Both the position numbers and the translations under genes were made by a program. Positions 1 through 61,945 of a DNA stretch of 61,945 nt are shown here, piece after piece. This stretch comes from Oscillospiraceae bacterium. GTDB taxonomy: Bacteria > Bacillota > Clostridia > Oscillospirales > Oscillospiraceae. Where the stretch lies: NCBI GenBank assembly GCA_017479425.1, contig JAFVCD010000042.1, forward strand, positions 1 to 61,945, written 5' to 3'. The notes beneath the pieces were generated by a model. The model was given only the letters and a program-made list of their open reading frames with translations, was not told the origin of the DNA and ran no database searches. The first letter of the stretch is position 1; each line of letters opens with the position of its first letter.

Positions 1-1
1 C

Positions 2-1462
2 AATGGTAAGGTGAGGTTCATTACGGCGGGCTTTACAGAGTCGTCTATGTATGAGCAGTTCGGTCTAATCGTAGGTGGTATGACCGCAACCGTCTATCCC
101 AAGGAAGGGCTGACTCAGGGCACATATACGGCGACTGTCAGAATAGGGGACTTGTACGATCGCTTTGATACGATTGAAGTGCCAGTGACCTTCACTGTAT
201 ATGCCGCGACCAGCTCCTCCGCAGCCACAACCGTTACTGTTCCCGTATCCGGCGAGGATGAGACCGTCAACGTGACTGTTTCCGTCAGCGGCGACACCGC
301 TACCATTACCGGTGCTGACGTTGACAAGGTGCTGAATGCTGAAGAAGTCGGAACTGTTACCGTTGACGTCAGCACGCTGAAGAATGGCGTTACCGAGGTC
401 GTGATCCCCGGCGCTATGGTAGAGAAGATTGCAGATGCAGTTGCTGATGAGAGCAGCACTGCAGACGGACTTGAAATCAAGCTTCCCACCGGCACAGTTA
501 CCTTCGATGCGGAGGCTGTCGCGGCCATCTCCGAGCAGGCAGACGGAAAGGATCTTCACCTGAATCTGGAGGACATCGGGGAGAACAAGCTTAGCGCTGC
601 CCAAAAGGACACCGTAAAGGATATGGACGTTCAGGGAGTTCTGGACGCCTACATGACCTCAAACGGCAAGCGAATCAGCGACTTCAAGGGCGGCAAAGCG
701 ACCGTCACCGTCAGCTATGAGCTGAAGGACGGTCAGGTTGGACGCGGAATTGTCGTTTGGTACGTTGCGGATAACGGCGAAAAGACAGAGGTTCCTGCTG
801 CCTACAGCAATAAGGAAATCAGCTTTACAGTTGAGCACTTCTCAAATTACGTTATTGCATACGACGCTGAGCGTGCAGCCTCCTGCCCGAAGGACGATAC
901 CTGCCCGATCAGCGAGTTCACCGACGCTGATGCAAACGCTTGGTATCACGACGGAGTACATTTCGTTCTTGAGAACAAGCTCATGAGCGGCTACGGCAAC
1001 GGCAAGTTTAGCCCCGCCGACTACACAAGCCGCGCGATGGTGGCGCAGATACTCTGGAACCTTGAGGGCAAGCCCGCTTCGACATATGAGATGAACTACT
1101 CCGATGTTGCAAGCGGCGCGTGGTACGCGGATGCTATCCGCTGGGCAACCGAGAAGGGCATTGTTACCGGCTACGGCGACGGCAAATTCGGCCCCGACGA
1201 TAACATCACCCGCGAGCAGCTTGCGGCGATCATCTACCGCTATGCACAGAGCAAGGGTCAGGGCTTTACCGGAGCGTGGATGTTCAACCTTGACTATGAG
1301 GATGCTTCAAGCGTATCCGACTGGGCGAGCGAGGCAATGCACTGGATGGTAATGAAGGGCATTATCAAGGGTCAGACCGATAAGACTCTTGCACCGAAGA
1401 GCAACGCATCACGTGCTGAGATCGCTACGATGATCATGCGCTATGCAACTCTTGAAAAGTAA
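2..1462 (+). CDS. SLH-domain surface protein, C-terminal part (5' cut by window edge)
   Basis: The reading frame is open from the left edge, so the true start lies outside the window. The visible part has a Thr/Val-rich beta region (roughly the first 100 residues), then a beta-rich stretch of a kind that often precedes SLH domains (a domain ending in SFTVEHFSNYVIAYD). The C-terminus has three SLH repeats of about 55 residues, recognisable by FTDADANAWYHDGVHF, YSDVASGAWYADAIRW and the degenerate YEDASSVSDWASEAMHW, each with a GYGDGKFGPDD-like or related turn and a conserved R. SLH triplets hold secreted proteins to pyruvylated secondary cell wall polymers, so this is an exported cell-wall-anchored protein. 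Its functional ectodomain is not in the window, so no activity can be given. An inverted repeat follows the stop. Confidence 0.9.
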   Translation, partial: NGKVRFITAGFTESSMYEQFGLIVGGMTATVYPKEGLTQGTYTATVRIGDLYDRFDTIEVPVTFTVYAATSSSAATTVTVPVSGEDETVNVTVSVSGDTATITGADVDKVLNAEEVGTVTVDVSTLKNGVTEVVIPGAMVEKIADAVADESSTADGLEIKLPTGTVTFDAEAVAAISEQADGKDLHLNLEDIGENKLSAAQKDTVKDMDVQGVLDAYMTSNGKRISDFKGGKATVTVSYELKDGQVGRGIVVWYVADNGEKTEVPAAYSNKEISFTVEHFSNYVIAYDAERAASCPKDDTCPISEFTDADANAWYHDGVHFVLENKLMSGYGNGKFSPADYTSRAMVAQILWNLEGKPASTYEMNYSDVASGAWYADAIRWATEKGIVTGYGDGKFGPDDNITREQLAAIIYRYAQSKGQGFTGAWMFNLDYEDASSVSDWASEAMHWMVMKGIIKGQTDKTLAPKSNASRAEIATMIMRYATLEK

Positions 1463-1472
1463 AAGCTAACAA

Positions 1473-1513
1473 AATTCAAGCCATCTTTCCGAATATGGGA
1501 GGATGGCTTGAAT
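1473..1513 (+). terminator. stem-loop after the first SLH gene
   Basis: A stem of about 15 pairs (ATTCAAGCCATC / GGATGGCTTGAAT arms) lies 10 bases after the stop codon. There is no clear T-run after it, so it may be an imperfect terminator or an mRNA 3' end stabiliser. The arm sequence CAAGCC..GGCTTG resembles that of the terminator after the giant gene. Confidence 0.55.
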
Positions 1514-1704
1514 CATATCTCAAACCCGCTTGTTACTATCCCGAACAATTAGTTCCGAAATATTATGGGGCAGGGACTTTTTGACATATATGGCGTCACA
1601 ACAGTTAAATGGTTATCTTAACGGCTGTAGCACCAGACGGAAATCTTGCCTTAGGCGAGGAAACTCTTACTAGGAATCTTAAGCATATTTGTATCTTCAT
1701 ATTA

Positions 1705-1732
1705 TTGACATAAATCTTAATCGTGGTATAAT
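1705..1732 (+). promoter_or_regulatory. sigma-A-type promoter upstream of the hairpin array and giant gene
   Basis: TTGACA at 1705-1710 and TATAAT at 1727-1732 are separated by 16 bases, a near-consensus housekeeping promoter. The -10 hexamer is the start of the first unit of the 111-bp tandem repeat, so transcription would run through the whole array before reaching the gene at 2198. The other repeat units also contain TATAAT, but without a -35 at the right distance. Confidence 0.6.
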
Positions 1733-2064
1733 AATCGCAAAGGCGATTATTATATTTGATCCAAGTTCTTTTTCTCGCCGCTAAAGCGGCAACCGAAAAA
1801 GATGACAAATTATACCGTATCCGCTGTGCAGATATGGTATAATAATCGCAAAGCAATTATTATATTTGACTTAAGTCCTTTTTCTCGCCGCTAAAGCGGC
1901 AACCGAAAAGGATGACAAATTATACCATATCTGCGGAGCAGATATGGTATAATAATCGCAAAGGCGATTATTATATTTGACTTAAGTTCTTTTTCTCGCC
2001 GCTAAAGCGGCAACCGAAAAAGATAACAAATTATACCATATCTGCGGAGCAGATATGGTATAAT
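1724..2064. repeat. three tandem copies of a 111-bp multi-hairpin repeat
   Basis: Units begin at about 1724, 1835 and 1945, with a fourth partial start at 2056. The period is 111, 110 and 111 bases. Each unit holds three palindromes: ATAATCGC-(loop)-GCGATTAT, GCCGCTAAAGCGGC flanked by TTTTTC and GAAAAA, and a long ATACCATATCTGC-GGA-GCAGATATGGTAT stem. Substitutions between copies are often compensatory within a stem (CCGTATCCGC versus CCATATCTGC is the exception). The array fills most of the 735-bp gap between the two SLH genes. Function is unknown; it could be an untranslated leader, a recombination substrate or a REP-type element. The rest of the gap (1514-1700) shows nothing I can name. 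Confidence 0.85.
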
Positions 2065-2106
2065 TTATTGGTTTTTGATCGAGGCCCGAACAACTGTTTT
2101 TTTATC

Positions 2107-2153
2107 GCATTGATTAAGACGGGCAGGCGCTCGTCTTAATCAGTGCGTTTTTT
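2107..2153 (+). terminator. 15-bp stem plus T-run in the leader of the giant SLH gene
   Basis: Arms at 2107-2121 and 2132-2146 form 15 pairs with one G-U, followed by TTTTTT. It lies after the tandem array and 45 bases before the start codon of the next gene. It can act as an intrinsic terminator or attenuator for transcription arriving from the 1705 promoter. A similarly built hairpin ending in the same GTGCGTTTTT context lies at 36643-36686 in front of another signal-peptide gene start. Confidence 0.65.
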
Positions 2154-2197
2154 ATATGTATAAAAGCTGCGAAAGCAGTGTGGAAGGAGAACTATCA

Positions 2198-5100
2198 ATG
2201 AAGAACAACCTATGGACAAAAGCACTCAGCGCGCTTCTGGCAATCGTAATGGTGGTCGGTATGGTTCCGGCAACAACCATTTCGGCGTTTGCAGATGACG
2301 TGTCCGAGACACTCGTAACCTCGCTTGCCGAGCTCTACGACGGCGATGAGGCGAAGGCGAGAGAGGAGCTAAAAGCCCTCTATGACGCCGGACTCATCGA
2401 ATCTGACGGCAGCATGGTGTCGCTTGACATCCGCGAGGACGGCGAAAGCGTAAACCTCGAAGATATAGCGAAGCGCATAGCTGACGGCGAAGAGGTCGGC
2501 GAGCTGACCGTAAACGGCAACGCCGCCGCGCCGGAGAAGCTCACTCAGCTCCAGCAGGTGAACGCTATGCTCGAGGTGCTTCGCCTTATCGACAAGGACA
2601 TTGAGATCACCGACGAGCACGTAGCAAATCTGGAATCGCTTATTGCGGGTATCGCTGACGGCAGCATCGACCTCTCCGGCGTTATTTCGCGCGGCGAGGC
2701 ACAGCTGAGCGCGCCCAAGAGAACTATGCGCCTTCTCGGCGCCGGAAATTCCGATCAGCTGCCCGAAAATACCGGCTCCGGCGAGGTGGAAGCCACTGAC
2801 GGTAAGTACACCGCGCCGTATATTTCCGGAAGCAGTTATGAGGAAAGCCACGAATTTTCCTTAAATGACCCGACTAACACGACCTGGTATACCAATGCCT
2901 CCGGAGCGGATGGCGGAGCGGCTGCCACGGGTGGCGTAGTGACGCTTTCAGCATCGGGCTTTGATCTCGAGTATGATGAAGAAGAGTACAATACTATTAC
3001 TTTCACGGCGTCATTGAACCAGGCGCAGCCGGTTCCCGTAAGCTTCGACTGGACGGCGGTATCAGAAGTCGTTGCTCTGTCCGGCGAGACCGGCGGAACT
3101 ATCACCTGGGAGGCAAATGATACGGAGGATAAGACCTTTACACTTGCCCTCGGAGATAAGAGCGATTATTGGGACGGTTATCTGTGCGTTGTCGTCAACG
3201 CCGGCAACATCAAAAACGCAACGTTTGAAGGCGGCAAAACCGCATGGAGTCAAACAGTGCCGGTTTATGCTTATAACCAAGAAGAAATAACCTATCGAAC
3301 GATCGATCTTCCGACAAATAACTTCCAGAAGTACGAATACAAGTACACAGATTTTTTTGATGGAACTCAGTGTACAAACAGATGGTATTTTACCGAAATT
3401 GAGGACGTATCCCCTCTGACTGATGATTTCAAATTGACCTATGCATTCAGCAAAGGCGCACACGCAAAGATATTTCTGATAAGTCCGGATAATGCCATTG
3501 ATAAGCCCGAAACTGAAGAGTCTTTTACAGAACCCTATGCAAGTTATGATTCCGATGGTTATTCCTTCACAAACAGCGACCTTTATTTTTCGGGAACAGA
3601 GACAGATGAAGTGAGCGAAATCGCAAAAAACGGTAAGGTATGGCTCTACTTCCTTGTTCAGGAATCGGAGTCTCAATCGCTGACCGAATTAAGCGTTTCG
3701 GCTAAGTACATCCCTTTGCACGATGAGGTTGTTGATGTTTCTGTCCCTGCAGGAACCTATTACAGCGGACAAACGATTCCGATCACCTTGACAATGAAGG
3801 AAGGCTCGCAAGCCTTTGGAGACACAAAGCTCACCGTAAACGGGGTTGAATGCCTGATACCGTATTCTAATATAAATGGAAAAAAGATTACATTTATTTA
3901 TACCGTAAGGGAAACGGATGTTGGCTATATCAACGTAACATCTGTTACCGACATGTATGTTCTGGAAGACTGGTTCTGGGATCCTGAACTTGAACGCAGC
4001 GGTCGTAAGGTCGAGCTCGATAATGAATTCCCGGCTGCGAGGTTTGGAAAAAACGAGGGCGTTATCATCGTCGCTGATGTCAAAGGCGCAAGCCTCGACT
4101 GGGAGAATGTGAAATACGGTATTGATGACGCTGACGCCGGCGATCAGACTGTGACGGCTGTTATCCCGTTCAGGGACGGCGCCGACAAGACCTGGGTCGC
4201 CAGTGAAAATATGACTATCACTTCTCCGATCCCCATGTCTGTCCCCGGCTATGAGAACGCCAAGGCGGCAGCTTATCTCAAGAGCGCTTATTTCTCCACG
4301 GACGGCGGCGCGACTCGCTACCCCGTTTACGTCATTGATGATGAAACCGTCGATGGCGAAGTCGACGCACTGGCTGTGCGATTTGCCCCGGGCATGAATG
4401 CCACTGCATACCTGCGCAAGGATACTGTGAGCCTCTTCTTTGATACCGAGATCGGCACAACAGTGAAGTATCTGGGCGAGTGGGCGGATAAGAAGGAGGA
4501 CGCAAAGGGCTTTGCCTACTTCACCGCTACTGACGCTGCTGCGCCGGTGTCGGAGGGAAAGAGCCTCAGCTACTATGTCAAGGGCGGCGTTTCGTTTGAC
4601 AAGGATGCGGCTGTAGACAGACCGGACTATGATGAAGCCAATAAATTGAACGGCTTCTATAAATCCGGAGCAGAATACGTCGCTGTTCAGGGCGAGGATT
4701 ATTCAAAGCAGCACGATGTGGAGCTTTGGATAAACGAGGCATTTTACAGAGCCATTTCCAAGGGCGTCCGGGTTGAGGATCCGAATACGTTCGTGCTGAA
4801 CTATCAGTGGAGCGAGCGCAGGAATTTTACCTTTACAGACCCAAAATATTTCACATGGAACTCCGATAACGAGCAGATCGCAACGGTAGTCAAGGATGAG
4901 CAGACCGGCGCGGGACGGATTGCTCTGACCGGCGGCTCAGGAGCGGTTACCATCACACTTACCGTCGGAAACGGCTCTGAGAGCAAAAAATATGATCTTT
5001 CCTTTACGTTCAATGTCCTTGAGGGAAAGACTCCGTTTCTCAATATTCCTGAGTTCTCGCGCAATCGCGTAACTCTGACGGAAACAGCCACCGACGTGCT

Positions 5101-8100
5101 GTTCTCATCCAACGTGACGCAGTGCAACGCCGCTGTCAATAAGGGCACCACCTTTACCGCGAAGCTCTATAAGGTTGACGCCGTGGGCGATGAGCCCGCC
5201 GGCGAGCCGAGCTGGACGGGCAGCTTTGAGAGTACCGCAGCCAATACGCTGACACACATCACCGTTCCCGCCGATAAGCTCACAGTCACGGGTACCTATG
5301 CCGTGGTCGTCAGCACAAGGTATGAAGGCGGCGTAACTGAAAATGTGAATACAGCACCGGAGAAATTATCTGCCGCTGCCTATCTCACCGTAAAGCAGGC
5401 GCCCGTCAAGGTCACGCTCAAAACGCTTGACAGCTATTCAGCAGACTATAAATCGCTTCCGAGGATTGAGTACACCGTTACTCCTTCGACCGCAAAGGCA
5501 CTTGTGGAATATACCATCCAGAAGTCCGGCGAGACTGTGGGCGAGAGAAAGACTGCCACGGACGGCGTTATTCCTTTCGCGGCGGAGAAGCCTGAGGGTC
5601 TAAAGGAAGCATATACTATCACTGTCTATGCCAAAGCCGCTGACGCGGCGGATGAAGAGGCGTGGAGTGTGGATTCTATGCTCATCCGCGTTTACAATAC
5701 GGATATGCTTGAGCTTATCGTCAAGAACGTAATCAAAGGCGAGATCGGCGGCACCACCGGCGGCACCGGCGAGAACGCGAACGGCACCACCGTAAATATG
5801 GATAACCACGGTAAGCTGGCGGGCTACGGCATCACCGATGAGAGCATCAAGCTCACCGTGGATGATCTGAACGCGCTTCGCGCCGATATGAGCCTCCAGA
5901 AGATCATCTCCGCGAACTACGGCACCGGAGTCTGGGGACTGCTGTCGGATAAGATGCAGTGGACCTCCTCTGACGGCGACCTTGTTTCCATCAACTACAA
6001 GCAGGGCGGAGTCTACTCGGATATTCGCAATTTCAGCTACACGTCCTACGGCCCTGCGACCGACTTCCTGCTTGTGGGCAAGGGAGATACGGAAGGCGAC
6101 GGAGTTACCATCACCGCAACGCACGCCGCTACTGGCAAGACCGCGAGCGTTAATGTTAAAGCCGATACGCTCAAGGATCAGCTCTACGTATTCCAGTTCA
6201 ATCCAAAGACAGAGACCACCGTCACATACACTAACGGTGCGGGTAAGCAACAGACGCTCACGAGCGATGAGAACGGTGTACTCGCCGTCTATGAGCCGGA
6301 GGGTATCGCAAGCTCGGTTATGGCAATGTCCACGGGCGAAAAGGATGGCGCGTCGGTGACTTATGTCGGCACTATATTCCATAATGATCTTCAAAGCGGC
6401 GAGCGCGACGTTGCCTCACTCCAGCTCTATCCCTGCAATAACCTCCGCCTGCGCTCCGTTTCCAATGTGACCTTAACCTTCCGCAAGCCGGACGGCAGTG
6501 CGTATGAAGGGGAAGTCAAGCTTCGTGCGGGTGTATATAAGAATGGCGAATATTGCCCCAATGCCAAGTCTTTCTTTGCCGATAACATAGAAAATAAGTT
6601 CGGCGAAAAGGACGATATTACCGCTAACCTGACAGACGGCAAGCTGACGCTGGGCTTCAATCCGACGGAGTTCAGGAATAAAGACAAGGATTCCGGCGCT
6701 GACTCTTCAGATAAAATTGTTTATGCTTTTGAATACCGTGCTGCCGGTTATCAGACCGGATACGCTCTCGTCAATGTATCTACCGATATGGACGGAGAGC
6801 AGAATCCTACGGATTCCGTGATCCGGCTCGCCGAACTGAGAGGCAGTGAAAACGTACCGCAGATAATCCGTCAGACCATACGGCAATTTACCGGCGGCAA
6901 GCCGTTACCTTATACGAGAGACGTCACTGACTACACTGAAAACATCGGCCTTTCCAAGAGGATAGATAAGGTAATTCTGACCACAGATTTCACGCTGCCG
7001 GAGAGCTTGCTGACCGAGGATGAACACGGAAACGTTTCTCTTTCGGGTGAATTTGAGCTCTATACGACCGGGGGACGCAAGCTTACCGGGCAGACGGACT
7101 ACCGCAACAGCAAGGAGGATAAGATTACAAACCTTTCTACGCTGGAGCAAACTAACCTCTTTGTTTTCCCGTTCTCTACAACACACATCGGCCGCCACGT
7201 TTATACACTGACCGATGATAATCTCAAAGCTGATGGAATCAGTGACAAGGGCGGCAATTCAGTCGCCTCCAGTCGCATCAAGGCTATGTTCGTGCGCGAC
7301 GGCATGACCTTAACAAGTGTAACGATGCCCTTTGGCATTTCCAATCTGTCGAATCAGGATCCGAATGATGGAGCGAGTGCAGCTGCTTCCAGTATCAACA
7401 GTACGCTGAAAAGCAAGATGAGCATCGGTGAAGTATTTAAAAGCATCAATGTCAACAGCATGCTTAAAAAGGGCTTTACCTTCCTCAGCGGTCTGTCTGC
7501 CAGCGGCGGAGATATGCCCTTGAGCTTACTTATTTTGCCTACTGAGGATCCCGGCGTTTTCCGCTTGGCTGCGTTTGTCGGCAAAAACCAGGAAAAGAAC
7601 AAGGGGAATCAGGACGGCGTTAAGATCGAATACGATGAAGATACGATGTACGAGGATTTGAACAGCCTTATGGATGACGATGACGATGATGGCGGCGAGG
7701 GCAGCTACGACGTCAGCTTCTCCGGAACGCTTGTCCTTGAGGCGGGCTACGACTTCAATAAGAAGGAGTGGGCGATCGACTTCCGCGGCGGAAAAGTAGG
7801 CTTAGCCTTCAACGCTAAATACGAGTGGTCGCAGAACTTCATGTGCGGCCCGGTACCCGCGAACATCTCGTTTGGGGCCGGCGCAAATGCCGTAGTTGAG
7901 GTTTCCTTTGCAAGCAAATCGTCTGTCAAGCTCATGCTTGTTGACGCAACGATCGGCGTGTATATTGAGGCGTTTGCCGGGCTTGGCTTTGATGCGACTA
8001 TCGCCAAGCTGAAGCTTGGAATTTACGGAAGAATAGGCGCGAACGTCAACTTCCTGCTCCTCTCAGACTTTAAGAAGAACCCCTCTACCGGAACAAAGCT

Positions 8101-11100
8101 GGATATTAACGGTGAGATCGGAATCAGACTTGAGGTCAAGGTGCTGTTTGTAAAATACAAAAAGACCTTCGCCTCCACCGGCTTCAACTGGTCGAAGAAG
8201 TGGAACAAATACGATAATATCCAGGAGAGATGGGCTAAGGACGGAGATGCCGAGCTGTTCGGCTTTACACAGAGCGGCAGAGCCTATTCAATGCGCCTGC
8301 TATCTAACGGCAAAGCGCTCGTAACGATCGAAGGCGGCGGCGAGATCGAAAACCGCGACTATCTTGAGCTTGCAGATCGCACGTGGAACGATGGTGTTCC
8401 CTCCGGCAGACGTCTGCTGAAGGCGGCGGCGCCGATTACAAACGCACTTACGAACGTACAGACAAACGCGTATCCCTACTCGAACCCCGTTCTTGTTGAT
8501 GACGGCAGTATGTTCCTTTACATTTCGGATAACGATAATACTGACGAGGTGCAGAGCGTTGTCAGCTACTCCAGATGGAACGGAAAAGGCTACGACAAGC
8601 CGAAGGCGCTCTATGATACAGAGAACGCCGTACTCGCAGACAGCGATGTTGTCGCCAGCGGCACAAGCGGCGAGAACAGCAAGATCTTTGCCGCGTGGGT
8701 CAAGCAGCAGGAGTCTCCGGACAAGGAGATGAATGACAAGGCTACCAATGATGATCTCGGCATTATGATGAACGCCACGGAAATCTACGCCGGAACCTAT
8801 AACGGCACGGCATGGACGATCGAGCGCCTGACGACCAACAACATGGCGGATATGTCGCCGACAGTGGCAAGCTCCGGCAATAAGGCCATCGTAGCATGGC
8901 GCAGCCTCGCCGCAACAGAAATGCCCGCAGAGAACAGCGAGCAGGACTTCACCATGATGTTCAACGCGGAGAACAACGTCAATTACAGCATCTGGAACGG
9001 TTCTGAGTGGACGGATGCGAAGGTAGCCTACAACGGCGCCGCGGGTACTGTAAACGCCATCGACTCCGCTATGCTCTCCGACGGTACTGCGATCCTCGTT
9101 TACACAGTCCGCACCGGCGAGGAGATCACCGGCACCGAGACCTTCTACACTGTAATAGACGCAAACGGAGACGTTCTCACCACCGGGCGCCTGACAAACG
9201 ATAACTATACCGATACGAACGCTCAGGTCACGGCGGTCGGAAACCGGTTCGTCATCGGCTGGTATTCTGAGCACGACACCGGTGAGAAGGTCACTGATCC
9301 TGAAACCGGAAAAGAAAGCGACGTTGTCGCTCATGACATTCGCCTTGCGCGCATCAGCGCTGACGGCAGCGTAGACGCAGGCTTCCCGGAGAGCATCGGC
9401 GGCGGCTCAGCTTCTGCTATTACATCGGATTTCCGCTTCTCAGCTCCCGCAAACAACGGAGAACTCAAGAATGTATCCATTGTCTGGTCGCAGACAAAGG
9501 GTGATGACGCCGGAGAGTACGAGATAAATGCAATGCGTTTCTATGAAGTCGGTGGAGCGGTGGGAATGACCGCGCCGATAAATATTGCGGAAACAGATAA
9601 GAACTTCACGGTGGATCATTTCGATACCTACACAGATGAAGAGGGCGGCGTCTATGCCCTTGTACTTGGAAGCGATTACAGCTCCGTAGAGGGAATAAGC
9701 GCTTACGACTCTATTGATCTCACGAATCTCCCCGTTGTAGCGACAAATGACGCGGGAGAGAATACTGAGCATCTCAATATCCTCCTTCAGGAGCCGACCA
9801 CTGACATCAAGCTCGGAGCGGGCAGATTCAAGGAGACCGCTATTGAGGTAAAAGCTGAAACCAATCTCTATGAGCTCGTACCCGGACTTGATCTGCCGGT
9901 ACAGTTCACCGTAAAGAACACCGGCGCGAGCACAATTAATAAATTGACCGTTCAGCTTGGAGGCGACATCAAGTCCGTTGATGGTGTTTCGCTCCTGCCC
10001 AACGAGAGCGCGATCGTTACGCTCGTTTATCCCGTTCCCGAGGATAAGGTGGAGGACGTCGATTATACCGTCACGGCGGACGGAACCGCAGAGAACGGCA
10101 CGCTTGTTCTCAACCGCCCCGACGTTGGAATCTCCGGTATGAAGCTTCTGAGCGAGCAGGACGGAAAGCGCACTGTGCAGGTAACGCTTGTTAACGCATC
10201 CGGAATACCGCTCAAGGGAAGCGGAAAGAGCGTCAAGCTCGGACTCTATACGAGTGATGACCACGAGGAAGAGAATCGCGTCGGCGAGATCATCACGATC
10301 TCCGGCTCAAAAGCTCTCGCAGACATCGACGACGGCTTCTACGGCGCAGCGCAGACCATTAACGTTGAGGACCTTATAGACGGCGCTGAGGAGATCCCCG
10401 ACGAGGGCGTCCGGCTCTATGCTTATGCCTGGGTAGAGGATTGCGACGAGCTTTACACCAACAACAACGGCGGGATTCTTGCGTTCAAGGGACTTCTTAC
10501 AAAGAACGACGGCGAGGTCATTACCGTTGACACCAGTATCGAGGCAAGGACAGAGAACGAGTCCGGCGTTTACGTTGTCAATGTTGATGCTCAGAATAAC
10601 TCTCTGCAGGAGCAGAAGCTCGGCAAGCCGGTAGCGATCCTTGTGGATAGCGAGGGAGAGGAGCTTGCGCAGATGGATATGCTTTCCGATCCTCTGACGC
10701 TTGGCAAAGAGGCGAGAAGCAGCCTGACCGCGAAGTTTACTGCACAGCAGCTGGGCGGCAAAACGCCTCAGAGTGCAGTCGTTGACTACCGATATAAGGT
10801 TACCTTCAACACAAACGGCGGCGCCGGCACGTTTGAAGATGACTATACCGATACGAATGGTCATCTGACTATCCCGACAACAGAGCCGACGCCTCCGACG
10901 GCGGAACCGGAGCTGTTCTTTGCCGGCTGGTACACAGCGGCTCAGGGCGGCGAAAAGATTACGGATGACTATACGTTCGCGGAGAACGCGACGGTATATG
11001 CTCATTACGTAACCCACCAGCACAGCTGGGTCAACTTCACTGTAGATCCCGAGAATGCCGCGACTATCAGCGCAACCTGTGGCAATACTATCGGACATAT

Positions 11101-13903
11101 TGGCGAGCCCGGCGCGACGATGACGATCAACGCTCCGACGCTCGCAGTCTACGGCGGAACCGGAAGTGCTGAGGCGACAGTCACGAATAACATCGAAGAT
11201 GTGACCGTGCCGACAATCGTTTACAAGCAGGGCGAGACAGTCCTCAATGCCGCACCGACAGACGCGGGAACCTATACGGCAAGCATCACGCTCGAAGGCG
11301 TGGATATCGGCAACGGACAGACCGGCAGCGTCACCGCAAGCGTAACCTACACCATCGAGAAGGTCGAGATAAAGGGCATACTTGTAGAGCTCAGCGATTA
11401 CAGCTATGACGCTGACACAGCACCCGCACCCGCGCTTAGTAACGAAGCTGACGGCAATCTGACGTTGGTATACAGTGATACCACCAAGAGCGTGAAGTAT
11501 TACTACAAGGCGACCTCGTTCCTCAGAACAGAGCTTGAAAACCTTGACGCGCTTGCGGAGACTGACGGCGTTTACACCGAGCTTACCGCTACTACCTTCG
11601 AGCCGGGTACGCACTACGTCCTCGCGGTGATCTCAGGAAACAACTATTCAAATGTTTACACCACCCAGAGCGCGTTCAGGGTCACGAAGAACGAGGCTGC
11701 GGTACGTACAGCGCCGCAGGCTCCTGCTGTCGAGGGCGACACCGTAACGGTAGCAGAGGAAGACAGAGAAAAGGAGCTTGAGTATTCGCTCGACAACGGC
11801 AAGACCTGGCTTCCCGTTACGCTCGACGAGAACGGACAGTTCAAGGCAGAGTCCGCAAACCCGATCGAGGCGAACGTACAGCTGCGCGAGAAGGCTGACG
11901 AGAACTACGGAAAGACCTCTGAGGCCGCAAAGGCAGAGGAAAAAGTAACGATCACTACCATCACCGTGACCTATGACGCAAACGGCGGCGTAAGCGCACC
12001 GGAAGCTGTCAAGGCTGAGGGCGGCAAGACCGTTACAGTTTCCGGCAAGGTGAATATGACCCGCAAGGGCTACACCTTCGCAGGCTGGAACACCGAAGCG
12101 GACGGCACCGGCACCGCATACAAGGCGGGAGATAAGCTCAGTACCGGACTTACCCTCTATGCTCAGTGGACGGCGAATGCTTATAAGGTCAGCTTCAACG
12201 CCAACGGAGGCAAGGGCTCTATGGAGGAGATGAGCTTCACCTACGACGAGGCTCAGGCTCTTACGAAGAACGCCTTTGAGAGAACGGATTACAACTTCAT
12301 CGGCTGGTCTAAGTCCGCAAACGGAAGCGTAGAGTATCAGGATGAGAAGAGCGTTAAGAATCTCACCGAAAACGGCACTGTAACACTCTATGCTGTCTGG
12401 GCAAAGGAGCTCTACGATATAACCGGCTCTGTCAGCACAGAGAACAGCGGCGAGATCAAGGTCAAGCTCGTTCAGGGCAAGAACACCTTCGGCGAGGCAA
12501 TCGCAGACAATAATAAGCAGTTCAAGCTGTCGAGCGTACCTGCGGGAACCTACAACCTCGTCATTACTCAGGGCGACGCTGTTAAGAACATGACAGTGAC
12601 CGTCGCTGACGGGAACGTCGCGCTTGACCTGATCGAGATGCCGAACGGCAACACGAGCGCAGTCTTAGCAGTCAGCGATGAAGCTCCTGCAATCGTAGTC
12701 AAGGGAATCGACGAGATCGCAGCCGCAGAGGAGATCGACGGCCGCAAGGTAAAGGTCGAGGTTTCTATCGAAGCACAGAATGAGGCCGAGGCAGGTGAAG
12801 CAGGCGAGACGATAATGAAGGAGAGCCGCGCGCAGAACGTTGAGTTCATCAATCTTGCAGCAAACAAGACGATCTACAATAACGGCACTCCCGAGGCAAA
12901 CGAAACGATGGATAAAGCGAGCGGAATCATTGAGCTTGCTATCCCGTATGACTTCAGCGGAAAGACCGGAATCAAGCTCTATCGCTGCACCGACGGCAAG
13001 GCAGAACAGCTGACTGAGACTAAGGATGAGATTTCTGACGGCACCTACAAGCTCGATCAGAAGGCAGGAGTCATCTACGTCTACACAAGCAGCTTCTCCA
13101 CCTATGCGATAACCTATAATAACTACAGCAGTTTTGTATCCGATTACGAAACAATAATCAATGATACAGAGCACGGCACCTTAACCGTTGAGCCGAAGAG
13201 AGCTCAGTCAGGTAAGAAGGTAGTTATTACCGTAACACCGGACGAGGGCTATAAGCTTGAAAAGCTCGAGGTAAAGGGTCTGTTCGGCACCGAAATTGAG
13301 CTCACAGAGAACGAGGTCGGCGCCTTCAGCTTCACCATGCCGAATGCAAACGTCACTGTAAGCGCAAAGTTTGCAAAGGTCAAGTTTGTTGACGTTTCGG
13401 AGAACAGCTACTACGCAAAGGCTGTCGATTGGGCAGTTGAGAAGGGCATCACGAACGGCGTTGACAAAACGCACTTCGCGCCGGACGCGACCTGCACGAG
13501 AGCGCAGGCGGTGACCTTCCTCTGGAGAGCACTTGGATGCCCGGAGCCTACGGCAGCGAAGTCCGAGTTCACCGACGTTGCGGAAGGAGCGTTCTATTTT
13601 AAGGCACTCCTTTGGGCGGCCGAGAACGGCGTAACGAACGGCTACGGCGACGGAAAGTTCGGAGTGAACGATACCGTCAACCGCGCACAGATGGTAACCT
13701 TTATGGAGCGCGCGATGAAGGGCAAGGCAAAGACTGCTGAGAGCTTCACTGACGTACCCGAGGGTGCCTACTACGCCGACGCGGCAGCGTGGGCGAAGGA
13801 GAACGGAATTTCCGAAGGCATCGGCGAAGGTAAGTTCGGCGGCGAAACTGACTGCCTCCGCGCTCAGATCGTGACTATGCTTTACAGATATTTCGTGAAG
13901 TAA
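2198..13903 (+). CDS. giant secreted multidomain SLH surface protein (3,901 aa)
   Basis: The ATG at 2198 is chosen because it follows GGAAGGAGA and opens a clean signal peptide (MKNNLWTKALSALLAIVMVV, with AFA-DD as likely cleavage site). The long ectodomain is beta-rich and mostly unassignable. Visible parts are an Asp-rich run of six Asp near residue 1826, CARDB-like and Ig-like stretches, three Listeria-Bacteroides/InlB-type repeats near 2866-2940, 3252-3324 and 3328-3402 (motifs FNTNGG, YDANGG, FNANGG with a GWxxxxxG core), and a carboxypeptidase-regulatory-like fold near 3405-3480. Just before the end is a TPDEGYKLEKLEV bacterial repeat, and three SLH repeats close the protein (about 3728-3901). 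It is therefore exported and wall-anchored, probably an adhesin or matrix protein. No catalytic motif was found. It is monocistronic, with an attenuator-like leader and a strong terminator. Confidence 0.95.
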   Translation: MKNNLWTKALSALLAIVMVVGMVPATTISAFADDVSETLVTSLAELYDGDEAKAREELKALYDAGLIESDGSMVSLDIREDGESVNLEDIAKRIADGEEVGELTVNGNAAAPEKLTQLQQVNAMLEVLRLIDKDIEITDEHVANLESLIAGIADGSIDLSGVISRGEAQLSAPKRTMRLLGAGNSDQLPENTGSGEVEATDGKYTAPYISGSSYEESHEFSLNDPTNTTWYTNASGADGGAAATGGVVTLSASGFDLEYDEEEYNTITFTASLNQAQPVPVSFDWTAVSEVVALSGETGGTITWEANDTEDKTFTLALGDKSDYWDGYLCVVVNAGNIKNATFEGGKTAWSQTVPVYAYNQEEITYRTIDLPTNNFQKYEYKYTDFFDGTQCTNRWYFTEIEDVSPLTDDFKLTYAFSKGAHAKIFLISPDNAIDKPETEESFTEPYASYDSDGYSFTNSDLYFSGTETDEVSEIAKNGKVWLYFLVQESESQSLTELSVSAKYIPLHDEVVDVSVPAGTYYSGQTIPITLTMKEGSQAFGDTKLTVNGVECLIPYSNINGKKITFIYTVRETDVGYINVTSVTDMYVLEDWFWDPELERSGRKVELDNEFPAARFGKNEGVIIVADVKGASLDWENVKYGIDDADAGDQTVTAVIPFRDGADKTWVASENMTITSPIPMSVPGYENAKAAAYLKSAYFSTDGGATRYPVYVIDDETVDGEVDALAVRFAPGMNATAYLRKDTVSLFFDTEIGTTVKYLGEWADKKEDAKGFAYFTATDAAAPVSEGKSLSYYVKGGVSFDKDAAVDRPDYDEANKLNGFYKSGAEYVAVQGEDYSKQHDVELWINEAFYRAISKGVRVEDPNTFVLNYQWSERRNFTFTDPKYFTWNSDNEQIATVVKDEQTGAGRIALTGGSGAVTITLTVGNGSESKKYDLSFTFNVLEGKTPFLNIPEFSRNRVTLTETATDVLFSSNVTQCNAAVNKGTTFTAKLYKVDAVGDEPAGEPSWTGSFESTAANTLTHITVPADKLTVTGTYAVVVSTRYEGGVTENVNTAPEKLSAAAYLTVKQAPVKVTLKTLDSYSADYKSLPRIEYTVTPSTAKALVEYTIQKSGETVGERKTATDGVIPFAAEKPEGLKEAYTITVYAKAADAADEEAWSVDSMLIRVYNTDMLELIVKNVIKGEIGGTTGGTGENANGTTVNMDNHGKLAGYGITDESIKLTVDDLNALRADMSLQKIISANYGTGVWGLLSDKMQWTSSDGDLVSINYKQGGVYSDIRNFSYTSYGPATDFLLVGKGDTEGDGVTITATHAATGKTASVNVKADTLKDQLYVFQFNPKTETTVTYTNGAGKQQTLTSDENGVLAVYEPEGIASSVMAMSTGEKDGASVTYVGTIFHNDLQSGERDVASLQLYPCNNLRLRSVSNVTLTFRKPDGSAYEGEVKLRAGVYKNGEYCPNAKSFFADNIENKFGEKDDITANLTDGKLTLGFNPTEFRNKDKDSGADSSDKIVYAFEYRAAGYQTGYALVNVSTDMDGEQNPTDSVIRLAELRGSENVPQIIRQTIRQFTGGKPLPYTRDVTDYTENIGLSKRIDKVILTTDFTLPESLLTEDEHGNVSLSGEFELYTTGGRKLTGQTDYRNSKEDKITNLSTLEQTNLFVFPFSTTHIGRHVYTLTDDNLKADGISDKGGNSVASSRIKAMFVRDGMTLTSVTMPFGISNLSNQDPNDGASAAASSINSTLKSKMSIGEVFKSINVNSMLKKGFTFLSGLSASGGDMPLSLLILPTEDPGVFRLAAFVGKNQEKNKGNQDGVKIEYDEDTMYEDLNSLMDDDDDDGGEGSYDVSFSGTLVLEAGYDFNKKEWAIDFRGGKVGLAFNAKYEWSQNFMCGPVPANISFGAGANAVVEVSFASKSSVKLMLVDATIGVYIEAFAGLGFDATIAKLKLGIYGRIGANVNFLLLSDFKKNPSTGTKLDINGEIGIRLEVKVLFVKYKKTFASTGFNWSKKWNKYDNIQERWAKDGDAELFGFTQSGRAYSMRLLSNGKALVTIEGGGEIENRDYLELADRTWNDGVPSGRRLLKAAAPITNALTNVQTNAYPYSNPVLVDDGSMFLYISDNDNTDEVQSVVSYSRWNGKGYDKPKALYDTENAVLADSDVVASGTSGENSKIFAAWVKQQESPDKEMNDKATNDDLGIMMNATEIYAGTYNGTAWTIERLTTNNMADMSPTVASSGNKAIVAWRSLAATEMPAENSEQDFTMMFNAENNVNYSIWNGSEWTDAKVAYNGAAGTVNAIDSAMLSDGTAILVYTVRTGEEITGTETFYTVIDANGDVLTTGRLTNDNYTDTNAQVTAVGNRFVIGWYSEHDTGEKVTDPETGKESDVVAHDIRLARISADGSVDAGFPESIGGGSASAITSDFRFSAPANNGELKNVSIVWSQTKGDDAGEYEINAMRFYEVGGAVGMTAPINIAETDKNFTVDHFDTYTDEEGGVYALVLGSDYSSVEGISAYDSIDLTNLPVVATNDAGENTEHLNILLQEPTTDIKLGAGRFKETAIEVKAETNLYELVPGLDLPVQFTVKNTGASTINKLTVQLGGDIKSVDGVSLLPNESAIVTLVYPVPEDKVEDVDYTVTADGTAENGTLVLNRPDVGISGMKLLSEQDGKRTVQVTLVNASGIPLKGSGKSVKLGLYTSDDHEEENRVGEIITISGSKALADIDDGFYGAAQTINVEDLIDGAEEIPDEGVRLYAYAWVEDCDELYTNNNGGILAFKGLLTKNDGEVITVDTSIEARTENESGVYVVNVDAQNNSLQEQKLGKPVAILVDSEGEELAQMDMLSDPLTLGKEARSSLTAKFTAQQLGGKTPQSAVVDYRYKVTFNTNGGAGTFEDDYTDTNGHLTIPTTEPTPPTAEPELFFAGWYTAAQGGEKITDDYTFAENATVYAHYVTHQHSWVNFTVDPENAATISATCGNTIGHIGEPGATMTINAPTLAVYGGTGSAEATVTNNIEDVTVPTIVYKQGETVLNAAPTDAGTYTASITLEGVDIGNGQTGSVTASVTYTIEKVEIKGILVELSDYSYDADTAPAPALSNEADGNLTLVYSDTTKSVKYYYKATSFLRTELENLDALAETDGVYTELTATTFEPGTHYVLAVISGNNYSNVYTTQSAFRVTKNEAAVRTAPQAPAVEGDTVTVAEEDREKELEYSLDNGKTWLPVTLDENGQFKAESANPIEANVQLREKADENYGKTSEAAKAEEKVTITTITVTYDANGGVSAPEAVKAEGGKTVTVSGKVNMTRKGYTFAGWNTEADGTGTAYKAGDKLSTGLTLYAQWTANAYKVSFNANGGKGSMEEMSFTYDEAQALTKNAFERTDYNFIGWSKSANGSVEYQDEKSVKNLTENGTVTLYAVWAKELYDITGSVSTENSGEIKVKLVQGKNTFGEAIADNNKQFKLSSVPAGTYNLVITQGDAVKNMTVTVADGNVALDLIEMPNGNTSAVLAVSDEAPAIVVKGIDEIAAAEEIDGRKVKVEVSIEAQNEAEAGEAGETIMKESRAQNVEFINLAANKTIYNNGTPEANETMDKASGIIELAIPYDFSGKTGIKLYRCTDGKAEQLTETKDEISDGTYKLDQKAGVIYVYTSSFSTYAITYNNYSSFVSDYETIINDTEHGTLTVEPKRAQSGKKVVITVTPDEGYKLEKLEVKGLFGTEIELTENEVGAFSFTMPNANVTVSAKFAKVKFVDVSENSYYAKAVDWAVEKGITNGVDKTHFAPDATCTRAQAVTFLWRALGCPEPTAAKSEFTDVAEGAFYFKALLWAAENGVTNGYGDGKFGVNDTVNRAQMVTFMERAMKGKAKTAESFTDVPEGAYYADAAAWAKENGISEGIGEGKFGGETDCLRAQIVTMLYRYFVK

Positions 13904-13914
13904 GTTAACACAAA

Positions 13915-13950
13915 TCAAGCCTCTCTTCCAAATTCGGAAGAGAGGCTTGA
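13915..13950. terminator. terminator between the giant SLH gene and the tnpV relic
   Basis: A perfect 15-bp stem (TCAAGCCTCTCTTCC / GGAAGAGAGGCTTGA) with a six-base loop begins 12 bases after the stop codon. It lies between convergent genes and can serve both strands, although the T-runs are short. Confidence 0.7.
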
Positions 13951-13955
13951 ATACT

Positions 13956-14162
13956 TTATGCGTAAATAAGTTCTGAAAAGATTACTTCTTCGAGGTGCGC
14001 GTTGAGTTTACCGGTGAGAAACAGACCGGTGCAAATCGGATTCTTATATTTTCGCAGATATTCCCTTCTGCGGTAGCCCCAGATGTCGATTTTAGGACTC
14101 TCCGGAGCTATGAGATCAGGAATGAGATAATCACCCTCGCAGTGGTAAGTTATTTCAGACAT
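13956..14162 (-). pseudogene. internally deleted TnpV transposon protein relic (68 aa)
   Basis: A good ribosome site (GGAGGTG, 7 bases before ATG) precedes a 68-residue frame starting MSEITYHCEGDYLIPDL. This is the hallmark N-terminus of TnpV proteins, which accompany Clostridia transposons and are normally about 115-120 residues. Here the N-terminal part up to the GKLNAHLEE motif is joined directly to the family's last residues (VIFSELIYA), so about 50 central residues are missing in frame. The 14163-14376 stretch upstream holds no gene. A short piece translating as LSNLHHENCHKIGG just upstream resembles the region that normally precedes tnpV. I read it as a scar of a lost mobile element; whether the short protein is made is unknown. 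Confidence 0.75.
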
Positions 14163-14376
14163 TATTACACCTCCGATTTTGTGGCAATTCTCGTGGTGCA
14201 GATTGATAATTTTAGCTTGTTTTTTCCCTTACGTGGTTAATTTTGTGCAACATGACTTAGCATAGAATAGACTAAAAAGTTCCAAAAACCAAACATAATA
14301 GGTAGAATTGGGGATAAATAGCACGGGATAATCTGAAAGAGCCGAAAACCGGTTTTGATGCTTTAAATTTTCATCT

Positions 14377-14492
14377 GGTGCGTTTAATTCCTATCGTTTT
14401 GAACCGTTCCGGCATCAAAAAAGCCGGGGCGCAGCAGTGGGATTTTGCGAGGATCCCACTGCTGCGTTTTTCCTTTTCTTTGTCTTATGCGC
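14377..14492. repeat. dispersed intergenic hairpin element, copy 1
   Basis: About 115 bp closely matches 30761-30876. It contains a 13-bp stem (GCAGCAGTGGGAT / ATCCCACTGCTGC, 14431-14465) next to a CCGGC..GCCGG mini-hairpin with six A/T residues. It lies directly at the 3' end of the minus-strand GH43 gene, where the order hairpin, GCCCCGGC, TTTTTT reads as a terminator for that operon. Related shorter copies lie at 43332-43373 and 52672-52706. Confidence 0.8.
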
Positions 14493-14506
14493 GGAAGATT
14501 TTTTGC

Positions 14507-15580
14507 TCATTGATTCTCGATTCTCCACTCGCTGTGCCAGCGGATCACGGGCTTTTCGCCATCCCACTCGATCGGCAGCCAAACGTATCGCGCAATAGAG
14601 GTGTTTTCGCCGTGCTTCTGCTCCTTTCCGGGCAGGGGCGCGGCTTTTTTTGGCGTGAGATCGGGCTTATAATCCTTAAAAACACGCTCCATGCCGCTTG
14701 TCACCGCTTTGCCGATTAGCTTCGTGTAAAACTGCGGCATCCAGCGGTCGGCGCAGGCGATATACTTATCAGTTCCCGGAAGCTGAATGACGCTCGTTAT
14801 CTGACTTGAAAACGACGTGCCGCTTCTGTCGCCGATAAACGGATCGCCGAGGTCTCGGTATTCGCCGTGGACGTCGTCGAAAACGCAGACCTTTGATGGA
14901 TTTGGATAGTAGCCCGAGGTGCCGGAGGTGATGAGATAGCGCTTGCCGTCACGCTCAAAATAGGTGGGCGCCTCACGGGTATAGGGCGGCGTGAGGCCGT
15001 CATAGTGGACGCTGTACTCGCCGGTAACGGCGGTGTAGTCGTCCGTAAGGGTGGCGCAGATAAGCTGAAAATGCGGGCGCTCAAACCAGATATACGCTCT
15101 CCCGTCAGGGTCTGCGTGCAGGCAGAAGTCGCCGGAGTCCATATCGAGCGGCTTGTATATGCGATTTACGAAGCGGTAGGGTCCCTCGAATCTGTCAGCC
15201 TCGAGAACGCTCATGAACTGGCTCTCTCCCTCGCCCATGATCTTGAGCCACGCAACGTATTTTTTCGTCTTGGCGCAGTAAATAATGTGCGGTCTGTCAA
15301 CGCAGTAGGTCGGGTGCAACGGACTTGTGAGATCGTTCGGCTCCGGCGGAATGAGAAGTCCGCAGTCAGTCCAGTTATACAGGTCGGGTGAGGTGTAATA
15401 GCGCACGCCCCAGTGCCAGATCGTCCCCCTGCCGTCGGTCTTCTCCTTGTTCTCGCCGTACCAGTACCAGAGCTTTTCGGCTTCGTTCCGAAATACAGAA
15501 AAGCCGTGCGCCTGAATTGGCTTTCCGGCTGTGTCGAGCCAGAGCTTTTCGGGCTTTATTGAGCTATATTTCATATTCAT
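14507..15580 (-). CDS. family 43-type glycoside hydrolase (exo-galactanase-like)
   Basis: This 357-residue protein has no signal peptide and so should be cytoplasmic. The sequence follows the five-bladed beta-propeller pattern of GH43, most like the exo-beta-1,3-galactanase-type subgroup: AHGFSVFRNEAEKLWYWYGE near the start, YYTSPDLYNWTDCGLLIPP, DSGDFCLHADPDGRAYIWF (propeller blade with an acidic residue), and REAPTYFERDGKRYLITSG containing the probable acid Glu. The likely activity is release of terminal sugars from arabinogalactan-like oligosaccharides, but the exact substrate is an inference. The ATG at 15580 follows GGGGG and overlaps the rhamnosidase gene by 17 bases, so the two are translationally coupled. 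It is the last gene of the glycan operon and is followed by the dispersed hairpin element. Confidence 0.85.
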   Translation of the reverse strand: MNMKYSSIKPEKLWLDTAGKPIQAHGFSVFRNEAEKLWYWYGENKEKTDGRGTIWHWGVRYYTSPDLYNWTDCGLLIPPEPNDLTSPLHPTYCVDRPHIIYCAKTKKYVAWLKIMGEGESQFMSVLEADRFEGPYRFVNRIYKPLDMDSGDFCLHADPDGRAYIWFERPHFQLICATLTDDYTAVTGEYSVHYDGLTPPYTREAPTYFERDGKRYLITSGTSGYYPNPSKVCVFDDVHGEYRDLGDPFIGDRSGTSFSSQITSVIQLPGTDKYIACADRWMPQFYTKLIGKAVTSGMERVFKDYKPDLTPKKAAPLPGKEQKHGENTSIARYVWLPIEWDGEKPVIRWHSEWRIENQ

Positions 15581-18107
15581 ATTCCCCCGATTTTACAGTT
15601 TCAGTCCTGCCGCCGACGGATATTTCAGCCGTGCAGTTTGCCGGCACGCGAATGCGGTATTTTGTGCCGCGCTCACGCTTTTCCCATGAGCTTTCAATAA
15701 GCCCGTACGGGCTGAGCCATTTTGCTTCGGCATGGGTCAGTGTTCCGCCGGGGCGTGGCGAGATAACAAAGCGCCGCTCTCCTGCTATTCTGATGCCGCA
15801 GACCGTGTCATAGAGGAAGGAACATACGGCGCCGGGAGAGTAGTGATTCATCGAGCTGCGGCGTGGGTGACCGGCCTCATCGAACATAACGTAGTTTTCC
15901 CATACCGTCGTCGCGCCGCCCTCGACCATCGCAAGCCAGCCTGGCGCTTTCGTGCTTTCAAGCATTTTGTACGCCGTTTCGAGGTAGCCGTGTTTTGTAA
16001 GAACTCCGAGAACGTAGGGCGTTGAAAGAAAGCCCGTACCGACAGTATATACTCGCCTCTCGGCGTCGGCATTGAGGTCGGCGGCGACGGATTTTGCGGT
16101 TTCCTCGTCCAGAAGTCCCAATGCGAGCGCACGCACCATCGGCGCCTGCCTCGGTGCGGCGATGTGTCCGTCCTTAACAAAAAATTCGTTGTACGCCGCC
16201 CTTGCGCCCTCTGAAAACTCACGGCACGCTCCTGCCTCTTCGCCCATGCCTGCGTAGTCGAGCATCTCAGAGAGAAGATGCATTGAATAATGCGTGTAGG
16301 CGCTTGTAAGCTCCGGCTTCGGCTGCCGCATTTCGGAAAAGCTGTCGGCGTCCGGCTCAAGCCATTCGCCCCAGTGCTGACCGGACTCGATGACGTACTT
16401 TTCAAGGGGCGACTTCGGAACGTAATAAGGGCCGAACATTTTGCTTGCCGGCGGGAAAACCGAAAGGCGCTTCATCGTCTTATTACCTGCCGCCTTTATG
16501 ACGTAAGCCATCCAACCGAGCATAAGGTCGAGATTTTCCGTTATAAAGCTGTCGTCGCCGTAGATTTTCCAGAGCGTGTAGGGAATAATTACCGCCGCGT
16601 CCGCCCAGCCTACGGCGCCGCTCAGCGGCTCTCTGTCCTGATAGGGATGCGCCGAGGGCGATACGTTGGCTACCCTTCCGTCCCTGCGCTGGCAGTCACG
16701 CAGATCTCTGAGCCATTTGCGGAAGAACGCCGCCGTGTCGCACATATAGGTCGCCGTCGGCAGAAAGACCTGCGCATCGCCGTCCCAGCCGCTCTTTTCA
16801 CGCTGAGGACAGTCGGTCGGTATGTCAACAAAGTTGGATTTAAGGCTCCAGAGAGTGTTTTCGTGGAACTTGTTTATTTTCCCGTTTGAGCATTTAAAGG
16901 AGCCGGTAAACTCAAGGTCGGAGTAGACCGCCACAGCCTCAAAGTCGCCGGGGTCTATCTCGCCGTCATAATGAACGAGGGCGTAGCGGAAGCCGGAATA
17001 GAAGCCCTCCGGCTGAAAATCTCGCTCCTGCCCGTCGGAAATGTAGACGATCTCCTGCTTCGTCTCCGGCGAGCCGTCCTGCAGGAGCGTTTCACGGGAA
17101 AATTCGCCGTTATCGAGGGTTTCGCCGAGCTGAAGCCGCAGCGTTTGTCCGCTCTCACACCTTGCACGGAAGCGCACGTAGCCTGCAAGATTCTGCCCGA
17201 AGTCCAGAACTCTCGCTCCGCTCGGTGTAATTATGAGCTTTGCCGGGAAACGCTCATGCTCGGATATCGGCGCTATGGGCGAAGCGGTCGGCACAACGCC
17301 GTGAGCTGTTATTTTTGCGCTTTCGGAATAGGTGGGAGCAAGACGAGCGTCATAAACCTCGCCGTCCTTGAGGTCGGCGTAGCGGATCTGCCCGTCTGAC
17401 GAGCAATGGAAGCGCTCATCGGAGACGAGCGCCGCTCGGGTGCCGTCCTCATAGGTTATTTCAAGGCGGCAGAGAAACTTTCGCATATTTCCGAAGCGGT
17501 TATGCTGATTGAGAAAGCCGAGCTTGCCCATATACCAGCCGTCGGTCAGCGTGAAATCGAGGGTGTTCTCCTCGCGGATAAGCTTCGTCACATCGTAGGT
17601 TTGGTAATAAAGGCGCTTCGGGTATTCCGTGGTGCCGGGGGTCAGCACTCCGGGCAGGCGCGCGCCGTTTATGTACGCGGTGTATGCGCCGCAGGCCGTG
17701 GCGTAGAGCCTCGCCGAGGCGACCTTTTTCTCCGCGCGGAACTCTCTGCGGAAGTAATCCGCCGGAATGCGCTCTTTAGAGGCTTTTTTGCCGGTGGTTA
17801 TCCACTTTGCTCCCCACTTCTCTGCGGAAAGCCCCATTTCAAAGCTCGATTCGCTCCACTCGCCGGGATTATCGCTCTCATCCCACAGCCTTATGCGCCA
17901 CTTCACTATCTCGCGGTCAGCCGGCGCAAGAGGGTAGATGGCGTGCATATCTGATGAGGCGACCTTGCCGCTTGACCATTTGTCGGTGACTATTTCATAG
18001 GCGGTCTGGGTAACGCCGCCCTCGCAGTTCCAGGTAAAGCGTATGGACTTATCGTCGATTCCCATGGGCGCGAAGCGGCCGCCCACCTTTAATCTCACCG
18101 CTATCAT
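15564..18107 (-). CDS. alpha-L-rhamnosidase, GH78
   Basis: This 847-residue protein has the GH78 order: N-terminal beta-sandwich domains (about 1-330), a catalytic (alpha/alpha)6 barrel (about 340-760) and a C-terminal beta domain (about 760-847). The family signature DCPQREKSGWDGDAQVF is at about 432-448, with E437 as the likely general acid. A second signature, SSMNHYSPGAVCSFLYD, lies near the end of the barrel. No signal peptide is present, so it should act inside the cell on imported rhamnosides. The start overlaps the stop of the upstream GH43 by 4 bases (ATGA). It removes terminal alpha-L-rhamnose, as found on plant glycosides, rhamnogalacturonan and arabinogalactan side chains. Confidence 0.93.
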   Translation of the reverse strand: MIAVRLKVGGRFAPMGIDDKSIRFTWNCEGGVTQTAYEIVTDKWSSGKVASSDMHAIYPLAPADREIVKWRIRLWDESDNPGEWSESSFEMGLSAEKWGAKWITTGKKASKERIPADYFRREFRAEKKVASARLYATACGAYTAYINGARLPGVLTPGTTEYPKRLYYQTYDVTKLIREENTLDFTLTDGWYMGKLGFLNQHNRFGNMRKFLCRLEITYEDGTRAALVSDERFHCSSDGQIRYADLKDGEVYDARLAPTYSESAKITAHGVVPTASPIAPISEHERFPAKLIITPSGARVLDFGQNLAGYVRFRARCESGQTLRLQLGETLDNGEFSRETLLQDGSPETKQEIVYISDGQERDFQPEGFYSGFRYALVHYDGEIDPGDFEAVAVYSDLEFTGSFKCSNGKINKFHENTLWSLKSNFVDIPTDCPQREKSGWDGDAQVFLPTATYMCDTAAFFRKWLRDLRDCQRRDGRVANVSPSAHPYQDREPLSGAVGWADAAVIIPYTLWKIYGDDSFITENLDLMLGWMAYVIKAAGNKTMKRLSVFPPASKMFGPYYVPKSPLEKYVIESGQHWGEWLEPDADSFSEMRQPKPELTSAYTHYSMHLLSEMLDYAGMGEEAGACREFSEGARAAYNEFFVKDGHIAAPRQAPMVRALALGLLDEETAKSVAADLNADAERRVYTVGTGFLSTPYVLGVLTKHGYLETAYKMLESTKAPGWLAMVEGGATTVWENYVMFDEAGHPRRSSMNHYSPGAVCSFLYDTVCGIRIAGERRFVISPRPGGTLTHAEAKWLSPYGLIESSWEKRERGTKYRIRVPANCTAEISVGGRTETVKSGEYEYEI

Positions 18108-19555
18108 TTGTCAATGCACCTCAATTCAAATTCCTTTAGCTCCGCTTCACCCCTGCCGCGATAGGTCAGGATAAGCGGATATACGCCCTCTTTGAGAGTA
18201 AATTCAGATACCGATTTTGTCCATCCGGGGTATGCTTTTACAGGAAGCGTTATTCCGAGATTTGTTTCAAAAGCTCCGTCGCCGCCTCTTGTTGTGAGGG
18301 CAAGACGGCACCTTCCTCCGAGGGAGAAGTATTTATAGATTATCTGCGTGCCGTCAGTAATGCCGGTAATGTATCGCTCATCGCCGGAGCTTGTGAAGCA
18401 CGGTTCGCGCAGCTTTTTATTTGAGTTTGAGCCGTGGGTCATGCGCCCGTTTGTAAGTCCGCAGCAGATTCCGGCGGGGTAAGCGCCGCCCTTCAGCGGC
18501 TCGCCGTTCAGTCCGCAGCTTGTTATCTCCACCTGCGGGATAGACCCGTCCGGCAAGATTTCAATTCTTTCGGCGCAGCCCTGACGGGAGTAGTCGGAGT
18601 TGTGGGTGAGGCGGTGGTGGAAAACATAGTAATCATCGCCGATTTTCTCGATGGAGCCGTGGTTTGTGCCGGTGTGATTCACTCTGTCCTTCGGCGCGCG
18701 GCCCTTGTAGCCGATATCGCCGTTTGAAATTATAGTGCCGCCATAGACAAAGCCGCCGTCGGGCATGAGAGAAGCGGCATAGCACAGCTCGTGGTTGTTT
18801 GCGCTGGAGTAAATGAAATAGTACCGCTCTCCGATTTTCCGAATCGAGCTGCCCTCAAAGAAGGCGTGATTTTTGTATTCCTCGCCGGAAATGGTGTTGT
18901 CGATGCGCTTCGGTGCGCTCGTAACCGTCAGCATATCCTCCGCAAGGGTGACGTGGTATGAGCCGAGCACGCCGAGGCTTACCTCCTCCGGCGTTCTGTC
19001 GAGACCCTTTGCAAGCAGGCGGTTTTTGAGCCACCTCGGGCGAATATGCTCCATCCACGGCATCGTAGTGCCGTAGTAGAGCCTCACCGTGCCGCCGTCG
19101 TTTATCACCGCCGGGTCGAAGCAGGCATAGCGCATAAGCGGCGTGCCGTCGGGATTTCTGACATAGCCGTAATACTCATATTTCCCGTCCGGCGTATCGC
19201 AGACGGCGACGGATATGGGGTTGGAGTAGCCGCCCTGACCCTTGCAGCCGGAGAGGCAGTAATAGAGATAATACCGATCGTCCGAGCCGCACACGCAGTC
19301 CGGCGCGTACATATATTTCATCTTCTCGCTGTAAAGCGGGTCCTGCGAGGCGCGGTAGTTTATGCCCTTACTCGACCAGTCGGACAAATCGTCCGCCGGA
19401 GCCGACCAGAACTCATAGTCCAGAGCGCAGAAGGTGTCGCCGTTTTCCTTATCGTGGCTTCCGAAGACGTAAACTCTGTCGCCGAAAACGTGGGGCTCGC
19501 CGTCCGGAATGTAAACGGATAGCGGAAGATATGGGTTAAAAGCCTCTTTTTTCAC
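18104..19555 (-). CDS. GH43 glycoside hydrolase with C-terminal CBM6-like domain
   Basis: The catalytic propeller covers about residues 1-340, with a candidate triad D18 (VYIPDGEPHVFG), D147 (CFDPAVINDGG) and E234 (FFEGSSIRKIGERYYFIYS). These are the usual base, pKa-modulating and acid positions of GH43. The last 100 residues form a beta-sandwich resembling CBM6. The family removes arabinofuranosyl or xylosyl groups; which one cannot be told here. There is no signal peptide. Start and stop overlap neighbours by 4 bases on both sides (ATGA), indicating a tightly coupled operon with GH1 upstream and GH78 downstream. Confidence 0.9.
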   Translation of the reverse strand: MKKEAFNPYLPLSVYIPDGEPHVFGDRVYVFGSHDKENGDTFCALDYEFWSAPADDLSDWSSKGINYRASQDPLYSEKMKYMYAPDCVCGSDDRYYLYYCLSGCKGQGGYSNPISVAVCDTPDGKYEYYGYVRNPDGTPLMRYACFDPAVINDGGTVRLYYGTTMPWMEHIRPRWLKNRLLAKGLDRTPEEVSLGVLGSYHVTLAEDMLTVTSAPKRIDNTISGEEYKNHAFFEGSSIRKIGERYYFIYSSANNHELCYAASLMPDGGFVYGGTIISNGDIGYKGRAPKDRVNHTGTNHGSIEKIGDDYYVFHHRLTHNSDYSRQGCAERIEILPDGSIPQVEITSCGLNGEPLKGGAYPAGICCGLTNGRMTHGSNSNKKLREPCFTSSGDERYITGITDGTQIIYKYFSLGGRCRLALTTRGGDGAFETNLGITLPVKAYPGWTKSVSEFTLKEGVYPLILTYRGRGEAELKEFELRCIDK

Positions 19556-20850
19556 AGATTTTCACCGTTTGTCCTTATGATTTCCGCATAGTGTCTGGCG
19601 CTGTCCTTAAGCGTGCGCTTCTGGGTATTGTAGTCGATGTGGATAAGTCCGAAGCGCGGGCCGTAGCCCTCACACCACTCGAAGTTATCCATAATCGACC
19701 AGTGCTGATAGCCGAGAACGGGTATCCCCTCGTCGGCGGCACGCTTCATGCTGCCGATGAACTCATCGAGAAATTCAACTCTCTCGGGGTCATGGCACTC
19801 GCCGTTCTGAACGGTATCATTCGCCGCCATGCCGTTTTCCGTCACCATAACGGGCAGGTGGTAGCGCTCCCAATACTGCCGGATAGTCCAATAGAGGCAC
19901 CTGCCGTCAACGACCCAGCCGAGGCTGGTTTTTTTGCGGCTGTCCGGGTCATATTTTTCCTTGTTTATCATGCTGTTTGAGGGCTGATAGACGTTCACGC
20001 CCACAAAGTCGAGAGGTGCGGAGATGATTTTCAAATCCTCGGCGCTGAGACAGCGCTTCATCATATTTGAAGCTTTTCCGAGACCGATGGGGTCCATGTA
20101 AAGGCTGTTCGAGCCCTCGCCCACCTGATGCTCAAAGGAGAATTTCGCCGCCTCAGAAAGTCCCTCCGGCGTTTCGGAGTCCGGGATATAGCAGGTCGAA
20201 GCCATGGCGATGCCGATTTTCGGCGCCGTCTTCGCCCTCTGGCGTATCATTCTGACGCATTTGCCGTGGGCAAGGAGGAAATTGCGGATATGGTGGCTTC
20301 TGAAGGTAAAAACATTGTGCTTAAAGGGCGCGTGCGTTCCCATGACGTAACCCATCATTATAAAGCACTGCGGCTCATTGAAGGTCATCCAATAGCTCAC
20401 ACTGTCCGACAGCGCGTCAACGACCGCCTCGGCGTACTGCAAATACCAATCGACGATGCGATTGTTCTTCCAGCCGCCCTCGTCCTGCACCCACTGGGGC
20501 AGATCCCAGTGATAGAGGGTGCAGAGCGGCTCAATGTTTGCGCTTCTCAGCTCGCTTACGAGATTTTTATAAAATTCAAGCCCCTTGGGGTTTATTTTGC
20601 CCTTTTCGGGCATAACACGGCACATGGAGACAGAAAAGCGGTAGCTTTTAAGTCCGAGCTCACGCATCAGCGCCACGTCCTCTTTATATCTGTGGTAGTG
20701 GTCGCAGGAGGTGTGGCAGGTGTCTCCGTTTTTGATCTTGTCGCCGGCGTTGTCCCATATACTCGGGCACTTTCCGTCCTCGTTCCACGCACCCTCAATC
20801 TGAGCCGAGGCGCTGGCCGCGCCCCAGAGAAAATCCTTGCTGAATGACAT
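19552..20850 (-). CDS. beta-glucosidase, GH1
   Basis: This is a full-length GH1 TIM barrel of 432 residues. It has the N-terminal FLWGAASASAQIEGAW signature, acid/base E159 in TFNEP and nucleophile E338 in VTENG, and the late WSIMDNFEW motif. It would hydrolyse beta-glucosides, beta-galactosides or beta-fucosides, or phosphorylated forms; the absence of any PTS genes nearby argues for unphosphorylated substrate. It is cytoplasmic. Its start codon shares one base with the stop of the upstream hydrolase (TAATG), and its stop overlaps the next GH43 by 4 bases. Confidence 0.94.
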   Translation of the reverse strand: MSFSKDFLWGAASASAQIEGAWNEDGKCPSIWDNAGDKIKNGDTCHTSCDHYHRYKEDVALMRELGLKSYRFSVSMCRVMPEKGKINPKGLEFYKNLVSELRSANIEPLCTLYHWDLPQWVQDEGGWKNNRIVDWYLQYAEAVVDALSDSVSYWMTFNEPQCFIMMGYVMGTHAPFKHNVFTFRSHHIRNFLLAHGKCVRMIRQRAKTAPKIGIAMASTCYIPDSETPEGLSEAAKFSFEHQVGEGSNSLYMDPIGLGKASNMMKRCLSAEDLKIISAPLDFVGVNVYQPSNSMINKEKYDPDSRKKTSLGWVVDGRCLYWTIRQYWERYHLPVMVTENGMAANDTVQNGECHDPERVEFLDEFIGSMKRAADEGIPVLGYQHWSIMDNFEWCEGYGPRFGLIHIDYNTQKRTLKDSARHYAEIIRTNGENL

Positions 20851-21734
20851 TATCCATTCCTCACTTTCTCAAAGAAATTATACACCATTTGTGCGCCTGT
20901 CCGCTTTCCCTTTGGGGAAAAGCCGTGATCCTCGCCGGGAAGTATTTCAAGCCGGGCGTTCTCGTAGGCGTCACACGCCCGACGGCCATAGGAAACGTCA
21001 ACCGTTCTGTCCGCATCGCCGTGGACTATAAGGACGGGGTTTTTGAATTTCCCTGCCTCAGCGTAGGCGTCGTAGCCGAATAGTCCCTCGTAGTATTTTT
21101 TGCTTATGGATACGCCCATGCTGTTCATAGTATCCGGAAGCTCGTCATAAGAGCGGTACTTTTTGAGTATATCGTCCTCAAGGCAGAAGGCAGGGTAAAA
21201 GAGCGCCAGCGCATGAACATCCTCCGTATGCCATGCTGCGGTTATGGCGGTCACGAAGCCGCCCTGGCTCTCGCCCCATAGGAGAAGATTGTCCGCATCG
21301 CAGAAGGGCTGAGCCTTTATATATTCGATAACGCCGTGGAGCTGCTCACGCTCAAAAAATACGTTCATTTCCGTAGTCTTGCCGCCGCTTTTGCCGAAGG
21401 TACTGCCTCCGTAGAAGTCGAAGCAATATACGGCATAGCCGGAAAGAGCGAGCATCATGCCGACTCCTTCGCGAAAGTAGCGATAGCTGCCGTTGAAGCC
21501 GTGGCTGCACACTACGGTCGGGTGCTTCTCTTTTCCGTCCATCGGCAGCAGAAGCTCGCCATAGAGAGTGTGGCCTGCGGAATAGATAGGGAGCTTTCTC
21601 ACCTCGACCCTGTTGCCGTTATCACAGAGCGGCTTCGGATCCGGAAACATACGCTTTTTGAGAATAAGAAGACTTGCAGCCGCTATACCCATAAGTCCTG
21701 CGGCGCCGAGGACGATTGTTGTCAAGACTTTCAT
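20850..21734 (-). CDS. membrane-anchored alpha/beta hydrolase
   Basis: The ATG at 21734 is chosen because AGGAGG precedes it by 5 bases; an upstream in-frame ATG has no ribosome site. The 294-residue protein has one N-terminal hydrophobic helix (about residues 5-25) and then a serine hydrolase fold: HGFNG oxyanion region, GESQGG nucleophile elbow, HGDADRTV for the acid and GEDHGF for the histidine. It may be an outward-facing esterase or an enzyme acting at the inner face. Its position as first gene of the glycosidase operon suggests removal of acyl decorations from the imported or incoming glycan, an inference. It is coupled to the GH1 gene by a one-base overlap. Confidence 0.85.
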   Translation of the reverse strand: MKVLTTIVLGAAGLMGIAAASLLILKKRMFPDPKPLCDNGNRVEVRKLPIYSAGHTLYGELLLPMDGKEKHPTVVCSHGFNGSYRYFREGVGMMLALSGYAVYCFDFYGGSTFGKSGGKTTEMNVFFEREQLHGVIEYIKAQPFCDADNLLLWGESQGGFVTAITAAWHTEDVHALALFYPAFCLEDDILKKYRSYDELPDTMNSMGVSISKKYYEGLFGYDAYAEAGKFKNPVLIVHGDADRTVDVSYGRRACDAYENARLEILPGEDHGFSPKGKRTGAQMVYNFFEKVRNG

Positions 21735-21754
21735 ATTGCCTCCTGATAATGAAA

Positions 21755-21974
21755 ACGGGCGGCGGCAATGCCGCCCGTAACAGACTGTAGACAAAAAAGG
21801 AAAAAGCGTTGGATAAAGGAGGCGGGGATCTGTGAAGGGGCCGGCCGAGAGGCCCCTTCACGTCGCATCACCCGCCCGCAGGCGTCATATTTTGCGCTCA
21901 GATAGCGCAAAATATGTTCGATGCGGAGACTTTGTCTAAGCATTTAAACGGGCGGCGGCAATGCCGCCGCCCGT
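21755..21974. repeat. cluster of four strong hairpins between transporter and hydrolase genes
   Basis: The 250-bp gap has no gene. It contains four perfect or near-perfect stems: 21755-21778 (ACGGGCGGC / GCCGCCCGT), 21832-21861 (GTGAAGGGGCC / GGCCCCTTCAC), 21887-21915 (ATATTTTGCGC / GCGCAAAATAT) and 21948-21974 (13-bp stem, the same GGGCGGC family as the first). The last lies 10 bases after the transporter stop, in reading direction, and may terminate or stabilise its mRNA. Confidence 0.75.
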
Positions 21975-21984
21975 AAGACGAACC

Positions 21985-23658
21985 TTATTTCTTAGCTTTC
22001 CCGGCCTTTTTCGCCATTTTGTCGAGGTATTTCTGATTCTCGGTATTGAAGTCGAGACCCTTTTTCGCACATTTTTCCTTGAGGTCAGCTATGCGAGCCT
22101 CTTCCATCTCAGCTTGCGCCTTCTCGATCTCGATTCTGTCCTGCTCCTCAGGTGAGATATACACCTCGCCTCTGTCCTCGGCTGCCTTCTTGGCTCTTGC
22201 GCGAAGCTCGGTGTGGATCTCGGGCATCTTCTTATCTATATCAAAGAAAATGCAGACAATAAGGATTATTACCGCAAAAATTGCATAAGCACCGTAGTAA
22301 ATGAAGAGGATCCAGTTATTAACGGCGGTGTTCTGCGCAGCGGCACCTGCAACATAGCCGTTGAGAGAAAGTCCCGTCTCATAGACTGCGTTCAGCGGAG
22401 TCATAACAGCGGTGACTATGGTGGAGATTATACCGACTGCGAGAGTTCCCTCAGGGCGATAGCCGTACTTGTACTCGATGTTATCCGAAGCCTGCTGCAT
22501 GAAAATCTGATTCATGTTGGTGATTGCAAAGATGCCGCAGGCGAAGACAAAGCCGCCGGCAACCGCAACGAGGAAGGAATAGGGGTTGATCATTGCAATG
22601 CCTATTCCTATGAGCGTGATTATAGAGGAGATAAGCATGATCTTGCGTCCGGAGATCTTTTTAGCAAGGATAGGAACTACAACTGCGCCTATAGCCATTG
22701 GCTGCATGGATGCAAGAAGATAGGTGAATTGGAAGCCGTTTTCCTCGTTTCCGCCGAGGATGTAGGTTATCATGTTGACTCGGGAATTGCCGCCCTGGAG
22801 ATAATCATACATTGTGGAGCCGATGAGAACGAGAATTGCAAGCAGGAAGTATTTATCGGTGATGATATTCTTAAACTGCTGGATAAACGGAACGTTGATG
22901 GCGCCGTCGCCGTTCTCGTCGGTAAGCACCTTCTGGTTATCCTCGGTAACACGCTCACGAGTCCAGAAATACTCAACAAAGGAAAAGATAAGCGCTATCA
23001 CGGCGCTGATCCCGATGGTTATGTACCAGCTTGTGCCGGTGAGGTCGTGCTGGAGAACGCTGGGATAAAGGAAGCCTATAATGCCAAGAGCGCCGATTGT
23101 GCCTGCAATCATAACGTTGACGGCAGAGCGGATAGTGGTTACGTTGTTTCTCTCAAGAACGTTGCGGCTGATGGTGGAAACAACGTTTGCGCGGAAGTTC
23201 CAAAGAGGTACGCCAACTGCGGTGAACAAAATGTTGAACACATAGAGCCACACAAGCTGCAGCGCACTGCCGGATGCAAAGGGCGTCCAGAACACGAAGA
23301 AGCCTGCTATCGCCATTATCCATGTGCCGATAAGAACGTAGGGGCGGAAGCGCCCTGCCTTACATACGGTTTTTTCGGTCATGTGGTTGAAGAAGAAGCC
23401 TGTTGCCATACCGATTATCGTTGTCACGATCGTCATAATCAGGTATGTGTAGGCGCTGCCGAATACCTCGTTTATACGAAGTATGTCCATATAGAACAGC
23501 TCTCGAAGTCCGAGGAAGGTTGAGTAGAAAAAGTACACAAGTCCGGGGCCTATCATATGACCCAGAACTCGCTCTTTTGTGGTTATGCGGTTCGTTTTGA
23601 CGTGAGTCTGCCATTCGGGCCTGTCGAACATACTGCCCTTTAAGTAATCCCTTGCCAT
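21985..23658 (-). CDS. GPH-type sugar:cation symporter (MFS)
   Basis: The ATG at 23658 follows AAAGGAGAGG; an upstream in-frame ATG lacks such a site. The 557-residue protein has about twelve hydrophobic helices and resembles the glycoside-pentoside-hexuronide symporters (MelB/XynP-like). It begins with DRPEWQTHVKTNRITTKERV and ends in a charged cytoplasmic tail rich in Lys, Glu and Ala (about 75 residues) that may form a coiled coil. It is the only transporter in the glycan locus, so it probably brings in the oligosaccharide or glycoside that the signal-peptide-less GH43, GH78 and GH1 enzymes then take apart. Substrate is inferred from context only. The AraC-type gene lies just upstream on the same strand. 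Confidence 0.88.
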   Translation of the reverse strand: MARDYLKGSMFDRPEWQTHVKTNRITTKERVLGHMIGPGLVYFFYSTFLGLRELFYMDILRINEVFGSAYTYLIMTIVTTIIGMATGFFFNHMTEKTVCKAGRFRPYVLIGTWIMAIAGFFVFWTPFASGSALQLVWLYVFNILFTAVGVPLWNFRANVVSTISRNVLERNNVTTIRSAVNVMIAGTIGALGIIGFLYPSVLQHDLTGTSWYITIGISAVIALIFSFVEYFWTRERVTEDNQKVLTDENGDGAINVPFIQQFKNIITDKYFLLAILVLIGSTMYDYLQGGNSRVNMITYILGGNEENGFQFTYLLASMQPMAIGAVVVPILAKKISGRKIMLISSIITLIGIGIAMINPYSFLVAVAGGFVFACGIFAITNMNQIFMQQASDNIEYKYGYRPEGTLAVGIISTIVTAVMTPLNAVYETGLSLNGYVAGAAAQNTAVNNWILFIYYGAYAIFAVIILIVCIFFDIDKKMPEIHTELRARAKKAAEDRGEVYISPEEQDRIEIEKAQAEMEEARIADLKEKCAKKGLDFNTENQKYLDKMAKKAGKAKK

Positions 23659-23755
23659 TTTGTCCTCTCCTTTACTTTTGGATGGGATAGACAAATCCCT
23701 GAGCTTATATTAGCCCATTTTTGGCAAAACGTATATATTTTGAAGTGACAAGAAA

Positions 23756-24928
23756 TTATCTTAAAGTGACATTTTTGCGATATTTTGTCGGCGTACAGCC
23801 GTAATAAGAAGAAAAAGCGCGGATAAAGCTCGGCACTGAGGCATATCCGAGCCTCGCCGCCGCATTCTCGGTAGAAATGCCGGAAAGCACGAGCTTGCCC
23901 GCCTTTTCCATTTTGAAGCGCACAGTAAGCTCCGAAAGACCCTCGCCTGTACAGCTTTGAACAATGCGAATTATCTGGCGTTTTGAATATCCGTAACGAT
24001 CTGCGAGGTTCTCTACTGTAACGCTCTCGCAGTTATCCTGAATGTATCTGAGCATATCGGTAAAGCCGGGCTTCCAGCTCAGCCCGTTGCGCTTTGCAAG
24101 CTTCGCCGTTTCCTCATAGCGCTGCAAAAGCAGGAGAAAAAAGGTGTTCATCATGCTCTCAGCCAGCTTTTCGGAGTAGGTAGAGCGGCTCTTATACTGG
24201 CTGTAAATCGCATAGAGCAGAAATTCCATATCCGTATCGCGCGAGGTGTCGAACATAATATAGTCCGTGCCGCCGCCGGGCTCGAGCGCCTGCCGGAAAA
24301 AGAGGCTCATTATGCTCTCGTCCGAGAGTGCCTGCAAAAATACCTCGGAAAAGGTCGTCGCACGCAGCATCACGTTGACGAGAACGGCGTCATCCATAGC
24401 GCAGCTTATCGCTTTTATTGTTCCGGGCGGAATAAGGATGAGGCTTCCGGGGCTAAGCTCGATGCTCTCGTCGCCGATGTAGACCCTGGGGACTCCGGAA
24501 AAGGAGTAGAACAGCTCGAAAACCTCACTGGAATTGGCGAATGCTGGCATATAGCGCAGGAAACGCCCGACGCTTATGGATTGCGAATCGGTGAAATAGT
24601 CCGCCTCGGAGGGGTTATTAAAGATTTTTTTGAGGTCGGTGGAGATGATTTTTCCGCGGCCGGAGGGGCTTTCACCGAGAAGCGTGTCAGCAACGCTCGA
24701 TACGTTGCCGCCGTCCATAATGAACGGCACCTCGTCACGGCTCGCTGAGCCGGTGTATTCCGCCGCCATCCATCTGATGTACTCCGTTGCTTCGTCGGGC
24801 GTGACGATGTGGTTGAACATCTCCGGGCGGCGCAGGGAAAAGCTCTTTAGCTTTTCCTCCAGCGGAAGCATTGGGTAATTCCTAAGCTCCGCCGCCTTGT
24901 CCGCAAGAAGGGAAAACCGTGGAAACAT
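23756..24928 (-). CDS. AraC-family transcriptional regulator
   Basis: The ATG at 24928 follows GAGGTG; a longer in-frame start at 24967 has weaker context. The 390-residue protein has an N-terminal region of unknown fold (about 1-120), a cupin-like ligand domain (about 140-250, with SPGSLILIPPGTIKAI) and a C-terminal double helix-turn-helix of about 100 residues (ENLADRYGYSKRQIIRIVQ, then AARLGYASVPSFIRAFSSYYG and a terminal TPTKYRK). AraC proteins with cupin domains usually activate sugar-use genes on binding a sugar. Position beside the symporter and glycosidases makes it the probable local regulator. Confidence 0.9.
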   Translation of the reverse strand: MFPRFSLLADKAAELRNYPMLPLEEKLKSFSLRRPEMFNHIVTPDEATEYIRWMAAEYTGSASRDEVPFIMDGGNVSSVADTLLGESPSGRGKIISTDLKKIFNNPSEADYFTDSQSISVGRFLRYMPAFANSSEVFELFYSFSGVPRVYIGDESIELSPGSLILIPPGTIKAISCAMDDAVLVNVMLRATTFSEVFLQALSDESIMSLFFRQALEPGGGTDYIMFDTSRDTDMEFLLYAIYSQYKSRSTYSEKLAESMMNTFFLLLLQRYEETAKLAKRNGLSWKPGFTDMLRYIQDNCESVTVENLADRYGYSKRQIIRIVQSCTGEGLSELTVRFKMEKAGKLVLSGISTENAAARLGYASVPSFIRAFSSYYGCTPTKYRKNVTLR

Positions 24929-25019
24929 AAATGTCACCTCATAATAATTCTGCTGAGATTTTATCATTTAAAGCGCAAGACCGCAAGAGGCATGCTCGAT
25001 AACTGGTTTGTGAAAAAGC

Positions 25020-25047
25020 GGGAGCGGATCAGCTGCGATCCGCTCCC
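25020..25047 (-). terminator. terminator of the GH3 (module A) gene
   Basis: An 11-bp perfect stem (GGGAGCGGATC / GATCCGCTCCC, six-base loop) lies about 30 bases downstream of the stop on the minus strand and is followed there by CTTTTT. Confidence 0.8.
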
Positions 25048-25075
25048 GAAGTGTTTTCTGTTTTCTTTACGGTTT

Positions 25076-28027
25076 TTAAGATTCCTTCGACTTTTTCCCT
25101 TTCAGTATCCACAGCGCGGCGAATAGCAGCGTAACTGCGCCGAAGCCTCCGGCGGCGACCTTCAGAGCGGTCTGCCATAGGGGTGTTACGGAGACTACCG
25201 TTGCGTCGCCGATGTTCATTGCGTTCGTGCGGGTAACGGAGTAGACGACGTTTTTAACGGCATTGTGTACGGCGCTCGCTATCGCCGGATCGTTCTCGCT
25301 GCCGTCAAGCGTACCCATACTTCCCTTGGAGCCGCACCAGATATCCTGACCCGCGAGAACTCCGAGGCGGCAGTCCATCCATTTAGCGTTAAGCGCCATA
25401 TCGGTGACCGCGGCGCCCTCAAGCCCCCACTCATCGCGGAGTATGCCGGTCATAAGTCCTCTGTGACTGCCGGACCAGACTACGCCGATGCGGTTGAAGC
25501 TCGTCATTACGTTCATCGCGCCGCCGCGCACCGCGCCCTCGAACGCCTCTAAGTAAAGCTCGCGTATCGCCTGCTCCGGAGCCCAGACGGAGACGCCGTA
25601 GCGCCCCTCCTCCTGGTCGTTGAGCGCAAAGTGCTTAACGAAGGGGATAACACCCTTTGAGCGAATACCCTGCACCTCAGCGGCGCAGGCTTCGCCGGAG
25701 AGCCAGCCGTCCTCGGAGTAGTACTCGTTATGTCTGCCGAGATATTGACTGCGGTGGATATTCGCTCCCGGAGCGTAGATACCGGCGATGGCGGTGGCGT
25801 TCGTGCCCTGATTGCCGTGCATCATATCCTCGCCGATGCACTTTCCGACCTCGCTTATAAGCTCGCGGTTAAAGGTTGCCGCCATAACGTCCTCAGAGGT
25901 GAACGCCATGCCGCTTCCGCCGCCCATAAGGCTTTTCGTGAAGCCCGTCGGCCCGTCCATCTCCTGCGTTGCGGGGAGGTTTATTGCGGGAAGCGCCTTT
26001 GTATTGTAGGCGCCGTTGTAGATGAGGTCGAGCATATCGACGTAGCTTATCTGGCTGATAAGAGAATCCCACGAGGGGTCGGAATACTCCGTATCGACGA
26101 AATCTATTGCCTTCAAATCTCCGGCCTTGCCGCTTTCGGGAATGGCGGCGTTTGCCCAATACTCCGCCTTCATTTTCTCGGCTATGGCGGCTCTGCCGCT
26201 CTCCTCGTGGGTGAGTCCGTCCGCCCACATCTTATCGGTGACGCGGAGATACTGCGTCGTCGGGAAGGTGCCGGTCCAGTCGGAGCGGGTGAGATAGGTC
26301 ACGGCCTGACCTTCCGCGCCGTCGTATTTATTGAGGTCCGCATTGTCGAAAAGGTTTGTTATTGCGTTTCCGGTATAGCTTGACCTCGCGTAGGTGGTAG
26401 TATCAAGCTCTGCGACCGTCCACTTTGCTGCGAGAGAAGCGTCGCCGGTGCCGTACATTCTTGAGGCGTCCGCACCCTTGGCAGCGAGAATGTTGTTTAC
26501 GGCGTTGTGGGCGTCGGTGCCGACTGTGAAATAATAATCTCCGGCGTCGAGAATATAGGTCTTTGCGCCATTTGCATCGTAGCTCGTGAGGTCGTCCTTG
26601 CGAATGGAGATAGTGTACTTCTCAGTCGCTCCGGCGGCAATTTCCTTTTTGTCGAAGCCGCAAAGCTCGACGGAGGCTTTTTCTACTCCGTTAGCCTTGT
26701 CATAGTCGGTGTAGGGCGACTGGAAGTAGATCTGCACAGTGTGCTTTCCGTCGAGCAGAGAGGTGTTACTGACGGACACCGCCGCCTCGATGGTATCGCC
26801 CTTGTCTGTAATGGAAAAATCGGAGTACTCAAAGTCGGAATAGCTCATTCCTGCGCCGAAGGGGAAGGCGACGAGGGAGGAGTAATCGTAATCTCCGGCG
26901 TTGCCCGTACCGAGAACGTAGTCCTCATAGCGAGTTTCAAAATAGCGGTAGCCGACGTAAATGCCCTCCTGATAGACAACGTAGTTCATGTTGCACTTGT
27001 CGATGCCGGGAGCGGTGTTGTTCTGCGCAAAGGCGAGATCCAGCTCTGCGGCGTTCGTATATGGAAAGGCGTCGTAGTTCTGCATCGAGGGGGAAGCGTG
27101 ATTATCCTTAAGGAAGGTGTCGACAATTCTGCCGGAGGGATTTACCTTGCCGGCGATAATATCCGCAACGGCGGGTATGCCGTTAAGCCCGAGATTGCCG
27201 ACCCAGAGAACGGCGTCTATATCGAAATCATCGATAAAATCGAGCTGGAGAGTGGAGGATGAGTTGAGGATAACGATGATTTTTTTGAAGGTGCCGGCGT
27301 TCTTGAGCGCCTTGAGATTTGAGAGAAGGTCGGTCTCCTCTTTGCAAAGCCTCAGATAGTCGCCGCCGGTCATGTATTCCTCGAGCGCAGGAAGGGCGTT
27401 CGGCAGATCGGCGCCCTCGCCCGAGGAGCGGGAGAGAACGACTACGGCGGCGTCGCCGTAGGAGGTGAAGGTATTTTTAAGAGCGTCGGAATACTTTTCC
27501 CATGGCACCTCGTTTATTCGGTACTGCGCGGGATTTCCGCCGGAGAGATCGGCGTTTACGCGCTTATAGCCGCTGGTTTTGTAAAACTTCCACAGCTCTG
27601 TGTTTACCGATCCCTCGCCGAGCGCGCTTTCAAAGGCGGCATAGAAGCTCACAGCTTCGCCGGTCGCCATAAAGGCGGAGCCGGTGCCGGTCAGAACGGG
27701 ATCTGCGGCGGATTGGGAGAAGAGGGAAACCCTGCTGCCCTCGCTGAGCGGCAGAGCGCCGTTTTTGTTGACGAGCAGCGCTGCGCCCTCCTCCTCGAGG
27801 CGGTAGCAGGTGTCCAAATCGTGGGCGACAAGCTCTTCCTCGCTTTCAAAGTCCGTCCAGAAGAAGATTTTGGAGTTTTCGCCGGGTATGATTTTCTGCG
27901 TTTCGGCGCCGAGCGCGGCGTTAATCATCGTCGAGTAGTAGCTCGTTATGGGTATTGCGATAACGAGAATGAGCGTAATGACGGCGGTGATTATTGTCGG
28001 TATTTTCCAAAAATTGCGCTTTTTCAT
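25076..28027 (-). CDS. domain-permuted GH3 beta-glycosidase tethered at both ends
   Basis: The ATG at 28027 follows GGAGG. The 983-residue protein has an N-terminal hydrophobic helix (about 10-32) and a second near the C-terminus (about 950-972, then a KGKKSKES tail), so the enzyme is outside the cell and held by two membrane anchors. GH3 parts are in reversed order: the alpha/beta sandwich comes first (GTGSAFMATGEAVSFY, GEGADLP), then a fibronectin-III-like region. The TIM-barrel comes last, with KHFALNDQE, TSFNRIGVVWSG and the nucleophile motif AAVTDM (D876). This reversed order is known from Ruminococcus albus and Butyrivibrio beta-glucosidases. It lies next to its own LytTR two-component genes. 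Substrate is probably a beta-linked oligoglucoside, unproven. Confidence 0.93.
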   Translation of the reverse strand: MKKRNFWKIPTIITAVITLILVIAIPITSYYSTMINAALGAETQKIIPGENSKIFFWTDFESEEELVAHDLDTCYRLEEEGAALLVNKNGALPLSEGSRVSLFSQSAADPVLTGTGSAFMATGEAVSFYAAFESALGEGSVNTELWKFYKTSGYKRVNADLSGGNPAQYRINEVPWEKYSDALKNTFTSYGDAAVVVLSRSSGEGADLPNALPALEEYMTGGDYLRLCKEETDLLSNLKALKNAGTFKKIIVILNSSSTLQLDFIDDFDIDAVLWVGNLGLNGIPAVADIIAGKVNPSGRIVDTFLKDNHASPSMQNYDAFPYTNAAELDLAFAQNNTAPGIDKCNMNYVVYQEGIYVGYRYFETRYEDYVLGTGNAGDYDYSSLVAFPFGAGMSYSDFEYSDFSITDKGDTIEAAVSVSNTSLLDGKHTVQIYFQSPYTDYDKANGVEKASVELCGFDKKEIAAGATEKYTISIRKDDLTSYDANGAKTYILDAGDYYFTVGTDAHNAVNNILAAKGADASRMYGTGDASLAAKWTVAELDTTTYARSSYTGNAITNLFDNADLNKYDGAEGQAVTYLTRSDWTGTFPTTQYLRVTDKMWADGLTHEESGRAAIAEKMKAEYWANAAIPESGKAGDLKAIDFVDTEYSDPSWDSLISQISYVDMLDLIYNGAYNTKALPAINLPATQEMDGPTGFTKSLMGGGSGMAFTSEDVMAATFNRELISEVGKCIGEDMMHGNQGTNATAIAGIYAPGANIHRSQYLGRHNEYYSEDGWLSGEACAAEVQGIRSKGVIPFVKHFALNDQEEGRYGVSVWAPEQAIRELYLEAFEGAVRGGAMNVMTSFNRIGVVWSGSHRGLMTGILRDEWGLEGAAVTDMALNAKWMDCRLGVLAGQDIWCGSKGSMGTLDGSENDPAIASAVHNAVKNVVYSVTRTNAMNIGDATVVSVTPLWQTALKVAAGGFGAVTLLFAALWILKGKKSKES

Positions 28028-28050
28028 TTGCCGTGCCTCCTCTGTTTATT

Positions 28051-28070
28051 CTGAGAGTAGCATAGCACGG
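28051..28070 (-). promoter_or_regulatory. putative promoter of GH3 module A with shared TGCTATGCT box
   Basis: On the minus strand GTGCTATGCTACTCTCAG lies 25 bases before the ribosome site, with TATGCT as possible -10 and TTGTTT 16 bases upstream as a weak -35. The same TGCTATGCT box precedes module B (37545-37564), and a decayed version (ATGCTATCCTCAG) precedes the module A relic. It could be the -10 plus an operator for the LytTR regulators. Confidence 0.4.
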
Positions 28071-28082
28071 CAAAGGGAAAAA

Positions 28083-28119
28083 ACAAGAAATGCCGCACAG
28101 TCTTTGGCTGAAGCGGCAT
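28083..28119 (-). terminator. terminator of the kinase gene of module A
   Basis: On the minus strand ATGCCGC..GCGGCAT form a 7-bp stem with a 16-base loop, followed by TTTCTTGTTTTTT. It separates the regulator-kinase operon from the GH3 gene. The relic at 37110-37145 keeps a damaged copy. Confidence 0.6.
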
Positions 28120-28128
28120 ATTTTCGGG

Positions 28129-29430
28129 CTATTTATTCGGAAGAGTAATCGTCAGGAAAAACATATTATCGCTTTTTTCGGTATAAACCTCGCCTCCGCA
28201 GCTCTCGGCGATATAGCGCATACTTTTAAGTCCGTAGCCGTGGCGGCTTTTGTCGGACTTTGAGGTGCCGTTTTCGACGGCGACAGAAGGATCGAAGTAG
28301 TTTGAGACCTCTATTCTCGCACCGCCGTTTTCCTCTGAGATGCTTAAGGAAATCAGCCGCTCGTCCTTCGGGAGCGCAGTTACCGCCTCAATGGCGTTTT
28401 CAAGAGCATTATCGAGAAGCGAATATAGCTTTGAAGGCTCCATAAATCTTACCGCCGCACCGTTGCAAACGGAGGAAAGAGCGACGCCGTGCTTATCGCA
28501 GACGAGCTTTTTCTGGCACAGTACGGTGTCGACTATCTCGCTTCCGGTGCGGATGGCACCGTCATAAAGCTCCATAGCCTCGGAAATCGCACTGATTTCC
28601 TCCTGCGTAAGCCTGCCCTGCAAATCGTCAAGATGCCTTTTCAAATCGTGAAAGCGCATATTGACAAGCTCGATGGTATCACGCATTTCAGCGTAGCGCT
28701 TGCGCTCTGCACGCAGAAGCTCCTCGCCGGCTTCAAGCTCCGCTTCCGCCTTTTTCTGCGACAAAAGACCGCCGCGAATGGCGATGAGCATGAGATAAAT
28801 CATCAGCATAAGCGCCCGGACGCAGATAAGCATATTGCCGTCAAAGGGCTGATTGACCCGTATATACGGCTGTACTATGCAGCGCAGCGTCAGAGTTGTT
28901 GCGGCAAGCCATATAACCGAAAAACCGCTGAGGGTCACGCCGGCTTTTTCGCCTTGCTCGAAAATGCCGGTGATAATGAGGAGCAGAGCGATATGTATTG
29001 CGGCGTAAATGAGCCAATCCGGAAGCATCGTATTGCCGCCGGGAAAGAAGCTGATAGTTTTAGTGTCGTCAATCCCGAAAAGGTTCAGCAGAAGCTGAAG
29101 GGTGTTTCCGGAAAAGTTTTTCGTCATAAGAACGCCGGAGAACCAGAGAAAATACTGCGACACGCTGCCTTTGTATAGAATGGGCATGGCGATTATCTGT
29201 ATCGCGCTGAAAAGCAGTTCAACTAAAATACGCGCCTGCAGGGTATCGTGGGTGGCACGAAATGCCGCCAGAGGAACGCAAAGAGCCGCCTCAAGCAGCA
29301 TAAGCAGAGGCAGCCTCCGGTAAAAGCCGCTTCTGCGAGGCTTTTTTCGGCAAATAACGAGCAAATAAACCGAAAACAGCGCTATATCCAGGAACAGCGT
29401 TATAAGCTGTATCATAAAGTCGGTACTCAT
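28129..29430 (-). CDS. AgrC/GHKL-type sensor histidine kinase (module A)
   Basis: The start ATG at 29430 shares a base with the regulator's stop (TAATG) and has GGGAGG upstream. The 433-residue protein has about six hydrophobic helices (about 1-205), a coiled linker rich in Glu, Arg and Ala, a phosphoacceptor region MRFHDLKRHLDD and a GHKL ATPase domain (NALENAIEAV as N-box, GYGLKSMRYIAESCGG as G-box). This class pairs with LytTR regulators, and membrane-embedded N-termini of this kind sense peptides or cell-envelope signals. It is immediately downstream of its LytTR partner and upstream of the GH3 gene, which suggests the GH3 enzyme is its target or part of its signalling circuit. Confidence 0.9.
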   Translation of the reverse strand: MSTDFMIQLITLFLDIALFSVYLLVICRKKPRRSGFYRRLPLLMLLEAALCVPLAAFRATHDTLQARILVELLFSAIQIIAMPILYKGSVSQYFLWFSGVLMTKNFSGNTLQLLLNLFGIDDTKTISFFPGGNTMLPDWLIYAAIHIALLLIITGIFEQGEKAGVTLSGFSVIWLAATTLTLRCIVQPYIRVNQPFDGNMLICVRALMLMIYLMLIAIRGGLLSQKKAEAELEAGEELLRAERKRYAEMRDTIELVNMRFHDLKRHLDDLQGRLTQEEISAISEAMELYDGAIRTGSEIVDTVLCQKKLVCDKHGVALSSVCNGAAVRFMEPSKLYSLLDNALENAIEAVTALPKDERLISLSISEENGGARIEVSNYFDPSVAVENGTSKSDKSRHGYGLKSMRYIAESCGGEVYTEKSDNMFFLTITLPNK

Positions 29431-30125
29431 TAACTGCCCTCCCGAATTTCGATCCATCGCTTCCGGACGTACCCGAGCCTCGGCTCGCTTATGCGAAGCT
29501 TCTCCTGCCCGACTGTTATGCAGCTGCCCTCAAGACTGTCTGCAAGGAGCAGATTGACTATATAGCAGCTGTTCGTTCTGCAAAAATACTCCGGCAGCTC
29601 TTCTTCACAGGAGGCGAGGGATAAGCGGCGGCATAAAGTGCCGCCTGAGGTGTGATAGAAGACCTCGTGTCCTGAGGCTTCGAGATATAATATCTCATCT
29701 GCTGAGAGGTTAATGACTTTTCCGCGCCCGGAAATGTGAATTTCCGTTCTGCTGTCCGTTACTCGCTTCAGGGTCCGGGTCAGCTTCAGCGCAAAGTCAG
29801 GATAAGAAACCGGCTTTACAATATAATTCAAAGCCCCGACCTCGTAGCCCTGAAGGGCGTAGGAGGCGAGAGAGGTGATAAAAACGATCTGTACACCTTC
29901 GTCGCGCTCGCGCAGTATGCGCGCGGCGTCCATACCGCTTAGACCCGGCATGCGTATATCCATAAGAACGAGGTCATATTCCTCGGCCGAGGACAGAAAA
30001 TCTGCAGCATTTGAATAGAAAAACGGCCACAGAAGAATATTTTTCTCGCGGTTGAACCGGAAAATATAGTCCCGAAGCATATCCCTGTTTTCTCTCTCGT
30101 CCTCGACAACTGCACAGCGAACCAT
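29430..30125 (-). CDS. LytTR-family response regulator (module A)
   Basis: The ATG at 30125 follows GAGGAGG. The 231-residue protein has a receiver domain (about 1-120, phosphoacceptor D56 in VLMDIRMPG, acidic pair in VVEDE, conserved Lys in VKPVS) and a C-terminal LytTR DNA-binding domain (about 135-228, with YLEASGHEVFYH and FCRTNSCYIVNL). It is the first gene of a two-gene operon with the kinase (one-base overlap) and should bind direct repeats upstream of its targets. A shortened copy of its 3' part lies in the relic at 37369-37420. Confidence 0.92.
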   Translation of the reverse strand: MVRCAVVEDERENRDMLRDYIFRFNREKNILLWPFFYSNAADFLSSAEEYDLVLMDIRMPGLSGMDAARILRERDEGVQIVFITSLASYALQGYEVGALNYIVKPVSYPDFALKLTRTLKRVTDSRTEIHISGRGKVINLSADEILYLEASGHEVFYHTSGGTLCRRLSLASCEEELPEYFCRTNSCYIVNLLLADSLEGSCITVGQEKLRISEPRLGYVRKRWIEIREGS

Positions 30126-30200
30126 GATGCTTCACCTCCTCGTTTCAGCCAATATTTTATCACACCGATTTTTTCGGTTCAATAGGTTTTACACGCCGGG

Positions 30201-30452
30201 GTGTTTTTCGTTTTCTTTGAATTGCGGAAGTTTTTGCAAGAGATTATACTGCTTACGGCGTATATACAGCCCGAGAAAATAATGCGTTATCAGAAGACAC
30301 TGTCCCGCATAATAAACGAGCTTTTTGATGTTCGCACAAGGAGTGATTACGATGACTTCTTCGTTATTTCAAAGGCGGAGGTAGAGGAGCAGGTAAAGAA
30401 CGCAGAGGTTTTCCTCTCTGCGATCAAGAAATATCTGAGCGCTCTTGAATAG
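30201..30452 (+). pseudogene. C-terminal fragment of a HEPN-domain (UPF0332-type) protein
   Basis: From about 30271 the frame reads RYQKTLSRIINELFDVRTR, then SDYDDFFVISKAEVEEQ and AEVFLSAIKKYL. This matches the C-terminal half of HEPN proteins that pair with minimal nucleotidyltransferases (R..xDYxDF followed by E-x-A-E-x-F). The first half, including the helices before the core, is missing, and the in-frame GTG at 30201 has no ribosome site. No nucleotidyltransferase partner is visible within 10 kb. I read it as a remnant of a lost HEPN/MNT toxin-antitoxin-like module; the first 25 residues of the frame may not belong to it. Confidence 0.6.
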
Positions 30453-30608
30453 CTTCGAATGTCGGAAAGCATCAATAAAGCATCAAAAGGAGAACAGGGC
30501 AAAGTGGGAAAGGCGCGGAAACCTTGAGAAGCCTCGGTAATATACAATCCTGCGGCAATTTCAACAGCCGCTGTCGGTTTTTGCTATATCCGGGATCGAA
30601 TTTATATC

Positions 30609-30631
30609 GCAATAATCCGGTGGATTATTGC
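30609..30631. repeat. perfect 10-bp inverted repeat in the 30.45-30.70 kb gap
   Basis: GCAATAATCC and GGATTATTGC are separated by three bases, with a small CCGCGAAGCGG hairpin nearby. The style resembles the stems of the tandem array at 1.7-2.1 kb. Otherwise 30453-30700 contains nothing I recognise. Confidence 0.5.
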
Positions 30632-30707
30632 ATCTGGCGGTGCGCACACCGGCAGAAACTATAATCCGCGAAGCGGATGCATGCGATCCCTTCTGCCCCT
30701 GCCACAC

Positions 30708-30743
30708 AAAAAGCCCCGAAATCAGATGATTTCGGGGCTTTTT
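30708..30743. terminator. perfect bidirectional intrinsic terminator
   Basis: AAAAAGCCCCGAAATC and its exact complement ending in CTTTTT form a very strong stem with A- and T-runs on both sides, typical of a bidirectional terminator. It insulates the HEPN fragment from the dispersed repeat and the beta-helix gene. Confidence 0.88.
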
Positions 30744-30760
30744 GACATAAATTTCCGCCT

Positions 30761-30876
30761 GGTGCGGTTAATTCCTATCGTTTTGAACCGCTCCGGCATC
30801 AAAAAAGCCGGGGCGCAGCAGTGGGATCCTCGCAAAATCCCGCTGCTGCGTTTTCCTTTTCTTTGTATTATGCGTG
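30761..30876. repeat. dispersed intergenic hairpin element, copy 2 (loop inverted)
   Basis: It is about 90% similar to copy 1 at 14377-14492, including TTAATTCCTATCGTTTTGAAC and the CCGGCATCAAAAAAGCCGG mini-hairpin. The main stem is at 30815-30849. The central segment reads GGGATCCTCGCAAAATCCC, the exact reverse complement of the centre of copy 1 (GGGATTTTGCGAGGATCCC). It follows the 3' end of the minus-strand beta-helix gene, as copy 1 follows the GH43 gene. Confidence 0.82.
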
Positions 30877-30890
30877 GAAGTATTTGCTTT

Positions 30891-32858
30891 TTATCTTCCG
30901 AAGCCGCCCATCTGACCGCCGAAGGAACCCATATTGTCCATTCCTCCGGGCATGCCGCCCATCATGCCGCCCATCATATCGGGGCCGGCAACGCCGCTCT
31001 GATTATTGAGAACGAAATCGGGGGAGACGTAACAGCTGCCGTCGTAGTCGATGCCGGCTTCGCCGCCGCCGGACGAGCTGCGGATGCTCATAGTGCCGGA
31101 AATGAGATTTACGTTTCCGTTGGAGTCCACGCCGTCGCCGCCGGAGATGATCGTGACGCTGCCGCCCGTAACGTTCACGGAGTAGCCAAGCGTGCCATCG
31201 TAAGCTCCGTCTGCGTTCGCCGCGTTGATGGCGTCGTCAGTGGAATTGATTGTGATTTTGCCGCTCACAACGTTGACAACGGTTCCCTCAAGACCCTCGG
31301 TGCTCTGCTTGACTGTGACGGTGGGATTCGTGCCCTCAGCGCCGATGGTGAGAATGTGGTCTGCGTGGATAGCATCGTCAGAAGCGGAGACTGTGACAGC
31401 GCCGCTGAGGATAGCGAGGTCATAGTTTACGTTGATGCCGTCGTTTGCGGCGGTGACGTTGAGAGTAACGCCGTCAATGACGATGCTGGTATCGTCACCG
31501 CCCTTGATGCCGTTCTTGGCGTTGCCGACGATGTTCAGAGTGCCGGAGCCTGTGATATAGGCAGAGCCGTTTGCTTTGACTTTGAGCGCTGCGCCGTCGT
31601 AAGCGTCGGCAACGTCGGCGTCCGCGGACTCCTCATCGGCGGGGTCTTCGTTGTCGGTAAGAGTTACTGTGCCGGAAACGATCAGCTTGACCTCGCTCTC
31701 TTTGTTGAGAGATACCGCCGCGCCGGTGGATGAGGCGAGGTTAAGATCCTTCAGAACGAGAACAACGCCGGTCGTGCCCTTTTTGACTGTGATATTGCCG
31801 TCGGCGCAGGAGCCGGTAACGATGTAGGTACCGGACTCGGTTATTTTGACCTCGTTATTCTCATCGGTCATGGTGTAGGTGACTGCGTTTGCGTAATCCG
31901 CCTCGAGGTTCATGGCACTGTTAGATGTTACGCCTGCGACAACCTCACCTGCCTCGGATGCGGAGGACTGCACCGCGCTGTTCTGCTGACCCGGCATAGC
32001 GGGGAGCTGGGAGTTCTGGTTGAAGCTGCCGTTTTCACTCGGCATGGCGGGAAGCTGACTGTTCTGACCGAATCCGCCGTTATCGCTCGGCATAGCGGGG
32101 AGCTGGGAGTTCTGGTTGAAGCTGCCGTTTTCACTCGGCATAGCGGGGAGCTGGGAGTTCTGATTGAAGCCGCTGTTTGCACTCGGCATAGCGGGGAGCT
32201 GGGAGTTCTGATTGAAGCCGCCGTTTTCACTCGGCATAGCAGGAAGCTGGCTGTTCTGGTTGAAGCTGCCGTTGTCGCTTGGCATGGTGGGAAGCTGGGC
32301 GTTCTGATTGAAGCCGCCGTTTTCACCCGGCATTGCAGGAAGCTGGCTGTTCTGACCGAAGCCGCCGTTTTCACCCGGCATAGCGGGGAGCTGGGAGTTC
32401 TGATTTAAGCTGCCGTTTTCACCCGGCATAGCGGGGAGCTGGGAGTTCTGACCGAAGCCGCCGTTTTCACTCGGCATGGCGGGGAGCTGGCTGTTCTGAC
32501 CGAAGCTGCCGTTTTCACTCGGCATAGCGGGGAGCTGGGAGTTCTGACCGAAGCTGCCGTTTTCACTTGGCATAGCGGGGAGCTGGGCGTTCTGATTGAA
32601 GCCGCCCGGCTGCATCTGCATCGCGCCGAAGTCCGTCGGCATACCGCCCGGCTGCTGACCCGCGAACTGCATTTGCATACCGCCCGGCTGCTGACAGTTA
32701 AGCTGCATCTCCTGCTGAGGAGCGCTGCCGAGAGCCTCCGGCTGCTTCTCATTATTTAACAGGCGTCCGAAGCCTGCCGCTCCGGCTGAAACCGCTCCGA
32801 CTGCAAGTGCGAGGCAAACTCCAACTGCCGCCGCTGATTTAATAACTGTTTTTTTCAT
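30891..32858 (-). CDS. secreted Cthe_2159-like carbohydrate-binding beta-helix protein with 13 tandem 16-aa repeats
   Basis: A signal peptide (residues 1-29) is followed by a Gln/Pro/Met-rich region and 13 tandem 16-residue repeats (87-294; consensus FNQNSQLPAMPSENGG). Next come about 300 residues with the repeated turns of the Cthe_2159 carbohydrate-binding domain: NGIKGGDDTSIVIDG, ANDGINVNYDLAI, SASDDAIHADH, STDDAINAAN and SGGDGVDSNGNV. The Asp pairs in these turns probably bind calcium. The end is Gly/Met-rich. Cthe_2159 of Clostridium thermocellum binds cellulose and polygalacturonate at the cell surface. No SLH or sortase signal is visible, so how it stays at the surface is unclear. It is transcribed divergently from sigI, with a shared promoter region containing matching SigI-type elements. 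Confidence 0.88.
   Translation of the reverse strand: MKKTVIKSAAAVGVCLALAVGAVSAGAAGFGRLLNNEKQPEALGSAPQQEMQLNCQQPGGMQMQFAGQQPGGMPTDFGAMQMQPGGFNQNAQLPAMPSENGSFGQNSQLPAMPSENGSFGQNSQLPAMPSENGGFGQNSQLPAMPGENGSLNQNSQLPAMPGENGGFGQNSQLPAMPGENGGFNQNAQLPTMPSDNGSFNQNSQLPAMPSENGGFNQNSQLPAMPSANSGFNQNSQLPAMPSENGSFNQNSQLPAMPSDNGGFGQNSQLPAMPSENGSFNQNSQLPAMPGQQNSAVQSSASEAGEVVAGVTSNSAMNLEADYANAVTYTMTDENNEVKITESGTYIVTGSCADGNITVKKGTTGVVLVLKDLNLASSTGAAVSLNKESEVKLIVSGTVTLTDNEDPADEESADADVADAYDGAALKVKANGSAYITGSGTLNIVGNAKNGIKGGDDTSIVIDGVTLNVTAANDGINVNYDLAILSGAVTVSASDDAIHADHILTIGAEGTNPTVTVKQSTEGLEGTVVNVVSGKITINSTDDAINAANADGAYDGTLGYSVNVTGGSVTIISGGDGVDSNGNVNLISGTMSIRSSSGGGEAGIDYDGSCYVSPDFVLNNQSGVAGPDMMGGMMGGMPGGMDNMGSFGGQMGGFGR
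31977..32600 (-). repeat. coding minisatellite, 13 x 48 bp
   Basis: Exactly 624 bases, that is 13 units of 48 bp in frame, encode the 16-residue repeats. Units differ at a few positions (S/G before ENG, N/G after F, A/T), giving mixed subtypes consistent with slippage and unequal exchange. Copy-number change would lengthen or shorten the stalk in 16-residue steps without frameshift. Confidence 0.95.
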
Positions 32859-32935
32859 TTTATTTACCGCCTTTCGTTTGGGAAACTCTGAGCGTTTCCT
32901 TTGATTTTCGAGGAATTTTTTCCTTCTGCCAATTG

Positions 32936-32967
32936 ATTCGCAGAGAGCGGCGGAAAAAATGGGGTCG
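32936..32967 (-). promoter_or_regulatory. SigI-type promoter candidate for the beta-helix gene
   Basis: On the minus strand CGACCCC (32967-32961) is followed after exactly 20 bases by CGAAT (32940-32936). SigI promoters known from Bacillus and C. thermocellum have a CCCC-type -35 and a CGAA-type -10. The arrangement mirrors the one facing sigI at 32984-33015. Confidence 0.6.
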
Positions 32968-32983
32968 CTTTAAAAACTTTTTT

Positions 32984-33015
32984 CGACCCCGAAATTTTTC
33001 TCGGTTTTACCGAAT
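32984..33015 (+). promoter_or_regulatory. SigI-type promoter candidate for the sigI operon (autoregulation)
   Basis: CGACCCC (32984-32990) is followed after exactly 20 bases by CGAAT (33011-33015). Together with the divergent copy, the two -35 elements form the arms of a GGGGTCG / CGACCCC palindrome (32961-32990). Read on the minus strand, this palindrome plus ATTTTTT could also act as a terminator. Confidence 0.6.
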
Positions 33016-33029
33016 TTAATAATAGCAAA

Positions 33030-33061
33030 TTAAGCCCCGTTTAAGGCAGCCGCATTATTCT
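33030..33061 (+). promoter_or_regulatory. TTAAG-N5-TTTAAG box and -10 in front of sigI
   Basis: TTAAG (33030-33034), five bases, TTTAAG (33040-33045), ten bases, TATTCT (33056-33061). The direct repeat with 11-bp phase sits where a -35 would be, as for OmpR-family activators such as streptococcal CiaR (TTTAAG-N5-TTTAAG). An arrangement with identical spacing precedes the second beta-helix gene at 58177-58208. Confidence 0.55.
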
Positions 33062-33091
33062 TTATTAAAAACAAGGAAGGCGGTGACCATA

Positions 33092-33811
33092 ATGGAGCTT
33101 ACGCTCGACGCAAAATACTGTGAACTCGACTTTGAGGAGCTTGTCCGGGAGAATAAGAGATGGATTCTCGCTCTCGCGTCAAGAACCTGCGGAAGATTTA
33201 TAACGGAGTCGGACGATGAGTGGTCGATAGCGCTTATGGCGTTCAATGAGGCGGTCGGGAGCTTCGACGGCGAAAAGGGCTCGCTTCGCTCCATCGCCTC
33301 GGTGGTCATTCGCCGCCGCCTCACGGATTACATGAGGAGCGAGGGACGGCACAGCGCGGAGCTGACTGTCCGACCCGCCGCCTTTGAGGGCGAGCTTGAG
33401 GAGGATGAATCGGGCGCGCTGGAACTCAGCGTTCGTCAAAGGGTCGCAGAATCGTCAATGGCTGACGACAGCAGTGCAAGAGCCCGTGAGGAGATTGCGG
33501 AGATGCAGGAGATTCTTTCGGAGTACGGCTTCTCGTTCTTCGACCTTGCGGAGGCTTCCCCAAAGGCGGAAAAGACGAAGCGCAGCTGCGGCACAGCTAT
33601 AAGAACGCTCGTCGCAAGCGTTATACTGATGGCAGCGATGAGGCTCAGAAGGCTTCTTCCCGTTAAGGAGCTCAGCGAAAAAAGCGGCGTTGTCCGCAAG
33701 ATCCTCGACCGCCACAGGAAATATATAATCGCCTCGGCGGAGATACTTGACGGAGATTTTCCGATACTTGCGTCGTACTTATCCTATATTAAAAAGGAGG
33801 AAAACGGATGA
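33092..33811 (+). CDS. sigI: RNA polymerase sigma factor SigI
   Basis: The ATG at 33092 is chosen (GGTGA 5 bases upstream); an in-frame GTG at 33083 is possible, with AAGGAAGG too close to it. The protein is about 239 residues, close to the family norm. A sigma-2-like region is visible at about 20-95 (ENKRWILALASRTCGRFI, then ESDDEWSIALMAFNEAVGSF and RRRLTDYMR), and a C-terminal helix-turn-helix region at about 180-235 (LPVKELSEKSGVVRKILDRH). SigI factors direct heat-shock or, in cellulolytic Clostridia, extracellular-polysaccharide-responsive genes. The stop overlaps the rsgI start by 4 bases, the usual sigI-rsgI arrangement. Promoter elements suggest self-activation. Confidence 0.92.
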   Translation: MELTLDAKYCELDFEELVRENKRWILALASRTCGRFITESDDEWSIALMAFNEAVGSFDGEKGSLRSIASVVIRRRLTDYMRSEGRHSAELTVRPAAFEGELEEDESGALELSVRQRVAESSMADDSSARAREEIAEMQEILSEYGFSFFDLAEASPKAEKTKRSCGTAIRTLVASVILMAAMRLRRLLPVKELSEKSGVVRKILDRHRKYIIASAEILDGDFPILASYLSYIKKEENG

Positions 33812-34737
33812 AAGCGATAGTGCTTGAAAAGCGCGGCGGCCTTGCCGCAGTCCTGCGTGAGGACGGCGTTTTCGATACCACAACGCTCTCGTGCGAGGTC
33901 GGAGATACGATAGAATTTGCAGTCCGTAAGCACAAAAGCCCCTGGCTTCGCTCTGCCGCGGCGGCGGTTATAGCGCTTGCGCTGCTCGGCGGCTCATACA
34001 CCTATCTGAGTGTGGACGCCGCGGAGTACGTCTCCCTCGATGTGGGTGAAACGAGCGTTGAGGTATCCGTAAACCACCTCGGCAGAGTGATCGGAGTAAA
34101 GCCGATGAACGACAAGTCGGCGGATATGGCTCTGGAGCTTGAAAAAGATATACGGGGCAAAAAAACGGACGACGCCGTAAAAGACGCCGTCAAGCATATG
34201 AAGAAGGACGAGCCGTCTGAGCCGGTCATCGCCGGAGTAACCTCGGATAACGGCACGGCAGAGAAAATAGAGAGCGCCGTGCGTGAGGCGGTGGACGAAA
34301 CCACCGAGGTCCATACCTTCGAAGTCAGCCGCGATGAGCGAAGCGAGGCGGAGAAGCTCGAAATGAGCGGCGGCAGGCTCGCCTATGACCGCTTTAACGA
34401 GGAAAACCCGCCGGAAAAGCCGGAGGAAGCAACAGCAGACATGACACCGGAGTCACAAGAGGAGCCGGACTTCAATGAGGAAGCGCCAATGGGTGAAAGA
34501 CCGGAAATGCCGGAGGAGCCGGAGGAGCCAATGGGCGAAAGACCGGAAATGCCGGAAGTGCCAATGGGCGAAAGACCGGAAATACCGGAGCTGCCGAATG
34601 AATTTGGTGAAAGGCCGGAGATGCAGGAAAAGCCGGAGTTCGGTGAGCCGCCTATGGGCGAAAGACCCGAAATGCCGCCAATAGAAATGCCCGGCGAGCC
34701 TCCCTTCGGGGAGGCGCCCCCGGATAACATAAGATAA
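33808..34737 (+). CDS. rsgI: RsgI-type transmembrane anti-sigma factor
   Basis: The N-terminal 55 residues form the RsgI anti-sigma domain (KAIVLEKRGGLAAVLREDG), expected to hold SigI at the membrane. One transmembrane helix follows (about 52-70), then the periplasm-facing conserved RsgI segment (EYVSLDVGETSVEVSVNHLG, GVKPMND). The C-terminus (about 210-309) is a Pro/Glu/Met-rich tail with repeated MGERPEMPE units instead of a recognisable carbohydrate-binding module. In C. thermocellum the outer domains of RsgI proteins bind polysaccharide and release the sigma factor. The tail here suggests protein-protein sensing or a stalk. It overlaps sigI and is followed after 15 bases by the SLH gene. 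Confidence 0.9.
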   Translation: MKAIVLEKRGGLAAVLREDGVFDTTTLSCEVGDTIEFAVRKHKSPWLRSAAAAVIALALLGGSYTYLSVDAAEYVSLDVGETSVEVSVNHLGRVIGVKPMNDKSADMALELEKDIRGKKTDDAVKDAVKHMKKDEPSEPVIAGVTSDNGTAEKIESAVREAVDETTEVHTFEVSRDERSEAEKLEMSGGRLAYDRFNEENPPEKPEEATADMTPESQEEPDFNEEAPMGERPEMPEEPEEPMGERPEMPEVPMGERPEIPELPNEFGERPEMQEKPEFGEPPMGERPEMPPIEMPGEPPFGEAPPDNIR

Positions 34738-34752
34738 CAGGAGGAAAGTAAA

Positions 34753-36633
34753 ATGAAAATCGCAAGGAAAGCAATCAGCATTTTATCCGCAATCGCCCTC
34801 TGCGCCTCAATGGCGGCGGGCGCCTTTGCCGCGCCTCCGGGAGGAGGCAGCTCGAGCTCTGTTTCGTGGTCAGGCGCAAATACCATAACCTCGTCGACTA
34901 CCGAGAGCGGCAAGACCTATACCTCGACCTCCGCCGATGAGAACGCGCTTCTTATAAATACTACTGGTACGGTCACGATCACAAACCCGACGGTCACTAA
35001 ATCCGGCGGAACCTCCGCTTCGGATAATTACAGCTTCTATGGAATCAACTCCGGAGTTATGGTAAAGGGCGGCGGAACGGCGAATATTTCGGGCGGAACT
35101 ATCACCACAACTGCCGCAGGAGCGAACGGCGTATTCTCCTACGGCGCAAACAGCGGCTCAACCAACGCAACGGGCGACGGTACGACGGTAAACATCTCAG
35201 ACACTGTCATCACCACCACCGGAAACGGCTCCGGCGGCATAATGACGACCTACGGCGGCACTACGAATGCGTCAAATCTGACAATTACCACCTCCGGCGG
35301 CTCGTCTGCGCCCATAAGGACCGACCGGGGCGGCGGATGGGTAACGGTTGACGGCGGAACATACACATCGAACGGTCTCGGCTCGCCGGCGATCTATTCA
35401 ACGGCAGACGTAAAGGTATCGAATGCAACGCTTGTTTCCAACAAGTCAGAGGGTGTCTGCATCGAAGGCACCGGCTCCATTGAGCTTACAGACTGCGATC
35501 TGACCGCCACGAACAACGCCTTGAACGGCAATGCGACCTTCTATGATACGATCATGATCTATCAGTCGATGTCCGGCGACGCCGACAGCGGCTCATCTCA
35601 CTTCACCATGACCGGTGGAAAGCTGACAAGCAACAACGGTCACGTTTTCCACGTTACCAACACCAATGCGGTCATCACGCTGTCCGGCGTTGACATCGTG
35701 AACAACGATTCTGACAATGTGCTTCTCTCGGTCTGCGATGACGGCTGGAGCGGAGGAAGCAATATCGCCGCGCTGAACGCCGACGGTCAGACTCTCGAGG
35801 GAACTATCCTCGTGGGAAGCGATTCCACGCTCACAATGAGCCTTGCTGACGGCTCTGTTTATACCGGCGCAATCAGCGGCAGTATTACTAACGGCAAGGG
35901 AGCGAGCGTGTCAAGCTCCGTCGGAAAGGTCAGCGTAACGCTCGACAGCACTTCAAAATGGGTGCTCACCGCAGATACCTATATCTCCTCCTTCTCCGGC
36001 TCCGCGGCGAACGTGATCTCAAACGGCTATACTCTCTATGTAAACGGCACTGCGCTCTCCGGCACCACCGAGAGCGAAAGCACCGCGGAGGAAACGCCGT
36101 CGTCGTGGGCTGTCGAAGAGGTTTCAGCGGCAATCGAGCTTGGGCTCGTTCCTGAAAATCTCCAAAAGAACTACACGTCTGAGGTAAGCCGAGCGGATGT
36201 TGCAGAGCTGTTTATAAACCTCATTACCGAGGCAAGCGGCAAGAGCGTTTCCACGCTTCTCAGCGAAAACGGCGCAGAAATTGACCAAAGCGCATTCACA
36301 GACACGACGGATTACAACGTGTTCGCCGCAAACGCTCTCGGTCTTATAAACGGAATCGGAAACAGTAAATTCGGACCCGATTACAGTCTTACCCGCGCCC
36401 AGCTTGCGGCAATTCTTACGAGATGCGCAAAGCTTCTCGGCACCGACACCTCCGGCTATACGCATTCCTTCACCGACGTGAGCGACCATTGGGTGGATTC
36501 CGAGCTTGGCTGGGCGGCGACTGTAAACGTGTTCAAGGGAGTCGGCACCGGCGAGTTCAAGCCGGATGACGCGCTGACTGTCGAACAGGCGATAGCCGTA
36601 ACCTACCGCGCGCTTCAGGTTCTGAAGGGCTGA
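34753..36633 (+). CDS. secreted beta-helix-like SLH surface protein
   Basis: GGAGG lies 7 bases before the ATG. The 626-residue protein has a signal peptide (1-27, ending AGAFA-APPGG) and a Ser/Thr/Gly-rich repetitive region (about 35-430). That region has short beta-strands such as TVTITNPTVTKSGG, ANISGGTITTTAAG and GSIELTDCDLTATNN, typical of right-handed beta-helix adhesins. Two to three SLH repeats follow (about 450-626; FTDTTDYNVFAANALGLING, FTDVSDHWVDSELGWAATVN). It should be wall-bound. It is the third gene of the sigI-rsgI operon (15-base gap), so it is a plausible effector of that system. A long perfect hairpin terminator follows. Confidence 0.88.
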   Translation: MKIARKAISILSAIALCASMAAGAFAAPPGGGSSSSVSWSGANTITSSTTESGKTYTSTSADENALLINTTGTVTITNPTVTKSGGTSASDNYSFYGINSGVMVKGGGTANISGGTITTTAAGANGVFSYGANSGSTNATGDGTTVNISDTVITTTGNGSGGIMTTYGGTTNASNLTITTSGGSSAPIRTDRGGGWVTVDGGTYTSNGLGSPAIYSTADVKVSNATLVSNKSEGVCIEGTGSIELTDCDLTATNNALNGNATFYDTIMIYQSMSGDADSGSSHFTMTGGKLTSNNGHVFHVTNTNAVITLSGVDIVNNDSDNVLLSVCDDGWSGGSNIAALNADGQTLEGTILVGSDSTLTMSLADGSVYTGAISGSITNGKGASVSSSVGKVSVTLDSTSKWVLTADTYISSFSGSAANVISNGYTLYVNGTALSGTTESESTAEETPSSWAVEEVSAAIELGLVPENLQKNYTSEVSRADVAELFINLITEASGKSVSTLLSENGAEIDQSAFTDTTDYNVFAANALGLINGIGNSKFGPDYSLTRAQLAAILTRCAKLLGTDTSGYTHSFTDVSDHWVDSELGWAATVNVFKGVGTGEFKPDDALTVEQAIAVTYRALQVLKG

Positions 36634-36642
36634 GAAACAGAA

Positions 36643-36686
36643 CACCGAAGCAGACGAGCGAGCGCTCGTCTGCTTCGGTGCGTTTT
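36643..36686 (+). terminator. 18-bp perfect stem terminator after the sigI operon
   Basis: Arms 36643-36660 and 36663-36680 pair without mismatch, followed by CGTTTTT. It ends the sigI-rsgI-SLH operon. The sequence after it (TATATATGATAAAGC) resembles that after the 2107 hairpin (TATATGTATAAAAGC), which also precedes a signal-peptide gene. Confidence 0.88.
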
Positions 36687-36730
36687 TATATATGATAAAG
36701 CCGAAAATAGCGGCGCGATAGGAGATAATT

Positions 36731-36810
36731 ATGAAAAAAGTTACAAAAGCATTGAGCTGGCTCCTGAGCCTTGCGCCGGTGCTGTCGCTTATGCCGGGGA
36801 TGAGACTGAC
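36731..36810 (+). pseudogene. signal-peptide stub of a lost secreted protein
   Basis: AGGAGATAATT precedes an ATG opening a typical signal peptide (MKKVTKALSWLLSLAPVLSL). After about 26 residues the sequence runs into the antisense of a GH3 gene fragment, so only the 5' end of this secreted gene survives. The likely lost partner was an SLH-type protein, judging from the shared leader layout. Confidence 0.65.
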
Positions 36811-37058
36811 GCCGCGCCCTCCTCCTCGAGGCGGCAGCAGGTGTCCCAATCGTGGGCGACAAGCTCTTCCTCGGTTTCAAAGTCCGTCCAGAAGAAGAAT
36901 CTGGAGTTTTCACCGGGGACTGTCCTCTGCGTTTCGGCGCCGAGAGCGGCGTTAATCATCGTCGCATAGTAGCTCGTGACGGGTATGGCTATAACGAGAA
37001 TGAGCGCAATGACGGCGGTGATTATTGTCGGTATTTTCCAAAAATTGCGTTTTTTCAT
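36811..37058 (-). pseudogene. N-terminal fragment of a permuted GH3, duplicate of module A
   Basis: On the minus strand from the ATG at 37058 the frame reads MKKRNFWKIPTIITAVIALI and on to FFFWTDFETEEELVAHDWDT. It is nearly identical to the first 83 residues of the GH3 at 25076-28027, then breaks off into the signal-peptide stub. DNA identity is high in the stretch 36811-37058 versus about 27780-28027, so the duplication is fairly recent or under conversion. Confidence 0.88.
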
Positions 37059-37156
37059 AGCCTTGCCACCTATTTTTTCTGAGGATAGCATGGCGCCGAA
37101 GCCGCAAAAAGCAAGAAATGCCGCACAACCTTTGGCTGAAGCGGATAATTTTCGGG

Positions 37157-37454
37157 CTATTTATTCGGAAGAGTAATCGTCAGGAAAAACATATTTCCGG
37201 CGGTTTCTGTTTTGACCTCGCCTCCGCAGCTTTCTGCGATGTAGCGCATGCTTTTAAGTCCGTAGCCATGACGGCTTTTTTCGGCAAATAACGAGCAGAT
37301 AAACCGAAAACAGCGCTATATCCAGGAACAGTGTTATAAGCTGTATCATAAGGTGTGTGCTCATTGTGCCCTGAGGCTTCGAGATATAATATCTCATCTG
37401 CTGAGAGGTTAATGACTTTTACACGCCGGGGAGTTTTTCTGCTTTCTCTGTCTT
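37157..37454 (-). pseudogene. collapsed remnant of the module A kinase and regulator genes
   Basis: Four short blocks match module A in the same order. They are the kinase 3' end (37157-37279 versus about 28129-28252), the kinase 5' end (about 37273-37364 versus 29340-29430), part of the LytTR coding region (37369-37420 versus about 29668-29720) and the regulator upstream region (37421-37454 versus about 30190-30223). About 2.4 kb has been lost by three internal deletions. Short identities lie at the junctions (GGCTTTT, TTTT), consistent with deletion between short direct repeats. No product is expected. Confidence 0.85.
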
Positions 37455-37544
37455 ATCTCAGCTCTTCGCGCCACGCTGCCCCCGGCATCACACACTTCAC
37501 GATTAAAAAATGCCATTCGCGCTGAAAACGTTTTTTTTCCTGCA

Positions 37545-37564
37545 ATTATGCTATGCTCTCCTCG
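37545..37564 (+). promoter_or_regulatory. putative promoter of module B with shared TGCTATGCT box
   Basis: ATTATGCTATGCTCTCCTCG lies 30 bases before the ribosome site of the first module B gene. TATGCT (37552-37557) is a plausible -10. The same box is found before GH3 module A. A small GGCGG..CCGCC hairpin follows at 37570-37584. Confidence 0.4.
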
Positions 37565-37606
37565 AAAAAGGCGGAGAATCCGCCAAAAAATATAGAGGAG
37601 GATAAA

Positions 37607-37999
37607 ATGAAAAACAGGTTTCTTAACAAGGCGCCCGGCTTCCGGGTGCTGCTCTGCGCGATCGCGGCTTCGCTCGTGACCGCCGTGGCTTACGCGATCA
37701 TCTATTCAAGCACGCGCTTTATGTCCTGGGCTGCCTTCGGCATACTCATCGGCGGCGCGGCGCTCGCACTCGCACTGGTGCTGTGCGGACTTGAGCGCTT
37801 TGCTCCGTCCGTTATGCTGGTAGCGAGCCTTATCGCGCTTATGTTCCACATTTATTACATCTATTTCTTTATCTCGTCCGTTGCGACGGGCATCCAGTTT
37901 TCGGGCTTCCCTCTGGACTTTTACGTTAACTTCGTACTTTACGGCATAACGCTCGTGCTTAGCATTGTCTGCGTGTTTATGCCTGTCGAAGAGAAATAA
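37607..37999 (+). CDS. small four-helix membrane protein of GH3 module B
   Basis: GAGGAGG precedes the ATG at 37607. The 130-residue protein has four hydrophobic helices (about 13-33, 41-62, 66-90 and 105-125) and short charged ends (MKNRFLNK, MPVEEK). No family signature is recognised. It ends 15 bases before the GH3 start, so the two are co-transcribed. A role in membrane insertion or complex formation of the double-anchored GH3 is possible but unproven. Module A has no equivalent gene. Confidence 0.8.
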   Translation: MKNRFLNKAPGFRVLLCAIAASLVTAVAYAIIYSSTRFMSWAAFGILIGGAALALALVLCGLERFAPSVMLVASLIALMFHIYYIYFFISSVATGIQFSGFPLDFYVNFVLYGITLVLSIVCVFMPVEEK

Positions 38000-38014
38000 G
38001 GGGAGGGAATGGAA

Positions 38015-41000
38015 ATGAAATTCAGCTTAGTGAGAAAAATTGCCACCGTCGTTTCGCTTATTCTTGCGGCGACGCTGTTTACCGGCACGCTCATTGCCAA
38101 CGCCAATGCGAACAACATCTCAAACATCCTCGGCGCAAAGACCTTTGAGGTAGTGGACACCGGCGACGGCACGCAGGACACTGAATATTATAAATCCGAC
38201 TACACCACCGTCGGAGAGCTTCGCGCCGCAGGTCACAGAACCGCGGAGGAGGTGCTCGAGGAGGGCATCGTTCTCCTGAAGAACGAGCAGGGCGCGCTTC
38301 CGCTCTCCAAGGGCGACAAGGTCAGCCTTGTCGGAGTGACGAGCTACGATCCGGTCTATGGCGGCACCGGCTCCGGCACGATCAGCGTAGCTGACGCAAA
38401 GGACTACGTTACCTCGCTCACAAATGCGGGTCTTACCGTGAACCCCGAGCTTACCGCTCTCTATACCTCCGAGGACTGGGCGCAGTACAAGCGCGGCACC
38501 GAGGGCTCCTTCGGCGGCACAGCGCTTATGATACACGAGGCGCCCTGGAGCGTTGTTGACGCGGCGGCGGGCAGCACTCTTGCACAGTACGGCGACGCGG
38601 CGATCTTCACCATCGGCAGAGTCGGCGGCGAGGGCTATGACCTCAAGCGCGGCAACTCCGACGGAATCGACAACGGCGACGGCCTCGGCCACGACTACCT
38701 CGGCCTGAACGAGAACGAAATAAGCGTTCTCGAGGGACTTAAGGCGAAGAAGGCGGCAGGCGAGATAAAAAAGATAATCGTTCTCATCAACTACGCCGGT
38801 ATGTTCGAGGCTGAATTCCTCCGCGACGACGCGATCGACGCAGCTCTCTGGGTCGGCGCTCTCGGCGTCGGCGGAAACGCGGTCGGCAGGATCCTCACCG
38901 GCGAGGTCAGTCCCTCCGGACGCCTGCCCGACACCATGTGGACAGACAACGCAAAGAACCCCGTAAACGTAAACTACGGCGCGTTCATCTTTGACAACGC
39001 CACCGATTTCGACGTTCCGAACTACGTCGGCTCCGGAATGTACCCCGAGGTCACTCTTGCGACCTACGTCGTGTATCAGGAGGGTATGTACCTCGGCTAC
39101 CGCTATACCGAGACAAGATATGAGGATACCGTCCTCGGCACGCCGAACGCCGGCAGCTTCGACTATGACGACGTCGTAGCCTATCCCTTTGCTTACGGCA
39201 TGAGCTACGCTGACTTCTCCCTCTCCGAGGCGAAGGTTGCAAAGACCGGCGAGCGCGAATACACCGCCTCCGTCAAGGTAACGAACACCTCCGATAAGTT
39301 CAGCGGCAAGTGCTCCGTTCCCGTTTACGTTTCCAAGCCCTACACAGATTATGCAAGGCAGAACAAGATCCAGGTCCCGAGCGTTGAGCTTGTAAACTTC
39401 GGCAAGACCCGCGTTCTCGCGCCGGGAGAGAGCGAGACTCTTACCATCACCCTTGACGAGAAGTTCTTTGCCTCTTATGACGCTTACGGCGCCGAGGGCT
39501 ACGTTCTTATGGACGGCGACTACTATGTTGTTGTAGGCGGCAACGCGCACGAGGCGGTAAACAGCCTTCTCGAAGCAAAGAAGCAGAACGGCGTAAAGCT
39601 CGACGAGAGCAAGCTGAACGGCAGCGGCGACGCGAGCCTCGTAACAAAGTTCACACTTTCCTTCAACAAGGATAAATATGCCTTCTCCGACGCCGTTTCC
39701 ATGCTCGACGGCACCGAGAATATCCGCGTTACCAATCTCTTTGACTTTGCGGACATCAACCGTTACTCCGGACGCGGCGACAATGCTGTCGAGTATTACA
39801 GCCGCGACAACTGGGCGGCGGTTTCCATGGATATGACGAACGGCCACGCGACCCTCAAAATGACCGACCAGATGGCGAAGGAGATATTCGCGCAGGTTCC
39901 CGAGATGACCGGACAGTACAACAACTCCACCGGCGTACCGGCAAGATACCGCCAGCCCATTCCAAACGACGACGGACAGTATCCGACCTACGGTGCGCAG
40001 AACGGCCTGAGCCTTATCAATATGCGCTATGATGAAAACGGCGAGGAGATCAGCTTCTTTGACCCGGCGTGGGATACCTTCCTCGATCAGCTCACCTGGG
40101 ATGAGACGATGAACCTCGTCAGCAGCGGCTTCCACATGACCGAGCCGGCGGAGAGCGTAGCAAAGCCGGCGACCAAGGATGAAAACGGACCCAACGGCTT
40201 CGGCGGCTGGGCATTCTGGAGCGGCTATTACACCGGAAAGAACGGACTTGCCTATCGCAAGGCGGCGGCAGCCGGATTTGTTGACGCAGAGGGTAACGTC
40301 GGCGAGGGCGCCGATCCCGAGGGCTGGACAAAGATGACCGGCTTCCCGGCGAATGGAATTCTTGCAGCGACCTTCAATCAGGAGCTTGCGCTCAGAGCGG
40401 GCAAGATCATCGGCGAGGACGGCCTCTGGGCAGGCTGCAGCGGCCTTTACGGTCTCGGAATGAACACACACAGAAGCCCCTATCTCGGAAGAACCTGCGA
40501 GTATTACAGCGAGGACAGCGTCCTCACGGGACTTATCGGCGCCGCGGAGACCTACGGCGTTGAGTCAAAGGGCGTTCACGTCTATAACAAGCACTGCGCT
40601 CTTAACGATCAGGAGGAGACGAGACACGGAATCTGCACCTGGCTTTCCGAGCAGGCTCTCCGCGAGATCTACCTCAGAAGCTTTGAGCTGCCCATCACCC
40701 TCGGCGGGGCATTCAACACGATGGCATCCTTCTCCCGCTTCGGCACACAGTCCGCGGCGGCCTGCCCCGAGCTTGCGGAGAACTTCCTGCGCGGCGAGTG
40801 CGGCATGAAGGGCATCATCGTAACCGACGCCTACGGTGATATGAACGGCAGCCAGAACATCGAGCCGTACTTCGAGATGGCATATGCCATCTATCACGGC
40901 GGCAGCGACATCCCCGACGGCGCGCAGCCCCAGAGCGAGGGACACTTCGCAAAGTTTGAATCGGGCTACAGCGAGATGGCGTGGCAGATGCGCAGAGCCG

Positions 41001-41200
41001 CAAAGAGGATCATGTATCAGACCCTCTGGTCCAATGCCATGAACGGAATATCCTCCACGACTAAGATCGTGAAGCTCACTCCCGCGTGGCAGACTACTCT
41101 CTACACCGTTGACACCATCGTTTACGTTCTGTTCGGCCTCTGCGCCGTCTGGACTCTTGTGTCAGTATTTGCGGATGAGAAAAAGCGCCTCGGAAAGTAA
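38015..41200 (+). CDS. domain-permuted GH3 beta-glycosidase tethered at both ends (module B)
   Basis: The ATG at 38015 is preferred (GGGAGG 8 bases upstream) over the one at 38009. The 1,061-residue protein has an N-terminal helix (about 8-30) and a C-terminal one (about 1025-1050). The order is the GH3 alpha/beta sandwich first (GTGSGTISVADA, GRVGGEGYDL), then a fibronectin-III-like part. A TIM-barrel follows with NKHCALNDQEE, ASFSRFGTQ and nucleophile motif GIIVTDAYGDM (D938). It is a paralogue of the module A enzyme but only distantly similar outside the motifs, so substrate range may differ. Located between the small membrane protein and a LytTR system. A hairpin terminator follows. Confidence 0.93.
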   Translation: MKFSLVRKIATVVSLILAATLFTGTLIANANANNISNILGAKTFEVVDTGDGTQDTEYYKSDYTTVGELRAAGHRTAEEVLEEGIVLLKNEQGALPLSKGDKVSLVGVTSYDPVYGGTGSGTISVADAKDYVTSLTNAGLTVNPELTALYTSEDWAQYKRGTEGSFGGTALMIHEAPWSVVDAAAGSTLAQYGDAAIFTIGRVGGEGYDLKRGNSDGIDNGDGLGHDYLGLNENEISVLEGLKAKKAAGEIKKIIVLINYAGMFEAEFLRDDAIDAALWVGALGVGGNAVGRILTGEVSPSGRLPDTMWTDNAKNPVNVNYGAFIFDNATDFDVPNYVGSGMYPEVTLATYVVYQEGMYLGYRYTETRYEDTVLGTPNAGSFDYDDVVAYPFAYGMSYADFSLSEAKVAKTGEREYTASVKVTNTSDKFSGKCSVPVYVSKPYTDYARQNKIQVPSVELVNFGKTRVLAPGESETLTITLDEKFFASYDAYGAEGYVLMDGDYYVVVGGNAHEAVNSLLEAKKQNGVKLDESKLNGSGDASLVTKFTLSFNKDKYAFSDAVSMLDGTENIRVTNLFDFADINRYSGRGDNAVEYYSRDNWAAVSMDMTNGHATLKMTDQMAKEIFAQVPEMTGQYNNSTGVPARYRQPIPNDDGQYPTYGAQNGLSLINMRYDENGEEISFFDPAWDTFLDQLTWDETMNLVSSGFHMTEPAESVAKPATKDENGPNGFGGWAFWSGYYTGKNGLAYRKAAAAGFVDAEGNVGEGADPEGWTKMTGFPANGILAATFNQELALRAGKIIGEDGLWAGCSGLYGLGMNTHRSPYLGRTCEYYSEDSVLTGLIGAAETYGVESKGVHVYNKHCALNDQEETRHGICTWLSEQALREIYLRSFELPITLGGAFNTMASFSRFGTQSAAACPELAENFLRGECGMKGIIVTDAYGDMNGSQNIEPYFEMAYAIYHGGSDIPDGAQPQSEGHFAKFESGYSEMAWQMRRAAKRIMYQTLWSNAMNGISSTTKIVKLTPAWQTTLYTVDTIVYVLFGLCAVWTLVSVFADEKKRLGK

Positions 41201-41222
41201 AGAATAAGCGAATATGACCGGT

Positions 41223-41253
41223 AAATTGTCCCCACGATAAGAGGGGACAATTT
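41223..41253 (+). terminator. stem-loop after GH3 module B
   Basis: AAATTGTCCCC and AGGGGACAATTT form an 11-bp stem with an eight-base loop, 22 bases after the stop codon. The flanking A/T arms serve as the T-run. It separates the GH3 gene from the regulator genes. Confidence 0.75.
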
Positions 41254-41311
41254 GCCGTATTGTAATTATTCCGGCAAGTGGTAAAATGGCTGTATAAGGG
41301 GGGAGAACGCC

Positions 41312-42025
41312 TTGATTTCGGTTGCGATTGTGGATGACGAAAAGGTCGAGCGGGAGCGGATACGAGCGGCGCTCGACTTTGTAGCGAAGAAAAAGGAAGT
41401 GTATTTCAATATCGAGGAGTTCGCCTCGGCGGAGACCTTTCTCATTAAGTATAACTATAACTTCGACCTCATTTTTATGGACGTTATGTTCGGCAAAGAG
41501 CAGAACGGGATGGACGCGGCGCGTGAGCTGCGCAAAATGGATACAGAGGTCGGCATAGTTTTTGTAACGAATATGGCGCAGATGGCGATAGCGGGTTACG
41601 AGGTCGAGGCGCTCGACTTTGTGCTGAAGCCGGTGGAAAAGCGCGCTTTTCTCCTGAAAATGGACAGAATAATCGCAAGGATAGGAAAGCAGTCTGAGGA
41701 ATTTATCTCCGTAAACTGCGAGCGCGAGGTTATCCGCCTGCGCGCAAGGCTCATAAGATACCTTGTTGTTGACGACCATTATGTTGAGTATCACTCACCG
41801 GAGGGCGTTTTTGCCGAGTATATCACGCTCTCCGCCGCGGAAAAAAAGCTCGGAAGCGGCAATTTCTGCCGCTGTGACCGCGGCTGCCTTGTCAATCTGA
41901 GATACGTTTCTCAGATAACGAAGGACAGCTGCATCGTCGACGGCGAGGAGCTTACGATAGCGAGGCACCGCAGAGCGGAGTTCAGACAGGCTTACGCGGA
42001 TTATCTCTGCGGTATGAGAGGGTGA
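41312..42025 (+). CDS. LytTR-family response regulator (module B)
   Basis: The start is TTG at 41312 behind GGGGGGA. The 237-residue protein has a receiver domain (acidic pair in VDDE, D57 in IFMDVMFG, Lys in VLKPVE) and a LytTR domain (about 135-235; YLVVDDHYVEYHS, FCRCDRGCLVNLRYVSQI). It should activate or repress genes with LytTR direct-repeat sites, possibly the adjacent GH3 operon. The kinase gene begins 14 bases downstream. Confidence 0.92.
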   Translation: MISVAIVDDEKVERERIRAALDFVAKKKEVYFNIEEFASAETFLIKYNYNFDLIFMDVMFGKEQNGMDAARELRKMDTEVGIVFVTNMAQMAIAGYEVEALDFVLKPVEKRAFLLKMDRIIARIGKQSEEFISVNCEREVIRLRARLIRYLVVDDHYVEYHSPEGVFAEYITLSAAEKKLGSGNFCRCDRGCLVNLRYVSQITKDSCIVDGEELTIARHRRAEFRQAYADYLCGMRG

Positions 42026-42039
42026 GAGGAGTGGATATT

Positions 42040-43293
42040 ATGGCAATAATCGAAAAGACCTCCTACGGTCTGGAGCTCCTTGCGGCGGAGCTTATAATCT
42101 TCGGCTTCTACCCAAAAAAATCCGCGTGGACGCTGAGACTTCTGCCCTTCTCGCTCGTGGTGCTTATGCTCTGCGGCATAATCTTTTCTGACAGATACGA
42201 GCAGGTGAGAATGTTCTTCATGCTCTTACTGCTCATCGCCGTGAGCGCGATGGGAATGAAGTTCGCCTTTGAAACCTCGGCGCTGACAATAATAAGCGGC
42301 TGCGCCTCGGCGGTTGCGCTGCAGCATATCGCTCACCACACAAGCTATCTCTTTGCGATCTGGTGCGCCGTTCCGTGGTCGGCCTGGCTTGAGATGTTGG
42401 CGGCGGCGCTGATTATTGCGGCGTTTCGCGTTTTCTTCGGAAAACGGCTGCGCGAGATTGCAAAATTCCCGCAGGATAATATCAGAATAACGGTGATCTC
42501 AGCGTCCATAGTGCTTATCTGCATAGGGCTTACGCGCATAACCCGCCTCAGCGACGATTACAGCTCGCTTCTGAGGATATGCATAAGCATCTATTCGATA
42601 ATCTCCTGCGTTATGGCGCTGCTTATGCAGTACTATCTGCACGAGCTGAACCGCGCCGAAACGGAGAACGCGGTATTTCAGCGCATCCGAGCGGAGGAGC
42701 GAAAGCAGTACGATATAAGCCGCGATACCTCGAACGAGCTGCACATAATCTATCACGACCTCAAGCACAAGCTGCGCGACGCGGAAAAGCGCCTGCCAGA
42801 CGGCGAGCTTGAGAACATAAGAACGGCGCTGAACGCTTACAGCGCGATGTATCAGACGGGGCTTCAGTCGCTTGACGTGGTTCTGAACGAGAAGAGTCTG
42901 TACGCGCGAGCCAAGGGCATAACGCTGACCTTTATGGGCGACGGCAGGGAGCTCGACTTTGTGGATGAGATGGATATTTACTCAATGCTCGGCAATCTGC
43001 TCGACAATGCCATTGCCGCCGTAGAAAAGCTCGGAGACTCCGGGGAAAAGCTCGTCAGCATGATTATTGAGCGGCGCGGCGATATGCGGGTAATCAGCAT
43101 AACAAACTTTTTTGACGCCGCACTCGATTTCTGCGACGGACTTCCCAAAACGACTAAGCTCGCAGAGCCGGGCTTCCACGGCTACGGGCTTAAAAGCATA
43201 CGCCGTATAGCGAGAAAATACGGCGGCGAGCTTCAGATCTCCGCCAATGACGGCATTTTCCGCGCGGCAGTGTACCTGATCGACGAAGCGTAA
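42040..43293 (+). CDS. AgrC/GHKL-type sensor histidine kinase (module B)
   Basis: The ATG at 42040 is chosen (GAGAGGA 9 bases upstream); in-frame GTGs at 42022 and 42031 are worse placed. The 417-residue protein has six or so membrane helices (about 5-205), a coiled linker, the phosphoacceptor motif IIYHDLKHKLRD and a GHKL domain (NLLDNAIAAVEKL N-box, GYGLKSIRRIARKYGG G-box). It is a clear counterpart of the module A kinase. It forms a regulator-kinase operon in the same gene order as in module A. Confidence 0.9.
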   Translation: MAIIEKTSYGLELLAAELIIFGFYPKKSAWTLRLLPFSLVVLMLCGIIFSDRYEQVRMFFMLLLLIAVSAMGMKFAFETSALTIISGCASAVALQHIAHHTSYLFAIWCAVPWSAWLEMLAAALIIAAFRVFFGKRLREIAKFPQDNIRITVISASIVLICIGLTRITRLSDDYSSLLRICISIYSIISCVMALLMQYYLHELNRAETENAVFQRIRAEERKQYDISRDTSNELHIIYHDLKHKLRDAEKRLPDGELENIRTALNAYSAMYQTGLQSLDVVLNEKSLYARAKGITLTFMGDGRELDFVDEMDIYSMLGNLLDNAIAAVEKLGDSGEKLVSMIIERRGDMRVISITNFFDAALDFCDGLPKTTKLAEPGFHGYGLKSIRRIARKYGGELQISANDGIFRAAVYLIDEA

Positions 43294-43331
43294 AAAGCGC
43301 GCTGAATATACGAAAGCGCCTATATAGCCGG

Positions 43332-43373
43332 AGCGCAGCAGCAGGATTTTGCGTAATTCCCGCTGCTGCGCTT
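43332..43373. repeat. dispersed hairpin element, short copy 3
   Basis: AGCGCAGCAG / CTGCTGCGCT stem with the GATTTTGCG-type centre found in copy 1, followed by CTTTTCTGTTTTTTGCC. It lies between convergent genes and probably terminates the module B kinase transcript. Confidence 0.65.
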
Positions 43374-43414
43374 TTCTGTTTTTTGCCTTTTGTACGGAAG
43401 GCTCTGATGAGGAC

Positions 43415-43627
43415 TTATTTCTTTAGCCCGAATAATATACGCAGGCAGGATATAAGAATTACTGCGCCGAGTATGATGAAAGCCGCTGCGAAGATATATT
43501 TCAGTATGAGCAAAAACACACGAGCGTGGCAGATGAGCATATAACCACCGACTAAAAGCACTATTCCGGAAACGGACAGCAAAGGCAGAACAAACCTGTT
43601 GATATCCGAGAGCTTCATATTTTCCAT
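43415..43627 (-). CDS. small membrane protein, two helices
   Basis: The 70-residue product (start MENMKLSDINRF, or four residues later) has two hydrophobic helices at about 13-32 and 36-65 and a short charged tail (FGLKK). It belongs to no family I recognise. The start ATG shares a base with the stop of the upstream hydrolase fragment (TGATG), which suggests it was once translationally coupled to the full hydrolase gene. No independent ribosome site is visible, so expression is doubtful now. Confidence 0.5.
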   Translation of the reverse strand: MENMKLSDINRFVLPLLSVSGIVLLVGGYMLICHARVFLLILKYIFAAAFIILGAVILISCLRILFGLKK

Positions 43628-43893
43628 CAGTTAACAATATCTATTATCGTTTGCAGTGCGATTCTGCCCTCAGGCGTGGGATAGACCGGATAGACGTGGT
43701 TCTGCCCCTGCCCGACGTACAGCGTAACATTATAATTATTTCTGAGCTTCTCATAGAGAAGCGTATCGTCCGGATAGAAAAGCTCTCTTGTGCCGACGAA
43801 GATCGTCACGTTTTTAAGCTCTGACACATCTCCGTTGATCGGAGAAACGAGAGCGTCATCCATAGCGCGTTTGAGATATATGCGGTAAACCAC
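43627..43893 (-). pseudogene. C-terminal fragment of an alpha/beta-hydrolase-3 (acetylesterase-like)
   Basis: The 88-residue frame contains the typical end of HSL-type esterases: SPINGDVSELKNVTIFVGT, then LLYEKLRNNYNVTLYVGQG and the catalytic-His region QNHVYPVYPTPEGR. The nucleophile-elbow half of the enzyme is missing, replaced at about 43875 by a different gene fragment on the opposite strand. It cannot be active. Confidence 0.8.
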
Positions 43894-44420
43894 GGCGGAA
43901 GAGAATCCGCTGAGGTATTTGAGCTGACCGCAGATAATGAGGAGCCGAAAATCGTCTGGAAGGGTTCGGTTCCAACTCCCGACGGAATGACCGGGAACTC
44001 CGTTGCGCCGCTTTCAGACGGCTTTCTTGTAACGATACCGATGACTGAGAATAATCTCGGTTCTTTTTTGGTTTTTCTGGCCGGCAAACACGCCGGAACG
44101 GTTTATAAGTGGACTCAGCAGGAGGGCTTTCACGAGATAACGGGTGCGAAGCTTGCCGGAAACAACGGAATTGCGGTCTCGCCTGATGAAAAGTGAGCGT
44201 TCGTGAACGGCTATTCAAGCCGCTCTGTCACGAGAATAAGCCTGACGGATGATGGAACCGAGCCGATAACGGCGAAGCTATCCTTTCTTCCGGACAATAT
44301 CCGTTACAGCGCTGACGGGACTTTGCCGGTGACAGGGCAGGACTGTAATATTCTCACGGTTGTTCTTCTGACAAACGGAACGAGCATCAGCGTTTCCCCG
44401 TCCGATACGGCGGCAGTCAA
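43873..44420 (+). pseudogene. fragment of an SMP-30/gluconolactonase-like beta-propeller gene, with internal stop
   Basis: The frame starts abruptly at about 43873 (EIYAVNHGGRESAEVFEL) and reads through GNSVAPLSDGFLVTI and GNNGIAVSPDEK. It hits TGA at 44194-44196 and continues in the same frame with AFVNGYSSRSVTRI, then LSFLPDNIRYSADGTLPVTG. These are motifs of SMP-30/strictosidine-synthase-like propellers. Both ends are missing: the 5' end at the junction with the hydrolase fragment, and the 3' end near the glnN stop. A third lesion is the in-frame stop. It is a dead fragment. Confidence 0.75.
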
Positions 44421-44433
44421 CCCTCGTTTCCCG

Positions 44434-46515
44434 TTACTTTACGCTGAAAAGTATTTCGCCGTAGGTCGGGAAGGGCCAATATTCCTTTGCGGTAAGCTCC
44501 TCAGCCTTATCTGCGGGGAAACGGAGAGCGCTCATTTTCGGGATAATCTCGTCCTTGACGAAAAACGCCTCCTCAGTTATGCCGGATATGGAATCGAGAC
44601 GCGCGACAGCGTCCTCCAATTCTGCGGCGGCAGAATATATCTCGTCCGTCAGAGCCGATAGCCTTTCTGCGGTAGCTTTTTCATATTTGCAGCCAAAGCC
44701 ACTCTTTTTCTCCGCATTTTCGCACAATTTCGCGCTATATACGCTGACTGCGGGAAGTATCTCCTTGCGCGCCATGTTCAGCATAGTGTTCGCCTCTATA
44801 TGAACGGTCTTTACATAGTTTTCAAGCTGGATTTCATAGCGGGAACGAATTTCCTCTTCGCTGAAAACACGCTGATGAGTGAGCATTGCCATATTTTCCT
44901 GCGCAATAAGAAGCTGCATGGCGTCGGGAGTGGTTTTAAGATTCAGAAGTCCGCGCCTTTCGGCTTCTGCTATCCATTTATCGTCGTAGCCGTTGCCGTT
45001 GAAGATTATCCTCTTATGCTCGCATATAGTGCGTCGGATAAGCTCATGGAGAGCTGAGTCAAAGTCCTCTGCTTTCTCAAGCTCATCGGCAAACTCCTCC
45101 AAGGTCTGGGCAACTGCGGAGTTCAGCATTATATTTGCGCAGGCGATGGAATCAGAGGAGCCGACCATGCGGAACTCAAACTTGTTTCCCGTGAAGGCGA
45201 AGGGAGAGGTGCGGTTGCGGTCTGTCGTATCACGGGTAAAGGCGGGCAGAGAGTCAACGCCGAGACGCATTCTGCGCCGCTCTGCGCCGTCGTAATGCGC
45301 GTCCTTCTCGATGGCTTCGAGAACGGCGTTAAGCTCATCGCCGAGGAAAACAGAAATGACCGCCGGAGGCGCCTCGTTTGCCCCGAGACGGTGGTCGTTG
45401 CCGGCGGTTGCCACGCTTAAACGCAGGAGTCCCTGATAATCATCGACCGCCTTTACCGTGGCGACGAGGAAGGTGAGAAACTGAGCGTTTTCATAGGGCG
45501 TTTTTCCGGGAGAGAGCAGGTTTTCGCCGGAATCCGTAGAAAGCGACCAGTTGTTGTGCTTACCGGAGCCGTTCACGCCGGCAAAGGGCTTTTCGTGGAG
45601 CAGACATACAAGATCATGCTTTGCGGCAACGCGGCGCATAATCTCCATCGTAAGCTGATTGTGGTCGGTGGCGACGTTTGTCGTGGAGTAGATCGGCGCA
45701 AGCTCGTGCTGTCCCGGCGCGACCTCGTTGTGCTCGGTCTTTGCAAGGATCCCGAGCTTCCACAGCTCCTCATTGAGCTCGGACATATACGCCTGCACCC
45801 GCGGCTTGATGGCGCCGAAATAGTGGTCGTCAAGCTCCTGACCCTTGGGCGGCTTCGCGCCGAAGAGCGTTCTGCCGGTATAGACGAGGTCGCGGCGCTT
45901 CTCATAGACAGATTTATCTATGAGAAAATACTCCTGCTCCGGACCGACAGAGGTGGTTACGCGCTTTACATTTTCATTTCCGAAAAGGCGAAGTATCCGG
46001 AGCGCCTGCCTGTTCAGCGCCTCCATGGATCTCAGAAGCGGAGTCTTTTTATCCAGAGCTTCCCCGCCGTAGGAGCAGAAGGCGGTGGGTATGCATAGGG
46101 TCTTATCCTTTATAAAGGCATAGCTTGTGGGGTCCCACGCGGTGTAGCCCCTTGCTTCAAAGGTCGCGCGAAGTCCTCCGGAGGGAAATGAGCTGGCGTC
46201 CGGCTCGCCCTTTATAAGCTCCTTGCCGGAAAATTCCATTATCACGCGCCCGTCTATATCGGGAGAAATAAAGCCGTCATGCTTCTCGGCGGTGATGCCG
46301 GTCATCGGCTGGAACCAATGGGTAAAATGGGTCGCGCCGTTCTCGGTCGCCCATGCGCACATCGCCTTTGCGACTGCGTTGGCAACTGAGAGATCGAGCT
46401 CTCTGCCCTCTGCGATGGTATTATGCAGGCTGTTATAGACCTCCTTCGGAAGAGTCTCCTTCATAACGCGATCATCAAAAACCTTGCTTGCAAAAATTTC
46501 GGGAACTGTATTCAT
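44434..46515 (-). CDS. glnN: glutamine synthetase type III
   Basis: This 693-residue protein, the usual GSIII length, starts at ATG 46515 behind CAGGAGATG. GSIII signatures are visible: [30 protein letters not shown] (metal-binding Glu), [31 protein letters not shown] and [18 protein letters not shown]. It makes glutamine from glutamate and ammonia with ATP. It lies opposite glmS with a divergent control region. Its short leader contains a terminator whose 5' arm can instead fold into a small hexaloop hairpin, so expression is probably controlled by antitermination. Confidence 0.97.
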
Positions 46516-46532
46516 AATCTCATCTCCTGAAT

Positions 46533-46571
46533 AAAAAAAGAGACAGGGACGCCGAAAGACGTCCTTGTCTC
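46533..46571 (-). promoter_or_regulatory. attenuator leader of glnN with ANTAR-like hexaloop hairpin
   Basis: Minus strand: a 12-position stem (46571-46560 with 46551-46540, one mismatch) followed by TTTTTTT is an intrinsic terminator. Its 5' arm can instead form AGAC-[AAGGAC]-GTCT (46570-46557), a hairpin with a six-base loop having A1 and G4, as required by ANTAR proteins. The two folds exclude each other. Confidence 0.7.
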
Positions 46572-46580
46572 ATAAGCGAG

Positions 46581-46609
46581 AGTATAATCCATAATACGCA
46601 ACTCGTCAA
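46581..46609 (-). promoter_or_regulatory. sigma-A promoter of glnN
   Basis: Minus strand TTGACG (46609-46604), 17-base spacer, TATACT (46586-46581). The predicted transcript begins about 3 bases before the hexaloop hairpin. Confidence 0.7.
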
Positions 46610-46666
46610 TCGTCAAAACTGCAAAAATTTATGCGGCTCCGGAATAATTTTTGTTAAATGCATAAA

Positions 46667-46699
46667 TTGACGAGAAGTGCTTTCAAATAGTAATATAAT
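46667..46699 (+). promoter_or_regulatory. sigma-A promoter of glmS
   Basis: TTGACG (46667-46672), 18-base spacer, TAATAT (46691-46696), with an overlapping TATAAT at 46694-46699. The transcript would begin at about 46703-46706, at the first leader hairpin. Confidence 0.6.
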
Positions 46700-46702
46700 A
46701 TC

Positions 46703-46762
46703 AGAACAAAGGCGTTCTCAAAAGGGCTTTCTGCGCCCTTTGAGGGCGTCTTTTCTTTTTTG
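46703..46762 (+). promoter_or_regulatory. attenuator leader of glmS with ANTAR-like hexaloop hairpin
   Basis: P1 is AGAAC-[AAAGGC]-GTTCT (46703-46718), a six-base loop with A1 and G4. P2 is AAAGGGC-(7)-GCCCTTT (46721-46741). A terminator-like stem GCGCCC-(5)-GGGCGT (46733-46749) followed by CTTTTCTTTTTT overlaps and competes with P2. No glmS ribozyme is present in this short leader. Confidence 0.7.
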
Positions 46763-46775
46763 GAGGCGATAAAAA

Positions 46776-48602
46776 ATGTGCGGAATAGTAGGCTTTACAG
46801 GAACGAGAGACGCCTCGGAGGTGCTTCTGGACGGACTTGCTCGGCTTGAATACCGCGGATATGATTCAGCCGGAATCGCCGTAATGACAAAGGGCGGAAT
46901 AGAGCTTGAAAAGGTCAGCGGAAAGGTTTCCCGCCTGAGGGAAAGAGTGAACCTCAGTGAAAAGGTGCGGGGAGAGAGCGGCATCGGACACACAAGATGG
47001 GCGACTCACGGCGCCCCTACGGACACAAACGCGCACCCGCATCTCTCAAATGACGGGCGCTTTGCGGTAGTCCATAACGGAATAATCGAAAACTACGCCT
47101 CGCTGAGAAAGGAGCTTATGGCGAAGGGCTTTACCTTTCTGAGCGAAACTGACACAGAGGTCATCGTGCATCTTCTGGAGTATTACGACAAGGGAAACGT
47201 CAAAAATGCGGTTATGAAGACGGTATCTCGCCTTGAGGGCTCTTATGCTCTCGGCGTTATTTGTACGGACACTCCGGGAATGCTGTATGCAGTCAAGGAG
47301 GCAAGTCCGCTCATTCTCGGCGTCGGCGCCGGAGAGAGCTTTTTTGCCTCCGACGTAACGGCGCTCGTAGCATATACAAAAAATGCTATTTATCTTGACG
47401 ACGGCGAATTTGCAGAGCTTACGCCGGAGAGCATCACGGTATTTGACCGCGCCGGCAGAAAGATCGAAAAGAGCGTAACGCCGGTGACGTGGGATATTGA
47501 AGCTGCTGAAAAGGGCGGATATGAGCATTTTATGCTGAAGGAGATCATGGAACAGCCGGCGGCGGTACGAGCCGCCATCGAGCCGAGACTCAGGGACGGA
47601 GAGGTCACGATACCCGAGCTTACTCTCACAGATGAGGAGCTTGCCGGGATCAATAAAATTACGATAACCGCCTGCGGCAGCGCCTATTACGCGGGCTGTG
47701 CGGCAAAATACGCCCTTCAGGCGCTGACGGGGCTTCCGGTGGAAACAGCGCTTGCCAGCGAGCTGAGGTATTCGGAGCCGATAATCGACACACACACCCT
47801 GCTTATCGCCATCAGTCAGTCCGGCGAGACTGCGGATACCATAGCCGCGATCAAGGAGTGCAAGGGCAGAGACGCAAGGGTTCTTGCCATAGTAAACGTA
47901 GTCGGAAGCACTATTGCAAAAATAGCCGATATGACAATGTACACCTATGCGGGGCCGGAGATCGCCGTCGCCACCACAAAGGGCTATACCACTCAGCTTG
48001 CGGCGCTTTTTATGCTTGCGGTCGCAATCGGCAAGAGGCTCGGAAGAGCGGACGGCGAGAAATGCGCCGCGCTGACGGGTGAGATCGCCCGGCTCCCGAG
48101 GCTCATTCAGAACGCGATAGATATGAACCACAGAATAAAGGCTCTTGCGAAAAAATACGCAGCATCAAAATCCCTCTTCTTTATCGGCAGAAATACCGAC
48201 TGGGCGTCAGCCCTTGAGGGGGCACTCAAAATGAAGGAAATATCCTACATCCACGCGGAGAGCTACGCCGCCGGCGAGCTGAAGCACGGCACTATCGCAC
48301 TTATCGAGGAGGGTACACCGGTGATAGCTGTAAGCTGCAACGAAAGGCTTTTCGACAAAACGGCGTCCAATATCATCGAGGTCAAGGCGCGGGGCGCCAA
48401 GGTGCTGGCTATCGCTGTCGCGGGCAACAGAAAAATCGTCTCGCAGGCGGACGATGTTATCTATATACCGGCCGTCAATACGCTCTTTACACCGATTCTG
48501 GCTGTGATACCCATGCAGCTTCTCGCCTACTATGTTGCAAAGGAGAACGGCTGCGATATAGACAAGCCGAAAAACCTCGCAAAAAGCGTAACGGTGGAAT
48601 AA
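46776..48602 (+). CDS. glmS: glutamine-fructose-6-phosphate aminotransferase
   Basis: This 608-residue protein starts at ATG 46776 behind TTGGAGGCG. The N-terminal glutaminase domain begins MCGIVGFTG with nucleophile Cys2 and contains IGHTRWATHGAPT. Two sugar-isomerase domains follow (about 285-430 and 455-600; CGSAYYAGCAAKYALQ, ISQSGETADT, ELKHGTIALIEEGTP), ending in the canonical PKNLAKSVTVE. It makes glucosamine-6-phosphate for cell wall synthesis, using glutamine as nitrogen donor. Control is by the attenuator leader, shared in design with glnN and pyrG. Confidence 0.98.
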   Translation: MCGIVGFTGTRDASEVLLDGLARLEYRGYDSAGIAVMTKGGIELEKVSGKVSRLRERVNLSEKVRGESGIGHTRWATHGAPTDTNAHPHLSNDGRFAVVHNGIIENYASLRKELMAKGFTFLSETDTEVIVHLLEYYDKGNVKNAVMKTVSRLEGSYALGVICTDTPGMLYAVKEASPLILGVGAGESFFASDVTALVAYTKNAIYLDDGEFAELTPESITVFDRAGRKIEKSVTPVTWDIEAAEKGGYEHFMLKEIMEQPAAVRAAIEPRLRDGEVTIPELTLTDEELAGINKITITACGSAYYAGCAAKYALQALTGLPVETALASELRYSEPIIDTHTLLIAISQSGETADTIAAIKECKGRDARVLAIVNVVGSTIAKIADMTMYTYAGPEIAVATTKGYTTQLAALFMLAVAIGKRLGRADGEKCAALTGEIARLPRLIQNAIDMNHRIKALAKKYAASKSLFFIGRNTDWASALEGALKMKEISYIHAESYAAGELKHGTIALIEEGTPVIAVSCNERLFDKTASNIIEVKARGAKVLAIAVAGNRKIVSQADDVIYIPAVNTLFTPILAVIPMQLLAYYVAKENGCDIDKPKNLAKSVTVE

Positions 48603-48628
48603 AAATGCCGCCCGTTTTTGCGGGCGGC
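48602..48628. terminator. hairpin between glmS and pyrG
   Basis: GCCGCCCG / CGGGCGGC (48607-48614 and 48621-48628) with a six-base loop; on the minus strand it is followed by ATTTTT, fitting a terminator for pyrG. It starts just after the glmS stop and may also end that transcript. Confidence 0.75.
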
Positions 48629-48634
48629 AAAGTC

Positions 48635-50230
48635 CTATTTAAGTGCGGCTTTTATGAATGCGACAAACAGCGGATGAGCCTTGTTGGGGCGCGACTTGAA
48701 CTCCGGATGGTACTGGACGCCCACAAAGAACGGATGCCCGCCAAGCTCGATAGTCTCAACAAGGTTTCCGTCCGGACTTGTGCCGGATAATACAAGTCCG
48801 GCTTTTTCAAAATCTGCGCGGAAGTCGTTGTTGAACTCATATCTGTGGCGGTGGCGCTCTGCGATGACCTGGGTCTTGTAGGAGCGCTCCATCACTGTGC
48901 CGGATTTGATGTGGCAGGGCCAGCTTCCGAGGCGGAGCGTTCCGCCCTTATCTATTTCGTCGGACTGCCCGGGCATAAAGTCGATGACCTTGTGTGCGCT
49001 CTTCTCGTCAAATTCGCGGCTCGTCGCGTCCTGCCAGCCTAAAACGCTTCGTGCGTATTCGATGGTGGCGATCTGCATTCCGAGGCATATACCGAAGTAC
49101 GGTGTTTTGCTCTCGCGGCAGTATTTTGCGGCGAGGATCATGCCCTCGATCCCACGCTGACCGAAGCCGCCCGGAACGAGAACTCCGTCAAGCCCGCCGA
49201 GAAGCGCAGAGGCGTTTTCTGTCGTTATGCTTTCCGAGTCTATCCATTCTATATCGACCCTCGCGTCCAGTGCGTAGCCCGCGTGGCGGAGCGCCTCCGC
49301 GACGGAGAGATAGGCGTCGTGAAGCTGAACGTATTTGCCGACGATGGCGATTTTTACGGCTTTTTTGAGGCTCTTTATTCTCTTCACAAGCGCCTCCCAT
49401 TCGGAGAGGTCGGGAGCAGGGGCAAAAATGCCGAGCTCACGGCAGACGACGGAGCTGAAGCCCTGCTTTTCGAGCATAAGGGGCGCTTCATAAAGCGTCG
49501 GAATGGTCACGTTTTCGATCACGCAATCGGGCTTTACGTTACAGAAATGGGCTATTTTTTGAAAAACACCCTCGTCCTCTATGGGCTCATCACAGCGCAG
49601 AACTATTATATCCGGACTTATCCCCATGCCCTGCAGCTCCTTTACGGAGTGCTGCGTAGGCTTCGACTTGTGCTCGCCGCTCGCCTTGAGATAGGGCACG
49701 AGAGTAACGTGGATATAGAGGGAGTTTTCCTTGCCGACCTCGTGACCGACCTGCCGTATCGCCTCGAGAAAGGGCTGGGATTCTATGTCGCCCACGGTGC
49801 CGCCTATTTCGGTTATAACTATGTCGGCTCCGGTCTTTTTGCCGACAGAATAGATAAATTCCTTAATTTCATCCGTCACAGTCGGTATTATCTGCACAGT
49901 GCTTCCGAGGTATTCGCCTCTGCGCTCTTTGGAGATAACGTTCCAATAGACCTTGCCGGTGGTGAGGTTTGAAAAGCGGTTCAGATCCTCGTCGATGAAG
50001 CGCTCGTAGTGTCCGAGATCAAGGTCTGTCTCCGCGCCGTCCTCTGTGACGTAGACCTCGCCGTGCTGATAGGGACTCATGGTTCCCGGATCGACGTTTA
50101 TATACGGATCGAGCTTCTGTGCCGCAACCTTGAAGCCGCGGGATTTCAGAAGTCTGCCGAGTGAAGCCGCTGTAATGCCCTTGCCGAGGCCGGAGACGAC
50201 ACCGCCGGTCACGAAAATGTACTTGCTCAT
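48635..50230 (-). CDS. pyrG: CTP synthase
   Basis: The ATG at 50230 ([27 protein letters not shown] upstream) is preferred over longer in-frame starts that would include the leader. The 531-residue protein has an N-terminal synthetase domain (ATP and UTP binding; [33 protein letters not shown]). The C-terminal glutamine amidotransferase domain has YFGICLGMQ (nucleophile Cys) and GVQYHPEF. It converts UTP to CTP with glutamine nitrogen. It is divergent from the truncated glutamine synthetase gene, and its leader carries an attenuator. Confidence 0.98.
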
Positions 50231-50254
50231 AGTCTGCCCTCCTGTGTTTAAAAA

Positions 50255-50304
50255 CAAAAAAGACAAAAGCGCGCAGAAATCCATCTGCGAGACGCCTTTG
50301 TCTC
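50255..50304 (-). promoter_or_regulatory. attenuator leader of pyrG with ANTAR-like hexaloop hairpin
   Basis: Minus strand P1 is GAGAC-[AAAGGC]-GTCTC (50304-50289), the same loop as in glmS, with A1 and G4. A second hairpin CGCAGA-(6)-TCTGCG follows. The 5' part of P1 (GACAAAGGCG) can instead pair over 10 positions with CGCTTTTGTC (50271-50262) followed by TTTTTTG, giving an intrinsic terminator. P1 and the terminator are therefore mutually exclusive. Confidence 0.75.
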
Positions 50305-50315
50305 TTAACGCTGAA

Positions 50316-50344
50316 ATATTACCGCTTCCGGCGGGGATTGTCAA
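50316..50344 (-). promoter_or_regulatory. sigma-A promoter of pyrG
   Basis: Minus strand TTGACA (50344-50339), 17-base spacer, TAATAT (50321-50316). The predicted transcript starts about 5 bases before P1. The start region is not the GGGC needed for the Bacillus pyrG reiterative-transcription mechanism. Confidence 0.7.
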
Positions 50345-50411
50345 CAAAAAAGTTGATTTTTCGGAGCGCTTATAATAAAATTACTTTATTACGCTAAAGG
50401 AGAAAATTGAA

Positions 50412-51191
50412 ATGGAATACACGCCGAAGGAAGTATTGGAGTATATCCGCGAGGCTGACGTAAAATTTATTCGCCTCGCTATGTGCGATAAGACCGGAAA
50501 GCAGAAAAATATTGCGATAATGCCTTCGGAGCTGAGCAAGGCGCTGGAGGAGGGCGTTGAGATCGACGCTTCGCCCATTGAAGGCTTTGAGGGGAGAATT
50601 ATCCTGAAGCCGGATCTATCGACCCTCTGCGAGCTTCCGTGGCGCCCGCAGCACGGCAGGGTTGTACATTTCTTCTGCGACCTCCTGATGCCGGACGGGA
50701 GCGCTATCGCGGATTATCCGAGAAATATCCTGAAGAGCATAAGCGCCGGCGCAGATACCGCGGTCATTGACCAGAGCTTTTATCTTTTTACTCTCGACGA
50801 AAACGGGTGCGCCACAAAGGTTACTCACGACAAGGCGGGGTATATGGATATTGCCCCGGATGACAAGGGCGAGAACGTTCGCCGCGAGATATGCCTTACG
50901 CTTGAACGCATGGGCATTACGCCGGTCGGCTCTCACCATGAGCGCGGCCCGGGGCAGCATATTGTAAACTGCGCTCCGGTAAAGCTTCTGACTGCGGCGG
51001 ACAACGCGGTCACATTTCGCGCCGTTGTGCGAACGATAGCGGCGCAGTACGGGCTTTTCGCGGACTTTTCAAGCGCTCCGGTTTCCGACGCACCCGAAAA
51101 TTCCGTAAGGCTTACCGTAAACGGCAAAGAACAGAGCGGTGAGCATTTCGGAAAAGACCCCTATATCCTCCTTGCGGACTATTGCAGATGA
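50412..51191 (+). CDS. truncated, probably inactive glutamine-synthetase-like protein (259 aa)
   Basis: AAAGGAG precedes the ATG. The sequence follows GlnA from the N-terminal beta-grasp domain (YTPKEVLEYIREADVKFIRL, SPIEGFEGRIILKPD, LPWRPQHGRV) into the first part of the catalytic domain (VTHDKAGYMDIAPDD, SHHERGPGQHI), then stops. Normal GlnA has about 440 residues. Missing or altered parts are the E-x-E metal site (VIDQSFYLF instead of PECEFFLF), the Glu residues of [10 protein letters not shown], and the whole NGSGMH, ATP and adenylylation half. It has open reading throughout and its own ribosome site, so it is a maintained short gene rather than random debris. It is followed after 37 bases by the ANTAR gene. 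Likely role: a regulatory ligand sensor or partner of ANTAR, by inference. Confidence 0.85.
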   Translation: MEYTPKEVLEYIREADVKFIRLAMCDKTGKQKNIAIMPSELSKALEEGVEIDASPIEGFEGRIILKPDLSTLCELPWRPQHGRVVHFFCDLLMPDGSAIADYPRNILKSISAGADTAVIDQSFYLFTLDENGCATKVTHDKAGYMDIAPDDKGENVRREICLTLERMGITPVGSHHERGPGQHIVNCAPVKLLTAADNAVTFRAVVRTIAAQYGLFADFSSAPVSDAPENSVRLTVNGKEQSGEHFGKDPYILLADYCR

Positions 51192-51228
51192 AGAAAACGC
51201 AAATAAATCCGGAAGGGAGGAGAGTAAT

Positions 51229-51822
51229 ATGATATTTCAGCCGCGGACTTACGGCGTGATGATCGTATCATCGTCAGAAAAATTCACCTCCGCGACGAAA
51301 GAGCTGCTGCCGATGACGGATTACTGGCCGGTGGAGTCGGCGGAGAGCGCGGGGGCGGCGAGAAGAAAGCTCCTTATGAGGGACTTTGACATTGTAATTA
51401 TCAATTCTCCCCTGACAGACGAATTCGGTACGCAGCTGGCTGAGGATATAACAGCTGAATATTCCTCGGCGGTGCTTCTATTGACAAGGGGCGAGGTTTA
51501 CGAGGATGTGTTTTATAAAGTGCTCGTTTCCGGCGTTGCCTCGCTTCCGAAGCCCATAAACGCGCACACTATGGAAACGGCGCTCAGGATACTTTCCGCA
51601 GAGAGGGAGAGGCTCAGAAAATCCGAGGAAAAGCGCGTTTCCGTAGAGGAGAAGATAGAGGAGATACGCCTTGTAAACAGAGCAAAATGGGCGCTGATCG
51701 AAAAGAGCGGACTGACCGAGGAGGAGGCTCACAGATATATCGAAAGGCTGTCCATGGACAAGCGTATCTCAAAGAGCGCCGCCGCAAAGCTGATAATTAA
51801 TAACGGTGAGAGCCTGAGCTGA
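51229..51822 (+). CDS. ANTAR-domain RNA-binding antiterminator with pseudo-receiver
   Basis: The ATG at 51229 is chosen because GGGAGG lies just upstream; an in-frame start at 51139 would overlap the preceding gene. The 197-residue protein has a receiver-like domain (about 8-125) in which the phosphorylated Asp is Asn59 (IVIINSPL) and the N-terminal acidic pair is absent (MIVSSSE), while the Lys (LPKP, K108) remains. A short coiled coil leads to a C-terminal ANTAR domain (about 138-192; EEIRLVNRAKWALIEKSGLT, then EEEAHRYIERLSMDKRISKSA). ANTAR proteins bind paired hexaloop hairpins and block terminators. Targets are probably the glnN, glmS and pyrG leaders within 5 kb. Because it cannot be phosphorylated at the usual residue, its signal may come from the synthetase-like partner. 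Confidence 0.9.
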   Translation: MIFQPRTYGVMIVSSSEKFTSATKELLPMTDYWPVESAESAGAARRKLLMRDFDIVIINSPLTDEFGTQLAEDITAEYSSAVLLLTRGEVYEDVFYKVLVSGVASLPKPINAHTMETALRILSAERERLRKSEEKRVSVEEKIEEIRLVNRAKWALIEKSGLTEEEAHRYIERLSMDKRISKSAAAKLIINNGESLS

Positions 51823-52143
51823 ACGAACTTATTGGCACCTCCGACTTGTGCTTCATAAGCTCGCCTGCGAAGAGCGAGGAGAGATATTCCTTAAAATACC
51901 TCATGAACATCTCGCCGCCCTCGCAGGATAAAATGCTCTTTATATAGGGGCGGCTGTCGTTCAGATGATAGAGAATATGCGTTATTTCGCCCTCGACGTC
52001 CTTTTCGCGCCCGGAAAAATCGTGGGTCGCCTCCCGGGAAAGCTCATCAGAGAATATATGCTCAAAGATTTCCGTACACAGCGCGCGCAAAAGCTCGTCC
52101 TTCGTCTCAAAATGCGAATAGAAGGTGCTTCGCTTACGCTCGT
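51797..52143 (-). pseudogene. TetR-family regulator fragment
   Basis: On the minus strand the sequence begins inside the helix-turn-helix (KRSTFYSHFETKDELLRALC) and continues through a typical TetR ligand domain (NDSRPYIKSILSCEGGEMFM, FKEYLSSLFAGEL). The N-terminal half of the DNA-binding domain is missing, replaced head-to-head by the P-type ATPase fragment at about 52140. It cannot bind DNA as it stands. Its 3' end overlaps the ANTAR gene end slightly. Confidence 0.75.
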
Positions 52144-52667
52144 TTGCGCGGCGCTTTCCGCTATATCGCTTGTGCTCAGCATAACGGGAGTGCTGAGGGA
52201 CGCTTTACCCGCGGATTTTGCGTGGACTGCGATAATACTCTGCGGCGTTCCCATACTTGTCGGCGCCGTGAAGGGCGTGGTTCTGGAGCACGATATAAAG
52301 GCCGACCTGCTCGTTTCGCTGGAGCTCGTTGCCTCCGTTGCCACGAAGGAATTTCTTGCAGCGGGCGAGGTCGCGCTCACCTCCGCCGACGCAGGCATAG
52401 CTATGGGGGCATAGGGTCGGATATTGCGGTGGAGGCCGCCGACGCGGTTCTCGTGAGCGACGATATAAAGCGCCTGCCGTACCTTTTCGGACTTATGCAG
52501 AGGGTCATGAGAAAGGTGCACGTTAATATAATCGCCTCGCTTATCATAAATCTTACGGCGGTGGTGCTGTCAGCGCTCGGTATCCTCAGCCCCGTGACGG
52601 GCATAACTGCGGCTCGGTTTTTGTGGTGGTGAACGCCGCGCTTTTTGTTAGAGTAAAGGATGAATAA
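52138..52667 (+). pseudogene. heavy-metal P-type ATPase remnant (internal deletion, two frameshifts)
   Basis: Frame one gives the membrane part ALSAISLVLSITGVLRDALP, then CGVPILVGAVKGVVLEHDIK and SLELVASVATKEFLAAGEVA. It then jumps straight to the C-terminal hinge (SADAGIAMG), losing the actuator, phosphorylation (DKTGT) and nucleotide-binding domains. At about 52411 a run of five G shifts the frame: with six G it would read GIAMGGIGSDIAVEAADAVL. A second shift near 52603 leads into HNCGSVFVVVNAALFVRVKD and the natural stop at 52665-52667. This is a metal-export pump reduced to about 15% of its length. Confidence 0.85.
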
Positions 52668-52671
52668 ACAT

Positions 52672-52706
52672 AAACCGCAGCAGTGAGATTTTCGCTGCTG
52701 CGGTTT
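52672..52706. repeat. dispersed hairpin element, minimal copy 4
   Basis: AAACCGCAGCAG / CTGCTGCGGTTT form a 12-bp perfect stem with GATTTT in the loop, 4 bases after the ATPase stop. It probably was that gene's terminator. The GCAGCAG core is shared with copies 1-3. Confidence 0.65.
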
Positions 52707-52733
52707 AATGCGTAGACTTTGACTGCGCATTGA

Positions 52734-52766
52734 CGGACAACATTTTTCGACGAAAAATGCTGTCCG
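52734..52766. repeat. 14-position inverted repeat in the gap before the XRE-receiver gene
   Basis: CGGACAACATTTTT pairs with AAAAATGCTGTCCG with one mismatch and a five-base loop. The remainder of 52770-52890 shows no gene I recognise. Confidence 0.55.
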
Positions 52767-52892
52767 TAATTGACTGGCGCGGCTATCGTTTGTTATTATG
52801 AGAAAAATGTTGGCGCAGCAGAAATGTTTTGAATAGTCGCGCACCATACCCTTGCTTTTATTGCCAAGCTGGATTATCATAAGCATGAGCAT

Positions 52893-52937
52893 AGTCTGAG
52901 GAGAGTCGGGCGGCAAGAGATGGACTCTCCTCAGACT
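52893..52937 (+). promoter_or_regulatory. 15-bp perfect inverted repeat abutting the ribosome site of the XRE-receiver gene
   Basis: AGTCTGAGGAGAGTC (52893-52907) and GACTCTCCTCAGACT (52923-52937) are exact inverted repeats with a 15-base loop, ending 4 bases before the GGAAGGAAG ribosome site. There is no T-run. It may be a dimer operator for the HTH protein itself or an mRNA structure controlling translation. Confidence 0.6.
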
Positions 52938-52954
52938 AAACGGAAGGAAGTATA

Positions 52955-53557
52955 GTGGTGAACTTTTTGTTTTCGGAAACACTGAAAAAGCTTAGAGGTG
53001 AAAGAGGACTTTCGCAGAAACAGCTCGGACAACTGATGTTTGTCAACCATTCCACAATTGCCCGCTGGGAAAACGCCAGCCGACTGCCGGACGCCGCGAT
53101 GATCATCAGACTTGCCCAATGCCTCGGCGTGGACGCCAACGAGCTGCTTCAGCTTGCTGCACAAAGCGAAGACAGCCCCAACATTATTATGGTGGACGAC
53201 AGCAAGGTGATCCTCTCCGACGGAGTGAATGTTCTGGAGGAGGTTATGCCGAATGCCACGGTCATGGGCTTTATCTGGCCGTTGGAAGCGATAGAATACG
53301 CAAAGCAGCACCAGATCGCTCTTGCCATTCTGGATATTGAGCTGGGAACAGCCAGCGGCCTTGACCTCTGCCGCACGCTGCTTGAGATAAATCCTCGCAC
53401 AAACATCGTGTTTCTGACCGCATATCCTGAGTACTCTCTCGACGCATGGAATACCGAGGCCAGCGGCTTTATGGTCAAGCCGCTGACTCCGGAGAGTGTA
53501 AAGGAACAACTAAAAAAGCTGCGGTATCCGTTTTCAACCGGAGGTACAAAGGAGTGA
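52955..53557 (+). CDS. XRE helix-turn-helix fused to a response-regulator receiver
   Basis: The start is GTG at 52955 (or 52958), behind GGAAGGAAG. The 200-residue protein has an N-terminal XRE-type helix-turn-helix (about 8-65; LRGERGLSQKQLGQLMFVNH, RWENASRLPD) and a C-terminal receiver domain (about 76-190; MVDDS acidic pair, D127 in AILDIELG, Thr in VFLTAYPEY, Lys in MVKPLT). Domain order is the reverse of ordinary response regulators, where the receiver is N-terminal. It overlaps the kinase gene by 4 bases, so the pair is a two-component system. It probably regulates its own operon through the inverted repeat upstream. Confidence 0.9.
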   Translation: MVNFLFSETLKKLRGERGLSQKQLGQLMFVNHSTIARWENASRLPDAAMIIRLAQCLGVDANELLQLAAQSEDSPNIIMVDDSKVILSDGVNVLEEVMPNATVMGFIWPLEAIEYAKQHQIALAILDIELGTASGLDLCRTLLEINPRTNIVFLTAYPEYSLDAWNTEASGFMVKPLTPESVKEQLKKLRYPFSTGGTKE

Positions 53558-54834
53558 GCGGCGAAGCCTTTTATTTCTCAATAATCAGTGCGGCGCTGGT
53601 ATTAAGCGTGATGGGACTGCTGTTCGCCGCCGTCATGCCCGGAATCGACAGCTGGAGCAAGCGCTTTTTCAGGCTCTTTTTTTCCGTTCTCTTGGCGTGC
53701 TGCCTTTCCAGTATCGTCGACCTGAGCATATCCGGCTATCCGGATATGCGTGCGGCAAAGTATTGCATGCTGGTTCTGGAATCCCTGCTCCTATCGATAC
53801 CGGTGCCCATGCTGACGGCTTATCTCTTACATTGCTGCGGGGATAATGTCCGCCGGAGCAGGCTCTTTCATATTGTGATTGGCCTGTGGGCGGCCTTTTT
53901 TATTTTACTTATAAGTGCCGCGCTGTTTTATTATCCCGCATTTGACAGCCAGAAAGATCACAGAGTTCTGTATGCTATTATGCTGCTGCCGCTGGTCGCG
54001 ATCCTGCTGTTCAATCTCGCGGGCTTGATACGGAGAAGAAAACAGCTCTCCCATAAAGTCTATCTCAGCTTCCTTATCGCCATATTGCCGATGACGGCTG
54101 CGCTGATTGTGCAGATGTTCGTTGACGTCGTGCCGCTGCTTGACATCTCCGTGGTCATCTCTGCTCTGGCTATGTACGGCATTGTTCTGTCAGATCAGAT
54201 CGAGCAGGATCTGTACCGTCAGCGGGAAATCGCCCGTCAGCAGCAGGAGATCGCAAACCAGCGCGCCAGCGTTATGGTGCTGCAGATGCGGCCGCACTTT
54301 ATCTACAATACTCTGATGAGCATTTACAGCCTTTGCAGTCAGGATCCGCAGAAGGCGCGCCAGGTAACCAAGGATTTCACCGACTACCTGCGCCGGAATT
54401 TCAACGCCGTTGCCAGTGACGGCACCATTCCCTTTTCTGCGGAGCTGGAGCACACCCGAGCCTATCTTGCCGTAGAGCAGGTGCAGTTTGAAGAGCTGCT
54501 TGACGTAGAATACGATACGCCGTTCACCAGCTTCCGCCTGCCGCCGCTGACCCTGCAGCCCCTTGTGGAAAACTCCGTAAAGCACGGCATGGATCCGTAT
54601 GCCGGACCGCTTCACGTATTGATCAGGACGCGCAGCACGGATGACGGCACCGTAATTACCGTGGAGGACAACGGTCCCGGCTTTGACCCCTCAGACGAAA
54701 CTAAGCCGCATACAACTCTTGAAAACATCAGGCAGCGTCTGGAAATGATGTGCGGCGGAAGAATGGCGATCACGCCCGGCGAAAGCGGCGGAACCGTTGT
54801 GACGTTGACGATTCCGAACGTCAGCGCAGAATAA
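53554..54834 (+). CDS. LytS-type sensor histidine kinase
   Basis: The GTG at 53554 overlaps the stop of the regulator (GTGA), with GGAGG upstream. The 426-residue protein has about six to seven membrane helices (about 5-215), a coiled segment (RQREIARQQQEIANQRAS), then the His-kinase region with phosphoacceptor MRPHFIYNTLMSIYSLC. The ATPase domain has LVENSVKHGMDPYAG (N-box) and VEDNGPGFDPSD (G-box). It is the partner of the XRE-receiver protein. The ligand is unknown. Confidence 0.92.
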   Translation: MSGEAFYFSIISAALVLSVMGLLFAAVMPGIDSWSKRFFRLFFSVLLACCLSSIVDLSISGYPDMRAAKYCMLVLESLLLSIPVPMLTAYLLHCCGDNVRRSRLFHIVIGLWAAFFILLISAALFYYPAFDSQKDHRVLYAIMLLPLVAILLFNLAGLIRRRKQLSHKVYLSFLIAILPMTAALIVQMFVDVVPLLDISVVISALAMYGIVLSDQIEQDLYRQREIARQQQEIANQRASVMVLQMRPHFIYNTLMSIYSLCSQDPQKARQVTKDFTDYLRRNFNAVASDGTIPFSAELEHTRAYLAVEQVQFEELLDVEYDTPFTSFRLPPLTLQPLVENSVKHGMDPYAGPLHVLIRTRSTDDGTVITVEDNGPGFDPSDETKPHTTLENIRQRLEMMCGGRMAITPGESGGTVVTLTIPNVSAE

Positions 54835-55059
54835 CGCACCCCCCGACAGATCGCATTTTGCGTTCCTGCCAGGGGGCGACATTTCTGCCGGAAAATGTGC
54901 AAAAAGTCCGAATGAGCGGCGCAAAATTGGCATATCCTCGCCATTTCTCCAATTATTCGAGTATTATAAAAAAAGTATCGAAATTCCCGCGAGAGTGTGC
55001 TATACTGTAAACGGAAGATTAGGGTAGGGATTATCTGCCCGAGTAATTAAGGAGAAAAA

Positions 55060-55905
55060 ATGACGAGTAAAGAGCTTGAAATCAAGGCGTATGAATCGCG
55101 CCGACTCATTCTCGACGGCGTTCACGCCGCGAAGTGCGGTCATCCGGGCGGAAGCCTGAGCTGCGTTGACGCGCTGACCGTTCTCTACTTCGATGAGATG
55201 AACATCGACCCCGCAGACCCGAAAAACCCGGACCGCGACCGCTTCGTCCTTTCGAAGGGTCACTGTGCCCCCGCGCTCTACGCGACCCTCGCCAACCGCG
55301 GCTATTTCCCGAAGGAGGATATGCTGCTGCTGCGCTCCATAAAGGCGCATCTCTCCGGCCACCCCGATATGGTGTACGTTCCGGGCGTTGAGTTCTCCAC
55401 CGGCTCGCTCGGTCAGGGCATCTCCGGCGCTGTCGGAATGGCTCTCGCTGCAAAGCACACCGGAAAAACCTTCCGCACCTACGCCGTTTTAGGCGATGGC
55501 GAAATTGAAGAGGGTCAGTGCTGGGAGGCGTTTATGGCGGCGGCAAAATGGAAGCTCGATAACCTCTGCGCGTTCATCGACGTGAACGGTCTCCAGATCG
55601 ACGGCTCCACCGCCGACGTTATGCCGTCCGAGCCGCTGGATAGGAAGCTCGAGGCGTTCAACTGGCACGTCATAAAGATCAACGGCCACGATTACGATGA
55701 GATAAAGGCCGCGCTCAAAGAGGCAAAGACCGTCAAGGGTCAGCCAACCATGATAATTATGTCAACCACTAAGGGCAAGGGCGTAAGCTATATGGAAAAC
55801 GCCGTCGGCTGGCACGGCAAGGCGCCGAACGACGATGAGTACGCCGTCGCGGTGAACGATATAAACGCACATCTTAAGGAGCTGGGGGTGGAAGTTGATG
55901 GCTGA
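55060..55905 (+). CDS. transketolase, N-terminal subunit
   Basis: AAGGAG precedes the ATG. This 281-residue protein is the thiamine-diphosphate binding half of a split transketolase: KCGHPGGSLSCVDALTVLYF, SKGHCAPALYATLA, GSLGQGISGAVGMALA and the GDGEIEEGQCWEAF motif. It works with the next gene product in the non-oxidative pentose phosphate pathway. It overlaps that gene by 8 bases. The 225-bp gap upstream (54835-55059) holds no gene; a TATACT near 54998 is a possible -10 with no convincing -35. Confidence 0.95.
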   Translation: MTSKELEIKAYESRRLILDGVHAAKCGHPGGSLSCVDALTVLYFDEMNIDPADPKNPDRDRFVLSKGHCAPALYATLANRGYFPKEDMLLLRSIKAHLSGHPDMVYVPGVEFSTGSLGQGISGAVGMALAAKHTGKTFRTYAVLGDGEIEEGQCWEAFMAAAKWKLDNLCAFIDVNGLQIDGSTADVMPSEPLDRKLEAFNWHVIKINGHDYDEIKAALKEAKTVKGQPTMIIMSTTKGKGVSYMENAVGWHGKAPNDDEYAVAVNDINAHLKELGVEVDG

Positions 55906-56845
55906 TAAGAAAGCAACCCGCGCCGCTTACGGCGAAGCGATAGTTGAGCTTGCGGAGAAGTATCCCGAGCTTGTGGTTCTGGACGCCGACCTCGCCGCCG
56001 CGACGAACTCCAACAAGTTCGCAAAGGCTTACCCGGACCGCTTCTATGACTGCGGCATCGCTGAGGCGAATATGACCTCCATCGCCGCCGGAATGAGCAC
56101 CGTCGGTCTTAAGCCGTTTACCAATACCTTCGCCATCTTTGCAGCAGGCAGAGCGTGGGAGCAGGTGCGCAACTCCATCGCCTATCCGCACCTCAATGTC
56201 AAGGTCGTCGGCTCCCACGGCGGCCCGTCAGTCGGTGAGGACGGCGCGACCCATCAGATGAACGAGGATATCGCGCTTATGCGCGCGCTTCCGGGAATGA
56301 CCGTAGTCGTACCCTGCGACGCGCACGAAATGCGCCTTGCCGTCGAGGCGCTTCTCAATTACAACGGCCCCGCTTACCTCAGAATGTGCCGCTACGCCAC
56401 CGAGACCGTCACAGCAGAGATACCCGGCTACAAGTTCGAGCTCGGCAAGGGCGTTACGCTGAAGGACGGCAGTGACGTGACGATAATCGCCACCGGAATC
56501 ACCGTTCCTTTCTCATATGAGGCGGCGAAGATACTTGAAAATGAGGGCATTTCAGCCCGCGTTATCGATATGCACACCGTAAAGCCGCTCGATGAGGAGC
56601 TTGTTCTCAAGGCGGCGCAGGAGACGGGCGCGATCCTCACGGTTGAGGAGGCGAGTACAATCGGCGGCCTCGGCAGCGCGGTCTGCGAGCTTCTCTGCGA
56701 GAAATGCCCGACCCCGGTCGTGCGCCACGGCGTACCCGATGAATTCGGCAGAAGCGGCACTGCCGCGCAGATGCTGGAGCTATACGGCCTCACGCCGGAG
56801 GGCATCGCTGCGAAGGCGAAGGAAGCGCTGAAGCTTAAGAAATAA
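55898..56845 (+). CDS. transketolase, C-terminal subunit
   Basis: The ATG at 55898 lies within the end of the N-subunit gene behind GGGGGTGGAAG; a TTG three bases earlier is less likely. The 315-residue protein has the pyrimidine-binding domain (TRAAYGEAIVELAEKYPELV, YDCGIAEANMTSIAAGMS with catalytic Glu) and the C-terminal domain (MHTVKPLDEELV, HGVPDEFGRSGTAAQML). It forms the complete enzyme with the upstream product. The split form is common in Clostridia. Confidence 0.95.
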   Translation: MADKKATRAAYGEAIVELAEKYPELVVLDADLAAATNSNKFAKAYPDRFYDCGIAEANMTSIAAGMSTVGLKPFTNTFAIFAAGRAWEQVRNSIAYPHLNVKVVGSHGGPSVGEDGATHQMNEDIALMRALPGMTVVVPCDAHEMRLAVEALLNYNGPAYLRMCRYATETVTAEIPGYKFELGKGVTLKDGSDVTIIATGITVPFSYEAAKILENEGISARVIDMHTVKPLDEELVLKAAQETGAILTVEEASTIGGLGSAVCELLCEKCPTPVVRHGVPDEFGRSGTAAQMLELYGLTPEGIAAKAKEALKLKK

Positions 56846-56867
56846 AAATTGAAAGGGGCGGTCAACC

Positions 56868-58136
56868 ATGAAAAGGGCGAAAGCGGCGCTTATCTGGCTT
56901 CTGACCGCCCTTTTATTGTGCTCCTGCGCGGTGCGGGAGACGGAAATTGCGCCGGAGCCGGAGGGCTTCGCGCCGGCGCTCGGCAGAGATACCGCCGGAA
57001 GCGTTACGATTTACGGCGATATTGCGGATTTTTCAGCGCTTTTGGAGGCTTTTGAGGATTTCAGAGCGTACTATCCCGCGATAGAGCTGCGCTATGTAAA
57101 GCTCGACGACTATAAGAGCGCCGTTGTAAGCGCGCTCGACGGCGAAAATGCGCCGGATATCTACTTTGTGCATGGCTGGATGCGCGGTCAGCAGAGGTAC
57201 AGGACAGTTTTCGACCACGCGGAAAATCTCGCTTCCCCAGCGCTCTCAATATCGCTCGACTGCATCCGTTCGCGGCTTCTGACCTATGACGGCGAGGAGC
57301 TCAGCGCCGTGCCGGTGCTATCCTCGGCCTACGGAATGCTTGTGAACAGGTCGCTTTTTGAAAAGTTCGGGCTGTCTGTTCCCGAGAGCTTCGACGCGCT
57401 GAGAGAGGTCTGCGAGGACTTCAAGGCAGGCGGTGTTTCCTCGCCGCTCTGCGGCTATACCGGTGCCGGGAACGGCTCTGCGTTCTACATTGCCGCGTAT
57501 GCGCGTCTTTGCGGGCTCGTATCCGGCGACGAGAGGGCGATAGAGGAGCTGAATGCGCTCTCCGCTGAGGGCGGTGAACGCCTGCGCGCGGTCTTCGAGC
57601 GCGTGGAGGAGCTTAGCGAGCTGCTCGACGTTACCGCCTCGGAGAGCATTATGGATAACCACACCGCCGTTATCGAGCGGTTTTTCGAGGGAAACACGCC
57701 GATGATGATAGCCGCCGCCGAGACTCTCACGGCGACGAGGCTATATCCCGAGCCGGACTTCGACTACGCCTTCTATCCGCTGCCGGTGAGCGATAAGGAC
57801 GCGGTTTTTCTTGACCTTGCCGCCGTCTCGCTCGCGGTCAATAAGGAGAGCGGGAGCCTTAAGCTTGCGAATGAGTTTGTGCGGTTTCTTACATCGGAGG
57901 ATGAGCTTGTGAAGCTCGCGGAGCGCTCTGCGCTCATTCCGGTGACTGTCGAGAGACCGGAGAGCGGCGTTTACGCGCCGTTTGCAACGATTCCGGACAG
58001 GCGCAGCGTTACGCCGGAGGATGTGAATATCACCGAGGAGGTGAGCCTCCAGCTCAGGGTGCTCGCGCAGCGCGTTGGGCTCGGACTGATGACGGTCGAC
58101 GAGGCGGCGAGTGCATACGGGAAGGTCGTAACGTGA
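56868..58136 (+). CDS. orphan ABC-type solute-binding lipoprotein
   Basis: GAAAGGGG precedes the ATG. The signal peptide ends in a lipobox (LLLCSC, Cys about 20), so it is a membrane-anchored lipoprotein. The body is a family-1 extracellular sugar-binding fold (VTIYGDIADFSALLEAFEDF, LDGENAPDIYFVHGWM, PVLSSAYGMLVNRSLFEKFG, NTPMMIAAAETLTA). No permease or ATPase gene lies within several kb, so it either uses a distant transporter or serves as a sensor. It begins 22 bases after the transketolase gene and may be read from the same transcript. Confidence 0.88.
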   Translation: MKRAKAALIWLLTALLLCSCAVRETEIAPEPEGFAPALGRDTAGSVTIYGDIADFSALLEAFEDFRAYYPAIELRYVKLDDYKSAVVSALDGENAPDIYFVHGWMRGQQRYRTVFDHAENLASPALSISLDCIRSRLLTYDGEELSAVPVLSSAYGMLVNRSLFEKFGLSVPESFDALREVCEDFKAGGVSSPLCGYTGAGNGSAFYIAAYARLCGLVSGDERAIEELNALSAEGGERLRAVFERVEELSELLDVTASESIMDNHTAVIERFFEGNTPMMIAAAETLTATRLYPEPDFDYAFYPLPVSDKDAVFLDLAAVSLAVNKESGSLKLANEFVRFLTSEDELVKLAERSALIPVTVERPESGVYAPFATIPDRRSVTPEDVNITEEVSLQLRVLAQRVGLGLMTVDEAASAYGKVVT

Positions 58137-58176
58137 AATCTTGGGGCGGGCGCGGCGCAGAAAAATCTTTTTCCGC

Positions 58177-58208
58177 TTAAGCTTACTTTAAGCTTCGCGC
58201 ATTATACT
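58177..58208 (+). promoter_or_regulatory. TTAAG-N5-TTTAAG box and -10 of the second beta-helix gene
   Basis: TTAAG (58177-58181), five bases, TTTAAG (58187-58192), ten bases, TATACT (58203-58208). Spacing is identical to that before sigI at 33030-33061, and the ten bases before the -10 end in GCAT in both. It points to a shared activator. Confidence 0.6.
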
Positions 58209-58238
58209 GCGGTCATCACAAAGAAAGAGGTGACCCAC

Positions 58239-59603
58239 ATGAAAAAAAGCATTATCTCCATCGTCGCGGCGGCGCTCGCGATGACGGTTCTGGCGGCGGG
58301 CTTCTACGCTCTGCCCGCTTTTGTAAATATAGAGGACTCTGAGTCAGCCGTAACGGTCGAGGGCGTGACCCTCGTGAGCGACAACACGGTGACGATTACT
58401 GACACAGCCGTAACCGTAGCAGAGGGCAACAAAACGGCGCTCGAGTGCGAAGCTTCAGGAGGACTCACCATCACTGAGAGCGGCACATACACCGTCACCG
58501 GCTCTGTCAGCGAGGGCTTTATAAAGGTCAAAAAGGGCGTTACCGGCGTGACGCTTATCCTCAAAGACCTCGACCTCACAAGCTCGACCACCGCGCCGAT
58601 AGTTATCGGCAAGGGCGCGGAGGTCACGATCATAATTACCGGCACAGTCACCCTCACCGACGCGGAGACCGACACCGCCTCTGAGGACTACGAGGGCGCG
58701 TGCATCAAGGTGAAGAGCGGCGCAACCCTCCTTATCCGCGGCGACGGAACGCTCAATCTCGACGCTTCGAGCGCGAAAAACGGCATCAAGGGCGCCGAGT
58801 CCGCTTCTGTTTCAGTTACCGGCGCCGTCACAGTCAACGTCGCGGCGGCAAATAACGGCATCGCCTCCGACGGCTCGGTCACTATCGCCGGCGGCACTGT
58901 CAATGTAAACGCAGGCAACGACGGCATCACATCAAACCCCGACACGGGCGAGGGTACGGTCACGATCACCGGCGGCTCTCTTACGGTCGTCGCCGCGGAC
59001 GACGCGATCAAGTCCACCGGCGCGGTCACGATCGGCATGGAGGGCGAGGACGGCCCGACTATCCTCGTCGCAGGCTCTCATGAGGGCATCGAGGCGGCAT
59101 CTGTCGAGCTTCTGAGCGGAGAAGTCACGCTCTACGCCGACGATGACGGCATCAACTGCGCCGACGGCAGCCTCAAAAACTCCGGCGCGGCGCTCACTAT
59201 CGCGGGCGGCTCGCTCACGGTCTACTCCGACGGCGACGGCATCGACTCCAACGGCAACATTACGATTACCGGCGGCAGCGCGGTAGTGTTCGGCGCGGCA
59301 AACGGCGAAAACGCCGCCTTTGACTGCGACGGAGAGGCGACCCTCACCGGCGGCAGTATCCTCTCGATCGGTATGAGCAATATGGCTCAGCACCCGGAGG
59401 GCGTGACGATTGAATTCTCCGGTGTTCCCGTGAGGGCGGGAATGACCGTAACGATAAAGGACGCTTATAAGAACACAGTCGCCACTGTCGAGGCGGTCAA
59501 GACGGCGGACAGCGTGATCTTCACCTCCGACTCGCTCACCTCCGGCGAGGTCTACGCGCTCTATCTCGACGGCACTGCAGTTCTGAGAGCGACCGCGAAG
59601 TAA
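58239..59603 (+). CDS. secreted Cthe_2159-like carbohydrate-binding beta-helix protein
   Basis: The ATG at 58239 (GAGGTG upstream) is preferred to a GTG at 58230. The 454-residue protein has a signal peptide (about 1-30) and the same beta-helix domain as the 30.9-32.9 kb protein: SGTYTVTGSVSEGFIKVKKG, LILKDLDLTSSTTAP, NGIKGAESASVSVTG, ANNGIASDGSVTIAGG, DDGINCADGSLKNSG and DGDGIDSNGNITITGG. It lacks the 16-residue repeats and the Gly/Met tail and ends in a small beta domain (about 390-454). It probably binds surface or plant polysaccharide with calcium. An exact inverted repeat follows the stop. Confidence 0.88.
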   Translation: MKKSIISIVAAALAMTVLAAGFYALPAFVNIEDSESAVTVEGVTLVSDNTVTITDTAVTVAEGNKTALECEASGGLTITESGTYTVTGSVSEGFIKVKKGVTGVTLILKDLDLTSSTTAPIVIGKGAEVTIIITGTVTLTDAETDTASEDYEGACIKVKSGATLLIRGDGTLNLDASSAKNGIKGAESASVSVTGAVTVNVAAANNGIASDGSVTIAGGTVNVNAGNDGITSNPDTGEGTVTITGGSLTVVAADDAIKSTGAVTIGMEGEDGPTILVAGSHEGIEAASVELLSGEVTLYADDDGINCADGSLKNSGAALTIAGGSLTVYSDGDGIDSNGNITITGGSAVVFGAANGENAAFDCDGEATLTGGSILSIGMSNMAQHPEGVTIEFSGVPVRAGMTVTIKDAYKNTVATVEAVKTADSVIFTSDSLTSGEVYALYLDGTAVLRATAK

Positions 59604-59607
59604 TAAA

Positions 59608-59647
59608 ATTCATCCCCTTCTCATAGATTTCAGAGAAGGGGATGAAT
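59608..59647 (+). promoter_or_regulatory. 15-bp perfect stem that hides the SSB ribosome site
   Basis: ATTCATCCCCTTCTC (59608-59622) pairs exactly with GAGAAGGGGATGAAT (59633-59647). The 3' arm contains the AAGGGG ribosome site and the first possible start codon of the SSB gene. No T-run follows, so it fits a translation-control or mRNA-end structure better than a terminator. Confidence 0.65.
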
Positions 59648-59650
59648 GCG

Positions 59651-60244
59651 TTGAGAGAAAATAACCACATAATCATAATCGGCAACGCCGCCGGAAAGGC
59701 CGAATTCAGTCATATGGGCGCGCGGGAGGCGATCTACCGCCTTCCGGTTGCCGTAGAGAGGCTTTCGGGTACAAATGATGAGCTGAACGTTCTCGCGCCG
59801 GAGAGTATGCTGAGAGAGATCGAGGGCGATGGTGCGCGGATCTTCGTCGAGGGCGAGGTGCGCAGCTTCAATAACCGCTTCGGCGCGGGCGCGAAGCTTG
59901 TGATAAGCGTTCTCGCGCGCACGCTGTGCCGCACCGGGCTCGATTACCGCAACGAGCTGGAGCTTCGGGGCGTGGTAGTCAAGGCGCCGGTGTATCGCAA
60001 AACGCCGATGGGCAGGGAGATAACCGATCTGCTCGTCGCCTCACCGAGAGAGCACCGCGGGAGCGACTATCTGCCGGTTATCGCGTGGGGCGCGGGAGCT
60101 GTCGAGGCGGCGGACTACTCTGTGGGCGATATTATAACGCTCCACGGCAGACTCCAGAGCCGCAAGTACATAAAAAACCTCGGAGAAACATCCGAGGAGA
60201 GAACGGCGTTTGAAATCAGCGCCGGGGAGATTTTGCGCGGATAA
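59651..60244 (+). CDS. single-stranded DNA-binding protein, two-OB-fold Clostridia type
   Basis: The TTG at 59651 lies 9 bases after AAGGGG and is the better start; the ATG at 59642 directly abuts that site. The product is about 197 residues with two OB-fold-like halves: first NNHIIIIGNAAGKAEFSH through FVEGEVRSFNNR, second NELELRGVVVKAPVYRKTPM through LPVIAWGAGAVEA and VGDIITLHGRLQSRKY. This double form is found in Clostridia, next to the ordinary single-OB SSB. It is expected to bind single-stranded DNA in repair or recombination. Its ribosome site is inside a stem-loop. An IS66-type element begins directly downstream. Confidence 0.85.
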   Translation: MRENNHIIIIGNAAGKAEFSHMGAREAIYRLPVAVERLSGTNDELNVLAPESMLREIEGDGARIFVEGEVRSFNNRFGAGAKLVISVLARTLCRTGLDYRNELELRGVVVKAPVYRKTPMGREITDLLVASPREHRGSDYLPVIAWGAGAVEAADYSVGDIITLHGRLQSRKYIKNLGETSEERTAFEISAGEILRG

Positions 60245-60300
60245 AATGTAACCGTCAACCATAACGACGTATATAAAAATCTAAGTAGATATGAGACAAT

Positions 60301-60350
60301 GTCCTGAGAAATCTCGAGAAGACTTAAGATGTCTTGAGAATTCTCAGGAC
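60301..60350 (+). promoter_or_regulatory. long imperfect hairpin in the IS66 leader
   Basis: GTCCTGAGAA (60301-60310) pairs with TTCTCAGGAC (60341-60350), and the interior contains an AAGAC..GTCTT stem. It is followed by TTTTCTTTGG just before the tnpA ribosome site, so it may terminate or mask transcription entering the element from SSB, a common way to limit transposase expression. Confidence 0.55.
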
Positions 60351-60371
60351 TTTTCTTTGGTGGTGATGTAA

Positions 60372-60740
60372 ATGACAGCGTGGGAGGCAAAGCACCAGGT
60401 GCAGCTTGCCGAATGGAACGACAAGGTGGCACAGTGCCGGTCAAGCGGCATGACGGTTAGGGCGTGGTGCGAACGTGAAGGCATAGGCTACAAAACGTAC
60501 TACCGCTGGGAGCGTCAGATATTGAGCCTGTCCCGGCAGGCGCTTAAGAAAGCCGGAGAGACTGAGCTCGCAAAAATAGATAACCCGGTCTTTGCGGAGA
60601 TAACGCCTGCTAAAGCACCGGCTTCACAATCCGGTATCGCAGCCGTTGTGAAGCTTAACGGAAAAGAGATAGTGTTTTACAGCGGTACAGAACCGGATCT
60701 TGCTTCCGCTATTCTGCGAGGTATTGTCAATGCTGAATGA
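60372..60740 (+). CDS. tnpA: IS66 accessory protein TnpA
   Basis: GGTGGTGATG precedes the ATG. The 122-residue protein has the IS66 OrfA/TnpA helix-turn-helix (VAQCRSSGMTVRAWCEREGI, YKTYYRWERQIL) and a short beta tail (AVVKLNGKEIVFYSGTEPDL). TnpA is needed for IS66 transposition together with TnpB and TnpC. The gene is intact and overlaps tnpB by 11 bases. Confidence 0.92.
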   Translation: MTAWEAKHQVQLAEWNDKVAQCRSSGMTVRAWCEREGIGYKTYYRWERQILSLSRQALKKAGETELAKIDNPVFAEITPAKAPASQSGIAAVVKLNGKEIVFYSGTEPDLASAILRGIVNAE

Positions 60741-61086
60741 CTTTAGCGGAGCCGATCGCGTATTCATAGCGGTGGGCTATACAGATATGAGAAAGGGCAT
60801 TGACGGTCTTGCCGGAATAGTGCAGAGGGAGTTTGGCCTCAATCCGTTTTCAAATACTCTGTTTCTGTTCTGCGGAAGAAGGAAGGACCGGATCAAAGGA
60901 CTGTACTGGGAAAACGACGGGTTTGTGCTTGTGATGAAGAGACTGGAGCGCAGTGTGTTTGAGTGGCCGAGGAACGCTCAGGAAGCGTGGGAGATAACGC
61001 CTCAGCAGTGCCGCTGGCTTATGGAAGGGCTTAGTATAGAACAGCCGAAAGCGCACAGGAAGATAAACGGTCTCAGTGTTATTTGA
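60730..61086 (+). CDS. tnpB: IS66 accessory protein TnpB
   Basis: The ATG at 60730 lies within the tnpA end. The 118-residue product has the IS66 Orf2 signature (VFIAVGYTDMRKGIDGLAGI, FLFCGRRKDRIKGLYWENDG, FEWPRNAQEAWEITPQQCRW). It is full length and intact. This TnpB is unrelated to the IS200/IS605 RNA-guided nuclease of the same name. Confidence 0.93.
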   Translation: MLNDFSGADRVFIAVGYTDMRKGIDGLAGIVQREFGLNPFSNTLFLFCGRRKDRIKGLYWENDGFVLVMKRLERSVFEWPRNAQEAWEITPQQCRWLMEGLSIEQPKAHRKINGLSVI

Positions 61087-61190
61087 GCAAAAGGGAGAAA
61101 TTATTTGACGCAGATAATACAAGTATAAAGCCGCTTTTGCTTACGTCTGAAACGCTTTCAGAGCCGCAGATTGCTTTAAATTGCGATCAT

Positions 61191-61225
61191 CAGCTCCGGG
61201 GATTCTTTTGAGTCATCCGGAGCTG
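61191..61225. repeat. inverted repeat between tnpB and tnpC
   Basis: CAGCTCCGG (61191-61199) and CCGGAGCTG (61217-61225) form a 9-bp stem in the 253-bp gap between tnpB and tnpC. The rest of 61087-61339 shows no gene. Confidence 0.6.
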
Positions 61226-61339
61226 TCGTTCGTTGTATCTCATCTTCCGGCTTTAAATCTGACAGCACAATGACGAACACCTTTTTTGAGGTCAAAAGTA
61301 GTTAGTGCAGAAAGCAAAGCTTTATGGTACAATAGAGCT

Positions 61340-61945
61340 ATGGAAAAGAAGAATAATGCTACAAGTAACACGGCAGAGACTGTTGCGCTCTCCCGTGCGG
61401 AATATGATGCTCTCAAGCAGGAGCTTGCAGAAACACGCGCTCAGAACGAGTGGCTTATGGAGCAGCTCAAGCTCAGCAAGAAGAAGCTCTATGGTCAATC
61501 TTCTGAGAAGATACAAGAGGGCGTGATGGATCAGCTCAGCCTTACTTTTAATGAGGCAGAGAGGATGGACGCTGCTTCCTATGAGCCGGAGACGAAGGTA
61601 AAGGCTCACAGTCGCAAGCGCCGCAGCGGCAGCGTTAACGACATTACCGCTAAGGAGCTTCCTGTAGAGCGTATTGAACACCGTCTGTCCGATGAGGAGC
61701 GCAAGTGCCCGGTCTGCGGAACGGAAATGACAGAGATAGGCAGCGAGACGAAAAGAACCTTTGTTATTGAGCCTCCGAAATATTACTTCCGAGACGACGT
61801 ATATTACACCTATGCCTGCAGAGAATGCGAAAAAGAGAGCGATGAAGCTCTTATTGAGAAAAGCCCGAAAGAGCCTGCCGTATTACCCGGCAGCTTTGCT
61901 TCTCCGGAGGCTGTTGCGTATCTTATGGTACAGAAGTACGTTATG
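61340..61945 (+). CDS. tnpC: IS66 transposase TnpC, N-terminal part (3' cut by window edge)
   Basis: The frame opens at ATG 61340 and stays open to the window end (202 residues). It has the coiled-coil N-terminus typical of IS66 transposases (AEYDALKQELAETRAQNEWL), the KLYGQSSEK motif, and a zinc-binding-like CPVCGTEM..CREC cluster. The catalytic DDE domain would follow outside the window. The ribosome site is weak. Confidence 0.92.
   Translation, partial: MEKKNNATSNTAETVALSRAEYDALKQELAETRAQNEWLMEQLKLSKKKLYGQSSEKIQEGVMDQLSLTFNEAERMDAASYEPETKVKAHSRKRRSGSVNDITAKELPVERIEHRLSDEERKCPVCGTEMTEIGSETKRTFVIEPPKYYFRDDVYYTYACRECEKESDEALIEKSPKEPAVLPGSFASPEAVAYLMVQKYVM

Follow-up and report, generated by a model that had tools for sequence, protein, structure and literature searches.

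Leaders with a single A1/G4 hexaloop point to ANTAR control of glutamine genes in a gut Oscillospiraceae bacterium and its relatives

What common control could act on glnN, glmS and pyrG, three genes that make or use glutamine in the vicinity of a gene for an ANTAR protein? The window considered here is the whole analysed stretch of DNA, positions 1–61,945 of contig JAFVCD010000042.1 (Oscillospiraceae bacterium, GCA_017479425.1), from a gut bacterium. As the original prediction had it, the leaders of all three genes contain an A1/G4 hexaloop hairpin (H1; A at loop position 1, G at position 4), and sigma-A-type promoter hexamers lie directly upstream of each H1 (Table 1), with 9, 6 and 11 bases between the −10 box and H1 for glnN, glmS and pyrG, respectively. 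In all three leaders the loop is closed by a C-G pair followed by an A-U pair, and the leader folds lie 3.3–4.8 s.d. below those of shuffled sequences. The overlapping coordinates bear out for glnN and pyrG that H1 is common to the intrinsic terminator, rendering the two folds mutually exclusive. For glmS, a second hairpin had been invoked to block the terminator; it is unneeded, as the A1/G4 hairpin itself overlaps the terminator 5' arm. The ANTAR gene is indeed near pyrG, although its start lies ~1,000 and not 900 bases from the pyrG start codon. A glutamine-synthetase fragment between the two genes had gone unmentioned.

Table 1 Genes and predicted leader elements of the window.
Feature	Position	Strand	Details
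glnN promoter	46581..46609	-	TTGACG - 17 - TATACT; sigma-A type
glnN leader antiterminator hairpin H1	46556..46571	-	GAGAC[AAGGAC]GUCUU
glnN leader intrinsic terminator, shares H1	46533..46571	-	
glnN, type III glutamine synthetase, 693 aa	44434..46515	-	
glmS promoter	46667..46696	+	TTGACG - 18 - TAATAT; sigma-A type
glmS leader hairpin H1	46703..46718	+	AGAAC[AAAGGC]GUUCU
glmS leader intrinsic terminator, 5' arm overlapping H1	46708..46761	+	
glmS, glutamine--fructose-6-phosphate transaminase	46776..48602	+	
pyrG promoter	50316..50344	-	TTGACA - 17 - TAATAT; sigma-A type
pyrG leader hairpin H1	50289..50304	-	GAGAC[AAAGGC]GUCUC
pyrG leader intrinsic terminator, shares H1	50256..50303	-	
pyrG, CTP synthase	48635..50230	-	
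Truncated glutamine synthetase I fragment, 259 aa	50412..51188	+	without metal-binding residues and C-terminal part
ANTAR protein, degenerate receiver	51229..51819	+	phospho-acceptor Asp -> Asn

The window's own genome contains 37 copies of the core ACAARGRCGT, compared with 10 of the reversed control. Six of the 37 copies possess a stem of at least 5 pairs and, judging from printed folds and T-runs, only the three window copies among these are followed by an overlapping terminator. A covariance model built on 55 leaders of relatives, with no window sequence included, yielded the three leaders as its best matches in the window (E-values of 1.7e-8, 4.8e-6 and 2.7e-4; next match 0.6) and ranked them first, second and fourth in the own genome. 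Together with the target-gene content described below, these core counts with their folds and the held-out ranks rule out a chance occurrence of the leaders. An own-genome match at C32:90922 (24.1 bits) shows a fold without a terminator. No Rfam family reached its gathering score in the window and none matched at the leaders, ruling out a known riboswitch, a T-box or the glmS ribozyme; the only sub-threshold match, isrK at 48570–48627, is unrelated.

Within 120 genomes of the family, the leader was detected at E ≤ 1e-3 in 27 of 47 genomes with an ANTAR gene versus 4 of 73 without (p = 2e-10). Leaving out the seed genomes gave 16 of 36 versus 4 of 73 (p = 2e-6), near-complete genomes gave 20 of 34 versus 0 of 43, and near-complete genomes minus the 9 seed genomes gave 11 of 25 versus 0 of 43 (p = 3e-6). 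The enrichment near glutamine genes in relatives with the ANTAR gene, on which the original prediction hinged, was clearly found: 51 of 57 matches of at least 26.6 bits (window and seeds counted in) lie upstream of glutamine or nitrogen genes, as do 73 of 79 matches near 80 named ANTAR loci, a set in which the class label of L214_4463 (36-residue match to glnN) is doubtful. Leader targets in the family comprise glnN, glnA, split glutamate synthase, pyrG, guaA, asnB, gdhA, amt and purC. The pyrG leaders are present in many genera, in line with the predicted extension of ANTAR control to CTP synthesis. In relatives, the ANTAR gene itself neighbours genes for glutamine synthetase and glutamate synthase; gltB1 was not found in the window's own genome (84% complete), and the window has the glutamine synthetase fragment and glnN. 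Some further leaders may be genuine: they lie upstream of a PPDK_N-like gene in G107, G065 and G011, of an NMT1-like gene in G084 and of an ATP-grasp gene in G083. Weak R1 matches upstream of GH3, GH94, GGDEF, SpoIIIAA and Pyr_redox genes were treated as noise.

Real attenuators answering to another factor would make the ANTAR neighbour coincidental, be it a different RNA-binding protein, some metabolite, or the reiterative initiation by which pyrG is controlled in Bacillus. Such a reading would fit the 20 of 47 ANTAR-bearing genomes in which no leader was found at E ≤ 1e-3, and binding of ANTAR proteins to the leaders is a prediction. We nevertheless regard it as improbable, since the same element stands before many unrelated genes, co-occurs strongly with the ANTAR gene and matches the EutV requirement in its loop and C-G closing pair, with no Rfam match at the leaders. 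For EutV, A1/G4 loops and closing pairs are required (PMC3369931; this and the other papers cited here are drawn on in excerpt).

The antiterminator and the terminator are mutually exclusive, and both covary. For H1, 93% of alignment cells were paired, with 96 double-change cells versus 37 in shuffles, though the search model itself selects in part for loop letters and H1 pairing. The terminator, though not in the model, was predicted on the same alignment, with compensatory change in 10 of 12 pairs. Of 148 pooled leaders, 142 have the A1/G4 loop and 6 have G1/G4 (partly model-selected). Across 130 promoter-bearing leaders the C-G closing pair is invariable and the next pair is A-U (53), G-U (70) or G-C (7); in 121 of them H1 lies 3–15 bases past the −10 box, and it is predicted to form the 5' end of the transcript. 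In mean stability the terminator far surpasses H1 (−27 versus −4.9 kcal/mol), as might be expected of constitutive terminators or 5' stabilising hairpins lacking any regulation. The covariation in both exclusive folds argues against this explanation, and a terminator set between a gene and the gene's own promoter would be purposeless if unregulated, making this explanation the least probable of those considered, with hardly any weight.

These wide comparative tests support the original interpretation. We consider it probable (roughly 0.8) that the three leaders are transcription attenuators under the ANTAR protein, with a single hexaloop acting as landing site and antiterminator. The first bases of the transcript would fold soon after initiation into the weak H1, with its C-G-closed loop AAnGRC. 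An ANTAR dimer on H1 would hold the hairpin and thereby block the terminator, which reuses the H1 loop and 3' arm, so that the gene would be read; without active ANTAR protein, the far more stable terminator would form instead. No second, recruiting hexaloop would take part, the single one at the RNA 5' end serving both functions. The same element would unite the family targets listed above and, in the window, glmS in one regulon. Transcription start, ANTAR binding, dimerisation, antitermination and the signal are steps that we infer, and the direction, by analogy with NitR, would be activation on nitrogen limitation.

The eut leaders of Enterococcus faecalis and their regulator EutV have in common with this system the A1/G4 hexaloop, the C-G closing pair, the terminator overlap and the receiver-ANTAR build. 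They carry two hexaloops, P1 and P2, and need a phosphorylated receiver (PMC3369931, PMC8934654), whereas here a lone hexaloop sits where the transcript is predicted to begin. Each hexaloop takes up a single EutV dimer (PMC8934654), and in vivo two hexaloops with a fixed linker are required (PMC3369931). Because of this requirement, and because single sites were expected only in settings free of the time limit that a transcribing polymerase imposes (PMC8934654), one hexaloop might not suffice. The leaders could then be classical dual-hexaloop ANTAR elements whose second A1/G4 hairpin is degenerate or overlooked. A possible second A1/G4 hexaloop was found in 9 of 116 leaders (such as tgagc[AATGGG]gctca in the glnN leader of G031), the highest count among the sixteen letter pairs compared (P about 0.05), and some glnN leaders are tandem, with two hexaloop-terminator units in series. 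Other loop letters reach 2–8, however, so that the excess is slight at most and not a clear enrichment; 107 of the 116 leaders are without a second hexaloop, and in the 121 leaders with ≤15 bases between the −10 box and H1 there is no room for a second hairpin upstream. In a related control search, the EutV locus of G338 yielded two dual elements of canonical appearance, and four other EutV-type loci yielded none; by counts alone, A1/G4 duals in these loci (2) were no commoner than those with other letters (up to 5). These five loci were used in place of 30 PduV/EutP loci, on which the positive control was uninformative.

We thus reject the dual-hexaloop form as the general one and hold it unlikely for these leaders, although some may be dual given the slight A1/G4 excess. 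The doubt about a second hexaloop voiced in the original prediction is real and family-wide. The general family leader carries one hexaloop hairpin instead of two joined by a short linker, and so differs from the published dual-hexaloop element as a variant of it, not an example. In its available text, PMC8934654 asked why two hexaloops are needed, proposed a recruiting role for the first and an antiterminating one for the second, and urged work on single-hexaloop sites. With more than 100 natural leaders predicted to pair a single hexaloop with a terminator, complete with promoter and ANTAR gene, the family offers direct test material for the one-versus-two question.

The ANTAR domain of the window protein aligns to EutV, AmiR and NasR; EutV Arg142 is not kept and EutV Tyr164 corresponds to His, as in AmiR. 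At the phospho-acceptor position of the receiver, 18 aligned proteins have 13 Asn, 2 Asp, 1 Gln, 1 His and 1 Tyr. The phosphorylatable aspartate of a two-component response regulator is absent from the window receiver, which carries Asn without the acidic pair, and, in contrast to EutV, Asp is likewise missing in 15 of 17 aligned orthologues. In the upstream fragment, EQEF is changed to DQSF and QNEID to QHIVN, the C-terminal part is missing and the barrel is incomplete. The residues lost are those that we take to be the metal-ligand Glu and His of active glutamine synthetase I. Having neither the metal ligands nor the complete barrel, the 259-aa fragment is probably inactive as an enzyme. It is conserved at 257–259 residues in four species of the genus with a dN/dS of 0.14–0.21 (NG86) and is under purifying selection; the same truncated form and these ratios led us to reject a plain decayed pseudogene.

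The receiver lacks the usual phosphorylatable residue, and the gene preceding that of the ANTAR protein is one for glutamine synthetase; the signal would therefore most likely reach the ANTAR protein via this glutamine synthetase or its fragment, not via a kinase. A non-enzyme derived from glutamine synthetase is thus a possible signal giver. In AmiC-AmiR and NasS-NasT, an ANTAR protein is held, free of phosphorylation, by a partner encoded alongside, a ligand-binding sensor of a different fold, not glutamine synthetase; the likeness is the adjoining-gene partner, for which glutamine synthetase or the fragment is the candidate here. Only tentatively do we propose that a glutamine synthetase of the window's clade has turned into a dedicated glutamine/nitrogen sensor for an RNA-binding protein, in which the non-catalytic fragment would hold or release the non-phosphorylatable ANTAR protein, which would set many glutamine genes via single 5'-terminal hexaloops, with new genes such as glmS joining by landing behind a leader.

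Glutamine synthetase itself is likewise the nitrogen signal to a regulator in GS-TnrA of Bacillus subtilis, where the regulator binds DNA (PMC6316151); here these parts would fall to an RNA-binding ANTAR protein and, in the clade of the window, to the glutamine synthetase fragment. NitR of Clostridium saccharobutylicum and Clo1313_2030 of C. thermocellum are likewise ANTAR proteins tied to glutamine synthetase/glutamate synthase genes, and NitR is said to antiterminate, inducing the GS/GOGAT genes on nitrogen limitation (PMC6316151, PMC4676874). The available parts of these two papers hold no description of the leader RNA. Compared with NitR, the regulon here adds pyrG, guaA, asnB, purC and glmS, and would widen ANTAR control from nitrogen assimilation to amidotransferases feeding CTP, GMP, asparagine and aminosugar synthesis in mostly uncultured gut Clostridia.

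The aminosugar extension proved narrower than predicted: the window glmS does have its leader, but among classified matches it is the sole glmS gene with one of its own, and search model R2 found none at glmS of G120, G124, G125, G126 and G080. The promoter, leader and ribosome-binding region of the window glmS are homologous to the gltB1 leaders of sister species (G124, G125), making glmS a case of a predicted regulon member that was gained by capturing a leader already in place. Elsewhere, glmS follows glnN with gaps of 16–215 bases (5 of 80 loci), and there the glnN leader would cover glmS as well if the two are co-transcribed.

Judged by sequence comparison, the hexaloop leaders are a real and conserved regulatory system, probably a new variant of ANTAR antitermination. 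It was known already that nitrogen genes, among them those of glutamine and glutamate synthases, can be served by ANTAR proteins (PMC3369931, excerpts). Further excerpts report that NitR induces GS/GOGAT genes when nitrogen is limiting (PMC6316151) and place an ANTAR gene within the C. thermocellum GS/GOGAT cluster (PMC4676874). Among the open-access matches listed, titles and abstracts on ANTAR with pyrG/CTP synthase, glutamine amidotransferases, gut Clostridia families, single hairpins after 2021 and glutamine-synthetase pseudoenzymes, none described the present regulon, any regulon antiterminated through single hexaloops or a glutamine-synthetase fragment such as the one reported here.

The window (contig C13) comes from a draft genome of 1.77 Mb and 84% completeness. 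Close together it carries glmS, pyrG and glnN, the last coding for a type III glutamine synthetase, along with the ANTAR protein gene and a fragment of glutamine synthetase I. In line with the original prediction for these leaders, all three exhibit a sigma-A-type promoter 6–11 bases before a small hairpin (H1) with A at loop position 1 and G at position 4 (9 bases from the −10 end for glnN, 6 for glmS and 11 for pyrG), and an intrinsic terminator reuses H1 bases in each of them. The 10-base core ACAARGRCGT yielded 37 copies in the own genome (15 forward, 22 reverse), compared to 5 forward and 5 reverse for the reversed pattern. On individual inspection, a stem of 5 or more pairs was seen in six of these 37 copies, and only the three window copies combine such a stem with an overlapping terminator.

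A covariance model with H1 as sole structure (R1) was built from 16 leaders, comprising the three of the window and 13 of relatives, the latter found beside ANTAR genes. Of the 120 genomes of the family used for comparison, 73 contain any ANTAR protein by Pfam and 47 an orthologue of the window ANTAR gene (ANTAR+). Leaders at E ≤ 1e-3 were present in 31/120 genomes, corresponding to 27/47 ANTAR+ genomes versus 4/73 without the orthologue (Fisher p 2e-10), or 16/36 versus 4/73 after removal of 11 seed genomes (p 2e-6). The four leader genomes without orthologue are 73% (G047), 67% (G083), 68% (G103) and 79% (G107) complete; for near-complete genomes we obtained 20/34 ANTAR+, the 20 being a hand count from rounded values, versus 0/43 (p 9e-10), and 11/25 versus 0/43 without the 9 seed genomes among the 20 (p 3e-6). 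The association was weaker at E ≤ 0.01 (31/47 versus 14/73, p 3e-7), and, counting against ANTAR control, no leader at E ≤ 1e-3 was found in 20/47 ANTAR+ genomes. As a held-out test, model R2, built from 55 relatives' leaders without any window sequence, returned the three leaders as the top matches of the window (E 1.7e-8, 4.8e-6 and 2.7e-4; next match 0.6), ranking them first, second and fourth across the whole own genome. The covariance search returned the association with the ANTAR gene, and with the glutamine and nitrogen genes described next, on which the proposed regulon depended.

Downstream genes were classified for 97 hits (112 matches in 70 fetched loci, with 16 counted twice owing to locus overlap removed and the window pyrG leader added), resulting in glnN (30), a 364-residue class-II amidotransferase (21), pyrG (11), glnA (7), guaA (3), asnB, gdhA and amt (2 each) as well as gltB, glmS and purC (1 each), with contig ends, unclassified or other genes for the remaining 16. 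In a glutamate synthase split over several genes, the 364-residue protein (gltB1) supplies the amidotransferase part: in locus L182 it is followed by a Glu_synthase and a GXGXG protein and then by glnA. At 26.6 bits and above, 51/57 hits belong to the glutamine/nitrogen class, window and seed leaders counted in, and an overlapping terminator was scored for most main-class hits, e.g. 23/30 glnN, 16/21 gltB1 and 9/11 pyrG. Another 80 named contigs surrounding ANTAR genes, partly from the same genomes as the first set, have titles naming Oscillospiraceae, Ruminococcaceae, Lachnospiraceae, Christensenella and others. Of the 79 hits obtained there, 73 precede genes of these same classes, and 38/80 loci contain a hit at E ≤ 0.01. 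In many of these loci the genes make up a glutamine supercluster with glnA-ANTAR at its centre, flanked on one side by split glutamate synthase, glnN-asnB or glnN-glmS, and in part with pyrG after glnA-ANTAR. The order glnN then glmS occurs in 5/80 loci (L143, L146, L148, L151, L152; 16 to 215 bases between) and in L270 of G036, probably the same contig as L151. A PPDK_N-domain protein lies behind such leaders in L094, L110 and L103, and near the glnA-ANTAR pair in L188.

Coordinates of features in the window and in relatives' loci
Feature	Sequence	Coordinates	Remark
glnN, glmS, pyrG, glutamine-synthetase I fragment and ANTAR genes	window	44434–51819	
Glutamine-synthetase I fragment	window	50412–51188	259 residues
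ANTAR gene	window	51229–51819 (+)	
TetR C-terminal domain match	window	51797–52090	just downstream of the ANTAR gene
TetR match and further broken-looking reading frames	window	51797–52640	perhaps decayed genes
Open frame	window	2156–13903	3,915 codons
Tandem hexaloop-terminator units before glnN	L105	2064–2192	two in a row; also in other loci
Tandem units before glnN	L201	4463–4577	two in a row
Tandem units before glnN	L209	4371–4507	two in a row
Tandem units before amt	L214	4370–4516	
pyrG hairpin with a probable ~30-base insertion	L241 (G122, nearest relative)	3288–3341	the insertion seems to part the hairpin from the promoter region

Pooling resulted in 170 unique leaders, 148 of glutamine/nitrogen class, of which 130 combine H1 with a promoter (at least 8/12 matches). 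The 18 left out comprise 12 without such a promoter, among which are several second units from tandem glnN leaders, and 6 in which loop position 1 is G. As H1 begins 3–15 bases after the −10 box in 121/130, it is in effect located at the predicted RNA 5' end. Searching downstream of H1 in the 116 of these 121 leaders with a recognisable U-run, we found a second A1/G4 hexaloop with four pairs in 9 and none in 107, bearing out the caveat that the second hairpin was unclear. The other fifteen letter pairs gave 2 to 8 (mean 4.7); since 9 is the highest of these counts (Poisson P about 0.05), a minority of leaders may be dual. For EutV, the ANTAR protein of the Enterococcus faecalis eut leaders with hexaloops P1 and P2, excerpts state that P1 deletion impairs induction (PMC3369931), and that one hexaloop is bound per dimer, yet both are needed, possibly P1 for recruitment and P2 for antitermination; the same work sees a need to study what single-hexaloop sites do (PMC8934654). 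A related search of EutV loci detected two canonical-looking dual elements in one locus (L311 of G338) and none in four others, a thin control, as by count alone other loop letters do as well there.

In the 55-row alignment, H1 is paired in 93% of cells versus 72% in shuffles and 36–45% in slid registers, with 96 versus 37 (shuffles) cells changed on both sides, counts that lean towards H1 because the leaders were found with an H1-containing model. Unconstrained RNAalifold on the same columns predicted not H1 but the terminator, absent from that model; its 12 pairs start at loop position 3, and 10 of them show compensatory changes. Over 116 leaders, the H1 core paired better with its own terminator arm (mean 10.1) than with swapped arms (8.4) or shuffled ones (7.0). 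Mean energies of −4.9 kcal/mol for the weak H1 versus −27 for the strong whole leader are as expected if a protein has to hold H1.

The ANTAR domains of 1s8n, EutV, AmiR and NasR can be aligned with that of the window protein. In the receiver of the window protein Asn replaces the phospho-acceptor, a position occupied in 18 aligned proteins by Asn (13), Asp (2; L066, L134), Gln, His and Tyr (1 each). Compared by eye with EutV (residue numbers from an excerpt of PMC8934654), the protein retains Lys149 and Glu160 but not Arg142, has Arg in place of both Lys143 and Lys147, and shares with AmiR a His in place of Tyr164. Relatives' glutamine synthetases upstream of the ANTAR gene have about 400 residues, ending ~40 residues before the C-terminus of the closest solved enzymes. 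They retain the motifs around the active site. The truncated form of the window recurs directly before the ANTAR gene in sister species G122, G124 and G125 (257–259 residues, 63–95% identical). Two other members of the genus, G120 and G126, have long forms. Given this form in four species and a dN/dS of 0.14–0.21, indicative of purifying selection, the fragment is likely a conserved non-enzyme. It is probably the partner with which the ANTAR protein works, and a role as glutamine sensor is speculative.

Within the genus, the ANTAR orthologue was detected in 10/34 genomes. Nine fetched leaders (L243–L251) precede asnB, in nine genomes in which no close orthologue was found; this asnB hexaloop-terminator leader is very short, about 45 bases. 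G117 has the asnB leader and no close orthologue, G020 has neither (no leader at E ≤ 0.1), and in both a glnA-like and a gltB-like gene flank a more distantly related ANTAR domain. No leader before glmS other than that of the window was observed among the classified hits (97, 79, and 22/30 of a further set), nor by R2 at glmS of G120, G124, G125, G126 and G080. The window glmS leader aligns from promoter through ribosome-binding site with its counterparts upstream of gltB1 in G124 and G125, which are likewise divergent from glnN, the similarity stopping near the start codon. Based on this alignment and the lack of other glmS leaders, glmS probably occupies the former gltB1 place in the window lineage.
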